A stretch of DNA of 64,000 nucleotides from Lojkania enalia (taxonomy: Eukaryota; Ascomycota; Dothideomycetes; Pleosporales), in contig ML986597.1 of NCBI GenBank assembly GCA_010094045.1, forward strand, positions 337,154 through 401,153. The letters run 5' to 3'. Position 1 is the first letter of the stretch; each line of letters starts with the position of its first letter. The notes under the pieces are model-generated. The model was not told the origin of the DNA and ran no database searches. It saw nothing but the letters and a program-made list of their open reading frames with translations. Below are positions 1 to 64,000 of this stretch, in pieces. A program made the translations under genes and the position numbers.

Positions 1-227
1 CTGGCTCGCCAACTACGCACTGACAGGAGCGCTGATTGTGAGTCAGAGAAGATCCTGATGCTTGACGCTGGCATAGGCCGACCGTCTCTATCGAGGGCTA
101 CGCATGACGGGCCCCACGGCCAGTTAGCAGCTTCACTGATTGCTAGTAGTTCGGTCAGGTGTGCGTCCGCCTGGTCTGAGCTTGCTACTGTCTTCGAGAC
201 ACAAATTTGCGATGGTCTGGCGTACAC
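1..227 (-). pseudogene. LINE A RNase H domain, N-terminal part (cut by window edge)
   Basis: By alignment to 38889-39115 this encodes the start of the RNase H domain of the LINE pol protein, including the segment that reads FSDSQSAL in the LINE B copy. A few transitions separate the two copies. The remaining RNase H and the C-terminal zinc motif lie outside the window. Confidence 0.8.
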
Positions 228-638
228 TCTAATACCTGCCCTACCGTTCCGTACTGATGCGTCTACATATATGTCTACCTGTCCTGGCTGGTAGTCCCCT
301 GCAACAGCTCGTGCCCGCTCTTCGTCCTTACATATTACTACCTCGGGTCGCTCTACCCACGGCGGGCATGCATATGGCTTGACTTCGAGTACTGTGTCTA
401 TCCGGACGTCTGCACACATCTCCGCTACCCTCATAAGCGGGGATCGATGCTTCGTGCATAGTCGTTGTCGCTTGAGCATCCAGTGGGGATGTGACTGACC
501 CAGCTTATGGATTGAGACCCAGAATGCAATTGTTTGCTTCCTTAGTCTCTGTTCTATGGGGAGCAGGCCTGCCTCCACCTCTGCCACGGACAGGGCTACT
601 GTACGGAATCCTCTAATCACTGCTTGCGCCGTGATCCT

Positions 639-1136
639 CTACGACTGTAAGAGGAGCTGCTTCATATCGTGCGTCGCGATTGGGTACCATACTGGCGACG
701 CGTAGTCCGCTCCCGGCAGTACCGCACTCTGAGCCAGCTGCTTGACTGCTTTAGGTTGCAATCCCTTCATCCTGCGTAGCGCTAGCGCTACTTTCGTCGC
801 TTTACCTGCTTTGTCTGCTAGGTGGACCTTGAACCTCAGCTCCTTGTCTAGTGTAACGCCTAGTAGCTTGACTTTGTCTTTCGGTACGATCTCCTTTCCT
901 TTGAACTGCAGCGGTATCGTACTATCCCTGCCTGCCGCTTTATATCGCGTGAGGTGAATAAAACTCGTCTTAGTTGCCTCGAACTGGGCTCCGCTAGTAC
1001 GCTCCCACTTCTCCAACATCGGAATTACTTCGTCCTGGATAATCCGTGTATTTTCCTCGGCTGACCGTCCTATAACCCATGCTGAGTAGTCGTCGACAAA
1101 CGCCATTAAGCTGCCGTGTCGTGGAGCGCTCTGCAC
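639..1136 (-). pseudogene. LINE A reverse transcriptase, C-terminal half
   Basis: An open stretch of 165 codons encodes the palm and thumb part of a LINE reverse transcriptase. The catalytic motif reads FVDDYS near residue 13, so both catalytic aspartates remain. The segment LLGVTLDKELRFKVH matches the conserved block that follows the palm in Tad1/Jockey-type enzymes. Upstream residues of the enzyme (KALGRDGL-type fingers) are now over 33 kb away at 34311 onward because Copia A is inserted. The fragment cannot make a complete protein. The homologous copy is at 39570-40066. Confidence 0.88.
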
Positions 1137-1187
1137 TAGGTCTGCGTTGAAGAAGAGGAAAAGAATGGGAGCAAGCGCGGATCCTTG

Positions 1188-1357
1188 AGTTAAAAATGTA
1201 ATTCTTTAAGTGTATCGATTAGCCTATAGGCTTCTAGGGACTTATATACATGTACATTATTCCAGCCTCTATAGGCAGACAAGCTACAGACTCTATCGTG
1301 GCGTATATATCTAGTAGGTATATATACTACCTCGTCACATGCTGTTTAGAAATAACT
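1188..1357 (-). repeat. Copia A 3' LTR (left)
   Basis: 170 bp, begins AGTT and ends AACT, homologous to the Copia B LTRs at 40076-40245 and 46627-46796 with C-to-T and G-to-A differences. Confidence 0.92.
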
Positions 1358-1521
1358 CTTCTACTAATAGTAAGTAGCGAGTTTAGTACAGGAGCTTTTA
1401 TCCATCCTAAGTCTATTTACTAGATTCTTATAAGCGTTCTTTAGAAGCGGTTTTATAAGGAGATCTGCTAAATTATCTTTAGTACTAACCCTTTAAGTAT
1501 TAATTCTTCTATTAAACGTTA
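1358..1521 (-). pseudogene. Copia A RNase H C-terminal segment
   Basis: This corresponds to 40246-40409 in Copia B, the end of pol with the RNase H C-terminus and the stop region. It is cut at 1521 by the first Fot1 element. The final two bases are TA, where Copia B has CA. Confidence 0.85.
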
Positions 1522-3393
1522 ACGTACAGCACAAGCGAGCTGATTACCCAAGCGAGCTGATTATAATGCTAAGACCACACCAAAATCGCAACTACTTTTC
1601 GTAAAATATTGTACTTTCTTGCATTCTATCGTACTATATAGTATAGTAGCCTATTCTTCTATATCTATAGCATCATTTTTACACGTCCGCGAGTTATGCC
1701 CAGCCTCGCCGTATTACCTATAGCGCCTTTAAGTCGGCTAGCCTCCATCAACGCGCGCCTTCTTTCTACCCTTCTTCTTATTAGTACGAGTGCTAAACTC
1801 TTTTAGAGTAGTTAATTAAGCGCCTTCTTCAATTATTAGGTTACCTTCCTTCTATATACGCTTTCTTTTATACAATTGATATTGTATAGCGGCCTTATTA
1901 GCTGCTTAAAGCTCAGCGACCTAAGCGCGTAATAGTACGTTTTTATATATTATATACGCAGCACCCTTTATAAACTGTTTAAACGCCTCTACTATTAAAG
2001 TAAGTAAGCTATCTAGGTGCTTTTAAACTCTTAATCGAACGTACGCAGATTAAGACCCAAATTCGATAGGATTACTTAGTGTTTTTAACTTCTAAGGGGT
2101 ATCTTTAACTGTAGAGGGTATTAGTATACGTAGTCAAACTTTGAGCTTCGATAGTACTACATCTAGGTTGAATAGAACTAGACCAGCGCCTCGAAAGCTA
2201 TTTAGGATATTACTCTTCGTAATTGCTGCGTTAAAAGCTACTTTGAAGTAGGGTAAGAACTCGATTTTCGTAATGTAGTTGATATAACCGCGCATCAGCT
2301 GCTTAACTTAGCGCCCGTACGCAGTCTTTAAAGGCGAGAAACAACCTATATCTAGTAGCTGTAGCAGGTGCGATAAATATAGAGGCATATAGAGAGTAAT
2401 AATATTCTTTTCCTCGCAGAGCTGCCTGAATTTAAGCGAGTTATGGTTCTTATAGCCGTCGAGAATTAGCAATTAATGTATACTAATAGTACGATCCTTT
2501 ATATACGCGTTAAAGTGCTTTAACTACTTAATACCAATATTATTTGTCGTCCAGCCGTTATCAGTAACCTATATAGCCTAGGTTAGTAGAATATCGTCTT
2601 CTTTATACTATATAGAGAGGTAGTAGGTGCCTGTAAAGATAATAAAAGGTAGTATCGCCTATCCTATCGTATTAATGCCCTAGATAACTATAGTCTACTC
2701 GCGATTGCCTAGCTGGAGCTGCTTTAGTTGATTCCGTCTCTTAGAACTAGTAACTACTACTTCTATCGATATTATACCTATTATAAAGCCTGATTTATTA
2801 AAGTTATATATATCTTCGTTAATAATACCGTACTTAGCCTTTATATTCTGTATAAGGTAGAACTAGCCTCCTATAACCTTAGAATCCTTATATTTAGCTC
2901 TTAAATAGTCGTACTTTTAATTGAATTTAACCTTAAGCTCAGGTATACGTTTAATAAAGTTCTCTACCCAGTTCTTTCTAACCTGGCTAGTAGAGCGCGC
3001 AGCTAGTAGTAAATTAGCTATATTTTAAATAGTAGTAAGCTGCGGCGGAAATCCTCTTATATTTAGATCTAGTATATGCTGAACAATTACCTACTCCTTA
3101 GTCTTACTAAGCTTTATTAAATTAGGCCGGCAATCGCGTTGTAGAGCTATTCCTCACCTTTATATACTAAGTATACTTTGGGAGATATTATAAATTAATG
3201 CAACGCGATGTATAGTTAGTATTATATCTTATTAAAGAGCTTAGAGTATAAGCTATATTCTAGCTTCTTTCTAAATTAATTCTGCAGTTATTAGTTGTAG
3301 TATAATACTACAAAGTATAATTATCGTAATTTTAGTAGAGTTTTAGTATTATAATCAGCTTGCTTAGGTGATTAGCTCGCTTATACTATATGT
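1522..3393 (-). mobile_element. Fot1/pogo-type DNA transposon, copy 1
   Basis: A 1,872-bp element bounded by inverted repeats of about 75 bp that start ACGTA and contain two tandem AAGCGAGCTGAT units. TA dinucleotides flank both ends (1520-1521 and 3394-3395). It has the same length as copy 2 at 4239-6110 and opposite orientation. The transposase runs leftwards. The outer flanks do not belong together: the left flank is copia site X (Copia B 40408), the right flank is copia site Y (Copia B 41251) in reverse orientation. This is the mark of recombination with copy 2. Confidence 0.92.
1640..3250 (-). pseudogene. Fot1-type transposase, copy 1 (RIP-inactivated)
   Basis: Homologous along its length to the transposase of copy 2 and full of stop codons. 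On the minus strand one recognises the CENP-B-type helix-turn-helix region near 3040-3130, a segment reading YNFNKSGFII near 2790-2820 where pogo-family enzymes have their first catalytic aspartate (here N, consistent with G-to-A change), and the LILDG catalytic segment near 2450. A CCHC-type knuckle with TGHNSRTC lies near 1680-1720 at the C-terminus. The product would be a cut-and-paste DDD transposase that targets TA; no functional protein can be made. Confidence 0.85.
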
Positions 3394-3395
3394 TA

Positions 3396-4236
3396 GAAGT
3401 TTATATCAACGATATTACTATTTTTAGTATAAATAAGGGTTAAATTATAGTTATAAAGGAATAATTAGCTTTATATTTTAATATAATAGATTTTAGTCTT
3501 TATATCTATTACTTAGGGATATATATATATTAAAAACTAAATAGTAACGTCTATTTATATTAAGAATTATATATCTAATAGATTCTTAAATAATATAGAC
3601 TAAAGAGTATCTATCTATAAAAGATATTTATAAGAATAAACCTAAAATTAGCTAAGAATAATAGTTACCTTTAGCCTTTTAAATTTTAGTAATAATATTA
3701 ATTTAAGGTTAAAGCTCTTAATTATATAATAGTAGTTACCCGTCTAAATATTACTAAAATAGTAGAAGTTATTTCTAGATTTTATATAAATCTAATAGAA
3801 GAATATATAAAAGTAGTTAATAATATCTATACTTATCTAAAATATATATTCGATCTTAGATTTTATTTTAAGAAGAACTATTTAAATAGAGAATTATATA
3901 CTTATATTAATATAGACTAAATTAGATATCTAGATATTTAAAGATTTATAATAGGCTATATAGTTAAACTAGTAGGAAGTCCTATATTATAGTTATCTTA
4001 AAGGTAAAGAACTATAATAATATTAACTTATAAAGCTAAATATATAACTAGATATAAAGCTATTTAAAAGATTATCTAAATTTAAAATATAATTAAAAAC
4101 CTTTATATTAAAGTTCTAAAAGTTATATTAACCCTACTTCTAATTAATAATAATACTATACTTAAGCTAACTTATAATCTTAAGTTATATAACTATATAA
4201 AGTATATTAAATTAAAATATTATTTTCTATAAGAAA
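3396..4236 (+). pseudogene. Inverted 841-bp segment of Copia A (reverse transcriptase/RNase H)
   Basis: This equals Copia B 40410-41250 read in the opposite direction, and both segments are exactly 841 bp. It carries the copia reverse transcriptase (start near the YVDD box) and RNase H, while the rest of Copia A is on the minus strand. It lies between the two Fot1 copies, and its ends are the inner halves of their two target sites. It is heavily RIPed, with many in-frame stops. Confidence 0.93.
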
Positions 4237-4238
4237 TA

Positions 4239-6110
4239 ACGTATAGTATAAGCGAGCTGATTACCTAAGCGAGCTAATTATAATGTTAAAACCCTACTAA
4301 AATCGCGATAATTATACTTTATAGTATTATACTATAACTAATAACTGTAGAATCAATTTAGAAAGAAGCTAGAATATAGCTTACACTCTAAGCTCTTTAA
4401 TAAGACGCGATACTAACTATACGTCGCGTTATATTAATCTATAATATCTCCTAAAATATACTTAGTATATAAAGGCGAGGAATAGCTCTACGACACGATT
4501 ACCGGCCTAATTTAATAAAGCTTAGTAAGACTAAGGAGTAGGTAATTGTTCAGCATATACTAGATCTAGATATAAGAGGATTTCCGCTACGGCTTACTAC
4601 TGTTTAAGATATAGCCAATTTACTACTAGCTACGCGCTCTACTAGCTAGGTTAGAAAGAACTAGGTAGAGAACTTTATTAAACGTACGCCTAAACTTAAG
4701 GTTAAATTCAATTAAAAGTACGACTATTTAAGAGCTAAATACGAGGATTCTAAGGTTATAGGAGGTTGGTTCTGCCTTATATAGAATATAAAAGCTAAGT
4801 ATAGTATTATTAACGAAAATACGTACAACTTTAACAAATTAGGCTTTATAATAGGTATAATATCGACAGGAGTAGTAGTTACTAGCTCTAAGAGACGGAA
4901 TCGACTAAAGCAGCTCCAGCTAGATAATCGCGAGTAGACTACAATTATCTAGAGTATTAATACGATAGGATAGGCGATACTACCTTTTATTATCTTTACA
5001 GGTACCTACCACCTCTCTATATGGTATAAAGAAGACGATATTCCACCAACCTGGGCTATACAGGTTACTGATAATAGCTGGACGATAAATAATATTAGTA
5101 TTAAGTAGTTAAAGCACTTTAACGCGCATATAAAAGATCGTACTATTAGTACACATTAATTGCTAATTCTCGACGGCTATAAGAGCTACGACTCGCTTGA
5201 ATTCAGGCAGCTCTACGAGGAAAAGAATATTATTACTCTCTACATACCTCTATATTCGTCGCACCTACTACAGCTACTAGATATAGGTTGTTTCTTACCT
5301 TTGAAGACTGCGTACGGGCGCTAAGTCGAGCAGCTGATGCGTGGTTATATCAACCACATTACAAAAATCGAGTTTTTACCCTACTTTAAAGCAGCTTTTA
5401 ACGCAGCAATTACGAAGAGTAATATCCTAAGTAGCTTTTAAGGCGCTAGCCTAGTTCTATTCAACCTAGATATAGTACTATCGAAGCTCGAAGTTCGACT
5501 ATATACGCTAACACCCCCCGCAGTCGAAGATACCCCTTAGGAGTTAAAAACACCAAGTAATCCTATTAAATTTGGGTCTTAATCTGCGTACGTTCGATTA
5601 AGAATTTAAAAGCACCTAGATAACTCGCCTACTTTAATAGTAGAAGCGTTTAAATAGTTTATAAAGGGTGCTGCGTATATAATATATAAAAACGTACTAT
5701 TGCGTACTTAGGTCGCTGAGCTTTAAGCAGCTAATAAGGCCGCTACACAACATCGATCGCATAAAAGAAAGCGTGTATAGAAGGAAGGCAACCTAATAAT
5801 TAAAGAAGGCGCTCGATTAACTACTCTAAAAGAGTTTAGCGCTCGTACTAATAGGAAGAAGAGTAGGAAGAAGGCGCGCGTTAATGGAGGCCAGCCAACT
5901 TAAAGGTGCTGTAGGTAGTACAGCAAGACTGGGCATAACTCGCGGACGTGTAAAAATGATGCTATAGATATAGAAGAATAGGCTACTATACTATATAGTA
6001 CGATAGAATGTAAGAAAGTATAATATTTTGCGAAAAGTAGTTGCGATTTTGGTGTGGTCTTAGCATTATGATCAGCTCGCTTGGGTGATCAGCTCGCTTA
6101 TACTATACGT
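4239..6110 (+). mobile_element. Fot1/pogo-type DNA transposon, copy 2
   Basis: A 1,872-bp element with TA flanks (4237-4238, 6111-6112). Terminal inverted repeats of about 75 bp start ACGTATAGTATAAGCGAG and hold two AAGCGAGCTGAT units in tandem, likely transposase-binding sites. The right terminal repeat is nearly unmutated; the left is RIPed. The flanks are copia site X (left, inverted) and site Y (right), so this copy also joins two non-adjacent copia sites. Confidence 0.92.
4340..5990 (+). pseudogene. Fot1-type transposase, copy 2 (RIP-inactivated)
   Basis: The plus-strand translation, with stops, shows the family domains in order. First is a CENP-B-like helix-turn-helix with LDLDIRGFPLRL followed by ANLLLATR near 4545-4650. 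Next come the core segments YNFNKLGFIIG near 4830, VTDNSW near 5070, LILDGYKSYDS near 5165 and a YSSHLLQLLDIGCF block near 5250-5290. Last is a C-terminal CCHC knuckle with TGHNSRTC near 5925-5955. The first catalytic aspartate position reads N. Pogo/Fot1 enzymes are cut-and-paste transposases that insert at TA. Length agrees with a Fot1 transposase, but stops throughout make it non-functional. Confidence 0.87.
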
Positions 6111-7243
6111 TATAATAAGGTTCTTATCGTCTTAAATAAATATAGATAGATTAAAGTTTAAAACTCTCTAACTATTTTCTTTAAAAAAAGCTCTAAGTTT
6201 AAAGTACTACTATCTTAGTATCTATTTTAATTTATATAAGAATTTATATAATTTAAAGATATAATTACTTATTTTAAGATAATCTTCTAATAGTTTAATA
6301 AAGATTTCGTATTTAAGATTACTATTAAAAAATACTATCTTAATATCTATTTAGTAGTACTTCTAGCTATATTAAGCTTAAAGTATAAAAAGTATCTAGT
6401 AAAATACTAACTTAATAATAGAGGCGTATATTTTATTAAAATTAAAGCTATATATCTATAAGAAGTTTTATATAATAAATCTTATCTTATATTAAGTAAC
6501 TTTTCCGTCTAAGCTAAGTTTTTACTTAAAGACCTACCGACCGGTAAATATTTTACGGTTTATTAGTCGATCTATAACTTCCTATATCTTATTTTCTAGT
6601 AAGCTGTTATACTTATCTTATATAGCTTACTCCTACTAATTCTATTTAGTAGAGGCTAAGGTAATCTTCCTATTATATAGTTCAGGACTAAATAAGTTAG
6701 CTAAAACTAATATTATATAGATAGTTAGCCTGCTAGCTTCCTCTATAGTAATCTTCCCCTTATTAGCTATTTCCTAAAGGGAGATAAACGACGAAAATAT
6801 AGAGGTTATTAAGCTATTACTCCTATTAATTTTCTATTTACTTTCTATAGCTTAGAGTTCTTATTAAAGATAAGTAGGAGCTTATTAAAGGTTATAGACT
6901 TATCTATTAAGACGTAAAGGTAATAGAGAATAATTTCCTTTCTTAAGGTAGAGTATAATAGTAAGATTAGCTTATAGCTCTAATAGTGTAGGGTTGATAA
7001 GCATTTCGCTATTCTTAATTTTAAGATCTTTATTAAAGAAGTTATCTAGTATTTCTTAATCTTCGTCGTCTTCCCCTATTATTATACCTACTTCTATTAT
7101 TAGTAGTAGTAATCTTAAATATTAAGATAGAAGGCCCCGCAAAATACTATAAAAGAAAAAACGTTTATATCCTCTATTATTATTATTAAACTAGAAATAT
7201 ATTATATCTTTCTTCTTTCTAGAGAATTCCTACCTTTTAATAT
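6111..7243 (-). pseudogene. Copia A reverse transcriptase N-terminus and linker segment
   Basis: 1,133 bp colinear with Copia B 41251-42383, heavily RIPed. It covers the first half of the reverse transcriptase and the acidic linker that reads GEDDEDWETLDD in Copia B. The last five bases, AATAT (7239-7243), are the target duplication of Gypsy A and correspond to AATGC in Copia B. Confidence 0.88.
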
Positions 7244-7546
7244 TGTTACGGTAATACCGCGACACCTCTATACCTATACTACCCTTACTATAATACCCGA
7301 ACCGGCTGCTAGCAACAACTATCAGCTGCTAGCTGGAATATAACCGACTTATCTTAACTATAATAGAGGAAGGTTTCGCCGACCCGGCTAGCCCGTATAG
7401 TAGTATAGACCTAGCTTCTATAAAAACCTATATAATATAGATATCTCTATTCTTTACGTAACGTTTTAATATTTACATGTAGTATGTAGTAATAGAGTTA
7501 ACTGCCTAAAGTGCGATTAACCAACTACGCGTAAGCATCCGTAATA
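7244..7546 (+). repeat. Gypsy A 5' LTR
   Basis: 303 bp, starts TGTTACGG and ends CCGTAATA (RIPed form of CCGTGACA). It is more mutated than its 3' partner. I cannot recognise a tRNA primer-binding site in the RIPed sequence that follows. Confidence 0.92.
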
Positions 7547-7589
7547 TTATATTACGTTATTTACTATTATATACTATAAATAAGAACGC

Positions 7590-8580
7590 GCTTGTTAGTA
7601 TACTTAAAGAGATCTAGAGTAAGCTAGACTTTTTATAGTAGAAGAACGAGATGCTAGCAGAGGCCTTAGTAACCTAAGAGAACCGCTATAAGTTAAACCT
7701 CGAAGCGATACAAAGGGAATTTAGTAGCCGCTAAACGGCTACCCCTCTACCAGCTACTAGCATATTAACAGTAATAGAACTATTACCCGCCCTTAGCCCG
7801 ACTTAGCCTACAACCCTAGCTTCTGAATAGATGCCTACGTTAACTTCTAATCCGCCTAAGACTACATATAACCCGCATTTCCATTTCGACCGTTTACCCA
7901 ACCCTTTAATATTCTCTAGTAAACGCTTAGAGCTTTTATACTTTGTTAGAAAGCTCTACTATAAACTAGAAGGAAACGCTAACTAATATCTAACCGAATG
8001 TACCCGCCTTCTATATACCTATTCCCGCCTAGAACAAGACCCAGTAATATTGGTTAACCTATTAATAGATAAGGGTATCAACTCTATAGACAGCTTAGTC
8101 GCCTTCTTAGAATCTACCTATAGCGACCGGAACAAGGAGACTACAGTATAGAGTAAGCTAGAGACCTTAAAGTAAGGCCGAAGCAGGTTCCCTACTTACT
8201 TTACTAAATTCCAACGCCTGATTGCAGATATTAAACTAAATAAGACTAGATAAATTATATATCTCCAACGTTCTCTCTCTAATAAGCTCCGCCGTGCTAT
8301 AATTAGTATTACAATATCTAGCACCCTAAACGACTACGCTAACCTGATTTCCCTATATAATACTAACCTATATTACCTGCCCGGCAACTACTATAAACAA
8401 CCAAAATATTATACTACTTACTAGAAAGACCTAAACGTTATAGAACTTAATACTTCTAGCTACGCGCCTATAAGCTCTAATAAATAAGAAAGGCGCCGCC
8501 GCGAAGGACGCTGTTATAAGTATAATAGTAAGAGATATATTTCGCTAGAATGCAGCGCCCCTCTACTATTAATCTGTTAA
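7590..8580 (+). pseudogene. Gypsy A gag (RIPed)
   Basis: The translation resembles fungal gypsy gag over about 320 codons with many stops. Near 8508-8560 it reads CYKYNSKRYISLEC, a RIPed CCHC knuckle in which the second Cys and the His have become Tyr. Gag would form the particle and bind RNA. It lies directly after the 5' LTR. Confidence 0.75.
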
Positions 8581-8789
8581 GGGTCTTAGAGCCCTACTAT
8601 ACCCTGTAGATCCTACTCTCGATCCTCCGACTAATCCTCTAATCGATCCTCGACACGCTTATTATCTTATAGATAAGGCTGTTACTCTCGCTCCTAAACG
8701 CAGCTAGTCTTGCCGATTAGAACGTTGCTAAAAGGTCTGTTCTAGAAGTAAGTTGCCTCCCAGGACTGCGCCTACACTAAATCTCTATA

Positions 8790-9130
8790 TACCTATAGAA
8801 CCAGCCCCTATAGAAACAATTATAGGACTACTAGATTCTAGCTCCTTTCTTAATCCGTCAAGACCTAGTCCAGTAAGATATTAATGTTCTTATTAATACT
8901 GGGGCTACTAGTTATAGCTATATCTATAGAGACCTCATATATACCCTAAAACTCTGAAAGATACAACTCTCGTATAACCTACACCCGACCAGCTTTAATA
9001 GAGAAGTTCTCTATAGGGGGACTATCTCCTACTTAATTACCCTAACCCTCCAACACCTAAACTATTTAGAGACAGTATATCTCTACGTAACTATACTAGG
9101 AAAATACTAGTTAATTCTAAGACAGCTATA
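8790..9130 (+). pseudogene. Gypsy A retropepsin-like protease (RIPed)
   Basis: Near 8885-8930 the frame reads VLINTGATSY, the aspartic protease site DTGA with the catalytic D changed to N, as expected from G-to-A. It lies between gag and reverse transcriptase, as in the family. The domain is dead by this residue and by stops. Confidence 0.72.
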
Positions 9131-9729
9131 GATATATAAATATCGTATAAACCTAGACTATAAGAATAAACAGCTGGTCTTTACCGCCAACTAATACCTA
9201 ACTTAATGCTTACAACCTACTAGCGCTGCTATTTACTAATAGACTACCTAAAAGGTTATTAAAGACTATAAACTACCCGAATCTAATATAAAAGAAGATC
9301 CTAAAGTAACTAATTTACAACCCCTATATAGCCTAAAGCCTAGGCAGCGCCGCTTAAAGCTCCGCCTATTAAGCTATACCCAATATAATTACTAGCTGCC
9401 TAAAATGCTGCGCTAGTTAAAAGAACCTAAAACTAAAACCGACCTAACCTTAGATAAAGATTATAGCTAAGAGAACCTATCTAAGCCTAAATATCTAAAG
9501 TCTGTGCTACAGCTAAATATATACTATATAGGCGCTGTACTACTGGTCTAACTCTCTTAATAATCTAACTATAAAGTCTTCGCTGTGTTAATAGCTAATA
9601 TTAATAAGGCTCTAGCTCTAAAGGTGTATACTAACCCTATTACTAAAGTGCCTAAAGAATACTATAATCTATTATCCGTCTTCTTATATAAGGATACAGA
9701 TAAGCTACCTAAACGACAACCGTACGATT

Positions 9730-11060
9730 ATAAGATTAAACTAGAGAACAGCAAGTAAGCTAGCTTCGGTCTACTCTACGGGATGTCCCAGAACGAGCTA
9801 AAGGTACTAAAAAAGTACCTTAATAAGAACTTGTCTAAGGGATTTATTAGAGTAAGCTTGTTACTAGTAGTTATACCCGTAATCTTTATAAAGAAACCTA
9901 GAGGTGGTTTCCAATTCTACGTAGACTATAGAGCCCTAAATACTGTTACTATTAAGAACTGATACCCGATTCTACTGATCTAAGAAACGTTAACCTGACT
10001 TAGTAAGGCTAAGTACTATATAAAACTCGATATTATTGCCGCGTTTAATAAGCTAAAGATTGCTAAGAGAGACGAATAGAAAACTACCTTTTATACACGC
10101 TACGGGCTGTTTAAATACCTAGTAATATCTTTTAGCCTAGCTAACGCTCCAGGCACGTTCCAGCACTTTATAAACAACGTGTTAAGACTATACCTTAATA
10201 TATTCTATACTACCTATATTAACGATATTCTAATATTTAGTAAGAATCTAAAGGATTATAAGTAGTATATCCGGCTAGTCCTTAAAGCCTTAAGAGCAAA
10301 TGGTCTACAGCTTAATATAGATAAGTACGAGTTCTACTAGTTAGAAGTAACCTACCTAGGGTATATAATTACTATAGAAGGGATTTATATAGACCCGAAG
10401 AAGGTAGAAATAATTGTTAACTAGAAATACTCTAAAAATATAAAAGATATTTAAGCCTTTATAGGCTTCGCGAACTTCTACCAACAATTTATTAGTAACT
10501 TCTTATAGAAAGTCTCCCCCTTAGTAGCCCTAACTAAGAAGAACACTTAATTCGACTGGAATAATAGCTGTTAATATTCCTTCGACTATCTAAAGGATGC
10601 CTTTATCTCTATACCAATTCTCTAATATTTTAACCCTAAGCTGCTAATAGTAGTAGAAGCCGACGCGTCCAACTTTATAATAGCTGGTATACTGTCCTAG
10701 AGAGGCGCTGACAGTAAACTAAGATCTATTACCTACTTCTCTAAGCGTATAAACCCTGCTAAAGGCAACTATAAGATATATAATAAGGAACTACTCGCGA
10801 TTATCTAATATTTTAAGTAATAGAGGCCCGAATTAGAAGGCGCAACATTTCTTATAGAAGTACTAAGCGATTATAAGAACCTGTAGTACTTCGCAACGAT
10901 AAAGCAGCTAAGCTACTAATAGGTCTATTAGTTAGAATACCTGTTAAGGTTCAACTTTAGTATTATATACTAACCCAGAAAACTTGGAGAGAAGCCTAAT
11001 ACCTTAACTCGAAGGTTATAGGACGAGCCTATATAAGAAGAGGCCCGTAGAGGTTATTAA
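9730..11060 (+). pseudogene. Gypsy A reverse transcriptase and RNase H (RIPed)
   Basis: Recognisable blocks in order: [18 protein letters not shown] near 9890, TTFYTRYGLFKYLV near 10085, YINDILIFS near 10215 (family YIDDILIFS, with D changed to N), GFANFYQQFI near 10470, then RNase H with VEADASNFIIAGILS near 10645. Stops occur every 20-40 codons. This is the polymerase of the element; neither domain can be functional. Confidence 0.85.
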
Positions 11061-11279
11061 TAGATATTACTTCGTTCTGAACTATTCTGATAGATAGAAG
11101 TAGGCCGATCGATTATAGATATTATCGACGAAGAATACCTGAACGATAATCTGATCTAAGATACCCTGAAGCTACTAAGAGAAGGAGCCTATCAATCTAA
11201 GCTTCTAACTCTAGCTAACTATAAAGAGTATAACAACCGACTATACTACTAAGATCAACTTATAGTACTAGACTATAAT

Positions 11280-12200
11280 AAGCTGAAGCTTAAACTACTG
11301 TAAACCGTCTACGACTTACCGTCCGGCGGACATTCTGGTTAAGGAAAGACCTTAGAACTACTCCAGCACGAGTACTATTAATTAAAGATATTCGACTCGG
11401 TACGATAATATATAGGCTGTTATTATATATGCTGAAGAAGTAAGACTTCTAGAGAGAAGTACTATAGATTACTAAAACCGTTGCCTATACCTAAACGAAG
11501 GTTTTAAGACATCTCTATAGACTTTATAACCGATCTACCAGAATTAGAAGGTTGTACGAATATTATAGTAGTAGTTAATAGGCTTAGCAAGTATAGACAC
11601 CTAATACTATATGTAAGAATCGAAGCTCCTAACGTCGTCCGACTATTCCGTTGCTATATATAGGTTTACTATAGACTGCTACGCACTATTACGTCCGACT
11701 GTAGGATACAGTTTATCTCTACCTTCTACTAAGAGCTCTATAGACAGCTATAAATTAATACACGCATGTCAACCAGCTTCTATCTAAAGACTAATAGCTA
11801 GATAGAGAATGCTAACGCAGTAATAGAACAAGTTCTCCAAGCCTACACCAGCTACGAATAAGATAACTAGGTTAAATAGCTGCTAACAGCGCAGTTTAAA
11901 GCGAATAACATAGTATCCGAATTAATAAAAGTCTCCCCATTTCTGGCCTACTTTGGCCAGCACTCTCGAATGGGCTTTAAGCCGCCTATAGGGATCCATC
12001 AACCGTTAAAACAGTCCCTAATAGCCTAGGAAGCTAATAGACTAGTTGATAAGATAAAGGATATTATAGAGTATATTAGAGAAGAACTCACCTAGGTATA
12101 AGCGCTTCAACAAGAGTACGCTAACCGTAAGCGCGTACCAGCCCCCGACTACTAGGTTAGTAATCTAGTCTAGCTAGACGCTAGGAATATACGCATATAA
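11280..12200 (+). pseudogene. Gypsy A integrase (RIPed 5' half)
   Basis: The translation shows a degraded zinc-binding N-terminus (PSGGHSG near 11325), the DDE core with DISIDFITDLPELEG near 11500, and TSDCRIQFISTFY near 11690 where the family has DRGPQF. After about 11,930 the reading frame becomes nearly stop-free (LAYFGQHSRMGFKPP). It continues in frame into the chromodomain segment at 12207. Confidence 0.82.
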
Positions 12201-12206
12201 AGACCG

Positions 12207-12632
12207 TTGAAAAAGCTTAACTGGAAGAATATAGGCCCCTATAAGGTTATCGCGAAGGTGTCCTCGCACGCTTATAGACTAAAGCTACCCAAATCGGCTA
12301 AAATACATCCTATATTCCATATATCGCTATTACAGCCAGCACCTAAGTTATCTGACTACTTGCCTGGTCAACAAGTACACAACCCTGAACCTATTAAGAT
12401 CGATAGAGAACCGGAATACCTCGTCGAGCGAATAGAAGACCTCCGCTACAACCGACAGAGATGCCGGCACGAATACCTAGTTAAGTGGACTGGCTATCAC
12501 GACCTAGAATGGTACCCGGCTAGTAACTTTGCTAAGACAACTGCCGCAGAAGATTACCACGCTAGAAACCTAAATAAACAAGACCCGAATACGATATTAC
12601 GTCTGGATTCTCAATTGGGCGTTAGGGTCTAA
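12207..12632 (+). pseudogene. Gypsy A integrase C-terminus with chromodomain
   Basis: An open 141-codon stretch. Its first half (WKNIGPYKVIAKV, then HPIFHISLLQPAP) is the GPY/F module of gypsy integrases. Its second half (residues about 70-115) is a chromodomain: EPEYLVERIEDLR, then EYLVKWTGYHDLEWYPASNF, with the aromatic residues Y, W and W/Y expected of the methyl-lysine cage. Chromodomains on chromovirus integrase direct insertion to heterochromatin. It is the end of a longer polyprotein, not an independent gene; the ATG at 12207 is internal. It is strikingly free of RIP compared with the rest of the element. Confidence 0.9.
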
Positions 12633-12886
12633 TCTAAGTATGTTTCTAGACGCCTGCAACAATACTGCACCGATATAACGCCAGCAATGATACTACTACC
12701 AATCCCTGGCATGGTACTACTGTAAGAACCGAACCGACCTAATCCCTAGTATAGTACTACTATACGATAACAACCGGTCGCGCCGATACGCCTGCGACCT
12801 TAACTAACACTGGTATTAATAACTACTACTTGATTATAAATAACCTAAATACAATACAAAGACCTGACTCGTAGGAGCTTATAACT

Positions 12887-12898
12887 AAGAGGGGAGTA
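12887..12898 (+). promoter_or_regulatory. Gypsy A polypurine tract
   Basis: The purine run AAGAGGGGAGTA lies one base before the 3' LTR, where plus-strand DNA synthesis of LTR retrotransposons is primed. Confidence 0.75.
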
Positions 12899-12899
12899 C

Positions 12900-13202
12900 T
12901 ATTACGGTAATACCGCGACACCTCTGCACCTATACTACCCTTACTATAATACCCGAACCGGCTGCCAGCGACAACTATCAGCTGCTAGCTGGAACATAAC
13001 CGACTTATCTTGACCACGATGGAGGAAGGTTTCGCCGACCCGGCTAGCCTATACAGCAGCACAGACCTAGCCCCTATAAAAACCTATATAATATAGATAT
13101 CTCTGTTCTTTACGCAACGTTTTAATATTTATACGTAGTACGTAGTAATAGAGTTGACTGTTTAAAGTGCGATTAACTAACTGCGCGTAAGCGTCCGTGA
13201 CA
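12900..13202 (+). repeat. Gypsy A 3' LTR
   Basis: 303 bp, starts TATTACGG (RIPed TG) and ends CCGTGACA. The direct duplicate AATAT follows at 13203-13207. Confidence 0.92.
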
Positions 13203-13207
13203 AATAT

Positions 13208-14098
13208 ATATATTATATAGGAACTTATTATCCGGATAAAAGATAGTATTAATATTTTAGCCTAGTTTAGTATAGTAGGTATAGTATTTATACTAAATAC
13301 TAAGATTAATAATTCTATACTATATTAATTTAGGGTAAAAATTTTACTATATTAGATAATATACTATAGTATTTAAATTAACACGGAAATTATAGGATAT
13401 TCTTCTAGATGTTTAATAGTATAAGTAGGGTATTAACTAATATCTTCTAGTACTTCTCTATCTTTAGCTCCCCTAATAGGTAATATACTTTAGATTGTTT
13501 AGAGGAGCTAGTATAAAGTACTTAAATCTCCCTTTTTAGTAGATAATATATCTAGTTTCTACTAAACCCCCTTTATACTATCTTTTTATCTTTCTATACT
13601 ATTTATATTTATCTTTTAGGTCCTATCTACTCTATAGGATATTTCTACTAAAAGAGTATTTATACCTTCTAATTAAGTAGTTCCTATAAGTATTAAGTTC
13701 TTTTATAAAATAGTACTAGTAGCGCTCTTTAATATATATATAGTATTTCTTTTCTAGTAGAAGATAGATATCTAACTATCTTAATATCTTATTATTTTTA
13801 GGCGTAAAAGAGTAAACTCGGCTTATTAACTAGTACTTATTATATCTAAAGTAGAGATTAGATTATCTATAGATAGTTTTTACTTATTAATATTAGTTAT
13901 ATTTATCTTATAGTAGTTATTCCTTCTACCTATTATTATCTAGTATAAAGGAGTAGATAAGGCTATATATATTATAGTAATTATATTTTAAAGTAGGATT
14001 AGTTTATTTATAAATATAACTATTTTTATAATAGTATTTATATTTATCTTATAGTAGTTAGTTTTAAAGGTATCTTTTTCTTTTTCTTATTAGCAGTA
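13208..14098 (-). pseudogene. Copia A zinc-cluster linker segment
   Basis: 891 bp colinear and equal in length to Copia B 42384-43274. It contains the RIPed version of the Zn2Cys6 array (about 13392-14048); many TGC/TGT cysteine codons have become TAC/TAT. It ends at TA (14097-14098), where the pogo-like element is inserted and where Copia B has TG. Confidence 0.85.
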
Positions 14099-15263
14099 AC
14101 GTAATAATATAGCGAGTAGCGCGACGTAGTAAGCGGCGTACTCTATTACTAAAACTTAGTATACTACCCTACTATTATAATACAATTATTATAACAGCCT
14201 TAAATTGCCTTAAAAGAGGCCTAAATATAGCTTATAAAATCCGCTATCGATTAAGATTAAATTTAAAGCGTACGATGTGTTATAGTAATATTTAACGCAT
14301 TAGAAATAATATTATAATACCAACGCGCTGGAATTAAAGTAAGGTGCGATTATACAGCTAATTTAAGACTGTTAACTAATCTAGAGGAGAGAGTACTTAC
14401 TAATTGTATTCTTAACCTAGATCTCTAAGGATAGCCTCTAAACTACTATCGTGTTACGGGTATAGCTAATTTAATCCTACGTAGACGCGGTAGATATAAT
14501 ATTAGCTAAAACTAGTCTAGAAACTTTATATAATACTATCTATAATATTAGATAATACTAAAGGAGGCTTTAGAGGGACTAGATTAGTCCCTTTTAGACT
14601 AGATCGGGTTATTTTGAAGCTTAATATTCGATTGGAGATACTACTACCTTAGACTACTATTACGCCTATTATTACGACGCTCTAGATCGCAAAAACGCCT
14701 GTAAAATAGGATAAATTTATATTATAAATAATACTTATAACTAATCGAATTATAAATTATTAAAATTTAAGTCTAATACCTATTATAAAAGCTATATACC
14801 AGATTTAGAAGGGTGTACTTATTCTTGCAACTAAACTAACGATGCTTTAAACTAAGAATAAGATACTATAAGAGGTAAATAAGGTAATAAGTAAGCGAAA
14901 ATAGCGTACGAAATAGTAGATTTAGAGATAAAGTATTTTAATAAGATCTGAGGTAGAAGATCTAATTAAATAGATTAATTTAACTACCTAAATTAGGTAA
15001 GAAACTACTATATTATAGTTATATTATAGGACTAAAAATCGACTATAGCAACGCTATAGACGCTGCAGGCAGCTAGAATATTAAATTAAAACGTATCTAA
15101 TATAATTATCTAAGTTAGATAGTAATAGCAATTATATTACTATATTATCTAATTAATTAATCTAGGTGTTATTAGATAAACTATCTCTAAGTTACTTATA
15201 AGCAAAATTTAGGTAGTAGAGTATACTACTCGCTACGTCGCGCTACTTACTATATTATTATAT
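14099..15263 (+). mobile_element. Pogo-like DNA transposon, internally deleted
   Basis: 1,165 bp with terminal inverted repeats of about 31 bp (ACGTAATAATATAG, then AGTAGCGCGACGTAG) and TA on both sides (14097-14098, 15264-15265). Its terminal repeats differ from the Fot1 pair at 1522 and 4239, so it is another family. On the plus strand 14360-14525 encodes a CENP-B-type DNA-binding region (LTNLEERVLTNCILNLDL, ANLILRRRGRYNI). A basic, glutamine-rich C-terminal segment follows near 14800-15110. I see no catalytic DDE core between them, and the element is about 700 bp shorter than the Fot1 copies. Confidence 0.8.
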
Positions 15264-15265
15264 TA

Positions 15266-15796
15266 ATACGCTTAGTTTTATATATTATATATAGGTACTA
15301 CTATTTAATAGGTATATACCTTACCTAGTAAATATATTTACTTATAGTATAATTCTATTTTAAGAATTATAAATAGTATAAATATTATTCTATATATTAT
15401 AATTAATACTAGCTTTTAAAAATATTTTATATATAAAATTTATTTCGTATACTTCTTTTTAGTTATTATCTAGTTTAATATCTAAGAAGATATTTAAAGA
15501 CTAGTTTTAAGTTTTAAATAGATTATCTAAATATAGATATATCTAGTTATTACTATTCTTCTTAAAATAATATATAATATTATAATTAATCTATATAAAG
15601 TAGAAAGAAGTTTTAAAAGTACTTTAGGTTAAATAGTAAAAGACTTATAAACCGGTTTATATAGAGTTATATAAACTTCCTAGGCTACTTATATATAGTT
15701 AAAGAAATATTTCTAGAGTTAACTTATTATTTAAAGTATTATTATCTAAGATTATTTTAGTAATTAAAATTTAATTAAAAAGGGTTTTACTATTAT
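15266..15796 (-). pseudogene. Copia A integrase/linker segment
   Basis: 531 bp, the same length as Copia B 43275-43805, from the linker after integrase. It is heavily RIPed. ATTAT (15792-15796) is the target duplication of Gypsy B; Copia B has GTCAT. Confidence 0.85.
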
Positions 15797-16009
15797 TATA
15801 AGGATAGGTACAGGCTTCTATATCGCAGAGTATTAATAAGGTAGGTTGGCTCTATTTCAGCTATACTAAGATGGGGAGGAGAGAGGTCCGTAGGATCCTT
15901 ATATCTATATACTATACTCTTTAAAACGGAGTATCTTTTCGCTAAGGCGTATAGAGCCTTGCGTAGTTATATAACCTATTACAGCCTACGTATATGTAGG
16001 GTTGTTATA
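15797..16009 (-). repeat. Gypsy B 3' LTR
   Basis: 213 bp. On the plus strand it starts TATAAGGATAGG and ends GGGTTGTTATA (RIPed GGGTCGTTACA). Nearly the same sequence is at 22094-22306. Confidence 0.92.
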
Positions 16010-16021
16010 TTACCCCCCTCT
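16010..16021 (-). promoter_or_regulatory. Gypsy B polypurine tract
   Basis: The minus strand reads AGAGGGGGGTAA, directly next to the 3' LTR. Confidence 0.75.
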
Positions 16022-16169
16022 ATAAGGAGGCTTGTCCCCAAGTCTTCTAGACTATCTATTTCTTCTTCGCGATCTCTGGGTCTTAACGGTTAAGCTAGCT
16101 TTATTATCCTTATCTATTACCTGTAGGTCCTTATCTACTTTCTATACTTGTATCCAGGCGTTAAGTCGC

Positions 16170-16420
16170 GCTAACGGGCCTGCCTTCTCTAGGTAGGCTG
16201 CGTAATAGTCTCTCACTTTATACGGAGCGCCGATAAAGCCTTAGGCATTATACTAGGTAGGATCAGGGTTATAGGCTACCTAAGATACCCTATACTATAA
16301 GCGGCCGCGATTGATACGACTATTAAGTATCTCCTCTATAGGCTACTTAGGGTTCCTGTTAACTTCAATCGGTGGCTCCTCAGGCTCAATTTAGCCTGGT
16401 AGTAACTCTAGGGCGGCTTT
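16170..16420 (-). pseudogene. Gypsy B chromodomain
   Basis: With stops, the minus-strand translation reads EEILNSRINRGRL, YRVS*VAYNPDPT*YNA and then APYKVRDYYAAYLEKAGP. This matches the chromodomain pattern in which an EEIL strand is followed by YRVRWVGYDPDPTWYPA and a terminal helix. The two W positions are now stops (TGG to TAG). It lies after integrase near the 3' LTR, as in chromoviruses. Confidence 0.8.
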
Positions 16421-16899
16421 TCGTAGCTGGTCTGTGTAGAAGACGTCGTGTATACGTATATACGGTGGCAGCCTTAAGTGATAGGAGTGGCCTTTCATTC
16501 CGACGATAGGATAGGGTCCGTATATCTGCTGGTCCAGCTTCTAACTCGGTCGGCTAGTCGTGAAGCCCTTAGGTGTAACGTAGACCTGGTCTCCTACTGT
16601 AAAATCCGGCTCTCTACGCTTCTTATTCGCCTGCTGAGCTTGTTGCTCCTATACGCGAGCGATCCCTTTCTGAGCGATCTCGGTAGCAAGCTTCACAGCA
16701 TTATGACGGGTCTTGGCGTAGTCCTGAGCTTCCTCGCGCGATATCTACTCGCGGACTGTAGGTGAGCTTCGTGTACGCTCCTCCCAGTCCCAGTGATAGA
16801 TAGGCTGATAGCCGAACTCGACTTCATACGGAGATAGGCCAGTGGTGTCATGCGGCAGGATAGCTTGAGCCCAGTCCATGCAGGGCAGCAGGTCTGACC

Positions 16900-17761
16900 A
16901 ATTGTCTTGATAGTAGTTGACGAAGGGGCGTAGGCGTTAGTCGATATACTGGTTTACGATTTCTGTATTGCCGTTGGTTGGGGCGTGATAGGCTGTCGAG
17001 AGTTTCTGCTTAACGCCTATAAGGCGACAGAGCTCGTCCATGAACGTAGAGATAAACTGAGGTCCTCGGTCGGAGACTATCGACCTGGGCGGTCCGAATA
17101 CGCGCCAGATGTAGCGATAGTACATATCAGCTGCCTATACTGCTGTAGCAGTCTTGTAACAGGGCAGCGAGAAGCAGTGCTTGCTTAGTCGATCAACAAC
17201 AACGAAAGCATTGTCGTACCCTTTTTTATCTGTCGGAAATGACTTGAAATCCATCGAGACGTCTTGCTAAACTCAATCTGGAATTGGCAGCGATTTCAGT
17301 AGTCCCGGAGTCTTGTCGCGCGGGATATAGCTCCATCAGCAGGCCTTGCAGGCAGCTACGTACGTGTCGACGTCCTTGCTCATGTCGGGCCAGTAGTAGC
17401 GATCTCGAAGCAGCCGTCCTGTCTTCCTTTTACCTGGATGAGCTGTCACCTGTGTAGCATGTACTGCTCGGATAAGGTAGGTCCTTAGGAAGTTAACATC
17501 GGGGACGAACAGCTTGCCTTTATATGTGAGTAGGCCGTCGCTAGTGAGCGCCCATTGCGCCGGCTCGCTAGAGGCAGCTTTCTCCCGGTATAGCTGTAGG
17601 CTGACGTGATTCCGATTGACTTCGAGGATGCGGTCGATCAACGCGTGTGGATCGTCAAGCTGGGGAGGACTCATGAGGGCGTCAGAGGTGGCGATCTCGA
17701 ACGATTGGCTACGCAGGCCGTCGTCTGCCAGCTTGGCTAGGTGGTCAACCGCAACCTCCAT
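16900..17761 (-). pseudogene. Gypsy B integrase (zinc-binding and core domains)
   Basis: The 17336-17761 segment ends with RKTGRLLRDRYYWPDMSKD and then VAACKAC, the second half of the H2C2 zinc-binding domain. The 16937-17125 segment holds IVSDRGPQFIST and TAYHAPTNGNTE, the middle and last parts of the DDE core with the second D and the final E present. Between them 17126-17335 is in poor condition with stops. The enzyme would insert the cDNA. Confidence 0.87.
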
Positions 17762-17869
17762 TAGATTGACGTCAATCTGTTCGGCTGAGAGGAAGGCTCG
17801 CGTACGCGCTGCTTTGTCCTTCTCTTTCTACGTCTTGAGCTCTTCCTGCTTACGTGACAGCGCATCAGC

Positions 17870-18330
17870 TACAACGTTAGCAGAACCCGGTCGGTAGGTC
17901 AGCGTCAAGTTGAAGTCGGCGACGAATATTGCCCAGCGCATCTGTCTTGGAGTGAGCTCTCGCTTCGTTAAGAAGTACTCAAGTGCTTGATGGTCGGTGA
18001 TCGCACGGAAAGGCTCAGTCGTCTGTAGGCCAATAAGCTGCGAGCGCCATTCGTAAAGTCCTTAGACGACCGCGAGCATCTCTTTATCGTGTATGTCGTA
18101 GTTCATCTGAGACGCGCTTATGGTCTTCGAGAAGAACGCGACAGGGCGCCAGAGGCTGTCGTCTTGTAGCTGTGATAGTACTCCGGCTATTACTCCGTCG
18201 CTTGCGTCGGTTTCCATACGGGTCTGTCTATACGGCGAGTAGTAGGCTAGGACATCGTCCGATAGTATAAGGTCCTTAGCTTGCTAGAAGGCGGCGAGCT
18301 CGCGTTCACCAAAAGCGTGCTAGGCGCCTT
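17870..18330 (-). pseudogene. Gypsy B RNase H
   Basis: The minus-strand translation near 17870-18000 reads FRAITDHQALEYFLTKRELT, then RWAIFVADFNLTLTYRPG and VVADALSR, the standard C-terminal blocks of gypsy RNase H. It follows the reverse transcriptase in the same direction. Confidence 0.83.
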
Positions 18331-18539
18331 GCTTAAGCAGCTTTATAAGGGGTCGTACGACTCGTCCGTAGTCCTTTAAGAACGATCGATAGAAGTTGTA
18401 GAAGCTAAGGAAGGATTAAAGGCTCTTAACCGACGTAGGTACTGGCCAGTCCTATACTGCAGCGACCTTCTCTGGGTCCTTCTAGATACCTTGTGTACTG
18501 ATAATTAGGCCTAGAAACTTTGTTCGAGTGACGGCGAAC

Positions 18540-19573
18540 TCGCTCTTCTTAATATCAGCCTGTAAGCTAGCATCCTTAAAACGCTGCAGTACCTAAGCGA
18601 CGTGCGACTCATATTCGAGAGGGTCTTCTGAGTAGATAAGGATATCGTCGAGATATGCGGTGTAGAAGTCGTCAAGTAGGCCGTGCAGCACCTTATTGAT
18701 ATATCGCTGGAATGTGGCCGGGCTATTACATAATCCAAAGGGCAGTACGCGATACTTATAGTTGCCGTATCGCGTCCGGAACGTAGTCAGGTCTTCGACG
18801 TCTTCTGTTAATTGTATGCGGTAGAAAGCTTGTCGTACGTTAAGCTTTGTGAACACTCGCGCGCGTGCCAACCGTATAAGCGTCTCCTGGATCAACGGAA
18901 TTAGATAGGCATCTTTCTTGGTAATAGCGTTGAGTCGTCGATAGTCAACGCAGAAACGCCACCCTCCTCCAGGCTTCTTAGCAAATAGGACAGGTGAGGC
19001 GTACGACGCGTCGCTGTGCGTGATGAAGCCGCGGCGGAGATAGTCCTCCAGATAGGCCTTTACAAGCTGCAGCTGCTCGAGCGACATGCTATACAGCGGG
19101 CTTGACGTCAGTGTGTTCTCGGCTGTTAGCTTAATGTCGTAGTCAACGCCGTCGCGATGCGGGGGCAGGACGTCAGAATCCTTCTTTGAGAAGTGAGCCA
19201 GAGTAGCGCCTGCATACGATGGTGAGGGCAGCTTCTCTTTGATGAGCTGTCGGAGCTCCTCCTCAGGGTCAGGTTCCTCAAGCTCTTGACGGTCTTGGAT
19301 GAGCTTGTCGATCTCATAGACGCTGAGGTGACCAAGTATAACATCCTTCCCTCGGGCATGCAGTATAAAGCCAGCTGCTCCTATAGTGTTGATGTCTAGG
19401 CCTGCAACTGCGAGGTCTACACGTGAGACAGCTTGCGGGCGCGGCTGTTGTTGACGTAGCGTCTCTGACTGTCGCGGGTGAAGCTGTTCAGTCATTTTCC
19501 TAAGATTGTCTTTGTAGGTCAGGCGCTGAGAGCTTGATCGACTAGTAGATCGCTGTAGGAGAGCTACGTTCAT
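18540..19573 (-). pseudogene. Gypsy B reverse transcriptase
   Basis: An open segment of 326 codons (19573-18593) covers a leader and most of the polymerase. Motifs in order: YSMSLEQLQLVKAYLEDYL, FITHSDASYASPVLFAKKPG, GWRFCVDYRRLNAITKKDAY, FTKLNVRQAFYRIQL (family KLDVRQAF, D to N), FRTRYGNYKYRVLPFGLCNS and the catalytic YLDDILIYSEDP with both aspartates intact near 18650. It is the best-preserved gypsy polymerase of the window. The first palm aspartate is mutated, so it is probably inactive. Confidence 0.9.
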
Positions 19574-19600
19574 GAGTGAATCGCGACGGTCGGCGTCAAC

Positions 19601-20040
19601 TTAATACGTAGGGCTGACTTCTGTAGGCAGGCCTCGCGTTAGTACGACGATGTCGCGCTTGCAGTCGATATACTTATTATCGTCCCACCTTAGGGCTTGT
19701 TTCTTGCAATTGACCCATACGTCGGCCTCCTCAAGTAGCTTTCGACCGATAATAAGGTCGTGACGGCCTGTATTACAGGGTATAAAGTGGGTAGGCAAGC
19801 GGTGGCCGTCAAGGACTAGATCTGCTTTAAAGTACTCGTCTACTAGTCTATTCGGGCGACTATTATATCTAGCAATAGGAATAGGTTCCATGCGGCGGAT
19901 TGATGCTCTGAGTCCTTTCTTAATCGTACGCAGGTGACGCAGATGGACGAGAGTATAACTACCAGCACCTGTATCGATTAAGCCTAATAGCTTAATTGCG
20001 ATACTATTCGTTAAGATGCGACTTGGCAGCGTAAAGGCTT
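19601..20040 (-). pseudogene. Gypsy B retropepsin-like protease
   Basis: The minus-strand frame reads IKLLGLIDTGAGSYTLV with the DTGA active site intact (about 19961-19985). It continues through HFIPCNTGRHDLIIGRKLL, the flap and second conserved region of gypsy proteases, in the open segment 19891-19601. It sits between gag and reverse transcriptase and would cleave the polyprotein. Confidence 0.8.
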
Positions 20041-20199
20041 GTCCGCCGAAGAGCTGTTATCGTAGGTCCTCTAGTACTCCGAGAGATTGCGCTAGGGAGG
20101 AGACTTCCCCTAGGCAGAGACTTTTTCCGACTCTGAGTCGCTGGGTATTAAGGTATCTCCGATAGACTTATTGTCGCTAGGTGTAAACTCTACTAGCTT

Positions 20200-21780
20200 C
20201 TGCTCAGCTCGCTAAGAGCAGTCGCGAGTGATATAACCTAGCTTATAGCATTTAAAGCAAACGTCGTCCTTTCTTGGCACGGTTGATAAAGCTGGAGCTG
20301 GCTGGGCCAGAGCTAGCTGAGCTGGAGCTGGCTGTTGCGTATAGATCAATGGAAGCTTCTTTAATTTCTTCTCAAGTCGATCGCTAGCTTTCTTCGCGCT
20401 AATAGCTAGTTCTCGGGCGAATTCTTAAGCGCAGTTAACGTACTCATCGTACTACTCGCTATATTGTTGATAATAGATGCCCATCTACGTACGCAGTGCG
20501 TCTGGGAGCTTCTTATAGAATTCCTCCACCCATTGATCTGCGGGTAGGCAGCGTTCTTAAGCAAGGCGGAAGAAGTCGCCTTAGAAGGTAGCAAAATCAG
20601 CTGGGTCCTTAAGGTAGAGCTTCTGGAAATCGCGACGAGCGTTTAGCTTCTTATATAGATCGCCGTAAGTCTTTTCTAGTCGACCGACTAGGTAAAGATA
20701 GTTAATAGGTTGATTGCTATCTCGAAGCGTACGAATCAGCGTAGAGAGGTATTAATTAGCGGGACCCTCTGTGCGTGTACGTATATACGATGCGATATTG
20801 TTCTAAGTTATCTGCTCGTCCGCTCCTTCGTACCAGTCGTAGTTCGCATATATCTTATCCTCTAACCCATCTCTCCATTGATCGAACGTGACCTCCTTAC
20901 CATCCTTAAGTATCAGCGGGTCTGGGAACTTAGCTGAGCGACTGCGTTGGGTATAGTTCGTAACTTATATAGCCAGCGGAGTCGCGGGGGTGTACGGCGA
21001 GCGACGTGGTAGCCGATTGCTAGAGCTATCGTCTAAGTCTCCGTCAGATGAGGGCTCTGGTCCTAACGGACTACTTAAGACTTTAGGTGTCTGCGGTAGG
21101 ATCTCGAAACGTGAGGATCGGAGTCGGGTAGTAGCTGGTGTAACGGGAGTTGTGGCGGCCTTAAAGAGCTGAGACTTTAGCGCGCTGATCTCGCGTCGAG
21201 CCGCATCTACCGCAGCTTCAGCTTCTTGTCGTTCTCGGAGGAGAGTCTCATGTAGGGTATCGCCCTCAGCCAGAGCGTTAGCAGCGATTTATCGATACAT
21301 GTAAGTCTACTATTACTCTACGCGGCGTAGGATCACCTGGTTTACGAACTCTATTAGAATACCGGCAGGGTCGTCTTCAAATAGTAGCTAGATCGCTGTA
21401 GTTGTAGCTTAGAGTATATATTTGCCGTTAAGAGTCTGTACCTAAAGTGCTAATAGAGGGTGCTTCTCTACGTCGTGCTGTAGTCTTGCGAGCTTAAGGG
21501 TATAATCGTAATCGTAGTTCTCTTCGGTAATAGGACTATAACCTTAGACCTCGTGTTCTTAGTAGATAAACTATTGTAGCGGATCGTACATGTCACCTTT
21601 TTCCAGCTTCTCGAGCGCTGAGGCTACAAAGGGAAATTATTCGCCGTAGGTCGTTATCTTATATAGTATAAGCTGCAGGTGGAACAGCGATAGTTGATGT
21701 TAAGCTACGGGTAGAGCAGCACGGGTCAGACTGCAGGCAAGGCAGCTGTAGTTAGTATTAGGGTAGAGTTGCTTCTCTCA
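20200..21780 (-). pseudogene. Gypsy B gag with CCHC knuckle
   Basis: This follows the 5' LTR on the minus strand. Near 20219-20265 it reads CFKCYKLGYITRDC, a CX2CX4HX4C knuckle whose His has become Tyr by a C-to-T change. The preceding roughly 450 codons are typical low-identity gag with scattered stops; I assign them by position and the knuckle. Confidence 0.72.
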
Positions 21781-22093
21781 TGATAGGTCCTTAACTCGTT
21801 ATCACGCAGAGACAGAGTCCTCGACTTTCTTCTAGATTACTGGGGTGGTGCCTATTTCTATAGGTCTTGTAGAGTTCCCGGAGCTTAATTACGTACTTCC
21901 GAAGTACGTATCTAGTCCGACTAGGGTTTCTAGATAAGGAGGCGTATTTTGTTAACGAACTGAGCACTCGGGCTAGTTATATAATAGAGCTCCTTAGGGT
22001 AGTCGTTATCAAACGCTATACGCAGGTAGGTCGAGCGGTTTAACCTAATATTATATCGCCGTTACCGGCTGAGTAAATAAGATCTTAATATAA

Positions 22094-22306
22094 TATAAGA
22101 ATAGGCACGGGCTCCTATATCGTAGAGTGTTAATAAGATAGGTTGGCTCTATTTTAGCTATACTAAGATAGAGAGGAGAGAGGTCCGTAGGATCCTTGCG
22201 TCTATATACCGTGCTTTTTAAAATAGAGTATCTTTCTACTAAAGCGCGCAGAGCCTCGCGCGGTTATATAACCTATTATAGCCTACGTATACGTAGGGTC
22301 GTTACA
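22094..22306 (-). repeat. Gypsy B 5' LTR
   Basis: 213 bp, ending GGGTCGTTACA on the plus strand, so the element strand begins TGTAACGACCC. The duplicate ATTAT follows at 22307-22311. Confidence 0.92.
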
Positions 22307-22311
22307 ATTAT

Positions 22312-23009
22312 AGTTATTAGTCTAGCTTTATCTATCGTTAATATATAGTATAGTAATATATATAACGCGTTTCTTATCTAAATACTAGATTTTTAGTAAA
22401 GCTTTAGTTTCGAAACTAATAAAATACCTAATCTATCCTTATAATTAAAGAAGAGTTTTTTATCTATACTTTAGTAGATAAGTAATATAAACCTAACTAC
22501 TAAAAATCCGCTTAATATTAAAGTTTAGTTTAAGTTTATAAAATACTTCTTATAGTATTATTTTCTCTTTAAAAGCTTATAATAGTAATCTATTTTTAAT
22601 TTAGATTATATATAAGAAAGTTTTAACCTATAATATTTCTAATAAAGAAATATTTCTTATTACTTCTTTTATATATATACTAAATATCTTAGAAATTATT
22701 AATAAGACGTTATTTATTACTTCTTATAGTATTACTAATACTCGTTCTCTATTTATATAAAAACCTCTTTCTATAATACTATTTATATAGTATATATAGA
22801 GTACTAAGTTTTCTAGAGAGATTATATATTATTAGAACTAGTCCTAAAGTTCTCTATAAAGTAGAAACTTATTATTAAGTTAGTATACGTAAATTATTAT
22901 ATTATTCTATTTTTTAATAGTTTAGTAAAGGTGTTAAAAAACTTCTAGAATCTTATTTTTAGTTATATATCTTACTAACTAGATAAAATAAGTTGTATTA
23001 TCTATTATA
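22312..23009 (-). pseudogene. Copia A integrase segment
   Basis: 698 bp, the same length as Copia B 43806-44503, covering the C-terminal two-thirds of the copia integrase. It is heavily RIPed and ends in TTATA (23005-23009), the target duplication of Gypsy C. Confidence 0.87.
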
Positions 23010-23268
23010 TAATAGTATAGGTAAAATAATAGGTCCAAATATAGTATAAATCTACTTAAAGGTATATAAGAGTATATAGAGGATTAGGGACCTAGAAATT
23101 CTATTAATACTTATAGGTCTTATATAAAAGGATATAGAAAAACTATTAAGCTACTTATAAGGAAGTATACAACTATATACGGATGGGAAAAGGGGTAGAA
23201 CTAGGGGTAGGATAAGATAAGTAAAAAGATAAAGCTTTTTATAGAACGATTTCTTTACATTATTATAC
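23010..23268 (-). repeat. Gypsy C 3' LTR
   Basis: 259 bp matching 31754-32012. The minus-strand polypurine tract (RIPed, complement of TACCCCCCTCCTT) adjoins at 23269. The last few bases are uncertain because they are AT-simple. Confidence 0.85.
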
Positions 23269-24439
23269 TACCCCCCTCCTTATAGGCTAATAGTCCCTAT
23301 CTACACTAGTTCAGGAGGGAATTAGAGCTATTATAAATAGGTTCTAGTATAAAGAAATTTCTTTAAGGTATTTACTAATAAGAGCTAATATATACAGTTA
23401 TCTATAGAAATATGTTTATTAATATAATATTAAGTAAAGTTTTTATAGTAAGTATAATTAACCTATATATTAGCTAGTAACTACTATTATAATAGTTTAT
23501 TAATATTGCAATTTTATCGCGTATAGTAATAAGCGTTTACTAGTTTTAGTATATTACTAGGTCGCTGTTAACTAAACTTCCTTAACTAAATAATAACTTC
23601 TACTCTATACGTATTATTATATATTCCTAGAACCGTTAATTATTAAAGTATTATTAACGCCTTATAGAAAAAAAATTAATTAATATACTACTCTATCCGC
23701 CTTTTAGAGCCTCTTTAGAGGCCTTCTAGGTTATCTACTTTCGGGCTATATATATACTCGCCTGCGGGTAATATATAATATTTTCCTTTCGGTCTTTAAG
23801 ATTAAAAAAATGCGAGTATTATACCTTATAAAATAAAAAGTATAACCCTATATAAATCGTATCTAATACTAGTAGAGTATTTATTACTAACGCACTTATA
23901 GATCTCCTCCTATTATAAGGAGGAGTTTCTAGTCCTTTAGGGCTATCTTAAATTATAAGCAGCAGCCTAATACGTAGGGGATAAGAAGGATAAAAAGGTA
24001 GCCTTTAAGGCTGTTTTAGAGTCCGCTTATAGTCTAGCGCTTATAGCCTAGGTTGTAAAGAGTTAGAAAGATAGCCTTCTTATAGCTAGTATCTAGGTAG
24101 CTTTATTCTACTAGGGTACTAAGTTGCTCTGTCGGGTTTCAGCCCTAGAGGCTCTAATATCTAGCCTTTAGGCTGATATCGCGGCGCTCTTAGGCGGTTA
24201 AGAACGAGGTAGGAGAGGTTTAAAGGGAGTCTAGAGGGAAGGAAAGAGAAGGAAAGTAGAGAAGAAGAGGACTAGGGAGGTATCCGATAGCCTACTATTA
24301 GACCCTCCAGATTCTATAGAGGAGTAATTTCGGGCCTATACTTTAATTTTTAAAAATCTACTACTTAACTCTTATATATTATCGTCTACCAGGTAATTTA
24401 TATTCTCTATACTATTCTTATATATCTTAATCTATTTGG

Positions 24440-24610
24440 TTAGGGCTTTTAGGGGTCCTAGGCGATTTAGATACTTATTATAAAAAGCTCTTAGCTTATA
24501 AGGCGAACCTATAAAGTTTAAGGCTTTATACTAGATTAGGTTGGGATTATATCCTACCCATTTCACACGGTATTTAAGGGTCTTATAATACAACTTACTA
24601 GCTAGTATTT
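24440..24610 (-). pseudogene. Gypsy C chromodomain
   Basis: The minus-strand translation reads KYRVKWVGYNPNLI*YKALNF, then GSPYKLRAFYNKYLNRLGP. It matches the chromodomain core (strand, W, GY, W at the stop, final helix). Confidence 0.78.
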
Positions 24611-24899
24611 CCTCAACCTCCTACTCTTCTACCCTATTAATAGCGATAGCGGGTGGTTTCGGAGCTTCTTATCTAGGTAGAGGGTCCTAGGGGTTCTTAT
24701 ATAGCAGGTTTAGTACGAAGATATTATATATACTCGACCCTAGGGGTAGCTATAAGTGGTATAAGTTTCTAACCTACTCTAGTACTTTAAAAGAGCCCTC
24801 CTATTAATCAGATAGCTTTCGGCTCAGTCTCTAGACCACAAGGTTCTTAGTATTTAAGTAGACTATATTACCAATCTACTAATTAATCGGTTACTAGTA

Positions 24900-25900
24900 A
24901 TGGTTAATAATAGATTATATACGATCTTAAGCCTTCTTAATATTAGCCTTTACAGTTTCTTAGGCTATATATATATAAATCGCTAAAACTAAGGCGTCTT
25001 TACAATTTAATTTATCTGTCGCGGTAATAGGGTTAATAGAATATTTCCAATTCCAACTCTAACAGGGCTCGAATCCGTATAAGATCTAATATAGGGATAT
25101 TCTAATAGTCGTATAGGGTAGAGTCGCTTATACTCAATCGATTATAGGTAATAGAGAACTCTAGTTGTCCTAGTAGAAGGATACGAAAGAATGCAGTCTC
25201 TGATCGATATACTTGTTTATAATCTCCGTCTATCTGTTAGTCTCTTTATAATAAGTAGTAGATAGTTTAATCTTTACGCCTAAGATATAATAGAATTCGG
25301 ACTAGAAACTGGATATAAACTGAGGTCCTTAGTCTAAAATAATAGTTTTAGGTGTATAGCTAAAGCGGTATATCTATTAAATAAATAATTCGGCTATTCC
25401 CCTTACGTTAATTATATAATAGTAGGGAATAGATATAGCTTATTTAGATAGGCGATCGATTACTACTATAATCTAATTATATCCAGACTTATCTATAGGG
25501 AAATCCTTAAAGTTAATATATAGGTACTGTATTAGTTAATTTAGTATAAGAAGTAGGTGGATAAAACCTGGGGTTCGGGTTTGTATTAGATAAGCTTTAT
25601 AGTATAGGATGTAATTCCGTATATATCGTTTACAAATAGCCTTTATACCCTTCTAGTAGTACTTCTAGGATAGTAACTAATAGGTTTTAATAGCACTTAG
25701 GTGTGCGGAGGATACTTGGTTATAAACCTCTTATATAAGTCGCGTATAAAGGCCTGAATCTAATAGAATATATAAGTAATTATCGTAGAGGAGTAGTCTA
25801 TTCTCTATCCGATACTTATAGGGTAGAAGTATACATTCCTGCGTAAAGGAGGCTCGGTTTTTTTATAGTAATACGTCGATTAACTCTAAAGAGTCTAGTA
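24900..25900 (-). pseudogene. Gypsy C integrase (RIPed)
   Basis: Near 25300-25345 the minus strand reads PKTIILD*GPQFISSF, equivalent to the VSDRGPQFIS block of the DDE core, with R changed to a stop. Zinc-binding residues further upstream (25,600-25,900) are too mutated to place. Assigned by motif and position between RNase H and chromodomain. Confidence 0.72.
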
Positions 25901-25949
25901 ATATAACCTACTCCTAACCTTTAATAATATTTAGTATAGCCGCTTAAGC

Positions 25950-27350
25950 TGTTATTTAGGTAATATAGAACTAGGCTAATTCAGTATTAATTCGGGGGTG
26001 AAGTTGATGCGGTCTAAATAGAACTCTCGACTAGTTGTTAGTTTAAGCCGCTTTTAAGTTTTCTATATCTTATTCGCAACAACTGAGGATGTCTACTCTA
26101 GTATTATTCTTATCTAGGGTATACTCGATTCGGAACTAATACTAAGCTAATTCCTCGGTCTAATAAATTTAACAAGTATTAAGTACCTTTATAGTTATAA
26201 AATATTCGAGTAAGTAATAATTAGTATATACTAGAGTCCTAGTAGCTACTAAAATAAGTTCTACCCTCTATTACTTAAACGCAGTAATAATTGCGAACAG
26301 TTTCTTATTATAGATTTCCTAGTTTAGTTCTAAACTAGATAGAACTTTACTATAGAACGCTATAGGGTACTATTTTCCGTCGGGATGTTTCTATAATAAT
26401 ACTCCTACAACTACTCTATTAGAGGCATCGATTTCCATTTTTATTTCTAACGTAGGGTTAAAGTAGTAGAGAGTAGGTATACTTAATAGGGCTGACTTTA
26501 ATTTCTTAAAAGTAATATTACATTCTAAAGTCTATACGAAAGGGGTTATAAGGCTCTATAGTACGATAATTAGCTTTGCGACATGCGAGAATTCCGGTAT
26601 AAACTATCGATAGAATCTAGTAAAACCTAAGAAAGATTTCACACCCGTTACGGTAGTAGGTAGCTGCTAGTTACACAGTACTTCTACCTTCTCTAGGTTA
26701 ACCTTAAGGCCTTTATTTAAGAGGATATAGCTAAGGTATTTAGTTCGGGTAATATAGAATTCGCTCTTCTTAATATTAACTTATAACCCTACTTAACGTA
26801 ATCTCTTAAGAACTTTCTTAACGTAGATAGCGTATATCGCCTCGTCTTTAGAGTAGATAAGGATATTATCTAGGTAAGTAATATAGAAGTTATCTAGGTA
26901 GTCGATTAGTACGTCGTTTATATAGCACTAATAAGTTACTAGGCCGTTATATAATCTAAAAGGTAGAACTTTATACTTATAGATTCTGTATTAAGTTTAA
27001 AAGATAGTATATTTCTTAGAACTAGGGTCTATTTTAATCTTATTAAAAGCCGCGTAAATATTAAACTTAGTAAAAATTACTACCTTAGTAGGCCTAGATA
27101 AAAGTTTATCTATATACGGTATCGGATATATATTTTTATAGATAAGAGCGTTAAGTTTACAATAATCTATATAGATACGCAGGTTACTATTAGGTTTATA
27201 GATATAAAGGATTAGAAATATAAAAGAGCTTAGACTCTACTTAATATACCTATTCTATAGATTATCTATAATATATTTTTTAGTTACCTCTAGCTCCTTA
27301 ATATTCTACTTATATAACGGGCTGTAACTATTAGAGAGAGATTCTATAAG
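25950..27350 (-). pseudogene. Gypsy C RNase H and reverse transcriptase (RIPed)
   Basis: Near 26855-26910 the minus strand reads FYITYLDNILIYSKDE, the YLDDILIYS catalytic box with the second D changed to N. RNase H follows towards 25,950. Both are full of stops. Confidence 0.78.
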
Positions 27351-27780
27351 AATAATCTTATAATTATAAGAGCGGTATTCTAGCAATTAATAAGCTACAG
27401 TTTTACTAAATATATCCTAATACCTATAGTATTTAGATAGCAATCGGAGATTTACTAGTACTTTATTTTCAGCCTTATCTTCTAGCTCTAGGGCTTACTT
27501 ATCTTTAATTAGCTGCTCGATTTTGTATAGAGACGTGGAGAAAAACTCGTTCTCTTTCCTCTTTATATTAAAGTAGAAAGTATTAGCTGTAATAAGAGTA
27601 ATAATAGAAGAATAGGTTTTCTTTAGATCAGATTCGGACTTTATTATATACGGGTATACGGGAGCTCTAAACTTATTTAGACTATAGGTTATAGAAGATT
27701 AATATAGTTTTAGCAGTTTTAGTAGACCCTTAATATAATAGATAGTCGGATTATAGAACTACTAATACTAGTTCTTTTCC

Positions 27781-29620
27781 TATAGAGCGTCGCGTTGCTA
27801 AATATCTAGCTCTACCTCCTTATTACATATTAGTTAAGTTAATTATATAAGAAGAGGAGGTAATAGATTATAAGTAGTAGGATACTTAGAAGGCTATATA
27901 ATCTAATTCTTATCCGTATCTAGCTAGAGTTAAAAGTAATATAACTATTTAATACTAATAATATAATCCTAAATATCTAAGTCTATAATAATAAATAGGT
28001 AGTTTTAAATAGTTCTTCTATTAATTTGCAGGTATAAGTAGATATACTAATTAACTAGGGTTTAGATTCGGTTCTAAAAACCTTTAATAGTAATTTTAAA
28101 GGGTAAATACTATATTAATATATATAGAGCTTAGAAGAGCGATTTAACTACTATAGAATTAAGGAATAAAAAGCCTTAGGTGCTTATATTAATAAGGGCG
28201 TTTAGTTGTACACCAACACCTTTTAAATATAGAATAGTAGAGATTTAGAAGTATTTTCCTCTAAATAAATACGATAAATTAATATTTAATAAGTTATATC
28301 TACTTAAGTCTAAGATAGAGAGTTTTTTTAGACGTCTCTATTTTCTACCTAAAAACTATCTAGGTAGTACTCGTTTACGTTTAAAAACTCTTCTTCTTTA
28401 ATCTCCTCTTATTTAACTTTTATTTCTTATATTTTAAAGACTATATATTTATTCGTAAAGTATTCTAGTTTACTATAGTTATAGTAATTATCTAGAGTTA
28501 TATACCTTTAAGTACAGAAGTCTTATTAGGTTATTAGGGAGCGATTATAGTAGAACGAGGTATTAATACTAGGGTGGATTAAGGTAGTATTAGATTATAG
28601 GTTACTTTAGATAAACTTTTAAAAGCCTTCTAATACCGCTTTAAATTTATTTTAGCTATAATCTATAGGCTAATAGTTCATTCTAAAAGGTTAAGAACGC
28701 TTTTTCTTTCTATATCGTAGGCTGTTAAATAGACGACTATAGTATTAAAGAAGCCTTTCTATATAAGCTTAAAGCTAAAGTTTAGTATCTTTAGGCTAGA
28801 GAGAATTTTATCCTATAAGTAGAAGAACTACTTAGATTAGGATACGGATCCCCTAATAGCTGTACTAATAAAGTAAGTTTTAAAAGTTGGGAACGCTTCT
28901 CCCTTATTTATCCTTAAGACCTAAAACGCCTGTTATACCTCTATCTTTTTATTACCTATAATAAAATATAATTATAGAAGTAAAATTATTTCTTTAGTAT
29001 TTTTAAACTAATACTAGTCTAATTTAGCTAGGTATTTTAGCTCTAGATACCTTTTTATAGTACTAGAAGTATATCCCTATACTAATGCTATATATATACA
29101 TTTTATCTAATAGTAATCTATATTAATCTTAAGTTAGTCTAGAATTAAAGCTTACTATTATTTAAATATAGGTTTATTACTATCTATAAAACTTTCGATC
29201 TTAGGTATATATTTAGTAAAGTAGGTTTAAGAAGGTTTAAGGGTAGTTAAGAGGTTTCTTACTAGAAGAGTTATAAAAGTTTCTTAGTATATTATTAGTA
29301 CTAATTCAGTAGTTTATAAAGGTTAATTAAGACTAACAGTTTTCTATTATATTAAGCGTATAATCTCCTCTTATAAAATTGTAATTTATTCCTTAAGAGT
29401 TAGTTTACTTTAATTTCCCTCTAAATTAGATAGGTTCTTTACTACCAGCCCTATAAAAAGGGGTCCGCCTATTATAGGGCCCCTTATAGGAGGTAACAGT
29501 TGTTTTATATATATAGATAGAAGTTTACTCTTATTATAACTTACGCGTATATTAATTCTAGTATAGGAATTAGAAGGTAAATTATAGTTAGATATCGGCG
29601 GTTACCTCTAATTCTAATAG
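27781..29620. repeat. First copy of a 1,840-bp direct repeat next to the gap
   Basis: Same length and almost identical to 29631-31470. I noted three differences by eye, all C/T or G/A (for example GGCTAGAGAGAATTTT against AGCTAGAGAGAATCTT). It ends exactly at the first N. Confidence 0.95.
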
Positions 29621-29630
29621 NNNNNNNNNN
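29621..29630. other. Assembly gap (10 N)
   Basis: Ten undetermined bases. The sequence after the gap restarts at the base equivalent to 27781, so contig ends seem to overlap rather than to be separated. Confidence 0.99.
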
Positions 29631-31470
29631 TATAGAGCGTCGCGTTGCTAAATATCTAGCTCTACCTCCTTATTACATATTAGTTAAGTTAATTATATAA
29701 GAAGAGGAGGTAATAGATTATAAGTAGTAGGATACTTAGAAGGCTATATAATCTAATTCTTATCCGTATCTAGCTAGAGTTAAAAGTAATATAACTATTT
29801 AATACTAATAATATAATCCTAAATATCTAAGTCTATAATAATAAATAGGTAGTTTTAAATAGTTCTTCTATTAATTTGCAGGTATAAGTAGATATACTAA
29901 TTAACTAGGGTTTAGATTCGGTTCTAAAAACCTTTAATAGTAATTTTAAAGGGTAAATACTATATTAATATATATAGAGCTTAGAAGAGCGATTTAACTA
30001 CTATAGAATTAAGGAATAAAAAGCCTTAGGTGCTTATATTAATAAGGGCGTTTAGTTGTACACCAACACCTTTTAAATATAGAATAGTAGAGATTTAGAA
30101 GTATTTTCCTCTAAATAAATACGATAAATTAATATTTAATAAGTTATATCTACTTAAGTCTAAGATAGAGAGTTTTTTTAGACGTCTCTATTTTCTACCT
30201 AAAAACTATCTAGGTAGTACTCGTTTACGTTTAAAAACTCTTCTTCTTTAATCTCCTCTTATTTAACTTTTATTTCTTATATTTTAAAGACTATATATTT
30301 ATTCGTAAAGTATTCTAGTTTACTATAGTTATAGTAATTATCTAGAGTTATATACCTTTAAGTACAGAAGTCTTATTAGGTTATTAGGGAGCGATTATAG
30401 TAGAACGAGGTATTAATACTAGGGTGGATTAAGGTAGTATTAGATTATAGGTTACTTTAGATAAACTTTTAAAAGCCTTCTAATACCGCTTTAAATTTAT
30501 TTTAGCTATAATCTATAGGCTAATAGTTCATTCTAAAAGGTTAAGAACGCTTTTTCTTTCTATATCGTAGGCTGTTAAATAGACGACTATAGTATTAAAG
30601 AAGCCTTTCTATATAAGCTTAAAGCTAAAGTTTAGTATCTTTAAGCTAGAGAGAATCTTATCCTATAAGTAGAAGAACTACTTAGATTAGGATACGGATC
30701 CCCTAATAGCTGTACTAATAAAGTAAGTTTTAAAAGTTGGGAACGCTTCTCCCTTATTTATCCTTAAGACCTAAAACGCCTGTTATACCTCTATCTTTTT
30801 ATTACCTATAATAAAATATAATTATAGAAGTAAAATTATTTCTTTAGTATTTTTAAACTAATACTAGTCTAATTTAGCTAGGTATTTTAGCTCTAGATAC
30901 CTTTTTATAGTACTAGAAGTATATCCCTATACTAATGCTATATATATACATTTTATCTAATAGTAATCTATATTAATCTTAAGTTAGTCTAGAATTAAAG
31001 CTTACTATTATTTAAATATAGGTTTATTACTATCTATAAAACTTTCGATCTTAGGTATATATTTAGTAAAGTAGGTTTAAGAAGGTTTAAGGGTAGTTAA
31101 GAGGTTTCTTACTAGAAGAGTTATAAAAGTTTCTTAGTATATTATTAGTACTAATTCAGTAGTTTATAAAGGTTAATTAAGACTAACAGTTTTCTATTAT
31201 ATTAAGCGTGTAATCTCCTCTTATAAAATTGTAATTTATTCCTTAAGAGTTAGTTTACTTTAATTTCCCTCTAAATTAGATAGGTTCTTTACTACCAGCC
31301 CTATAAAAAGGGGTCCGCCTATTATAGGGCCCCTTATAGGAGGTAACAGTTGTTTTATATATATAGATAGAAGTTTACTCTTATTATAACTTACGCGTAT
31401 ATTAATTCTAGTATAGGAATTAGAAGGTAAATTATAGTTAGATATCGGCGGTTACCTCTAATTCTAATAG
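29631..31470. repeat. Second copy of the 1,840-bp direct repeat
   Basis: It begins directly after the Ns and runs to the position equivalent to 29620, after which Gypsy C continues into its 5' part. Confidence 0.95.
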
Positions 31471-31753
31471 GTTATTAGTAGTCTCTAAGTTTCTACCTAA
31501 GCGTACTCTACGCAGCTTTTTTAAAAACAATCCTAATTATAGGAGATAGGAAGTTCTAAATTTAAAAACTTTAATTAATAAAAAGTTTCTAAAATCCTAT
31601 CTAGATAACTAAATAATTTAATATAATAGTATATAAGTATTATAATCTAAACTAAATTAGGTATATTTTAGACTTAGATATATTTAAATAAATAATTAAT
31701 ACGATATTATTAAAGAGGCTATTATTAATAGTATTAAATTTTTCTATATAATA

Positions 31754-32012
31754 TAATAGTATAGATAAGATAATAGGTCTAAATATAATATAAATCTACT
31801 TAGAGGTATATAAAAGTATATAGAAGATTAGAAACCTAGAAATTCTATTAACACCTATAGGCCTTATATAAAAGGATATAGAAAAACTACCGAGCTACTT
31901 ATAAGGGAGTATATAACTATATACGAATGGGAAAAGAGGTAGAACCGGGGGTAGAATAAGATAAGTAAAAAGATAAAGCTTTTCGTAGAACGATTTCTTT
32001 ATATTATTATAT
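31754..32012 (-). repeat. Gypsy C 5' LTR
   Basis: 259 bp, partner of 23010-23268. I cannot recognise a primer-binding site in the adjacent AT-rich sequence. Confidence 0.85.
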
Positions 32013-32018
32013 ATTATA

Positions 32019-34140
32019 GTTAAAATATATACTATATTATCTTATATATTAACTAGATATAGTTCCTATATATTTATATATATTATTTCTTCTAGATTTA
32101 TAGTTTTTTAAGTTGCTAGATCTCTAGAGATTTTATTTACTACTTTAATAGTAGTATAGATAGGATAGATAGTATCTAATTTTACCTATAATTGTTTATT
32201 AGTTAAATTAATACTATTACTTACTTTAAGAAGATCTTTTAAGCTCTAAACGCTAAAATATTCTATTTATCTATACTATTTCTAAACTAAGTTATTATAA
32301 TTAAATAGAGATATAATAAAAGGTAACTAAACTCCTAATAAAAGTTGTTAGTTTAGAGTTCGCGTAGAATCTTCTTCTACTACTTTTATATTTCTTATAC
32401 TATTTACTTATAATAAAATTAGTTCCTTTTAACTTAGTTAGAGGTTATTTAGATATTTTAGTAGATTAATTTATAGGTAAGAGAGTCTATTAATTAAGCT
32501 AGTATAACTAATTTTAAAACTTTTAGTAGTTCTAATAAATATTTCTTTAATCCCCTAAACTTTTATAAACTTTACTTTTTTAGCAATTTAAAAGAGTAAT
32601 AAAATATTATATTTAGCGTTTTAAGTATAAACTATATTATATAACTTTAGTTTAACTAGTTTATTACTATTAGTAGTTAGCTAGAGGAATATAGTTCTAA
32701 CTCCTTTAATATATAAGCTACTATTATTTATAGTTCTAATAGTATATATTATTTTCTAGAATTTAGAAAACTATACTTTATTATTTATAATATAGATATT
32801 TATACCTAAGTTAATAATCTACTTAAAGTTTTATTCTACTATATTATTTTTAAGTAATATTATCGTTTATAAATTAAGACTATTTATAAGTTATAGCTTT
32901 TCTAGATATAAAAAGTTATCTAGATTATTATATTCTAAAATATTAGTTTTATTCTTTATAGAGGAATTTTTATTTAAGTTTATTATTTTATTATTTAATC
33001 TAATATTTATATATATTACTTCCTATTTATTATAGTAGAATATAGTAGTAGTTATAATTCTACTAGAGTACTTAGGACTATATTATAACTAAAGTTTAGA
33101 GTAATCTTTAAATCTTATATTTTAGATAGTATTAATCTATCTTTTAAACTATTTTAAAACTTCCTTATATTTATTAAATTTATTCTCTCTAAGTTTAAGG
33201 TATATAATCTAGTATTCTAATTTATTATAGGTGCCCTATTTATTATATTCTTTATAGAGTTATTAGTCTTTTCTTTTTCTTCCCTTATTCTTTACTATAC
33301 TCTCTTTATTATCCTTTTCTAACGCTAGTTATACCTCTACTCCTAAAAGATATCTATAAAGAGTTACTAGGTTATATAGAAGGGTAGCTATTCTAGTTAA
33401 AAAGTTCTAAATATCTAAGAATCTATTAAAATAGTTTAGTAGAGAGCGTATAATCTTTAATATAAGTTGTTTATTATTAAAGTACTTTTAAAATTAATAA
33501 TATCTTATTATAAGGTTTTAAGAATATTAATAAGATTAAATACTAATCTCTTAAACTTAAGTTATTTAATTTTTCCTAGAGTTATATTTAAAGCGTAAAT
33601 GTTATTTATCTTATAGAGTCTCTTAAACTTCTCTATTACCTACTATAGGTTCTCTTTATCTTTAATATATTCTCGAAGGGCTGTATTAATAGTAGTAGAT
33701 AGGAGGCTTTATATATATTAAAGACGTTTCTACTATTTTTTATATTTGTTAAGATTGAGCTTATAGAATTAGATAATAAAACTTAGCTAATTACTTATTT
33801 AAGCCTTTATACTACTACTAGTTAGGTTAGCGTCTTTACTATTTAATTTTTTAGCTGGTTTAGCTTAAGTTAAAATACTAGAAAAGGTTAGTTACATTAG
33901 CTTATTTTAGATAGTCTCTTCTCTAGTAAGAATATTCTAGATATTATTTACCTTAGTAATAAACTTTAGATCGCGCTTTTATATAAGGTAATTTTCCTAG
34001 CTTTAAAATACTTCGATCTATATTTTAATAGATTTATTAGTAAGTTTAATACTAGCTATAACTATAAAAGTTTAACTTTTTAAAAACTATATTTAAACTA
34101 TTACTAAAAGAGTATAATATATATAACTAGGCTTATAACT
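32019..34140 (-). pseudogene. Copia A gag, protease and integrase N-terminal segment
   Basis: 2,122 bp against 2,123 bp in Copia B (44504-46626), the only length difference between the two copies. It holds the 5' part of gag-pol, with gag, the DSGA protease region and the start of integrase recognisable only by alignment to Copia B. No open frame survives. Confidence 0.87.
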
Positions 34141-34310
34141 AGTTAAAAATATAATTCTTTAAGTATATTAATTAGCCTATAAGCTTCTAGGGACTTATAT
34201 ATATATATATTATTCCAGCCTCTATAGGTAGACAAGCTATAGACTCTATTATAGCGTATATACCTAATAGGTATATATACCACCTTATTACGTGCTATTC
34301 AGAAACAACT
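34141..34310 (-). repeat. Copia A 5' LTR (right)
   Basis: 170 bp, strongly RIPed, same boundaries as the Copia B 5' LTR. The adjacent sequence to its left (RIPed form of GGGCTCATAACC) is the degraded primer-binding site. Confidence 0.92.
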
Positions 34311-35500
34311 CCTTATAGAAGACCTGCCTACGGAAGATTCTATACTTCTATTATCTTACTATTAATAAGAATATATACTTATCGTTTTATATAGAAGTTC
34401 TATACCTACTATATAATCTTCTCCGGGATCTGTTGCTGCCGCAATCTTCTAATCTCTAGCTTAATAGCTATATTATTATATACTCCCTTAACATCGAATA
34501 AAACTAGTAATAATATCTTCTTTCCGCGCTAAGCTTTAAATATATTCTTATAGAGGTACGATAGTATATATATTATTACCCTCTACTTCTACGCGCTAAA
34601 GTATATCTTAGGTAAGAGACTGTACTCCTCTACTAGATATACTATCCTCTTAGCTACCAGCAACTTAAGCGCCTTGCCTAGTATTAGCAGTAGTAAGATT
34701 AGCTAGTAGTTGTTAGTTATTATATAGTCTTTTCTGTTTAGCTTCTATAGCAGTATAATCTTTACTACCTTCTACTCTTTTAGTATCTTTCCTAGTTCAA
34801 GAGATCTCGCGAATAGCTATATAATCTTATTATCTAGGACCGGCTACAGCTCTCTCTATACTCTTACTAGTAGGCCGTCTCTTCCTAGCGCCTTATCTAG
34901 GTTTACTCTAAAGACGGCTGCTTTTACCTTATACTTAGCTATCAGCTCGTAGTAGAGTTGATTATATATTATCAGCGTCTCCTTATACTCGCATAGCGGT
35001 AGGCTAGGGAAGAATACATAGAGCAGCTCTTGTCCTATCTCTTTATCCTCTATAGCAGTTCCACCCTCTTAGCTAGTCTTTTAGATTGGTGGTATTCTAG
35101 CAAATAAGCTACTTGCCTAGAAGTCCAGATATTTAGCTGCCTTCCACATATTATCGTTATTATTAAGAAATACTTCCTAGTATTGCTTACGGTGCCGTTG
35201 GATTATTCTATAAAAGAGTCTTTTTGCTCTTATTACTGTATTACGTAGTTCTATATCCTCTCTTCCTTACCGCCGCATTATACATACTCTATTTCTCCAG
35301 TACATATACGATATTCTCAGCGCCGTAAGGTCCTTACTCTACTATCGCTTTATAAACCGCGATAGTCTCGCCCTTAGACAGTATATCTCTACCACCTTAG
35401 TCGCCTACTGTATAAGCCGGCTAGCCATCTCCTTAATGTCTTCTGCTAGAAAGCCTACTTTCTTCTCTTGCTTAACCGTCTGTCGAATCTTATCTTACAG
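34311..35500 (-). pseudogene. LINE A reverse transcriptase, N-terminal half
   Basis: This corresponds to 46797-47980 in LINE B. It is interrupted within the PQGS motif by Copia A. It contains several stops, and the remaining half is at 639-1187. Confidence 0.82.
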
Positions 35501-35559
35501 CACGTTCTTAAACAGCAGCTTCTCCTAGCCTTCTTTCTCGTCTATATCCATGTGGAAGC

Positions 35560-36260
35560 GCGTCTATATAGCCCTATAGTCTAACCTATATTCATATTCC
35601 CAGATCGAGTACTTAACTAGGTCTCTTGCTAACCCGACTGTTATAAGTATTAGATTAATAGTCGACGAGCGTCCCGCATCGCTAATAAATGTAGTTAGTC
35701 CTACTAGTAGAAGGCTCTATAATAATAGCTCTGCTATAAAGTTAATAATTAGCGTACTATCCTCTTAGCTTACTATACTATCGATATAACTTCCTCCCTA
35801 TAATAGGTTGTGTCAGTTAAAGTCGCTAGTAACTACTACCTCCGTATGCGGGTCGTATAGTCACTCCTGCTATACCAGCCTGTCGATTACCTGCAGCCTG
35901 CTGCTAAGTTCCTCTAGGTTCTCCTCTTTAGTTCTCGTTAACAAAGACATGTCTAGAATATATACCAATACTATTATTAGTTTCCTTCCGCTTATATATA
36001 CTTGTACAGCTGTAATGTCTGCCGAGTCTATATATAACTATATAGCCTTAATATCTTTCGATGCCTAGATACACGTTTAGACTAGGTACTATCCTTCTCG
36101 TCTGCTATATAGTATATATATCGTCTAGCGTGGATTCGTGCTATATAGTACTACTTCTCCCTCTTTTAGAAAGCATCCAGGTTCCTGCCCTAAAATAAAG
36201 TAAAAGTCGGCTAGTATTATATCGTTATAAAGCGCGTGCTGCGCTTCCCTAGTTCTTTTT
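35560..36260 (-). pseudogene. LINE A AP-type endonuclease domain
   Basis: The translation shows LILVYILDMS-like strands, EVVVTSDFN (family GDFN, with G to S) near 35810 and INLILIT near 35650 (family DLILIT, with D to N). This is the exonuclease-endonuclease-phosphatase fold that nicks target DNA for target-primed reverse transcription. The better copy at 47900-48700 retains EVVVAGDFNRYNLL and TIDLIL. Confidence 0.78.
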
Positions 36261-36289
36261 ATATTTGCCTAAAGGATCCGGAGTTCTCT

Positions 36290-37720
36290 ATTTATAGCGT
36301 TAACGTGCAAGGATCCTGCCTATTTCTTTCCTAAATTCTGGGCATTCTTAATATAATACTTAATGCGGGCCTTAGCAGTTAACGCATCGCAGGTTGACCG
36401 TCTTATAATATAAGTGCCCTTTTTAACCGCACATATCGCATGCCTCTTATCGTATACAGTTCCTTACTCTGTATCTAAACCTCCTATACTTATAGCAGGC
36501 TACTAATATGCGTCGCTCCTCGAATTGCGATACTATAATACCCCCTCCTCTAAACGTCACGCTGTCTGACTTTAGCAGCTTCTTAGCCTCCTCCTTTGTT
36601 GCTACCTTGACTACTGCTAACGCATGCTGTCCTCTAGGCCTTAGTTGCCCTAGCCATCGCATCGTATATACCTCCACTCCGTTTTCTGTGCCGAATCGTT
36701 CCATTGCTGACCTGCTTACTTTACTACTCTCTACATCTATAGCTAAAGCTACCTTAATCCAGTCTACTTTTACCGGATACTACTTAAGTCCTACTAGCCT
36801 TACACCCGGTAGGGTTGGTTCAAGCCAGTCTACTGTTGCCTGCCGGACCGCCGCCTCCTTATTCTTATTAACCGAGAACTTAATCACGCTTGTATTATTA
36901 TTCGCTCGCTATATACGGAAGTTTTTTACCGTCGTTCTTACGAGACTTTTAACCCTATTTATACTTTACTAGATCGCTTGCTTAGCCGCCTCTATAGTTA
37001 CTACCTTCTCCGTCATATCGTCTCTTATCTAGCTAACATCAATCACTAGCTGTCGTTTATTCTCCTTGTCGACTCTTCCTCTATTCATCGACCTTAAAGG
37101 CCTTATACCTAATCCTACCTGCTGTCCGCTGGCTGCGACTGCAGCCTATATATATCTTAACGGCGCTTTAGTCGAACGGGTGTTAAGCTGCGTTTAAAGA
37201 GGGTATATAGTTTCACGTAGCTCTACGATCTGGTTTTTAAGATTCTATTGTTCTGCTCGGAATGTTGCGCGGTCGCTTTAAATATCTTTAATAATCTTAT
37301 TCTAGTTTATAATAATATTGTTTTATTATACTATCGTCTGTTTCAGGCTCGCAATAAGTTCAGCTAGCTCTCCTATCCTGGTACTACCGCTATTAAGAGC
37401 TTGTCGAGCAGAGGTTGATACATGCCTAGTAGGTAGTGGTAGTTTATGTTGCTCTAGATATTGCTGTGTACTATTAGGTTTCTTATTCTGCGGTGACAGT
37501 AGTACTATAGCTCTACGCTCAGCCTGTATAGATTGGCTCGCTGTTACCCTCGTTGTCGGGGGCTGCTGTAGTATATCAGGTGCCTTTATTATCCGCCTCC
37601 TAGTACGTTTTGCTGGCGCAGGGGGTGGTGTTGATGGGTTGTAGTCAGAATCTGACGTCGCTATCGGGGCTTCGGCACAAGGTTCGGTAGTCCGGGCGGA
37701 CCGCCTTACAGCGGGAACTA
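36290..37720 (-). pseudogene. LINE A ORF1 (coiled coil and CCHC knuckles)
   Basis: The minus-strand frame starts with a Ser/Thr/Pro-rich leader (SDSDYNPSTPPPAPAKRTRR). A long amphipathic stretch follows (LAELIASLKQTIV, then NQIVELRETI), likely a coiled coil. An open segment comes next (36704-36447) that ends in a RIPed zinc knuckle, CYKYRRFRYRVRNC. Two more Cys/His motifs follow after a stop (CDMCG.KGH; CVNC). ORF1 proteins of Tad1-type LINEs bind the element RNA. About half the frame is still open, but several stops make it a pseudogene. Confidence 0.8.
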
Positions 37721-37778
37721 GCTAAGCGAGTGTCCGCGGTTTAAGTAAAAGAATGTCCAAGATAAATATCCTCCTTAA

Positions 37779-38010
37779 GGGTCACCGCATGTGTATATCC
37801 CTACACCTTACAAGGTCTTACTACCCTACGTATATGTGTGTGTGTATGTATTCTATTATAGCCATGCACCCTATAAGTATGGGCCGTTATAAAGCGCCAG
37901 CTATATACATTCTACTTCCTTATGCCTGCTCCATTTTAAAAGCCAACTATGAGACCTGCTTATCTAATACCTAACCCCATGCTCAACAAAGGAAAGAAAA
38001 GGAAAGTAAT
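37779..38010. other. Short non-RIPed stretch between two tandem LINE copies
   Basis: About 230 bp with normal base composition and little sign of RIP, including a short TG run (TGTGTGTGTATG near 37846). I recognise no gene. It may be the 3' untranslated end of LINE B abutting the 5' end of LINE A, or a remnant of host DNA. Confidence 0.5.
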
Positions 38011-38439
38011 ATACTACCGTATGCAGGACAAGCTATATAGCTAGTTATAGCCTCGCGTCTGCAGGGCATTTCCGGCGTCGTACGCCTCTTAATCGGCAGC
38101 GCACTAGCCGAGGCGCGTTTATAGACAGCTCATCATTCTACGCCTACGAGGCAGAAGAGGAGACCCTTAGCTGCCTCCGCTCATCTGCTTCCCCTTTATC
38201 TCTACTTGCTTCATCTTGTACCTTTGGTTGTAGCCGCCCTGTACTCTTTGCAAATTCAATCGTCGCTCTAACTGCTTCTATATCCGGCTTCTAGTGCTAA
38301 ATCGGTCCGTCTATACTCTGCCCGCTTCCCTCTTATCTGCTCGAGTACCCTCCCAGCGCGTATAATAGCTCGCTAAACCGCTGTCCGTGCTGCTGTCGTA
38401 GCTTAGCTCTTTACTGTCTCCACCTTCTACACGAGAAGA

Positions 38440-38530
38440 GAAAGTGTGCTATTGACTCTTTGTATCCACACTCGCATGCCGCGGTATCTACAGCCTTGAT
38501 CTTGTAGAGATACTCGTTAAGAAACGTCTT
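38440..38530 (-). pseudogene. LINE B C-terminal CCHC segment
   Basis: The minus-strand translation reads CECGYKESIAHFLFSCRRW, the Cys-Cys-His-Cys motif often found after RNase H at the end of Tad1/Jockey-type pol proteins. It lies about 180 bp beyond the RNase H. Confidence 0.75.
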
Positions 38531-38713
38531 ACCCGTCCGTAGCTGCGTGATGATAGCCGCTTCGTTACTGTTTAGCTATCGGTATATCTCTACTAACTTG
38601 CCTAGATAGAATGCCGCATCAATCTTCCGCGTAAACTTTCCCTTCTCTTCCCACTTTGGTGGAGGCGGTCCTATTATGACGTTGGCTCTTTCCAGTGCCA
38701 ACCGCATCAGATA

Positions 38714-39115
38714 CTATGGTACTCCGTCTCGCTGCAGTGGCTGCTCGCTTTCTTCTCTCGTTGCTTCCTTCGCCAGTCTGTCTGCCTGCTCATTTCCCTC
38801 GATCCCTGCATGTCCTGGGATCCAATATAGCGTAGCGTTGGTCATCCAAAGTTTCTTAATAATCTCTGTCACAGTGACTTGACACGCACTAGCTCGCCAA
38901 CTACGTACTGATAGGAGCGCTGATTGTGAGTCAGAGAAGATCCTGATGCTTGACGCTGGCATAGGCCGACCGTCTCTATCGAGGGCTACGCATAACGGGC
39001 CCCACGGCCAGTTAGCAGCTTCACTGATTGCTAGTAGTTCGGTCAGGTGTGCGTCCGCCTGGTCTGAGCTTGCTACTGTCTTCGAGACGCAAATTTGCGA
39101 TGGTCTGGCGTACAC
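38714..39115 (-). pseudogene. LINE B RNase H domain
   Basis: An open stretch of 133 codons. Visible RNase H blocks are LTELLAISEAANW (catalytic E region), RIFSDSQSALLS (catalytic D) and YWIPGHAGIEGNEQADRLAKEA (the His-loop and last Asp). RNase H removes RNA from the RNA-DNA hybrid during LINE replication. The domain appears intact but is part of a broken pol gene split by Copia B. Confidence 0.9.
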
Positions 39116-39569
39116 TCCAATACCTGCCCTACCGTTCCGTACTGATGCGTCTACATATATATCTACCTATCCTGGCTGATAGTCTCCTGCAATAGCTCGT
39201 GCCCGCTCTTCGTCCTTACATATTACTACCTCGGGTCGCTCTACCTACGGCGGGCATGCATATGGCTTAACTTCGAGTACTGTGTCTATCCGGACGTCTG
39301 CACACATCTCCGCTACCCTTATAAGCGGGGATCGATGCTTCGTATATAGTCGTTGTCGCTTAAGCATCCAGTGGGGATGTAACTGACCCAGCTTATAGAT
39401 TGAGACCCAGAATGCAATTGTTTGCTTCCTTAGTCTCTGTTCTATAGGGAGCAGGCCTACCTCTACCTCTGCCACGGACAGGGCTACTATACGGAATCCT
39501 CTAATCACTGCTTACGCCGTGATCCTCTACGACTGTAAGAGGAGCTACTTTATATCGTGCGTTGCGATT

Positions 39570-40066
39570 GGGTACCATACTGGCGACGCATAGTCCGCTA
39601 CTAGTAGTACCGCACTCTACGCCAGCTGCTTAACTACTTTAGGTTGCAGTCCCTTCATCCTGCGTAGCGCTAGCGCTACTTTCGTCGCTTTACCTGCTTT
39701 GTCTGCTAGGTGGACCTTAAACCTCAGCTCCTTGTCTAGTGTAACGCCTAGTAGCTTAACTTTATCTTTCGGTACGATCTCCTTTCCTTTGAACTGCAGC
39801 GGTATCGTACTATCCCTACCTACCGCTTTATATCGCGTAAGGTGAATAAAACTCGTCTTAGTTGCCTTAAACTAGGCTCTACTAGTGCGCTCCCACTTCT
39901 CCAACGTTAGAATTACTTCGTCCTGGATAATCCGTGTATTCTCCTCGGCTGACCGTCCTATAACCCATGCTGAGTAGTCGTTAATAAACGCTATTGAGCT
40001 ACCGTGTCGTGGAGCGCTCTGCACTAGGTCTGCGTTAAAGAAGAGGAAAAGAATAGGAGCAAGCAC
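39570..40066 (-). pseudogene. LINE B reverse transcriptase, C-terminal half
   Basis: Homologous to 639-1136. Near 40066 the frame reads LAPILFLFFNADLV, then FINDYS where LINE A still has FVDDYS, so a catalytic D is now N. The N-terminal half is at 46797-47980. Confidence 0.85.
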
Positions 40067-40075
40067 GGATCCTTG

Positions 40076-40245
40076 AGTTGAAAATGTGATTCTTCAAGTG
40101 TATCGATTAGCCTATGGGCTTCTAGGGACTTATATACATGTACATTGTTCCAGCCTCCATAGGCAGACAAGCCACAGACTCTATCGTGGCGTATATGCCT
40201 ACCAGGCATATACGCCACCTCGTCACGTGCTGTTCAGAAACAACT
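40076..40245 (-). repeat. Copia B 3' LTR (left)
   Basis: 170 bp beginning AGTTGAAAATG and ending CAGAAACAACT on the plus strand. The terminal 5-bp inverted repeat is AGTTG...CAACT. The element-strand sequence before it, GTTAGTGGGAG, is the likely polypurine tract. Confidence 0.94.
40186..40218. repeat. Perfect 15-bp hairpin in the Copia B LTR
   Basis: Arms 40186-40200 and 40204-40218 are exact inverted copies (GTGGCGTATATGCCT) around the 3-base loop ACC. The other LTR has the same structure at 46737-46769 with one C-to-T change. Function unknown; it could be a protein site or an RNA hairpin. Confidence 0.9.
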
Positions 40246-40251
40246 CTCCCA

Positions 40252-40790
40252 CTAACAGCAAGTGGCGAGTTCAGTACAGGAGCTCTTGTCCATCCCAAGT
40301 CCGTTTACCAGATTCTCATGAGCGTCCCTCGGGAGCGGTTTTGTGAGGAGATCTGCCAAATTATCTTTAGTACTAACCCTTCGAGTATTAATTCTCCCAC
40401 TAAGCGTCATTTCTCGCAGGAAATGATATTTCAATTCAATGTGCTTTGTGCGGTCATGTAACTCAGGATTACGAGTCAGCTTGAGTGCAGCATTATTGTC
40501 AATCAGAAGCGGGGTTGATGTGGCTTCCAGGACTTTAATGCGAAGGTCGTTGATCATGTTTTAGATCCAGATAATCTCTTAAGTAGCCTTATATCCAGCT
40601 ATATATTCGGCTTCGCAGGTTGACATTGCCACGGTCCTTTGCCTTCGAGATGACCACGACACAGGACTTCCTGCTAGTTTAACCACGTAGCCTGTTGTAG
40701 ATCTTCGGGTGTCTAGACACCCAGCCCAGTCTGCATCAACATAAGCATGCAGTTCTCCATCTAGACAGTCCTTCTTAAAATGAAGCCCAA
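40252..40790 (-). pseudogene. Copia B RNase H
   Basis: Two open segments in the same frame, separated by a stop near 40560. They show HAYVDADWAGCLDTRRSTTGY, CEAEYIAGYKAT, then LLIDNNAALKLTRNPELHDRTKHIE and DNLADLLTKPL, the complete copia RNase H signature with its catalytic D, E and D. The frame ends at the stop 40252-40254, seven bases before the LTR. Confidence 0.9.
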
Positions 40791-40849
40791 GATCGGGCGT
40801 GTATTTTAGATAAGCATAGATATCATCAACTGCTTTTATATGTTCTTCC

Positions 40850-41765
40850 GTCGGATTCGCGCAAAACCTAGAAACAACTCCCACTACTTCAGCAATATCT
40901 GGACGGGTAACTACCATTGCATAATTGAGAGCTCCAACCTTGGATTGATATTGTCGCTGAAATTCAAGAGGCCGGGGGTAACCATTATTCTTAGCCAATT
41001 TTAGGTTTGTTCTCATAGGCGTCTTTCGTGGATGGATGCCCTTCAGTCTATATCGTTCGAGAATCTGTTGGATATATGATTCTTGATGTAGATGGACGTC
41101 GCCGTTCGGTTTTTGATGCACATGCATCCCCAAGTAATAGGCGCAAAGACCAAGATCCATCATATTAAAACGTAAAGCTAATTGTTCCTTCATAGCTATA
41201 ATTCGACCCTCATTTATGCCGAAGATGGTGATATCGTCGACATAGACTTCTATAATAAGGTTCTTATCATCTTAAATAAACACGGATGGATCGAAGTTTG
41301 AGACTCTCCAACCATTTTCTTCGAGGAAGGCCCTGAGTTTGAAGTACCACTATCTCGGTGCCTGCTTTAGTCCATACAAGGATTTGCACAATTTAAGGAC
41401 ACGATTACTTACTTCAGAATAACCTTCTAGTGGTTCGACGAAGATTTCGTGTTCAAGGTCGCCATTAAGAAATACTGTCTTGATATCCATTTGGTGGCAC
41501 TTCCAGCCATATCGAGCTTGAAGTGCAAAGAGTATCCGGTAAGATACTAACTTAACAACAGAGGCGTATGTTTCATCAAAATCAAGGCCATATATCTATA
41601 AGAAGCCTCGCACGACAAATCTTACCTTGTACCGAGCAACTTTTCCGTCTGAGCCAAGTTTCCACTTAAAGACCCACCGACCGGTGAGTACTTTGCGGTT
41701 TGTTGGTCGATCCACGACTTCCCATGTCTTATTTTCCAGCAAGCTGTTGTACTCATCTTGCATAG
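40850..41765 (-). pseudogene. Copia B reverse transcriptase
   Basis: The translation begins MQDEYNSLLENKTWEVVDRP and continues through RWVFKWKLG, QMDIKTVFLNGDL (family KTAFLNG), KSLYGLKQAPR and VYVDDITIFG near 41223-41250, all copia hallmarks in the right order. Both YVDD aspartates are intact. A few stops interrupt it. The second Fot1 insertion site of Copia A (41251) lies just in front of this box. Confidence 0.9.
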
Positions 41766-42389
41766 CTTACTCCCACTGATTCCATTCAGTGGAGGCCAAG
41801 GCAGTCTTCCTGTTGTGTGGTTCAGGACCAAGTGAGTTGGCTGAGACTGACATCATACAGATGGTTGGCCTGCTGGCTTCCTCCATGGTGATCTTCCCCT
41901 TGTCGGCCGTTTCCCGAAGGGAGACGGGCGACGAAAACGTGGAGGTTGTTAAGCTATTACTCCTGTTAATTTCCCATTCACTTTCCATAGCTTGGAGTTC
42001 TTGTTGAGGACGAGCGGGAGCTTGTTGAAGGTTATAGACTTGTCTATCGAGACGCAAAGGTGATAGAGAATGATTTCCTTTCTTGAGGTAGGGTGTAATA
42101 GCGAGATTAGCTTGTGGCTCCAATAGCGCAGGGTCGATAAGCATTTCGCTATCCTTGATTTCGAGATCTTCATCAAGGGAGTCATCCAGCGTTTCCCAAT
42201 CTTCGTCGTCTTCCCCCATCGTCGTGCCTGCCTCTATCATTGGTAGTAGTGATCTCAGATATTAAGGTGGAGGGCCCCGCGGAATACCACGAAAGAAAAA
42301 ACGTTTATATCCTCCATCATCATCATTAAACTAGAGGCACGTCGTGCCTTCCTTCTTTCTAGAGAATTCCTGCCTTTCAATGCATATAT

Positions 42390-42470
42390 TGCATGGGAAC
42401 TTATTGTCCGGATAAAAGATGGCGTCAATATTTTGGCCTAGTTCGGCGCAGCGGGCACAGCATTCATGCT
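42390..42470 (-). pseudogene. Second Cys-rich segment after the zinc array
   Basis: Still in the gag-pol frame, the minus strand reads HECCARCAELGQ, then DNKFPCNICIERQEF. Two CX2C pairs about 19 residues apart suggest a further zinc site of different type. It lies between the array and the acidic segment GEDDEDWETLDDSLDED at about 42170-42240. Confidence 0.65.
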
Positions 42471-42567
42471 AAATACCAAGATTAAGAATTCTGTGCCACA
42501 TTGATTTGGGGTGAAGATTTTGCTGTATTAGGTGATACACTGCAGTATTCGGATTGACACGGAAACT

Positions 42568-43224
42568 GCAGGATGTTCTTCCGGACGTTCGACAGTATAG
42601 GCAGGGTATTAACTGACATCTTCTAGCACTTCCCTATCTTCGGCTCCCCTGACAGGCAACACACTCCGGATCGTTTAGAGGGGCCAGCATGGAGCACCTG
42701 AATCTCCCTTTTTGGCAGGCAATGCATCTAGTTTCCGCTGAGCCCCCCTTACACCATCTCTTCGTCTTTCTGCACTGCTTGCATTTGTCCTTTAGGTCCT
42801 GTCTACCCCGTGGGATATTTCCACTGAAAGAGCATTTGTACCTTCTAATCGAGCAGTTCCTGCAAGTATTAGGTTCCTCTATAAGGTAGCACCGGCAGCG
42901 CTCCTTGGTACATGCATAGCATTTCTTCTCCGGTGGAAGATAGGTATCTGACCATCTTAGTACCTTGTTGTCCTCGGGCGCGAAAGAGCAAACTCGGCTT
43001 ACCGACTGGCACTTATCACATCTGGAGTGGGGATTGGATCGTCTGCAGACGGCTCTTACTTGTCGACATTGGTCGCATTTGTCTTATAGTAGTTGTCCCT
43101 TCCGCCTGTCGTCATCTGGTGCGAAGGAGCAGATGAGGCCGTATATGTTACAGTGATCGCATCTCGAGGTAGGATCAGTTCGTTTACAAATATAACCATT
43201 CTTACGACAGCGTTCGCACTTGTC
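42568..43224 (-). pseudogene. Copia B tandem Zn2Cys6 zinc-cluster array in pol linker
   Basis: In the gag-pol frame, four modules each have exactly CX2CX6CX8CX2CX6C: M1 43218-43129, M2 43077-42988, M3 42921-42832, M4 42783-42694. All 24 cysteines are present. Residues after the second Cys are basic (CKQCRKTKRWC, CERCRKNGYIC), and M1-M3 have a proline in the middle loop (KRTDPTSR, RRSNPHSR, YLIEEPNT), as in fungal Gal4-type zinc clusters. Spacers are 17, 22 and 16 residues, and after each module stands CS plus F or M (CSFAP, CSFAP, CSFSG, CSMLAP). A fifth unit (42663-42568) is imperfect. Stops are at 43084-43086 and 42634-42636. Zn2Cys6 modules normally bind DNA in transcription factors. A role in targeting or regulation here is inference. 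Confidence 0.9.
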
Positions 43225-43899
43225 TTATAGCGGTTAGCCTTAGGGGCATCTTTTCCTTTTCCTTATTGGCGGTGATGCGCTTGGTTTTACATGTCGTACA
43301 TGGGTGCTACTATTTGATAGGCGTGTGCCTTGCCTGGTAAGTATGTTTACTTGCGGCGTAATTCTATTTCGGGAGTCGTAAACGGCGTAAGCATCGTCCC
43401 ATGTATCATAGTCAATGCCAGCTTCTAAAAACGCTTTATGTATGGAGCCTATTTCGTGTGCTTCTTCTTGGTTATTATCTGGTTCGATGTCTGAGGGGGT
43501 ACTTAAAGACTGGCTTTGGGTCTCAGATAGATTGTCTGAATATGGATGTACCTAGTTATTACTGTCCTCCTCAGGGTTACGCACAGTATTATAATCAATC
43601 TATACAAAGTAGGGAGAGGTTTTGGAAGTACTTCGGGTTGAGTAGCGAGGGACTTGCGGACCGGTTTGTGTAGAGTTGTATAAACTTCCTGGGCTACTTG
43701 CGTACGGTTAGGGGGGTGTTTCTAGGGTCGACTCGTTATCTGAAGCATCGTCATCCAAGGTTATTTCAGTAATTGGAATTCGATTAGAGAGGGTTTCGCC
43801 GTCATAGTCGTCGGTCTAGCCTTACCCATCGTCGACACGTGGTGCAGTAACACGTACAACGCGTTTCTTATCTGGGTGCCAGATTCTCAGTAAGGCTTC

Positions 43900-44760
43900 A
43901 GTTTCGAAACCAACGAAATACCCAATCCATCCTCGTGGTTGGAGAAGGGTTTTTTGTCTATGCTCTGGTGGATAGGTAATATAGACCCGACTGCCAAAGA
44001 TCCGCTCGATGTTAAGGTTTGGTTTGAGTTTATAGAACGCTTCCCACGGCGTTATTTTCCCTTCAAGGGCCCGTAATGGTAATCTATTTTTAATCCAGAT
44101 TGCATGTGAGAAAGCTTCAACCTACAGTGTTTCTGATAGGGAAACGTTCCTCATTGCTTCTTCTATACGTGTGCCAAGTATCTTGGAAATTGTTAATGAG
44201 ACGCTATTTGTTGCTTCTTGCAGCATTACTGATACTCGTTCTCTGTCTGTACGAAACCCTCTTTCCGCAACGCCGTTCATATGGTGTATATAGGGCACTG
44301 AGTTCTCCAGAGAGATTGCATGTCGCTGGAAACAGTCCCGAAGTTCTCCGTAGAGTGGAAACTCATTGTCAAGTCGGTATGCGCGAATTGTTATATTATT
44401 CCGTTTTTCAATAGTTCGGTGAAGGTGTCGAAAGACTTCTAGAATCTTGTCCTTAGTTGCATATCTTGCTGACCAGGTAAAACGAGTTGCATCATCCGTT
44501 ATAGCCAGAATATATACCGTATTGTCCCATACACTAACTAGATACAGTCCCCACGCATCTGCGTGCATCATTTCCCCTAGATTCATAGCTCGTCGAGTTG
44601 CCGGATCTCTAGGGATTCTATTTACTGCTTTGGTGGTAGCGCAGATAGGACAGATAGTACCCAATTTTGCCTGTAATTGTTTGTCAGTCAGATCAATACC
44701 ATTGCTTACTTTGAGGAGATCCCTCAAGCTCTAAACGCTGAGGTGTCCCATTCGTCTATG
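43900..44760 (-). pseudogene. Copia B integrase
   Basis: A 201-codon open segment (44727-44122) starts with the end of the zinc domain (ICPICATTKAV). The catalytic core follows with D in MHADAWG, D in YRLDNEF and E in NGVAERG, all three acidic residues present. The downstream part (about 43900-44050) reads PRGWIGYFVGFE, a conserved copia block after the core. Integrase inserts the cDNA with 5-bp target duplications. The sequence then leads into the long linker without a frame change. Confidence 0.9.
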
Positions 44761-45105
44761 CTATTTCCAGACTGGGTCATCGTAATCAAGTAGAGACACA
44801 ACAAAAGGTAGCTGAACTCCTAGTAGAAGCTGTTGGTCCGGAGTTCGCGTAGAGTCTTCTCCTACTACTTCCGCATCTCTTGTGCTGTTTGCTTATAGTA
44901 AGATTGGTTCCCCTTAACTCGGTTGGAGGTCATTTAGGTGTTCTGGTGGGTCGATTTATAGGTGAAAGAGTCCATCAATCAGGCTAGCATGGCCAATTTC
45001 AAAACCTTCAGCGGTTCTGATAGATATTCCTTTAATCCCCCAGACTCCTGTAAGCTTTGCTTTTTCAGCAATCCAAGAGAGTGACAGAATGTTGCATCTA
45101 GCGTC

Positions 45106-45444
45106 CTAAGCATAGGCCACATTGTGCAGCTCTAGCTCAACTGGCTCATTACCATCAGTAGTTAGCTGGAGGAGTACAGTTCCAGCTCCTTCGATATACA
45201 AGCCACCATTATTTGCAGTTCCAACAGTATATATTATTTTCTGGAATTCAGAAAACCATACTTTATCATTTACAATACAGACATTTGCACCTGAGTCAAC
45301 AATCCACTTAGAGCTTCGTTCTACTGCGTCATCCTTGAGCAGCATCATCGTTTGTGGATTAAGACCATCTATAAGTCGTGGCCTTCCTGGATACAGAGAG
45401 TCACCTGGATTGTTATATTCCGGGACATTGGTTTCGTCCCTCAT
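45106..45444 (-). pseudogene. Copia B protease region
   Basis: A 112-codon open segment with KWIVDSGANVCIVNDK, the copia aspartic protease site DSGA, and the glycine-rich flap GTANNGGLYIEGAGTV. It follows gag in the same frame after RIP stops between 45444 and 45568. The protease releases the mature proteins from the gag-pol precursor. Confidence 0.88.
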
Positions 45445-45567
45445 AGAGGAATGTTTGTCCAGGTTTATTATCTTATCGCTTGATCCGGCATTTGCACATA
45501 TTACTTCCCATTTATTACGGTGGAGTATAGCAGTGGCTACAATTCTGCCGGGGTGCTTGGGACCATG

Positions 45568-46590
45568 TTATAACTGAGGTTTGGGGTAATCTTTAGATCC
45601 CGTATTTTGGGCAGTATTAACCTGTCTTTTGAACTGTTTCGAGGCTTCCTCGTGTTTATTAAATTTGTTCTCCCTGAGTTCAGGGTGTGCGATCCAGCAT
45701 TCTGATTCATTGTGGGTGCCCCACTTGTTGCATCCTTCACAGAGTTGTCGGTCTTTTCTTTCTCTTCCCTTGTTCTTTGCTACACTCTCTTTGTTGTCCT
45801 TTTCTAACGCCAGTTGTGCCTCTACTCCTAAAAGATGTCCGTGGAGAGTTACCAGGTCGCGTGGAAGGGCAGCTGTTCCAGCCAAGAGGTTCCAGGTATC
45901 TAGGAATCTGTTGAAACGGTTCGGCAGGGAGCGTACGACCTTTAATATGAGTTGTTCGTCACTGAAAGTGCCCTCAAGGTCGATGATATCTTGTTGCAGG
46001 GTTTTGAGAGTATTGATAAGATCAGATACTGATCCCTTAAACTTGAGTTGTTCGATTTTTCCTAGAGTCATGTCCAGGGCGCGAGCGTCATTCATCTTAC
46101 AGAGTCCCTTGAGCTTCTCCATTGCCTGCTGTGGGTTCTCTTCATCCTTGATGCATCCTCGAAGGGCTGTGTTGATGGTGGTGGACAGGAGGCCTCGTGC
46201 ATATCGAAGACGTTTCTGCTGTTTTTCGTATTCGTCGAGATCGAGCTTGTAGAACTGGATGATAAGACTCAGCTGATCGCTTGTTTGAGCCTCTATGCTG
46301 CTACCGGTTGGGTCAGCGTCTTTGCCGTTCGATTTCTTAGCTGGTTTAGCTTAAGTCGGAACGCCAGAAAAGGTTGGTCGCGTTGGCTTGTTTTGGATAG
46401 TCTCTTCTCCGGTAAGGATGTTCCAGACATTATTTGCCTCGGCGATGAACTTCAGGTCGCGCTTCCATGCAAGGTAATTTTCCTGGCCTTGAAGTACTTC
46501 GACCCGTGCTTTAACGGATTCGTTGGTGAGTTTAATGCTAGCTATGGCTGCAAAATTTTGACTTCTTGAAGACCGTATTTGGACTATCAC
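45568..46590 (-). pseudogene. Copia B gag region
   Basis: 341 codons, in frame with pol, with one stop near 46350 (probably CAA to TAA). The N-terminus reads VEVLQGQENYLAWKRDLKFI, the start typical of copia gag. The middle (MTLGKIEQLKFKGSVSDLI, ILKVVRSLPNRF) is the capsid helix region. A knuckle, CEGCNKWGTHNESEC, lies near 45720. Gag forms the particle and binds the RNA. The start codon at 46590 is the first ATG after the LTR and primer site in this frame. Confidence 0.87.
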
Positions 46591-46612
46591 TGAAAGGGTG
46601 CGGTATGCACAA

Positions 46613-46626
46613 CCGGGCTCATAACC
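46613..46626 (-). promoter_or_regulatory. Copia B primer-binding site (initiator tRNA anticodon arm)
   Basis: Directly inside the 5' LTR the element strand reads GGTTATGAGCCCGG. Its complement, with GGGCTCATAACC, is the anticodon stem-loop of initiator methionine tRNA (CAT anticodon). Drosophila copia is primed by an initiator tRNA cut in this region, not by the tRNA 3' end. RIPed versions stand at the same place in Copia A and Copia D (54015-54028). Confidence 0.8.
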
Positions 46627-46796
46627 AGTTGAAAATATGATTCTTCAAGTGTATCGATTAGCCTATGGGCTTCTAGGGACTTATATATATGTACATTGTT
46701 CCAGCCTCCATAGGCAGACAAGCCAAAGACTCTATCGTGGCGTATATGCCTGGTAGGCATATACGCTACCTCGTTACGTGCTGTTCAGAAACAACT
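46627..46796 (-). repeat. Copia B 5' LTR (right)
   Basis: 170 bp with the same ends as 40076-40245. A few transitions separate the two LTRs, so the insertion is old or was RIPed. Confidence 0.94.
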
Positions 46797-49700
46797 CCTT
46801 GCGGAAGACCTGCCTGCGGAAGACTCTGTACTTCTATTATCCTACCGTTGACAAGAATACATGCTTGTCGTTCTATACAGAAGTCCTGTACCTACTATAC
46901 AATCTTCTCCGAGATCTGTCACTGCCGCAATCTTCTAATCTCTAGCTCGGTAGCCACATTATTATATGCTCCCTTAACGTCGAACGAAACCAGTAATAGC
47001 GTCTTCTTTCCGCGCTAAGCCTTAAATATATCCTCGTAGAGGTACGATAGCGCATACGTTGTTAACCTCTGCTTCTACGCGCCAAAGTGTGTCTTAGGTA
47101 AGAGACTATACTCCTCTACTAGGTATGCTATCCTCTCGGCTACCAGCGACTCGAGCGCCTTGCCTAGTATTAGCAGTAGTAAGATTGGCTGGTAGTTGTT
47201 AGCTATTGTATAGTCTTTTCTATTTAGCTTCTGCAGCGGTACAATCTTTGCAACCTTCTACTCCTTTAGTACCTTTCCTAGTTCGAGAGATCTCGCGAAT
47301 AGCTGCGTGATCTCATTACCTAGGACCGGCCACAGCTCTCTCCATACTCTTGCTAGTAGGCCGTCTCTTCCTAGCGCCTTGTCTGGGTTTGCTCTAAAGA
47401 CGGCTGCTTTTACCTTATACTTAGCTATCGGCTCGCAGTAGAGTTGATTGTATGTTGTTAGCATCTCCTCATACTCGCATGGCGGTGGGCTAGGGAAGAA
47501 TGCATGGAGCAGCTCTTGTCCTATCTCTTCATCCTCTGTGGCAGTTCCTCCCTCTTAGCTAGTCTTTTGGATTGGTGGTATTCTAGCAAATGAGCTACTT
47601 GCCTGGGAGTCCAGATATTTAGCTGCCTTCTATACATTATCATTGTTATTGAGGAATGCTTTCCAGTGTTGCTTGCGGTGCCGTCGGATTGTCCTATAGA
47701 AGAGTCTTTTCGCTCTCGTCGCTGTATTGCGCAGTTCTGCATCCTCTCTTCCTTACCGCCGCATCATACATACTCTGTTTCTCCAGTACGTATATGACTT
47801 TCTCAGCGCCGTGAGGTCCTCACTCCACCATCGCTTTATGTACCGCGACGGTCTCGCCCTCAGACAGTGCATCTCTACCGCCTTAGTCGCCCACTATGTA
47901 AGCTGGCTAGCCATCTCCTCGATGTCTTCTGCTAGAAAGCCTGCTTTCTTCTCTTGCTCAACCGTCTGTCGAGTCTTATCCCACAGCGCGTTCTTAAACA
48001 GCAGCTTCTCCTAGCCTTCTTTCTCGTCTATATCCATATGGAAGCGCGTCTATATAGCCCTGTAGTCTGACCTATATTCATGTTCCCAGATCGAGCACTT
48101 AACTAGGTCCCCCGCTAACCTAGCTGTTATAAGTATTAGGTCGATAGTCAACAAGCGTCCCGCATCGCTAATAAATGTAGTTAGTCCTACCGGCAGAAGG
48201 CTCTATAATGATAGCTCCGCTATAAAGTTAATAATTAGCGCACTATCCTCTTAGCTTACTGTACTATCAATATAACTTCCTCCTTATAGTAGGTTATATC
48301 GGTTAAAGTCGCCAGCAACTACTACCTCCGTATACGGGTCGCATAGTCGCTTCTACTATACCAGCCTGTCAATTGCCTGCAGCCTGCTGCTAAGTTCCTC
48401 TAAGTTCTCCTCTCTAGTTCTCGTTGACGAAGACATGTCTAGAATATACACCAATACTATTATTAGTTTCCTTCCGCTTATATATACTCGCACAGCTGTA
48501 ATATCTGCCGAGTCTATATATAACTGTGTAGCCTTAATATCTTTCGATGCCCAGATGCACGTTTAGACTAGATACTATTCTTCTCGTCTACTATACAGTA
48601 TATATATCGTCCAGCGTGGATTCGTACTATATAGTACCACTTTTCCCTCTTCTAGAAAGTATCCAGGTTCCTGCTCTAGAATAAAGTAAAAGTCGGCTAA
48701 TATTATATCGTTATAAAGCGTGTATTACGCTTCCCTAGTTCTTTTTATATTTGCCTAAAGGATCCGGAGTTCTCTATTTATAGCATTAACGTGCAAGGAT
48801 CCTGCCTATCTCTTTCTTAAATTCTGAACATTCTCGATATAATACTTAATACGGGCCTTAGCAGTTAACGCATCGCAGGTTAACTATCTTATAATATAAG
48901 TACCCTTCTTGCCCGTATATATCGCATGCCTCTTATCGTATATAGTCTCTTACTCTATATCTAAACCTCCTATACTTATAGTAGGCTACTAGTATATATC
49001 GCTCCTTAAATTGTAATACTATAATACCCCCTCTTCTAAACGTTACGCTGTCTAACTTTAGTAACTTCTCAGCCTCCTCCTTTATTGCTACCTTAACTAC
49101 TGCTAACGTATACTATCCTTTAAGCCTTAGTTACCCTAACTATCGCATCATATATACCTCCACTCCGTTTTCTATGCTGAATCGTTCTATTGCTGACCTA
49201 CTTATTTTACTACTCTCTATATCTATAGCTAAAGCTACCTTAATCTAGTCTACTTTTATCGGATACTACTTAGGTCCTACTAGTCTTACACCCGGTAGGG
49301 TTAGTTTAAGCCAGTCTACTGTTACCTGCCGAACCGCCGCCTCCTTATTCTTATTAACCGAGAACTTAATCACGCTTATATTGTTATTTACTCGCTATAC
49401 ACAGAAGTCTTTTACCGTCGTTCCTACGAGACTTTTAACCTTATTTATACTTTACTAGATCGCCTGCTTAGCCGCCTCTATAGTCGCTACCTTCTCTATT
49501 ATATCGTCTCTTATCTAGCTAACATTAATTACTAGCTGTCGTTCATTCTCCTTATCGACCCTTCCTTTATTCATCGACCTTAAAGGCCTTATATCTAATC
49601 CTACCTACTATCTACTAGCTGCGACTGTAACCTATATATATCTTAATAGCGCTTTAGTTAAATAGGTGTTAAGCTGCATTTAAAGAGAGTATATAGTTTT

Positions 49701-50266
49701 ATATAGCTCTACGATCTAGTCTTTAAAATTCTATTATTCTACTTAGAATATTACGTAGTCGCTTTAAATATCTTTAATAATCTTATTCTAGTTCGCAATA
49801 ATATTGTTTTATTATACTATCGTCTGTTTCAGGCTCGTAATAAGTTCAGCTAGCTCTCCTATCCTAGTACTACCGCTATTAAGAGCTTGTTGAGAAGAGG
49901 TTAATATACGCTTAATATAAGGTAGCGGTAGTTTATATTACTCTAGATATTATTATATACTATTAAGTTCCTCGTTCTATAGTAATAGTAGTACTATAGC
50001 TCTGCGCTTAGCTTGTATAGATTAGCTTACTATTACTCTTATTATCGGGGGCTGCTGTAGTATATTAGATGTTTTTATTGTCCGCCTCTTAGTACGTTTT
50101 ACTAGCATAGGGGGTAGTATTAATAGGTTGTAATTAGAATCTAATGTTACTATCAGGGCTTCAGTATAAGATTCGGTGGTCCGGGCGGACCGCTTTATAA
50201 TAGAAACTAGCTAAGTAAGTATCTATAGTTCGAGTAAAAAAATGTCTAAGATAAATATCCTTCTTA
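46797..50266 (-). mobile_element. LINE B, 5' part
   Basis: Colinear with 34311-37778. It contains the reverse transcriptase N-terminus (46797-47980), with the open segment 47464-47258 reading FRANPDKALGRDGL and FARSLELGKVL. Next is the endonuclease (about 47980-48700; EVVVAGDFNRYNLL, TIDLIL). ORF1 follows (about 48,800-50,240). RIP damage rises sharply towards 50 kb, where ORF1 is full of stops. Confidence 0.87.
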
Positions 50267-50393
50267 TTAATAATTTAGAAGTTCTTCTTACTACCTTACG
50301 TCTCGCTACTCTATAAGCCCTATGTTAGTGCGGCTCGGCTATCCTCCTTACTAGCGGTAGTAAAGGGAAAAAAAAAACTTCTAAATTATTAAT
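50266..50393. repeat. Centre of a large inverted repeat
   Basis: The 18-bp sequence at 50266-50283 (ATTAATAATTTAGAAGTT) is an exact reverse complement of 50376-50393, and both continue outward into LINE B and LINE D. The 92-bp spacer 50284-50375 is not repeated and contains a run of ten A. The arms reach at least 42150 on the left and 64000 on the right (Gypsy D inserted in the right arm). Confidence 0.9.
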
Positions 50394-53300
50394 AAGGAGG
50401 ATATTTATCTTAAATATTCTTTTACTTAAACTGCGGACACTCGCTTAGCTAGTTTCTACTATAAAGCGGTCCGTCTAAACTACTAAACCTTATACTAAAA
50501 CCCTAATAGCGACGTTAAATTCTAACTACAACCTATTAACACCACCCCCTATACTAGTAAAACGTACTAGGAGGCGGATAATAAAGGCATCTAATATACT
50601 ACAGCAGCCCCTAATAATAAGGGTAATAGCGAGCCGATCTATATAGACTAAACGCAGAGCTATAGTACTACTATTACCGTAGAATAAGGAACCTAATAGT
50701 ATATAGTAATATCTAAAGCAATATAAACTACCGCTACCTTATACTTCTTAACAAGCTTTTAATAGCGGTAGTACTAGGATAGAAAAGCTAGCTAAACTTA
50801 TTGCGAGCCTGAAATAGACGATAGTATAATAAAATAATATTATTACGAACTAGAATAAGATTATTAAAGATATTTAAAGCGACCGTGTAATATTCTAAGT
50901 AGAATAATAGAATTTTAAAGACTAGATTATAAAGCTATATAAAATTATATACTCTCTTTAAACGCAGCTTAATACCCGTTTAACTAAAACGCTATTAAAA
51001 TATATATAGGCTGCAATCGCAGCTAGTAAATAGTAGATAGGATTAGATATAAGGCCTTTAAGGTCGACGAATAGAGGAAGAGTCGACAAGGAGAATAAAT
51101 AACAGCTAGTAATTAATATTAGCTAGATAAGAGATGATATAACGGAGAAGGTAGCGACTATAGAGGCGGCTAAGTAGGTAATCTAGTAAAGTATAAATAG
51201 CGTTGAAAGTCTCGAAGGAATAATAGTAAAAGACTTCCGTATGTAGCGAGCGAATAATAATATAAGCGTAATTAAGTTCTTAGTTAATAAGAATAAAGAG
51301 GCAGCGGTCTGGTAGGTAACAGTAGACTAGCTTAAACTAACCCTACTAGGTGTAAGGCTAGTAGAACTTAAATAGTATCCAGTAAAAGTAGACTAGATTG
51401 AGGTAGCTTTAGCTATAGATGTGGAGAGTAGTAAAGTAAGTAGGTTAGCAATAGAACGATTCGGTATAGAAAACGGAGTAGAGGTATATACGATGCGATA
51501 GCTAGGGTAACTAAAGCCTAGAAGACGGCATGCGTTAGTAGTAGTTAAGGTAGTAATAAAGGAGGAGGCTAAGAAGCTATTAAAGTCAGACAGCATAACG
51601 TTTAGAGGAGAGGGTATTATAGTATTATAATTTAAAGGGCGACGTATACTAGTAGTCTACTATAAGTATAGGAGGTTTAGATATAGAGTAAGGAACTATA
51701 TATAATAAGAGGCATGCGATATATACGGGTAAGAAGAGCACTTATATTATAAGATAGTCAACCTGTAATACGTTAACTGCTAAAGCCCGTATTAAGTATT
51801 ATACTAAGAATATCTAGAATTTAGGAAAGAGATAGGTAGAATCCTTACACGTTAACACTATAAATAGAGAACTCCGGATCCTTTAGGCAAATATAAAAAG
51901 AACTAGAGAAGCGCAGCACGCGCTTTATAACGATATAATACTAGCCGACTTTTACTTTATTCTAGAGTAGAAACCTGGATGTTTTCTAGAAGAGGGAAAA
52001 GTAGTACTATATAGCACGAATCTACGCTAGACGATATATATACCGTATAGTAGATAAGAAGGATAGTATTTAGTTCGAACGTATATCTAGGCATTGAAAG
52101 ATATTAAGGCTATACAGTTATATATAAACTTAGTAGATATTACAGCTATATAAGTATATATAAGTAGAAGGAAACTAATAATAGTATTAGTATATATTCT
52201 AGACATATCTTTATTAATAAGAACTAAAGAGGAGAACTTAAAGGAACTTAGCAGCAGGCTACAGGTAATCAACAGGCTAATATAGTAGAAGTAACTATAC
52301 AACCCATATATAGAGGTAGTAGTTACTAGCGACTTTAACCAACATAACCTATTATAGAGAGGAAGTTATATTGATAGTATAGTAAGTTAAGAGGATAGTA
52401 CGCCAATTATTAACTTTATAGTAGAGCTATTATTATAGAGCCTTCTACCGGTAGGACTAACTACATTTATTAGCGATGTAGGACGCTTGTTAACTATTAA
52501 CCTAATACTTATAACAGCTAGGTTAATAGGGGATCTAGTTAAGTGCTCGATCTAGAAATATAAATATAGATTAAACTATAGGGCTATATAGACGCGCTTC
52601 TATATAGATATAGACGAGAAAGAAGGCTAGGAGAAGCTGCTGTTTAAGAACACGCCGTAGAACAAGATTCGATAGATAGTTAAACAAGAGAAGAAAGTAG
52701 GCTTTCTAGTAGAAGATATTAAGGAGATGGCTAGCCGGCTTATATAGTAGGCGACTAAGGCGGTAGAGATATACTGTCTGAGGGCGAGACCGTCGCGGTA
52801 TATAAAGCGATGGTAGAGTAAAGACCTTACGGCGCTGAGAAAGTCGTATATATACTAGAGAAATAGAGTATATACAATATAGCGGTAAGGAAGAGAGGAT
52901 GTAGAACTGCGTAATACAGCGACGAGAGCGAAAAGACTCTTCTATAGAACAATCCGACGGTACTACAAGTAATACTAGGAAGTATTCCTTAATAATAACG
53001 ATAATATATAGAAGGCAGCTAAATATCTGGACTCTTAGGCAAGTAGCTTATTTACTAGAATACTACCAATCTAAAAGACTAGCTAAGAGGGAGGAATTGC
53101 TATAGAGGATAAAGAGATAGGACAAGAGCTGCTCTATATATTCTTCCCTAGCCCGCTACTGTATAAGTATAAGGAGACGCCGATAATATATAATTAACTC
53201 TACTATAAGCCGATAGCTAAGTATAAGGTAAAAGTAGCCGTCTTTAGAGCAAACCCAGATAAGGCGCTAGAAAGAGACAGCCTACTAGTAAGAGTATAGA

Positions 53301-53844
53301 AAGAGCTGTAGCTAATTCTAGATAATAAGATTACGCAGCTATTCGCGAGATCTCTCGAACTAGGAAAGATACTAAAGGAGTAGAAGGTTATAAAGATTAT
53401 ACTACTGCAGAAGCTAAATAGAAAAGACTATATAATAGCTAATAACTACTAGCTAATCTTACTACTACTAACGCTAGGCAAGGCGCTCGAGTTGCTGGTA
53501 GCTAAGAGGATAGTATACCTAGTAGAGGAGTATAGTCTCTTACCTAAGATATACTTTAGCGCGCGGAAGTAGAGGGTAATAATATATATACTATTATACC
53601 TCTACGAGGATATATTTAAGGCTTAGTACGGAAAGAAGACGCTATTATTAGTTTCGTTCAACGTTAAGGGAGCATATAATAATATAGCTACCGAGCTAGA
53701 GATTAGAAGATTATAGCAGTGATAGATCCCGGAGAAGATTATATAGTAGGTATAGGACTTCTATATAGAATAACAAGCATATATTCTTGTTAACAGTAAG
53801 ATAATAGAAGTATAGAGTCTCCCGCAGGCAGGTCTTCTGTAAGA
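50393..53844 (+). mobile_element. LINE D, 5' part (inverted copy, heavily RIPed)
   Basis: The plus-strand copy of 46797-50266 and 34311-37778: ORF1 (about 50420-51850), endonuclease (about 51950-52650) and reverse transcriptase N-terminus (to 53844). No usable reading frame remains. It ends at Copia D in the same PQGS codons; the target duplication is RIPed to TAAGA (53840-53844). It faces LINE B head to head. Confidence 0.87.
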
Positions 53845-54014
53845 AGTTGTTTCTAAATAGCACGTGATAAGGTAGCGTATATATCTAGTAGGTATATACG
53901 CCACGATAAAGTCTGTAGCTTATCTACCTATAGAGGCTAGAATAATATATATATATATAAGTCCCTAAAAGCTTATAAGCTAATTAATATACTTAAAGAA
54001 TTATATTTTTAACT
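53845..54014 (+). repeat. Copia D 5' LTR
   Basis: 170 bp, begins AGTTGTTTCT and ends TTTTTAACT. The RIPed primer-binding site AGTTATAAACCTAG follows at 54015-54028. Confidence 0.92.
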
Positions 54015-57000
54015 AGTTATAAACCTAGTTATATATATTATACCCTTTTAGTAATAGTTTAAATATAATCTTTAAGAAGTTAAACTTTTACAGCTATAGC
54101 TAGTATTAAACTTACTAACAAATCCGTTAAAGTATAGGTTAAAGTACTTTAAAGCTAGAAAAATTATCTTATATAGAAGTACAACCTAAAATTTATTGCT
54201 GAAGTAAATAATGTCTAGAATATTCTTACTAGAGAAGAGACTATCTAAAATAAGCTAATATAACTAATCTTTTCTAGTATTTTAACTTAAGCTAAACTAG
54301 CTAAGAAATTAAATAGTAAAGATACTAACCTAACTAGTAGTAGTATAGAGGTTTAAATAAGCGATTAGCTAAGTTTTATTATCTAGTTTTATAAGCTCGA
54401 TCTCGACGAATATAAAAAATAGTAGAAACATCTTCGATATATATAAAGTTTCCTATCTACTACTATTAATACAGCCCTTTAAGAATGTATTAAAGATAAA
54501 GAGAACCTATAATAGGTAATAGAGAAGCTTAAAGGACTCTATAAGATAAATAATACTTACGCTCTAGATATAACTTTAGGAAAAATTAAATAACTTAAGT
54601 TTAAGAGATTAGTATCTAATCTTATTAATACTTTTAAAACCCTATAATAAAATATTATTAACCTTAAAAGTACTTTTAATAATAAATAACTTATATTAAA
54701 GGTTATATACTCTCTACTAAACCGTTTTAATAGATTCTTAGATACCTAGAACTTCTTAGCTAGAATAGCTACTCTTCTATACAACCTAGTAACTTTCTAT
54801 AAATATCTTTTAAGAGTAGAGGTATAACTAGTATTAGAAAAGAATAATAAAGAGAATATAGTAAAGAATAAGGGAAGAGAAAGAAAAGACTAATAACTCT
54901 ATAAAGGATATAATAAATAGAGTACCTATAATAAATTAGAATACTAGATTATACACCTTAAATTTAAGGAGAATAAATTTAATAAATATAAGAAAACTTT
55001 AAAATAGTTTAAAAGATAGATTAATACTACCTAAAATATAAGATTTAAATATTATCTTAAACCTTAGTTATAATATAGTTTTAAGTACCTTAGTAGAATT
55101 ATAGTTACTACTATATTCTACTATAATAAATAGGAAGTAATATATATAAATGCTGGATTAAATAATAAGATAATAACCCTAGATAAATATTCTTTTATAA
55201 AGAATGAAACTAATATCCTAGAATATAATAATTTAGGTAACTTTCTATATTTAAGAAGACTATAACTTATAGATAGTTTTAATCTATAAATAATAATACT
55301 ATTTAAAGATAATATAGTAGAATAAAGCTCTAAGTAGATTATTAACTTAGGTATAAATATTTATATTATAAATAATAAAGTATAGTTTTCTAAATTCTAG
55401 AAAATAATATATACTATTAAACTTATAAATAATAGTAGTCTATATATTAAAAGAGCTAGAATTATACTCTTCTAGCTAACTATTAATAGTAATAAACTAG
55501 TTAAGCTAGAGCTATATAATATAGCTTATACTTAAAACGTTAAATATAATATTCTATTACTTTTTTAAATTGTTAAAAAAGTAAAGTTTATAGAAGTTTA
55601 GAGGATTAAAGAAATATTTATTAAAACTGCTAAAGGTTTTAAAATTAGCTATACTAGCTTAATTAATAGACTCTTTTACCTATAAATTAACTTACTAGAA
55701 TACTTAAATAACCTCTAACCGAGTTAAAAGGAACTAATCTTACTATAAGTAAATAGTATAAAAGATATAAAAGTAATAGAAGAAGATTCTATATAAACTC
55801 TAGATTAATAGCTTCTACTAGAAGTTTAACTATCTTTTATTATATTTTTACTTAATTACGATAATCTAGTTTAGAAATAGTATAGATAAATAGAATACCT
55901 TAGTATTTAGAGCTTAAAAGATCTTCTTAAAGTAAATAATAGTATTAATCTAATTAATAAATAATTACAGGTAAAATTAAATACTATCTATCTTATCTAT
56001 ACTACTATTAAAGTAGTAAATAGAATCTCTAAAAATCTAGTAATTTAATAAGCTATAAATCTAGGGGAAATAATATATATAGATATATAGGGACTATATT
56101 TAGTTAATATATAAAATAATATAGTATATATTTTAGCTATAATAGATAATATAACTTATTTTACCTAGTTGGTAAAATATATAACTAAAGATAAGATTCT
56201 AGAAGTTTTTTAACACCTTTACTAAACTATTAAAAAATAGAATAATATAATAATTTATATATACTAACTTAATAATAAGTTTCTATTTTATAGAGAACTT
56301 TAGAACTAATTCTAGTAATATATAATCTCTTTAGAGAACTTAGTACCCTATATATACTATATAAATAGTATTGTGGAAAGAGGTTTTTATATAGATAGAG
56401 AATAAATATTAGTAATACTATAAGAAGTAATAAATAATATTTTATTAATAATTTCCAAAATACTTAGTATATATATAAAAGAAGTAATAAGGAATATTTT
56501 TCTATTAGAAATACTATAGGTTAAAGTTTTCTTATATATAATCTAAATTAAAAATAGATTACTATTATAGGCCTTTAAAGGGAAAATAATACTATAAGAA
56601 GCGTTTTATAAATTTAAACTAAACTTTAATATTAAGTAGATTTTTAGTAGTTAAGTCTATATTACCTATTTATTAGAGTATAGATAAAAAACCCTTCTCT
56701 AACTATAAGGATAGATTAGGTATTTTATTGGTTTTAAAACTAAAGTTTTACTAAAAATCTAATATCTAGATAAGAAACGTATTATATATATTACTATATT
56801 ATATATTAATAATAGATAAGGTTAAACTAATAATTATAATAGTAAAATCCTCTCTAATCGAATTCTAATTATTAAAATAACTTTAGATAATAATATTTTA
56901 GATAATAAGTTAACTCTAGAAATACCCCTCTAATTATATATAAGTAGCCTAGGAAGTTTATATAATTCTATATAAACTAGTTTATAAGTCCCTTACTACT

Positions 57001-58032
57001 TAATTTAAAATATTTTTAAAACCTCTTTCTACTTTATATAAATTAATTATAATACTATATATTATTTTAAAGAGGATAGTAATAATTAAATATATTTATA
57101 TTTAGATAATTTATTTAAGACCTAAAGCTAGTTTTTAAATACTCTCTTAGATATTAAACTAGATAATAATTAAAAAGAAGTATATAAAATAGGCTTTATA
57201 TATAAAGCGTTTTTAAAAACTAATATTAACTATAATATATAGGATAATACTTATATCGTTTACAACTCCTAAAATAGAATTATAATATAAGTAAATATAC
57301 TTACTAGATAAGGTATATATCTATTAAATAGTAGTATCTATATATAATATATAAAATTAAGCGTATTACTACTAATAAGAAAAAGGAAAAGATGCTTTTA
57401 AGGCTAACTACTATAAGATAAGTATAAACGCTATTATAAGAATAGTTATATTTATAAATAAACTAATCCTACTTTAAAATATAATTACTATAATATATAT
57501 AGCTTTATCTACTCCTTTATACTAGATAATAACAGGTAGAAGAGATAACTACTATAAGATAAATACGACTAATATTAATAAGTAAGAGCTGTTTATAGAT
57601 AATCTAATCTCTATTCTAGATATAATAAGTACTAGTTAGTAAGCTAAGTTTACTCTTTTACGCCTGAGGATAATAAGATACTAAAATAGTTAGATACTTA
57701 TCTTCTACCGGAGAAGAAATACTATATATATATTAAAGAGTACTACTAGTATTATCTTATAAAAGAACTTAATACTTATAGGAACTGCTCGATTAGAAGG
57801 TATAAATACTCTTTTAGTAGAAATATTCTATAGGGTAGATAGGACCTAAAGAATAAATGTAAGTAGTATAGAAAGATAAAAAAATAGTATAAAGGGGGTT
57901 TAGTAGAAACTAGATATATTACCTATTAAAAAGAGAGATTTAAGTATTTTATACTAGCCCCTCTAAACAATCCGGAGTATATTATCTATTAGAGGAGCTG
58001 AAGATAGAGAAGTGCTAGAAGATATTAGTTAA

Positions 58033-58234
58033 TGTGAAGGTCCCGGCCTGTGGCTCGGTCCCGTTCCTGCGATGCTATGATGGTAGTTGCCCTTATGCGA
58101 CCCTGCACCTGCCTGGACTAAAGTAAGCGAATAATATGTATCTCACCACCGTGTACCTTCTCTTCTCTTTCTCTAGCTTTAACAATAATGGATTCTCATT
58201 GTGTCTGATCCCATTGTGTCCTCAGACCTTCTCA
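58033..58234 (+). repeat. Gypsy D 5' LTR
   Basis: 202 bp, starts TGTGAAGG, ends CTTCTCA; essentially unmutated. The 3' LTR shows many C-to-T and G-to-A changes against it. Confidence 0.94.
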
Positions 58235-58247
58235 ATTTGTTAAAGCT
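58175..58247 (+). promoter_or_regulatory. Gypsy D self-primer and primer-binding site
   Basis: AGCTTTAACAA inside the LTR (58175-58185) is the exact complement of TTGTTAAAGCT (58237-58247), which starts two bases after the LTR. In Tf1 the first 11 nt of the mRNA fold back on the primer-binding site. The 11-nt length and position agree. If so, transcription starts at about 58175 and R-U5 is about 60 nt. Confidence 0.75.
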
Positions 58248-58303
58248 CATACTGCACTAGATTCTATCTTAACCGCTGAGCAGACCTGCCACCGTACGAA
58301 GTT

Positions 58304-59080
58304 ATGGACCAAAACGGACCGGTAGAACAAGGATTCGATATGGCGACTGTACAGAGACAGTTCGCTGAAATGGCAGCCAGGCTGGAATGCCTAGAGAAAG
58401 AAAAGCAGTAATGGCAACTTAAAAGAATAAGCCTTCATCGGAAGCTCGAGGAGCAACTGAATGAGCATTCGGCCCCTAAGGGGAGCGTCTCGCCGACCAC
58501 ACTATCGACAACTGCTAAGCCTATTCGTACGAAAGCTATACTTAACAAGCCGGACAAGTTCTAAGGAGACCGTAAAGCGTACCCTATTTGGAAAAGCAGC
58601 ATGAAGACCAAGATCCGCATCGACGGTTCATCCATAGGCTTAACAGACACGACGGTAGCAGCCTATATAGCATCGTTTTGTAAGAGTGACGCTAGAATGT
58701 ACCTTCAGTCGTACGAAAAACGTATTACTGCAGGCACCCTTACCTATAACAAATTCTAGACAATCATGGACATACGATATAATAACCCCCACCGTCAGAA
58801 ACGAGCCGGGATCGAGTTTAAAACCCTGAGACAAGGCAATAAGACCTTTGTTGAGTTCCTAGTCGAATACGATCGTCTCTCCATAGAAGCGTCGTACGAC
58901 TCTCACCCAGACCAAGTTAAGATACAAGATCTAGAAGGGAAGATTTGTCCCGAGCTCCGCCAATTAATAATTAGCAGCGTTAGCAAGGAAGACTTTACGT
59001 CATACGCGACCTTCGTACAGAAACTTCACATTCTTAATAACCGTCTTAAAGCAGCTAAACTCGATGGCACTTTCATATAG
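58304..59080 (+). pseudogene. Gypsy D gag
   Basis: From ATG 58304 the frame gives 258 residues to the stop at 59080 with three in-frame stops (58409-58411 and two more near 58562 and 58758), each explained by one C-to-T or G-to-A change in CAA or TGG. It starts MDQNGPVEQGFDMATVQRQF with a helical, Glu/Lys-rich segment. It contains PDKF*GDRKAYPIWKSSM and then RAGIEFKTLRQGNKTFVEFL, typical of gypsy gag capsid. No zinc knuckle is visible. The last 104 codons are open. The start follows the LTR and primer site by about 55 bp. Confidence 0.82.
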
Positions 59081-59539
59081 CCCTTCGGTTGGGGGAAGAC
59101 CAGTTGGATAAGGGACAGCCAGGGACAGCTACTTACGCCGCTCCCGCAACCACAACTATTAGCTACTGTCAACGATACTATAGACTGGACGCTAACAACT
59201 AATCGCGGACTCGTACGGCGCCTAGATATAAGGCCTCAGCTACCAGAGAAGATGAGGAATATTACCGAGAAAGAGCTGAAGGCTTAGAAATAATAGAATA
59301 CCTGTTTTACCTGCAGAAATGGGGGTTACTTTGCCTAAAGCTGCTGCTACGCTCCGCCCAGGAACAGTGTATAGTTTAATTAGGCTCGTACGATGCCGCT
59401 AGAGCCTGTTTAGTATAATAAGAAATGCAGAGATATAGCCCAAGTTAATAGGACAGGAAAAGTGTTGCTCTAAACGGAAGTCGGCGCTTAGAGCTATAAA
59501 AAGGGCAGGCGAATAAGCAAGTACTAGATGAATTTGATC

Positions 59540-59900
59540 AATTTCGGATAACTAGCGCTCTATTTACAGCCCCTACACTACTTAATAACACCTTTAGCCT
59601 TCTCGCCTTAATAGATGATAGCTGTAACTCATATATAATAGTCGAGAAAAGGATTATACGAAAGGCTAGACTAGAATACCTCCGCCTCCTAACGCTATTA
59701 ACGGCCTTATCATTCAGCAACTTCTCGGCTGGAATTATTAAGGAGGTGGCTATTATTAACTCGCTAAATGTAGGCGGAAGTCGGGCAGGTCTAGGTCGGG
59801 TATTTACTTACGTAGTCCTAAGGATAGAAGGAGATTATAGTATAATCTTAGGACGCTTATAGAGGCAAAGTAAGGACGCAATTATTAACCCAAAAACGGA
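59540..59900 (+). pseudogene. Gypsy D protease (RIPed)
   Basis: Near 59605-59645 the plus strand reads LLALIDDSCNSYIIVEK, which corresponds to ALIDSGCNSY of fungal gypsy proteases with the Gly position altered. Placed between gag and reverse transcriptase. Low residue conservation, so moderate certainty. Confidence 0.6.
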
Positions 59901-60279
59901 AATCCTATATATTCATAGAACGGGGGTAATCGTACGAAACCAGGAGCTTTAGAAGTAGTAATACACGGCTAATATTACCCAAGTCTCAGTATATACTTTC
60001 TCTACTATAGCGAAACGCTATAGGAGACGCCTATAAGATTCCCTTACTAAGCTACCCTACATTTTCACCGTCAGTATAGCCGACATTTAGAAGGCTCTAG
60101 AAAATAAGCCGAAGACGGACCCTCGTACGAAACTCCCTAAGGAATATATACAGTAGCTCTATGCCTTTAATTAATAGGAAGCCGATAAGCTACCGCCTTC
60201 AAGACCAGGAGTAGACCATATAATCGAGCTGGAAGGGAAAGATAGAAGCCCTTTAAGGATCCCCTCAGGTCCTTTATAT

Positions 60280-61560
60280 AGAATATTACAGGAGATGCTC
60301 CTTGTCCTTCAGAAGACCCTGATAGAGCTCTTTAATAAAGGATTTATTCGGGTCAGCAACTCCCTAGCTATAGCACCAGTCCTATTTATATGAAAACTAG
60401 GGGGTGGCTTCTACTTCTATATTAACTACCGCGCCCTAAATGCTATCATATAGAAAGACTACTACCCTCTACCTCTAATCCGAAAAACGCTGAATTAAAT
60501 TAGTTAAGCTAAGTAGTTTATAAAACTTAATATTATTGCTGCATTTAATAAGATTCGAATTAAAGAAGGAGACGAGTAGAAGATAATATTTACAACCCGC
60601 TACGGTTTATATAAGTAGCTAGTTACACCCTTTAGCCTTATAAATGCTCTAAGTACCTTCTAACGGTATATTAATCGTACAATCTAGGAGTATTTAAGCG
60701 ACTTTATCTCAGCATACTTAGATAATATCCTTATATATACGGACGGCTCCCTGCAAGACCATCGGCGCCACGTTAAAGTAATCCTTTAAAAGCTGATAGA
60801 TGCTGGCCTCTAACTCAATATTAATAAGTGCGAATTTAAGGTCTATACAATAAAATATCTCGGCTTTATTATTAATACGGAAAAAGATATCCGAATAGAC
60901 CTATAGAAAGTTAAGACAATCTAGGACTAAGAAGCGCCTATATTAGTTCGCGGTATATAGAGCTTTTTAAGCTTTATAAACTTCTACCGCTAGTTTATTA
61001 AAGAATTTTCTAAAGTAGTTACTCTACTAACAGCTCTTACCCGAAGGGAATAAGAGAAGAAACAGTTTTAACTCGATAATCGGGCACTTACCGCCTTTAA
61101 TCACCTAAAGTAATACTTCGTACGAGCGCTAGCGTTAGCCTAGTATAACCCTAAAAGGGAAACGATTCTAGAGTATAATACTTCTAGCTGGTATACTAGA
61201 AGCACGTTTCTATAATACGATAATAAAGGAGTTCTACAACCTATTATTTTTATATTAAAGCGAATACTTCTTATAGAGTATAACTATCTAATTTACGATA
61301 AGAAATTACTAGCAGTTATATAATGCCTTAAGGAATAGGAGGAGTCCTTAAAACTACTTACGCACTTTACAATTCGTATAGATTACTACAACCTAAAATA
61401 CTTTACTAAGGTATAAAGGCTCTCTAAGTACTAGGTAAGGTAGGCGGTATTCTTTACCCAGTTTAACTTCTAGTTTAAATATAAGCTGGGCAAGCTTAAT
61501 ATTCTAGCTAATACTCTCTCGCGTCGCGATTAGGATCTCCTAAAAAAAGCTGATAATAAG
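60280..61560 (+). pseudogene. Gypsy D reverse transcriptase and RNase H (RIPed)
   Basis: Visible blocks: GFIRVSNSLAIAPVLF near 60345, GGGFYFYINYRALN near 60395, TTRYGLYK*LVTPF near 60590, AYLDNILIYTDGS near 60712 (YLDD with D to N), then FINFYRQFIKEF near 60975 (RIPed). RNase H follows: DKKLLAVI near 61290 and IRIDYYNLKYF near 61375. Many stops. Confidence 0.82.
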
Positions 61561-61959
61561 CAGATCTAAGAAAGGATTAGCCAACTCTTCGGACTGTTTA
61601 ATTTTAAGGATAGGGTTTATACAGCCCCTATACGAACTAGAAACTAGCGTACTAAAGATACTCCTAATAATTAGATAGAGGTAGTTGCCCCGGAAGACTC
61701 TACATTAGGGGAGGAATCCATAGATAAAGGGGAGTCTATAACTAAGACATCGTACGAGGAGCAGTAAACACTAATAGAGACCTTATAGTAAGATGCTTAA
61801 GAAAAAGATAAGACGTACGCTGCACTTCTTCGCACTACTAAAGTAGGGGAGAGAATACTTTTAGAAACCCTCCGTTACCTTAGGATTAGCCTATCTAACC
61901 TCTCAGTCCTAGGAAATAGATTAATGTGGAGAGAACGCGCTTAAATTTCTAAGAGCGAG

Positions 61960-62960
61960 TTACTTTGTATAAAGCTAATCTAAGAGACTTACGACTCTTA
62001 CTTAGCTGGCCACTCTAATAAGAATATTATAATTAGGTTGATATTACAGCGCTATTTTTAGCCTAGAATAGCGGCGGACATTAAACGCTTTATACGAAAT
62101 TGCTACTCTTATAGTAGAAATACAGTTTAGCGTTCTAGAAAAAAAGGCCTGCTGCATCCTCTTCCAGTCCCTAAGAGGGTATAGTTAGAAATTTCAATAG
62201 ACTATATTATTAACTTACTAAGAACCGCATATAGTAATAAATATATCCTTATTATTACGGACCGTTTAAGTAAAGGAGTACTCTTTATCGCCGTTCCAGA
62301 CCTTAAGAGCTAAATATTAGCTAATAAGTTTATTAAGTATTTTATAGCACATTACGGGCTCCTATAAATAATAGTCTCTAATAGAGGAGAGTAGTTTATA
62401 TAAGGCGTATAGGCACGCGTCTACCGAATTCTTAAGATTAAGTAAAGGCTATTAACAGTATACTATCCAGAGACCGACGGAAGTATAGAGCGTATAAACC
62501 AGCTACTTAAAGAGCTTCTCTGCTACTATTATAACTACTACTAGAATAACTGGGATCTATAGCTACTACTAGCTCAGATCGCCGTTAGTACTAGGAACGC
62601 TTCCTCTACAAGAGTCAGCCTATTCTTTCTTACTTATAGCTATTACCTGAACTTGGGAGAGTCCGTACAACTAGAAGAGGAGCTGCTAATAGAGCAGCCT
62701 AGAGACCCTATTCACGCAGTAAAATAGATTATTAGTAAACTAAAAAACTGCGTCGAATTCGCGCAAGTAATAATAGCCTACGTATAATAGTAGCAGTAAG
62801 AAATTTATAATCGTACGAGGGATCCTATACTATAATACTAATTAGAGGACAAAGTTTAGCTTAACATGCGTAATATTAAGATGGATCCTGTAAGGAAAAA
62901 GAAGCTCTATAAGCTCTATTAATAATATACAGTTATTAAGACTGTTGGACGAAATATATA
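61960..62960 (+). pseudogene. Gypsy D integrase (RIPed)
   Basis: The zinc-binding part reads GHSNKNIIIRLILQRYF*PRI near 62000-62060 and then NCYSYSRN (family CxxCxR). The core has EISIDYIINLL near 62190, ITDRLSKGVLFIAVP near 62255, IVSNRGEQFI near 62370 (D to N) and TVYYPETDGSIERINQ near 62455. All landmarks of a gypsy integrase are in order. Confidence 0.85.
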
Positions 62961-63079
62961 CCGACTAGACACCCTATTAGGAATTCATAACATCTTCTAT
63001 ACAACTCTACTTTGCCCTGTTACTTAAGACCCGTTACCAAGTTAAATACAGGACGACTATTAACCAGCGCTAATCAGCG

Positions 63080-63275
63080 TTGGAAACGAAGATAAATGGG
63101 AGCTTGAGAAAATCCAAGACGTACGAGTGATTAGTAAGAGGGGAGGCGGCCTAAAACAGCAGTTCCTTTGTAAGTAGACTGGTTATACTACACCCTTATA
63201 GAATGACTAGAGCGACTGTAAAGATATAATCGCTCTAGGAGAATTCAAACGGGATACAGGGCGGAACTTTACTAA
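63080..63275 (+). pseudogene. Gypsy D chromodomain
   Basis: Reads WELEKIQDVRVISKR, then QFLCK*TGYTTPL*ND*SD and IIALGEFKRDTG. This follows the chromodomain pattern (W/E strand, LxxWxGY, W, final helix) with the two W codons now stops. It lies after integrase, close to the 3' LTR. Confidence 0.75.
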
Positions 63276-63303
63276 AGAACTACTTGTCCGTACAATTTAG
63301 CAC

Positions 63304-63330
63304 TAGAGGAAGAGGAGGAGGAGGAGGGGA
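63304..63330 (+). promoter_or_regulatory. Gypsy D polypurine tract
   Basis: 27 purines in a row (AGAGGAAGAGG, then GAGGAGGAGGGGA) ending four bases before the 3' LTR. Confidence 0.8.
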
Positions 63331-63334
63331 ATAT

Positions 63335-63536
63335 TGTAAAGGTCCTAGCCTATAGCTTAGTCCCGTTCTTGCGATGCTATAATGGTAGTTGCTCTTATAC
63401 GACCCTATATCTGCCTGGACTAAAGCAAGCAAATAACATATATCTCACCACCGTGTACCTTCTCTTCTCTTTCTCTAGCTTTAATAATAATGGATTCTCA
63501 TTGTATCTGATCCTATTATATCCTCAGACCTTCTTA
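63335..63536 (+). repeat. Gypsy D 3' LTR
   Basis: 202 bp, starts TGTAAAGG, ends CTTCTTA; RIPed partner of 58033-58234. Confidence 0.94.
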
Positions 63537-64000
63537 GTTAATACCCTACTTATACTATTAAATATCTAGAAGAATATCCTATAGTTTTCGTATTAATCTA
63601 AATACTATAGTATATTACCTAATATAATAAAATCTTTACCCTAAATTAATATAGTATAGAATTTTTAATCTTAGTATTTAATATAAATACTATACCTACT
63701 ACGCTAAACTAGGTTAAAATATTAATACTATCTTTTATCTAGATAATAAGTTCCTATATAATATATATATTAAAAGGTAGGAATTCTCTAGAAAGAAGAA
63801 AGGTATAATCTATTTTTAGTTTAATAATAATAATAGAGGATATAAACGTTTTTTCTTTTATAGTATTCTATAAGGTCCTTTACCTTAATATTTAAGATTA
63901 CTACTACTAATAATAGAGGTAGGTATAATAATAGGGGAAGATAATAAAGATTGGAAAATGCTAGATAACTCCTTTAATAAAGATCTTAAAATTAAGAATA

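What the first reader, a model, noticed from the sequence alone, without database searches (positions are those of the whole stretch)
42568..43224. Tandem Zn2Cys6 zinc-cluster array inside a copia polyprotein
Seen: in the uninterrupted gag-pol phase of Copia B, between integrase and reverse transcriptase, four consecutive modules each fit CX2CX6CX8CX2CX6C without exception (24 of 24 cysteines), with basic residues after Cys2 and a loop proline in three of four. Known: this spacing defines the fungal Gal4-type binuclear zinc cluster, normally one copy at the N-terminus of transcription factors. Inferred: the element family carries a multi-cluster DNA-binding module that could guide integration (as the chromodomain does in chromoviruses) or bind its own LTR. 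Colinear, RIPed arrays at 13392-14048 and 57423-57948 show it is a family trait. I know of no such arrangement, but could not search.
Basis: partly seen in the sequence, partly recalled or inferred. Interest (0 to 1): 0.92.

Follow-up and report, generated by a model that had tools for sequence, protein, structure and literature searches.

The report
Zinc-cluster array in fungal retrotransposons
A family of fungal jumping genes carries, next to its inserting enzyme, a string of zinc-cluster modules of the kind that fungal gene regulators use to bind DNA, and nearly all its copies in this genome sit at one exact spot inside another jumping gene, which suggests that the string picks the landing site.

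Summary
On the minus strand at 43218-42694 four modules fit CX2CX6CX8CX2CX6C (24 of 24 Cys); two irregular modules follow. The phase is unbroken but holds 32 in-frame stops. Pfam and fold comparison give Gal4-type Zn2Cys6. It is clade-wide: of 175 copia polyproteins fetched, 101 form one RT clade, each with 2-8 modules between integrase and RT; 73 of the other 74 have none, one has one. In some lineages C2H2, HTH, homeodomain or Myb-like domains stand beside them.

Beyond the finding: 13 of 14 LTR loci of this family lie at one base-exact site, the LPQGS codons of a LINE reverse transcriptase, in both orientations and three LINE lineages; both loci of a sister LTR family share one site in a pogo transposase, in opposite orientations. 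An array-less copia family showed 20 distinct sites in 20.

Best reading: the array is an integrase-linked DNA-reading module that fixes the target. Site-specific insertion is well supported; that the array causes it is inferred.

The parts
43129..43218 (-). Zn2Cys6 module 1 (CX2CX6CX8CX2CX6C)
   Evidence: Pfam Zn_clus 19.6 bits, just under the cut-off of 21
42988..43077 (-). Zn2Cys6 module 2
   Evidence: piece 42637-43083 Pfam Zn_clus 22.6 bits, cut-off 21, three stretches; AlphaFold2 pLDDT 81-84 over these residues
42832..42921 (-). Zn2Cys6 module 3 (with an extra, window-only cysteine)
   Evidence: the part aligned to Zn2Cys6 structures
42694..42783 (-). Zn2Cys6 module 4
42568..42663 (-). 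irregular Cys module 5 (one in-frame stop), counterpart of the clade's C-side pair
42337..42462 (-). irregular Cys module 6, counterpart of the clade's C-side pair
40076..46796 (-). copia element carrying the array (32 in-frame stops in the phase)
46627..46796 (-). 5' LTR, 170 bp, AGTTG...CAACT
40076..40245 (-). 3' LTR, 170 bp
46797..46801 (.). target duplication, CCTTG on the plus strand (CAAGG in the LINE sense)
40071..40075 (.). second copy of the target duplication
45697..45741 (-). gag zinc knuckle CX2CX5HX4C
44122..44730 (-). integrase stretch (Pfam rve 1.3e-5, 25.9 bits, under the cut-off of 32.6)
40579..41271 (-). reverse transcriptase (3' part) and downstream stretch (Pfam RVT_2 3.7e-16)
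46802..50266 (-). LINE, part upstream of the insertion (5' limit approximate)
38229..40070 (-). LINE, part downstream of the insertion, with RNase H at 38717-39166 (3' limit approximate)
13461..13907 (-). colinear array (modules 2-4) of a RIPed copy in the window
57558..57992 (+). colinear array (modules 2-4, to residue 145 of 149) of another RIPed copy in the window

Best explanation
The array is a coding domain of a clade of fungal Ty1/copia retrotransposons. It lies between the integrase SH3-like domain and the reverse transcriptase, most likely as the C-terminal extension of integrase. It folds as a string of Gal4-type Zn2Cys6 clusters and reads DNA. Tethered to the intasome it holds integrase over one particular sequence, so that the cDNA goes in at a fixed base pair; since the intasome is two-fold symmetric, either orientation results. 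For this family the target is the conserved LPQGS reverse-transcriptase motif of LINEs. Module number and type change between families, so targets should change too. Shown: array, conservation, clade distribution, variable slot, base-exact target in both orientations. Inferred: zinc and DNA binding, location on integrase after processing, and the causal link from array to target.
For: Zn_clus by Pfam; the 14 PDB entries listed for the model are Zn2Cys6 DNA-binding domains. All 101 fetched clade members have 2-8 modules in the integrase-RT linker, the other 74 at most one; RT tree of a subset 100/100. Array cysteines kept 198/200 against 78% for other residues. 13 of 14 LTR loci of the family at the same LINE position, both orientations, three LINE lineages; 14 fetched empty LINE copies, seven of them aligned to the joined flanks without gaps. 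Both loci of a sister LTR family at one pogo site in opposite orientations. Control: array-less copia family, 20 distinct left flanks in 20. Array 47% identical between two elements whose RT is 86% identical, as a retargeting module might be.
Confidence: 0.6

Rival explanations
1. The array binds the element's own LTR or cDNA ends (transcription control or intasome assembly); the exact target is set by the integrase core or by a host factor.
For: Zn2Cys6 proteins are transcription regulators (recalled). Close relatives with similar arrays also have similar other domains.
Against: Does not explain by itself the base-exact target in three LINE lineages; the array changes faster than the rest.
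Confidence: 0.2
2. The same-site copies are one old composite of LINE plus copia, spread by recombination, so there is no targeting.
For: LINE copies lie in arrays of about 5.7 kb period; the window holds large duplications; the C88 copy has recombinant flanks.
Against: Homologous recombination cannot turn the copia round at its exact edges, yet both orientations occur. LINEs about 10 transversions per 100 apart are hit at the same base. The sister family repeats the pattern in a pogo element.
Confidence: 0.08
3. The array is an RNA-binding or packaging module that works in reverse transcription.
For: It stands next to RT; many retroelements have Cys-rich RNA-binding knuckles (recalled).
Against: The gag of this element has its own zinc knuckle; the clusters are of the DNA-binding type; HTH, homeodomain, C2H2 and Myb-like domains stand in the same slot.
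Confidence: 0.08
4. The array is a captured host gene fragment or a chance reading without function.
For: The module is of a host type; the host genome has at least 125 Zn_clus matches.
Against: Cysteine conservation far above background; present in all 101 fetched clade members.
Confidence: 0.01

Closest known systems
Chromoviruses (Ty3/gypsy elements with an integrase chromodomain)
   Same: A host-type reading module attached at the C-terminal side of integrase and thought to aim insertion (passages of PMC5911963).
   Different: A chromodomain reads chromatin, not sequence (recalled). Here copia, not gypsy; no chromodomain among the Pfam hits of P0001, P0003 and P0004; target fixed to the base.
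Ty1 and Ty5 of yeast
   Same: Copia-type elements whose integrase C-terminus sets the target: Ty1 through Rpc40 of Pol III, Ty5 through Sir4 (passages of PMC5911963).
   Different: Those are protein-protein tethers that set a zone; here a DNA-binding-type array and one fixed base.
Site-specific non-LTR elements (R1, R2, Utopia)
   Same: Insertion at one fixed site of a repeated sequence (recalled; abstract start of PMC4640811 on Utopia seen in the listing).
   Different: Those use their own endonuclease and target-primed reverse transcription in one orientation (recalled); here LTR cDNA with 5-bp duplications in either orientation.
Gal4-type Zn2Cys6 transcription factors
   Same: Same six-cysteine spacing and fold.
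   Different: Normally one cluster in a regulator (recalled); here 2-8 in tandem inside a retrotransposon polyprotein.
Fungal Copia clades (FunCo) of Donnart et al. 2017, PMC5445492
   Same: Fungal copia; this clade may be one of theirs, FunCo1 being a candidate (not tested).
   Different: In the abstract and passages seen the one zinc mention is the gag finger of GalEa; no array is described.
Nested plant LTR retrotransposons, PMC6911290
   Same: LTR elements that prefer regions of other elements.
   Different: Insertion sites of similar nested copies always differed by at least 50 bp there (passage); here the same base.

Membership tests
Ty1/copia LTR retrotransposon | order gag, protease, integrase, RT/RNase H with RVT_2-type RT | tested here: met
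   Window pieces hit rve (under cut-off) and RVT_2 in that order; relatives P0003 and P0004 hit Retrotran_gag_2 (just under its cut-off), gag_pre-integrs, rve, SH3_retrovirus and RVT_2 in that order.
Ty1/copia LTR retrotransposon | two LTRs and a short target duplication | tested here: met
   170-bp LTRs, 5-bp duplication.
Zn2Cys6 (PF00172) domain | six-cysteine spacing and profile score over the curated cut-off | tested here: met
   Spacing 24 of 24; 22.6 bits against 21 for modules 2-4; module 1 alone 19.6, under the cut-off.
Zn2Cys6 (PF00172) domain | two-helix binuclear fold | tested here: inconclusive
Zn2Cys6 (PF00172) domain | binds two zinc ions and DNA | not testable with these tools
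   Needs protein.
Chromovirus-type targeted integrase | chromodomain at the integrase C-terminus | tested here: not met
   No chromodomain in the Pfam hits of P0001, P0003 and P0004 at E up to 1.
Site-specific retroelement | independent insertions at the same base of the target | tested here: met
   13 of 14 loci, both orientations, three LINE lineages, at least four events; sister family 2 of 2; off-target locus C30.
Site-specific retroelement | specificity carried by an identified element-encoded domain | not testable with these tools
   Correlation only: one array-less control family has scattered sites.
FunCo1 copia clade | RT groups with FunCo1 reference elements | not tested
   Reference sequences were not at hand.

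The most novel reading that the evidence does not exclude
A whole clade of fungal copia elements carries an exchangeable DNA-reading head on its integrase: a constant C-side Zn2Cys6 pair plus a variable slot (Zn2Cys6 strings, C2H2, HTH, homeodomain, Myb-like). Each family uses it to insert at its own base-exact address, here inside conserved catalytic motifs of rival transposable elements. That would be a natural, modular, retargetable integrase.
Probability: 0.45. Interest if true: 0.96.

Novelty: new variant of a known kind. Interest (0 to 1): 0.9.

Why it matters
How LTR retrotransposons and retroviruses choose insertion sites is understood mostly through host tethers that set a zone (recalled; Ty1 and Ty5 passages). 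Here a coding module with DNA-binding architecture stands next to integrase, varies in number and type between families, and goes together with insertions fixed to the base pair. If confirmed, it gives many natural pairs of reading module and target from which a recognition code can be learned, a natural counterpart of engineered zinc-finger integrase fusions, and a case of elements that break competing elements by landing in their catalytic motifs.

Tried and rejected
Host-fragment or chance explanation: rejected. Nucleocapsid role: gag has its own knuckle. dN/dS on the cysteines: not possible; nine of the ten array-bearing loci found in the genome have stops inside the array and differ mainly by RIP-like changes, and no DNA of open relatives was reached; protein-level conservation was used instead. 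Two viral-contig scans found no relative. PDB sequence search with the 149-aa piece: 0 matches. A CGG-triplet code in the targets was looked for by eye and not seen. C216 turned out a degraded fragment in which I saw no linker.

Limits of counts: the RT searches list only the best 120 of 4742 and of 3010. The 44% line and the 41.5% line were set after seeing the data; the FastTree recovers the same 101 as one clade with support 0.715, and the careful tree gives 100/100 for 68 rows against 8 outgroup rows that I picked from 52. Regular modules (strict spacing) occur in 59 of 68, not in all; the count of 101 of 101 uses looser paired CxxC. The conserved C-side pair was aligned in 47 of 68. Most clade proteins come from unnamed contigs; 'fungal' rests on the named ones (Aureobasidium, Zymoseptoria, Pseudogymnoascus, Penicillium, Fusarium). 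Four loci of other copia elements of the genome were read for an array and showed none; two of them (C175, C322) are alike. In one search two rows are inflated because LINE homology ends early (C51 right side, C16 left side). In one search one pair of loci (L048, L055) shares 56 bp of nearby sequence but not the insertion site; the 20 loci were taken from the upper part of the 40 LTR-length matches scored out of 261 candidates. The Myb-like match rests on a low-confidence model of two aligned sequences. In some searches my LTR edges for C104 and C3 were one base off; one search corrected them.

Full report

It is a coding trait of a clade. With only the linker letters as query, nine proteins came up, up to 2095 aa long; eight have all four regular modules, the ninth has lost one by a Cys-to-Arg change. 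A search with the RT of one of them (P0003), blind to the linker, listed 120 of 4742 proteins. Sixty-eight are at least 44% identical in RT, and 59 of these have at least one regular Zn2Cys6 module in the linker, 200 modules in all against 0.01 expected from shuffles; none of the 52 others (mostly named plants and algae) has any. A second RT search from the far side of the clade brought the total to 175 proteins: 101 form one clade, each with 2-8 paired-CxxC modules; 73 of the other 74 have none and one has one. Named members are from Aureobasidium, Zymoseptoria, Pseudogymnoascus, Penicillium and Fusarium. In ten relatives of the window piece the array cysteines are kept in 198 of 200 cells (leaving out one extra cysteine that only the window copy has), other residues in 1004 of 1280 (78%); in P0010 19 of 20 against 37 of 128.

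The insertion sites. The window LTR and its sister find 16 loci. Thirteen lie at one position of a LINE: three on the window's contig, C53 and C16 in one orientation; C137, C195, two on C284, C51, C32 and C78 in the other; C88 with mixed flanks. C16, C32, C78 and one C284 locus are seen from one end only. Joining the flanks of the window copy gives the LINE frame ...AGLPQ|GSVLAPILFLFF..., Pfam RVT_1 6.5e-12; downstream lies an RNase H, 3.8e-12. The duplicated CAAGG is the Gln codon and two bases of the Gly codon. Fourteen fetched LINE copies are empty at the site, seven of them aligned to the joined flanks without gaps; two further empty copies are suggested by coordinates alone. Most LINE copies differ from the window's almost only by transitions (0-0.8 transversions per 100), but the LINE at C53 is about 10 per 100 away, and that at C78 about 10 per 100 away and 3.8 from C53. 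So three LINE lineages were hit, one of them in both orientations, which needs at least four events. Some of the 13 loci surely descend from others by recombination within LINE arrays.

The sister family. Two solo LTRs, 96% identical to each other and about 81% to the window LTR, lie on C104 and C3 in a pogo-like transposase (DDE_1, 8.3e-18 and 2.5e-8), at the same codons (YNMDKTGV|MLSML and YNMGETRI|MLSML), with AACAT duplications and in opposite orientations; the two transposase copies are 71% alike over 340 bp. One further LTR of the window's family (C30) lies with duplication TTCTG at a place found once in the genome.

Control. A copia family of the same genome without array (no CxxC in the linker read) gave 40 LTR-length matches scored out of 261 candidates. 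Of 20 loci fetched, 20 have different left flanks. In plant nested LTR elements, similar nested copies always differed by at least 50 bp in position (PMC6911290, passage).

Mechanism. A module of sequence-specific DNA-binding type at the C-terminal side of integrase, where Ty1 and Ty5 have their targeting regions (PMC5911963, passages), together with base-exact targets in either orientation, fits a tether that holds a symmetric intasome over a chosen sequence. Array, conservation, clade, slot and target are shown. Zinc and DNA binding, processing and the causal step are inferred. Against it stand: one genome, few independent events, one off-target locus, no visible common DNA word among the targets, one control family, and a sister family whose array is not known.

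Literature. Searches listed no paper whose title or abstract start tells of Zn2Cys6 modules in copia polyproteins or of base-exact targets of LTR elements; I judged by the listings. For PMC5445492 and PMC3248453 I saw outline, abstract and passages and found no mention of the array there. The library lacks most subscription papers.

Noticed in passing
G000 C195, C284, C221, C32 (LINE copies; the window holds one at 38229-50266 around the element): The target LINE seems to lie in head-to-tail rows with a period of about 5.7 kb, judged from the spacing of flank matches.
   Followed up: partly
G000 C88:54505-61225 (L021): A copy with the LINE's upstream flank on both sides, as recombination between the two insertion orientations would give.
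   Followed up: partly
window 46597-46626: Sequence just inside the 5' LTR reads GGTTATGAGCCC..., which I recall as like the internal initiator-tRNA primer site of copia elements; not tested.
   Followed up: no
window 42608-58033: An inverted match of 15.4 kb at 80% identity makes the right part of the window a large imperfect palindrome of two LINE-plus-copia composites.
   Followed up: partly
window 27781-31470: A 1840-bp direct repeat at 99.8% identity stands on both sides of a run of ten N (29621-29630), so it may be an assembly artefact.
   Followed up: partly
G000 C322:7873-13307 (L046): An array-less copia family with 202-bp LTRs, 40 LTR-length matches scored of 261 candidates; used as control.
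   Followed up: yes
P0113, P0138, P0167, P0027 (database proteins): C2H2, HTH, homeodomain and Myb-like domains in the integrase-RT linker of related copia elements.
   Followed up: partly
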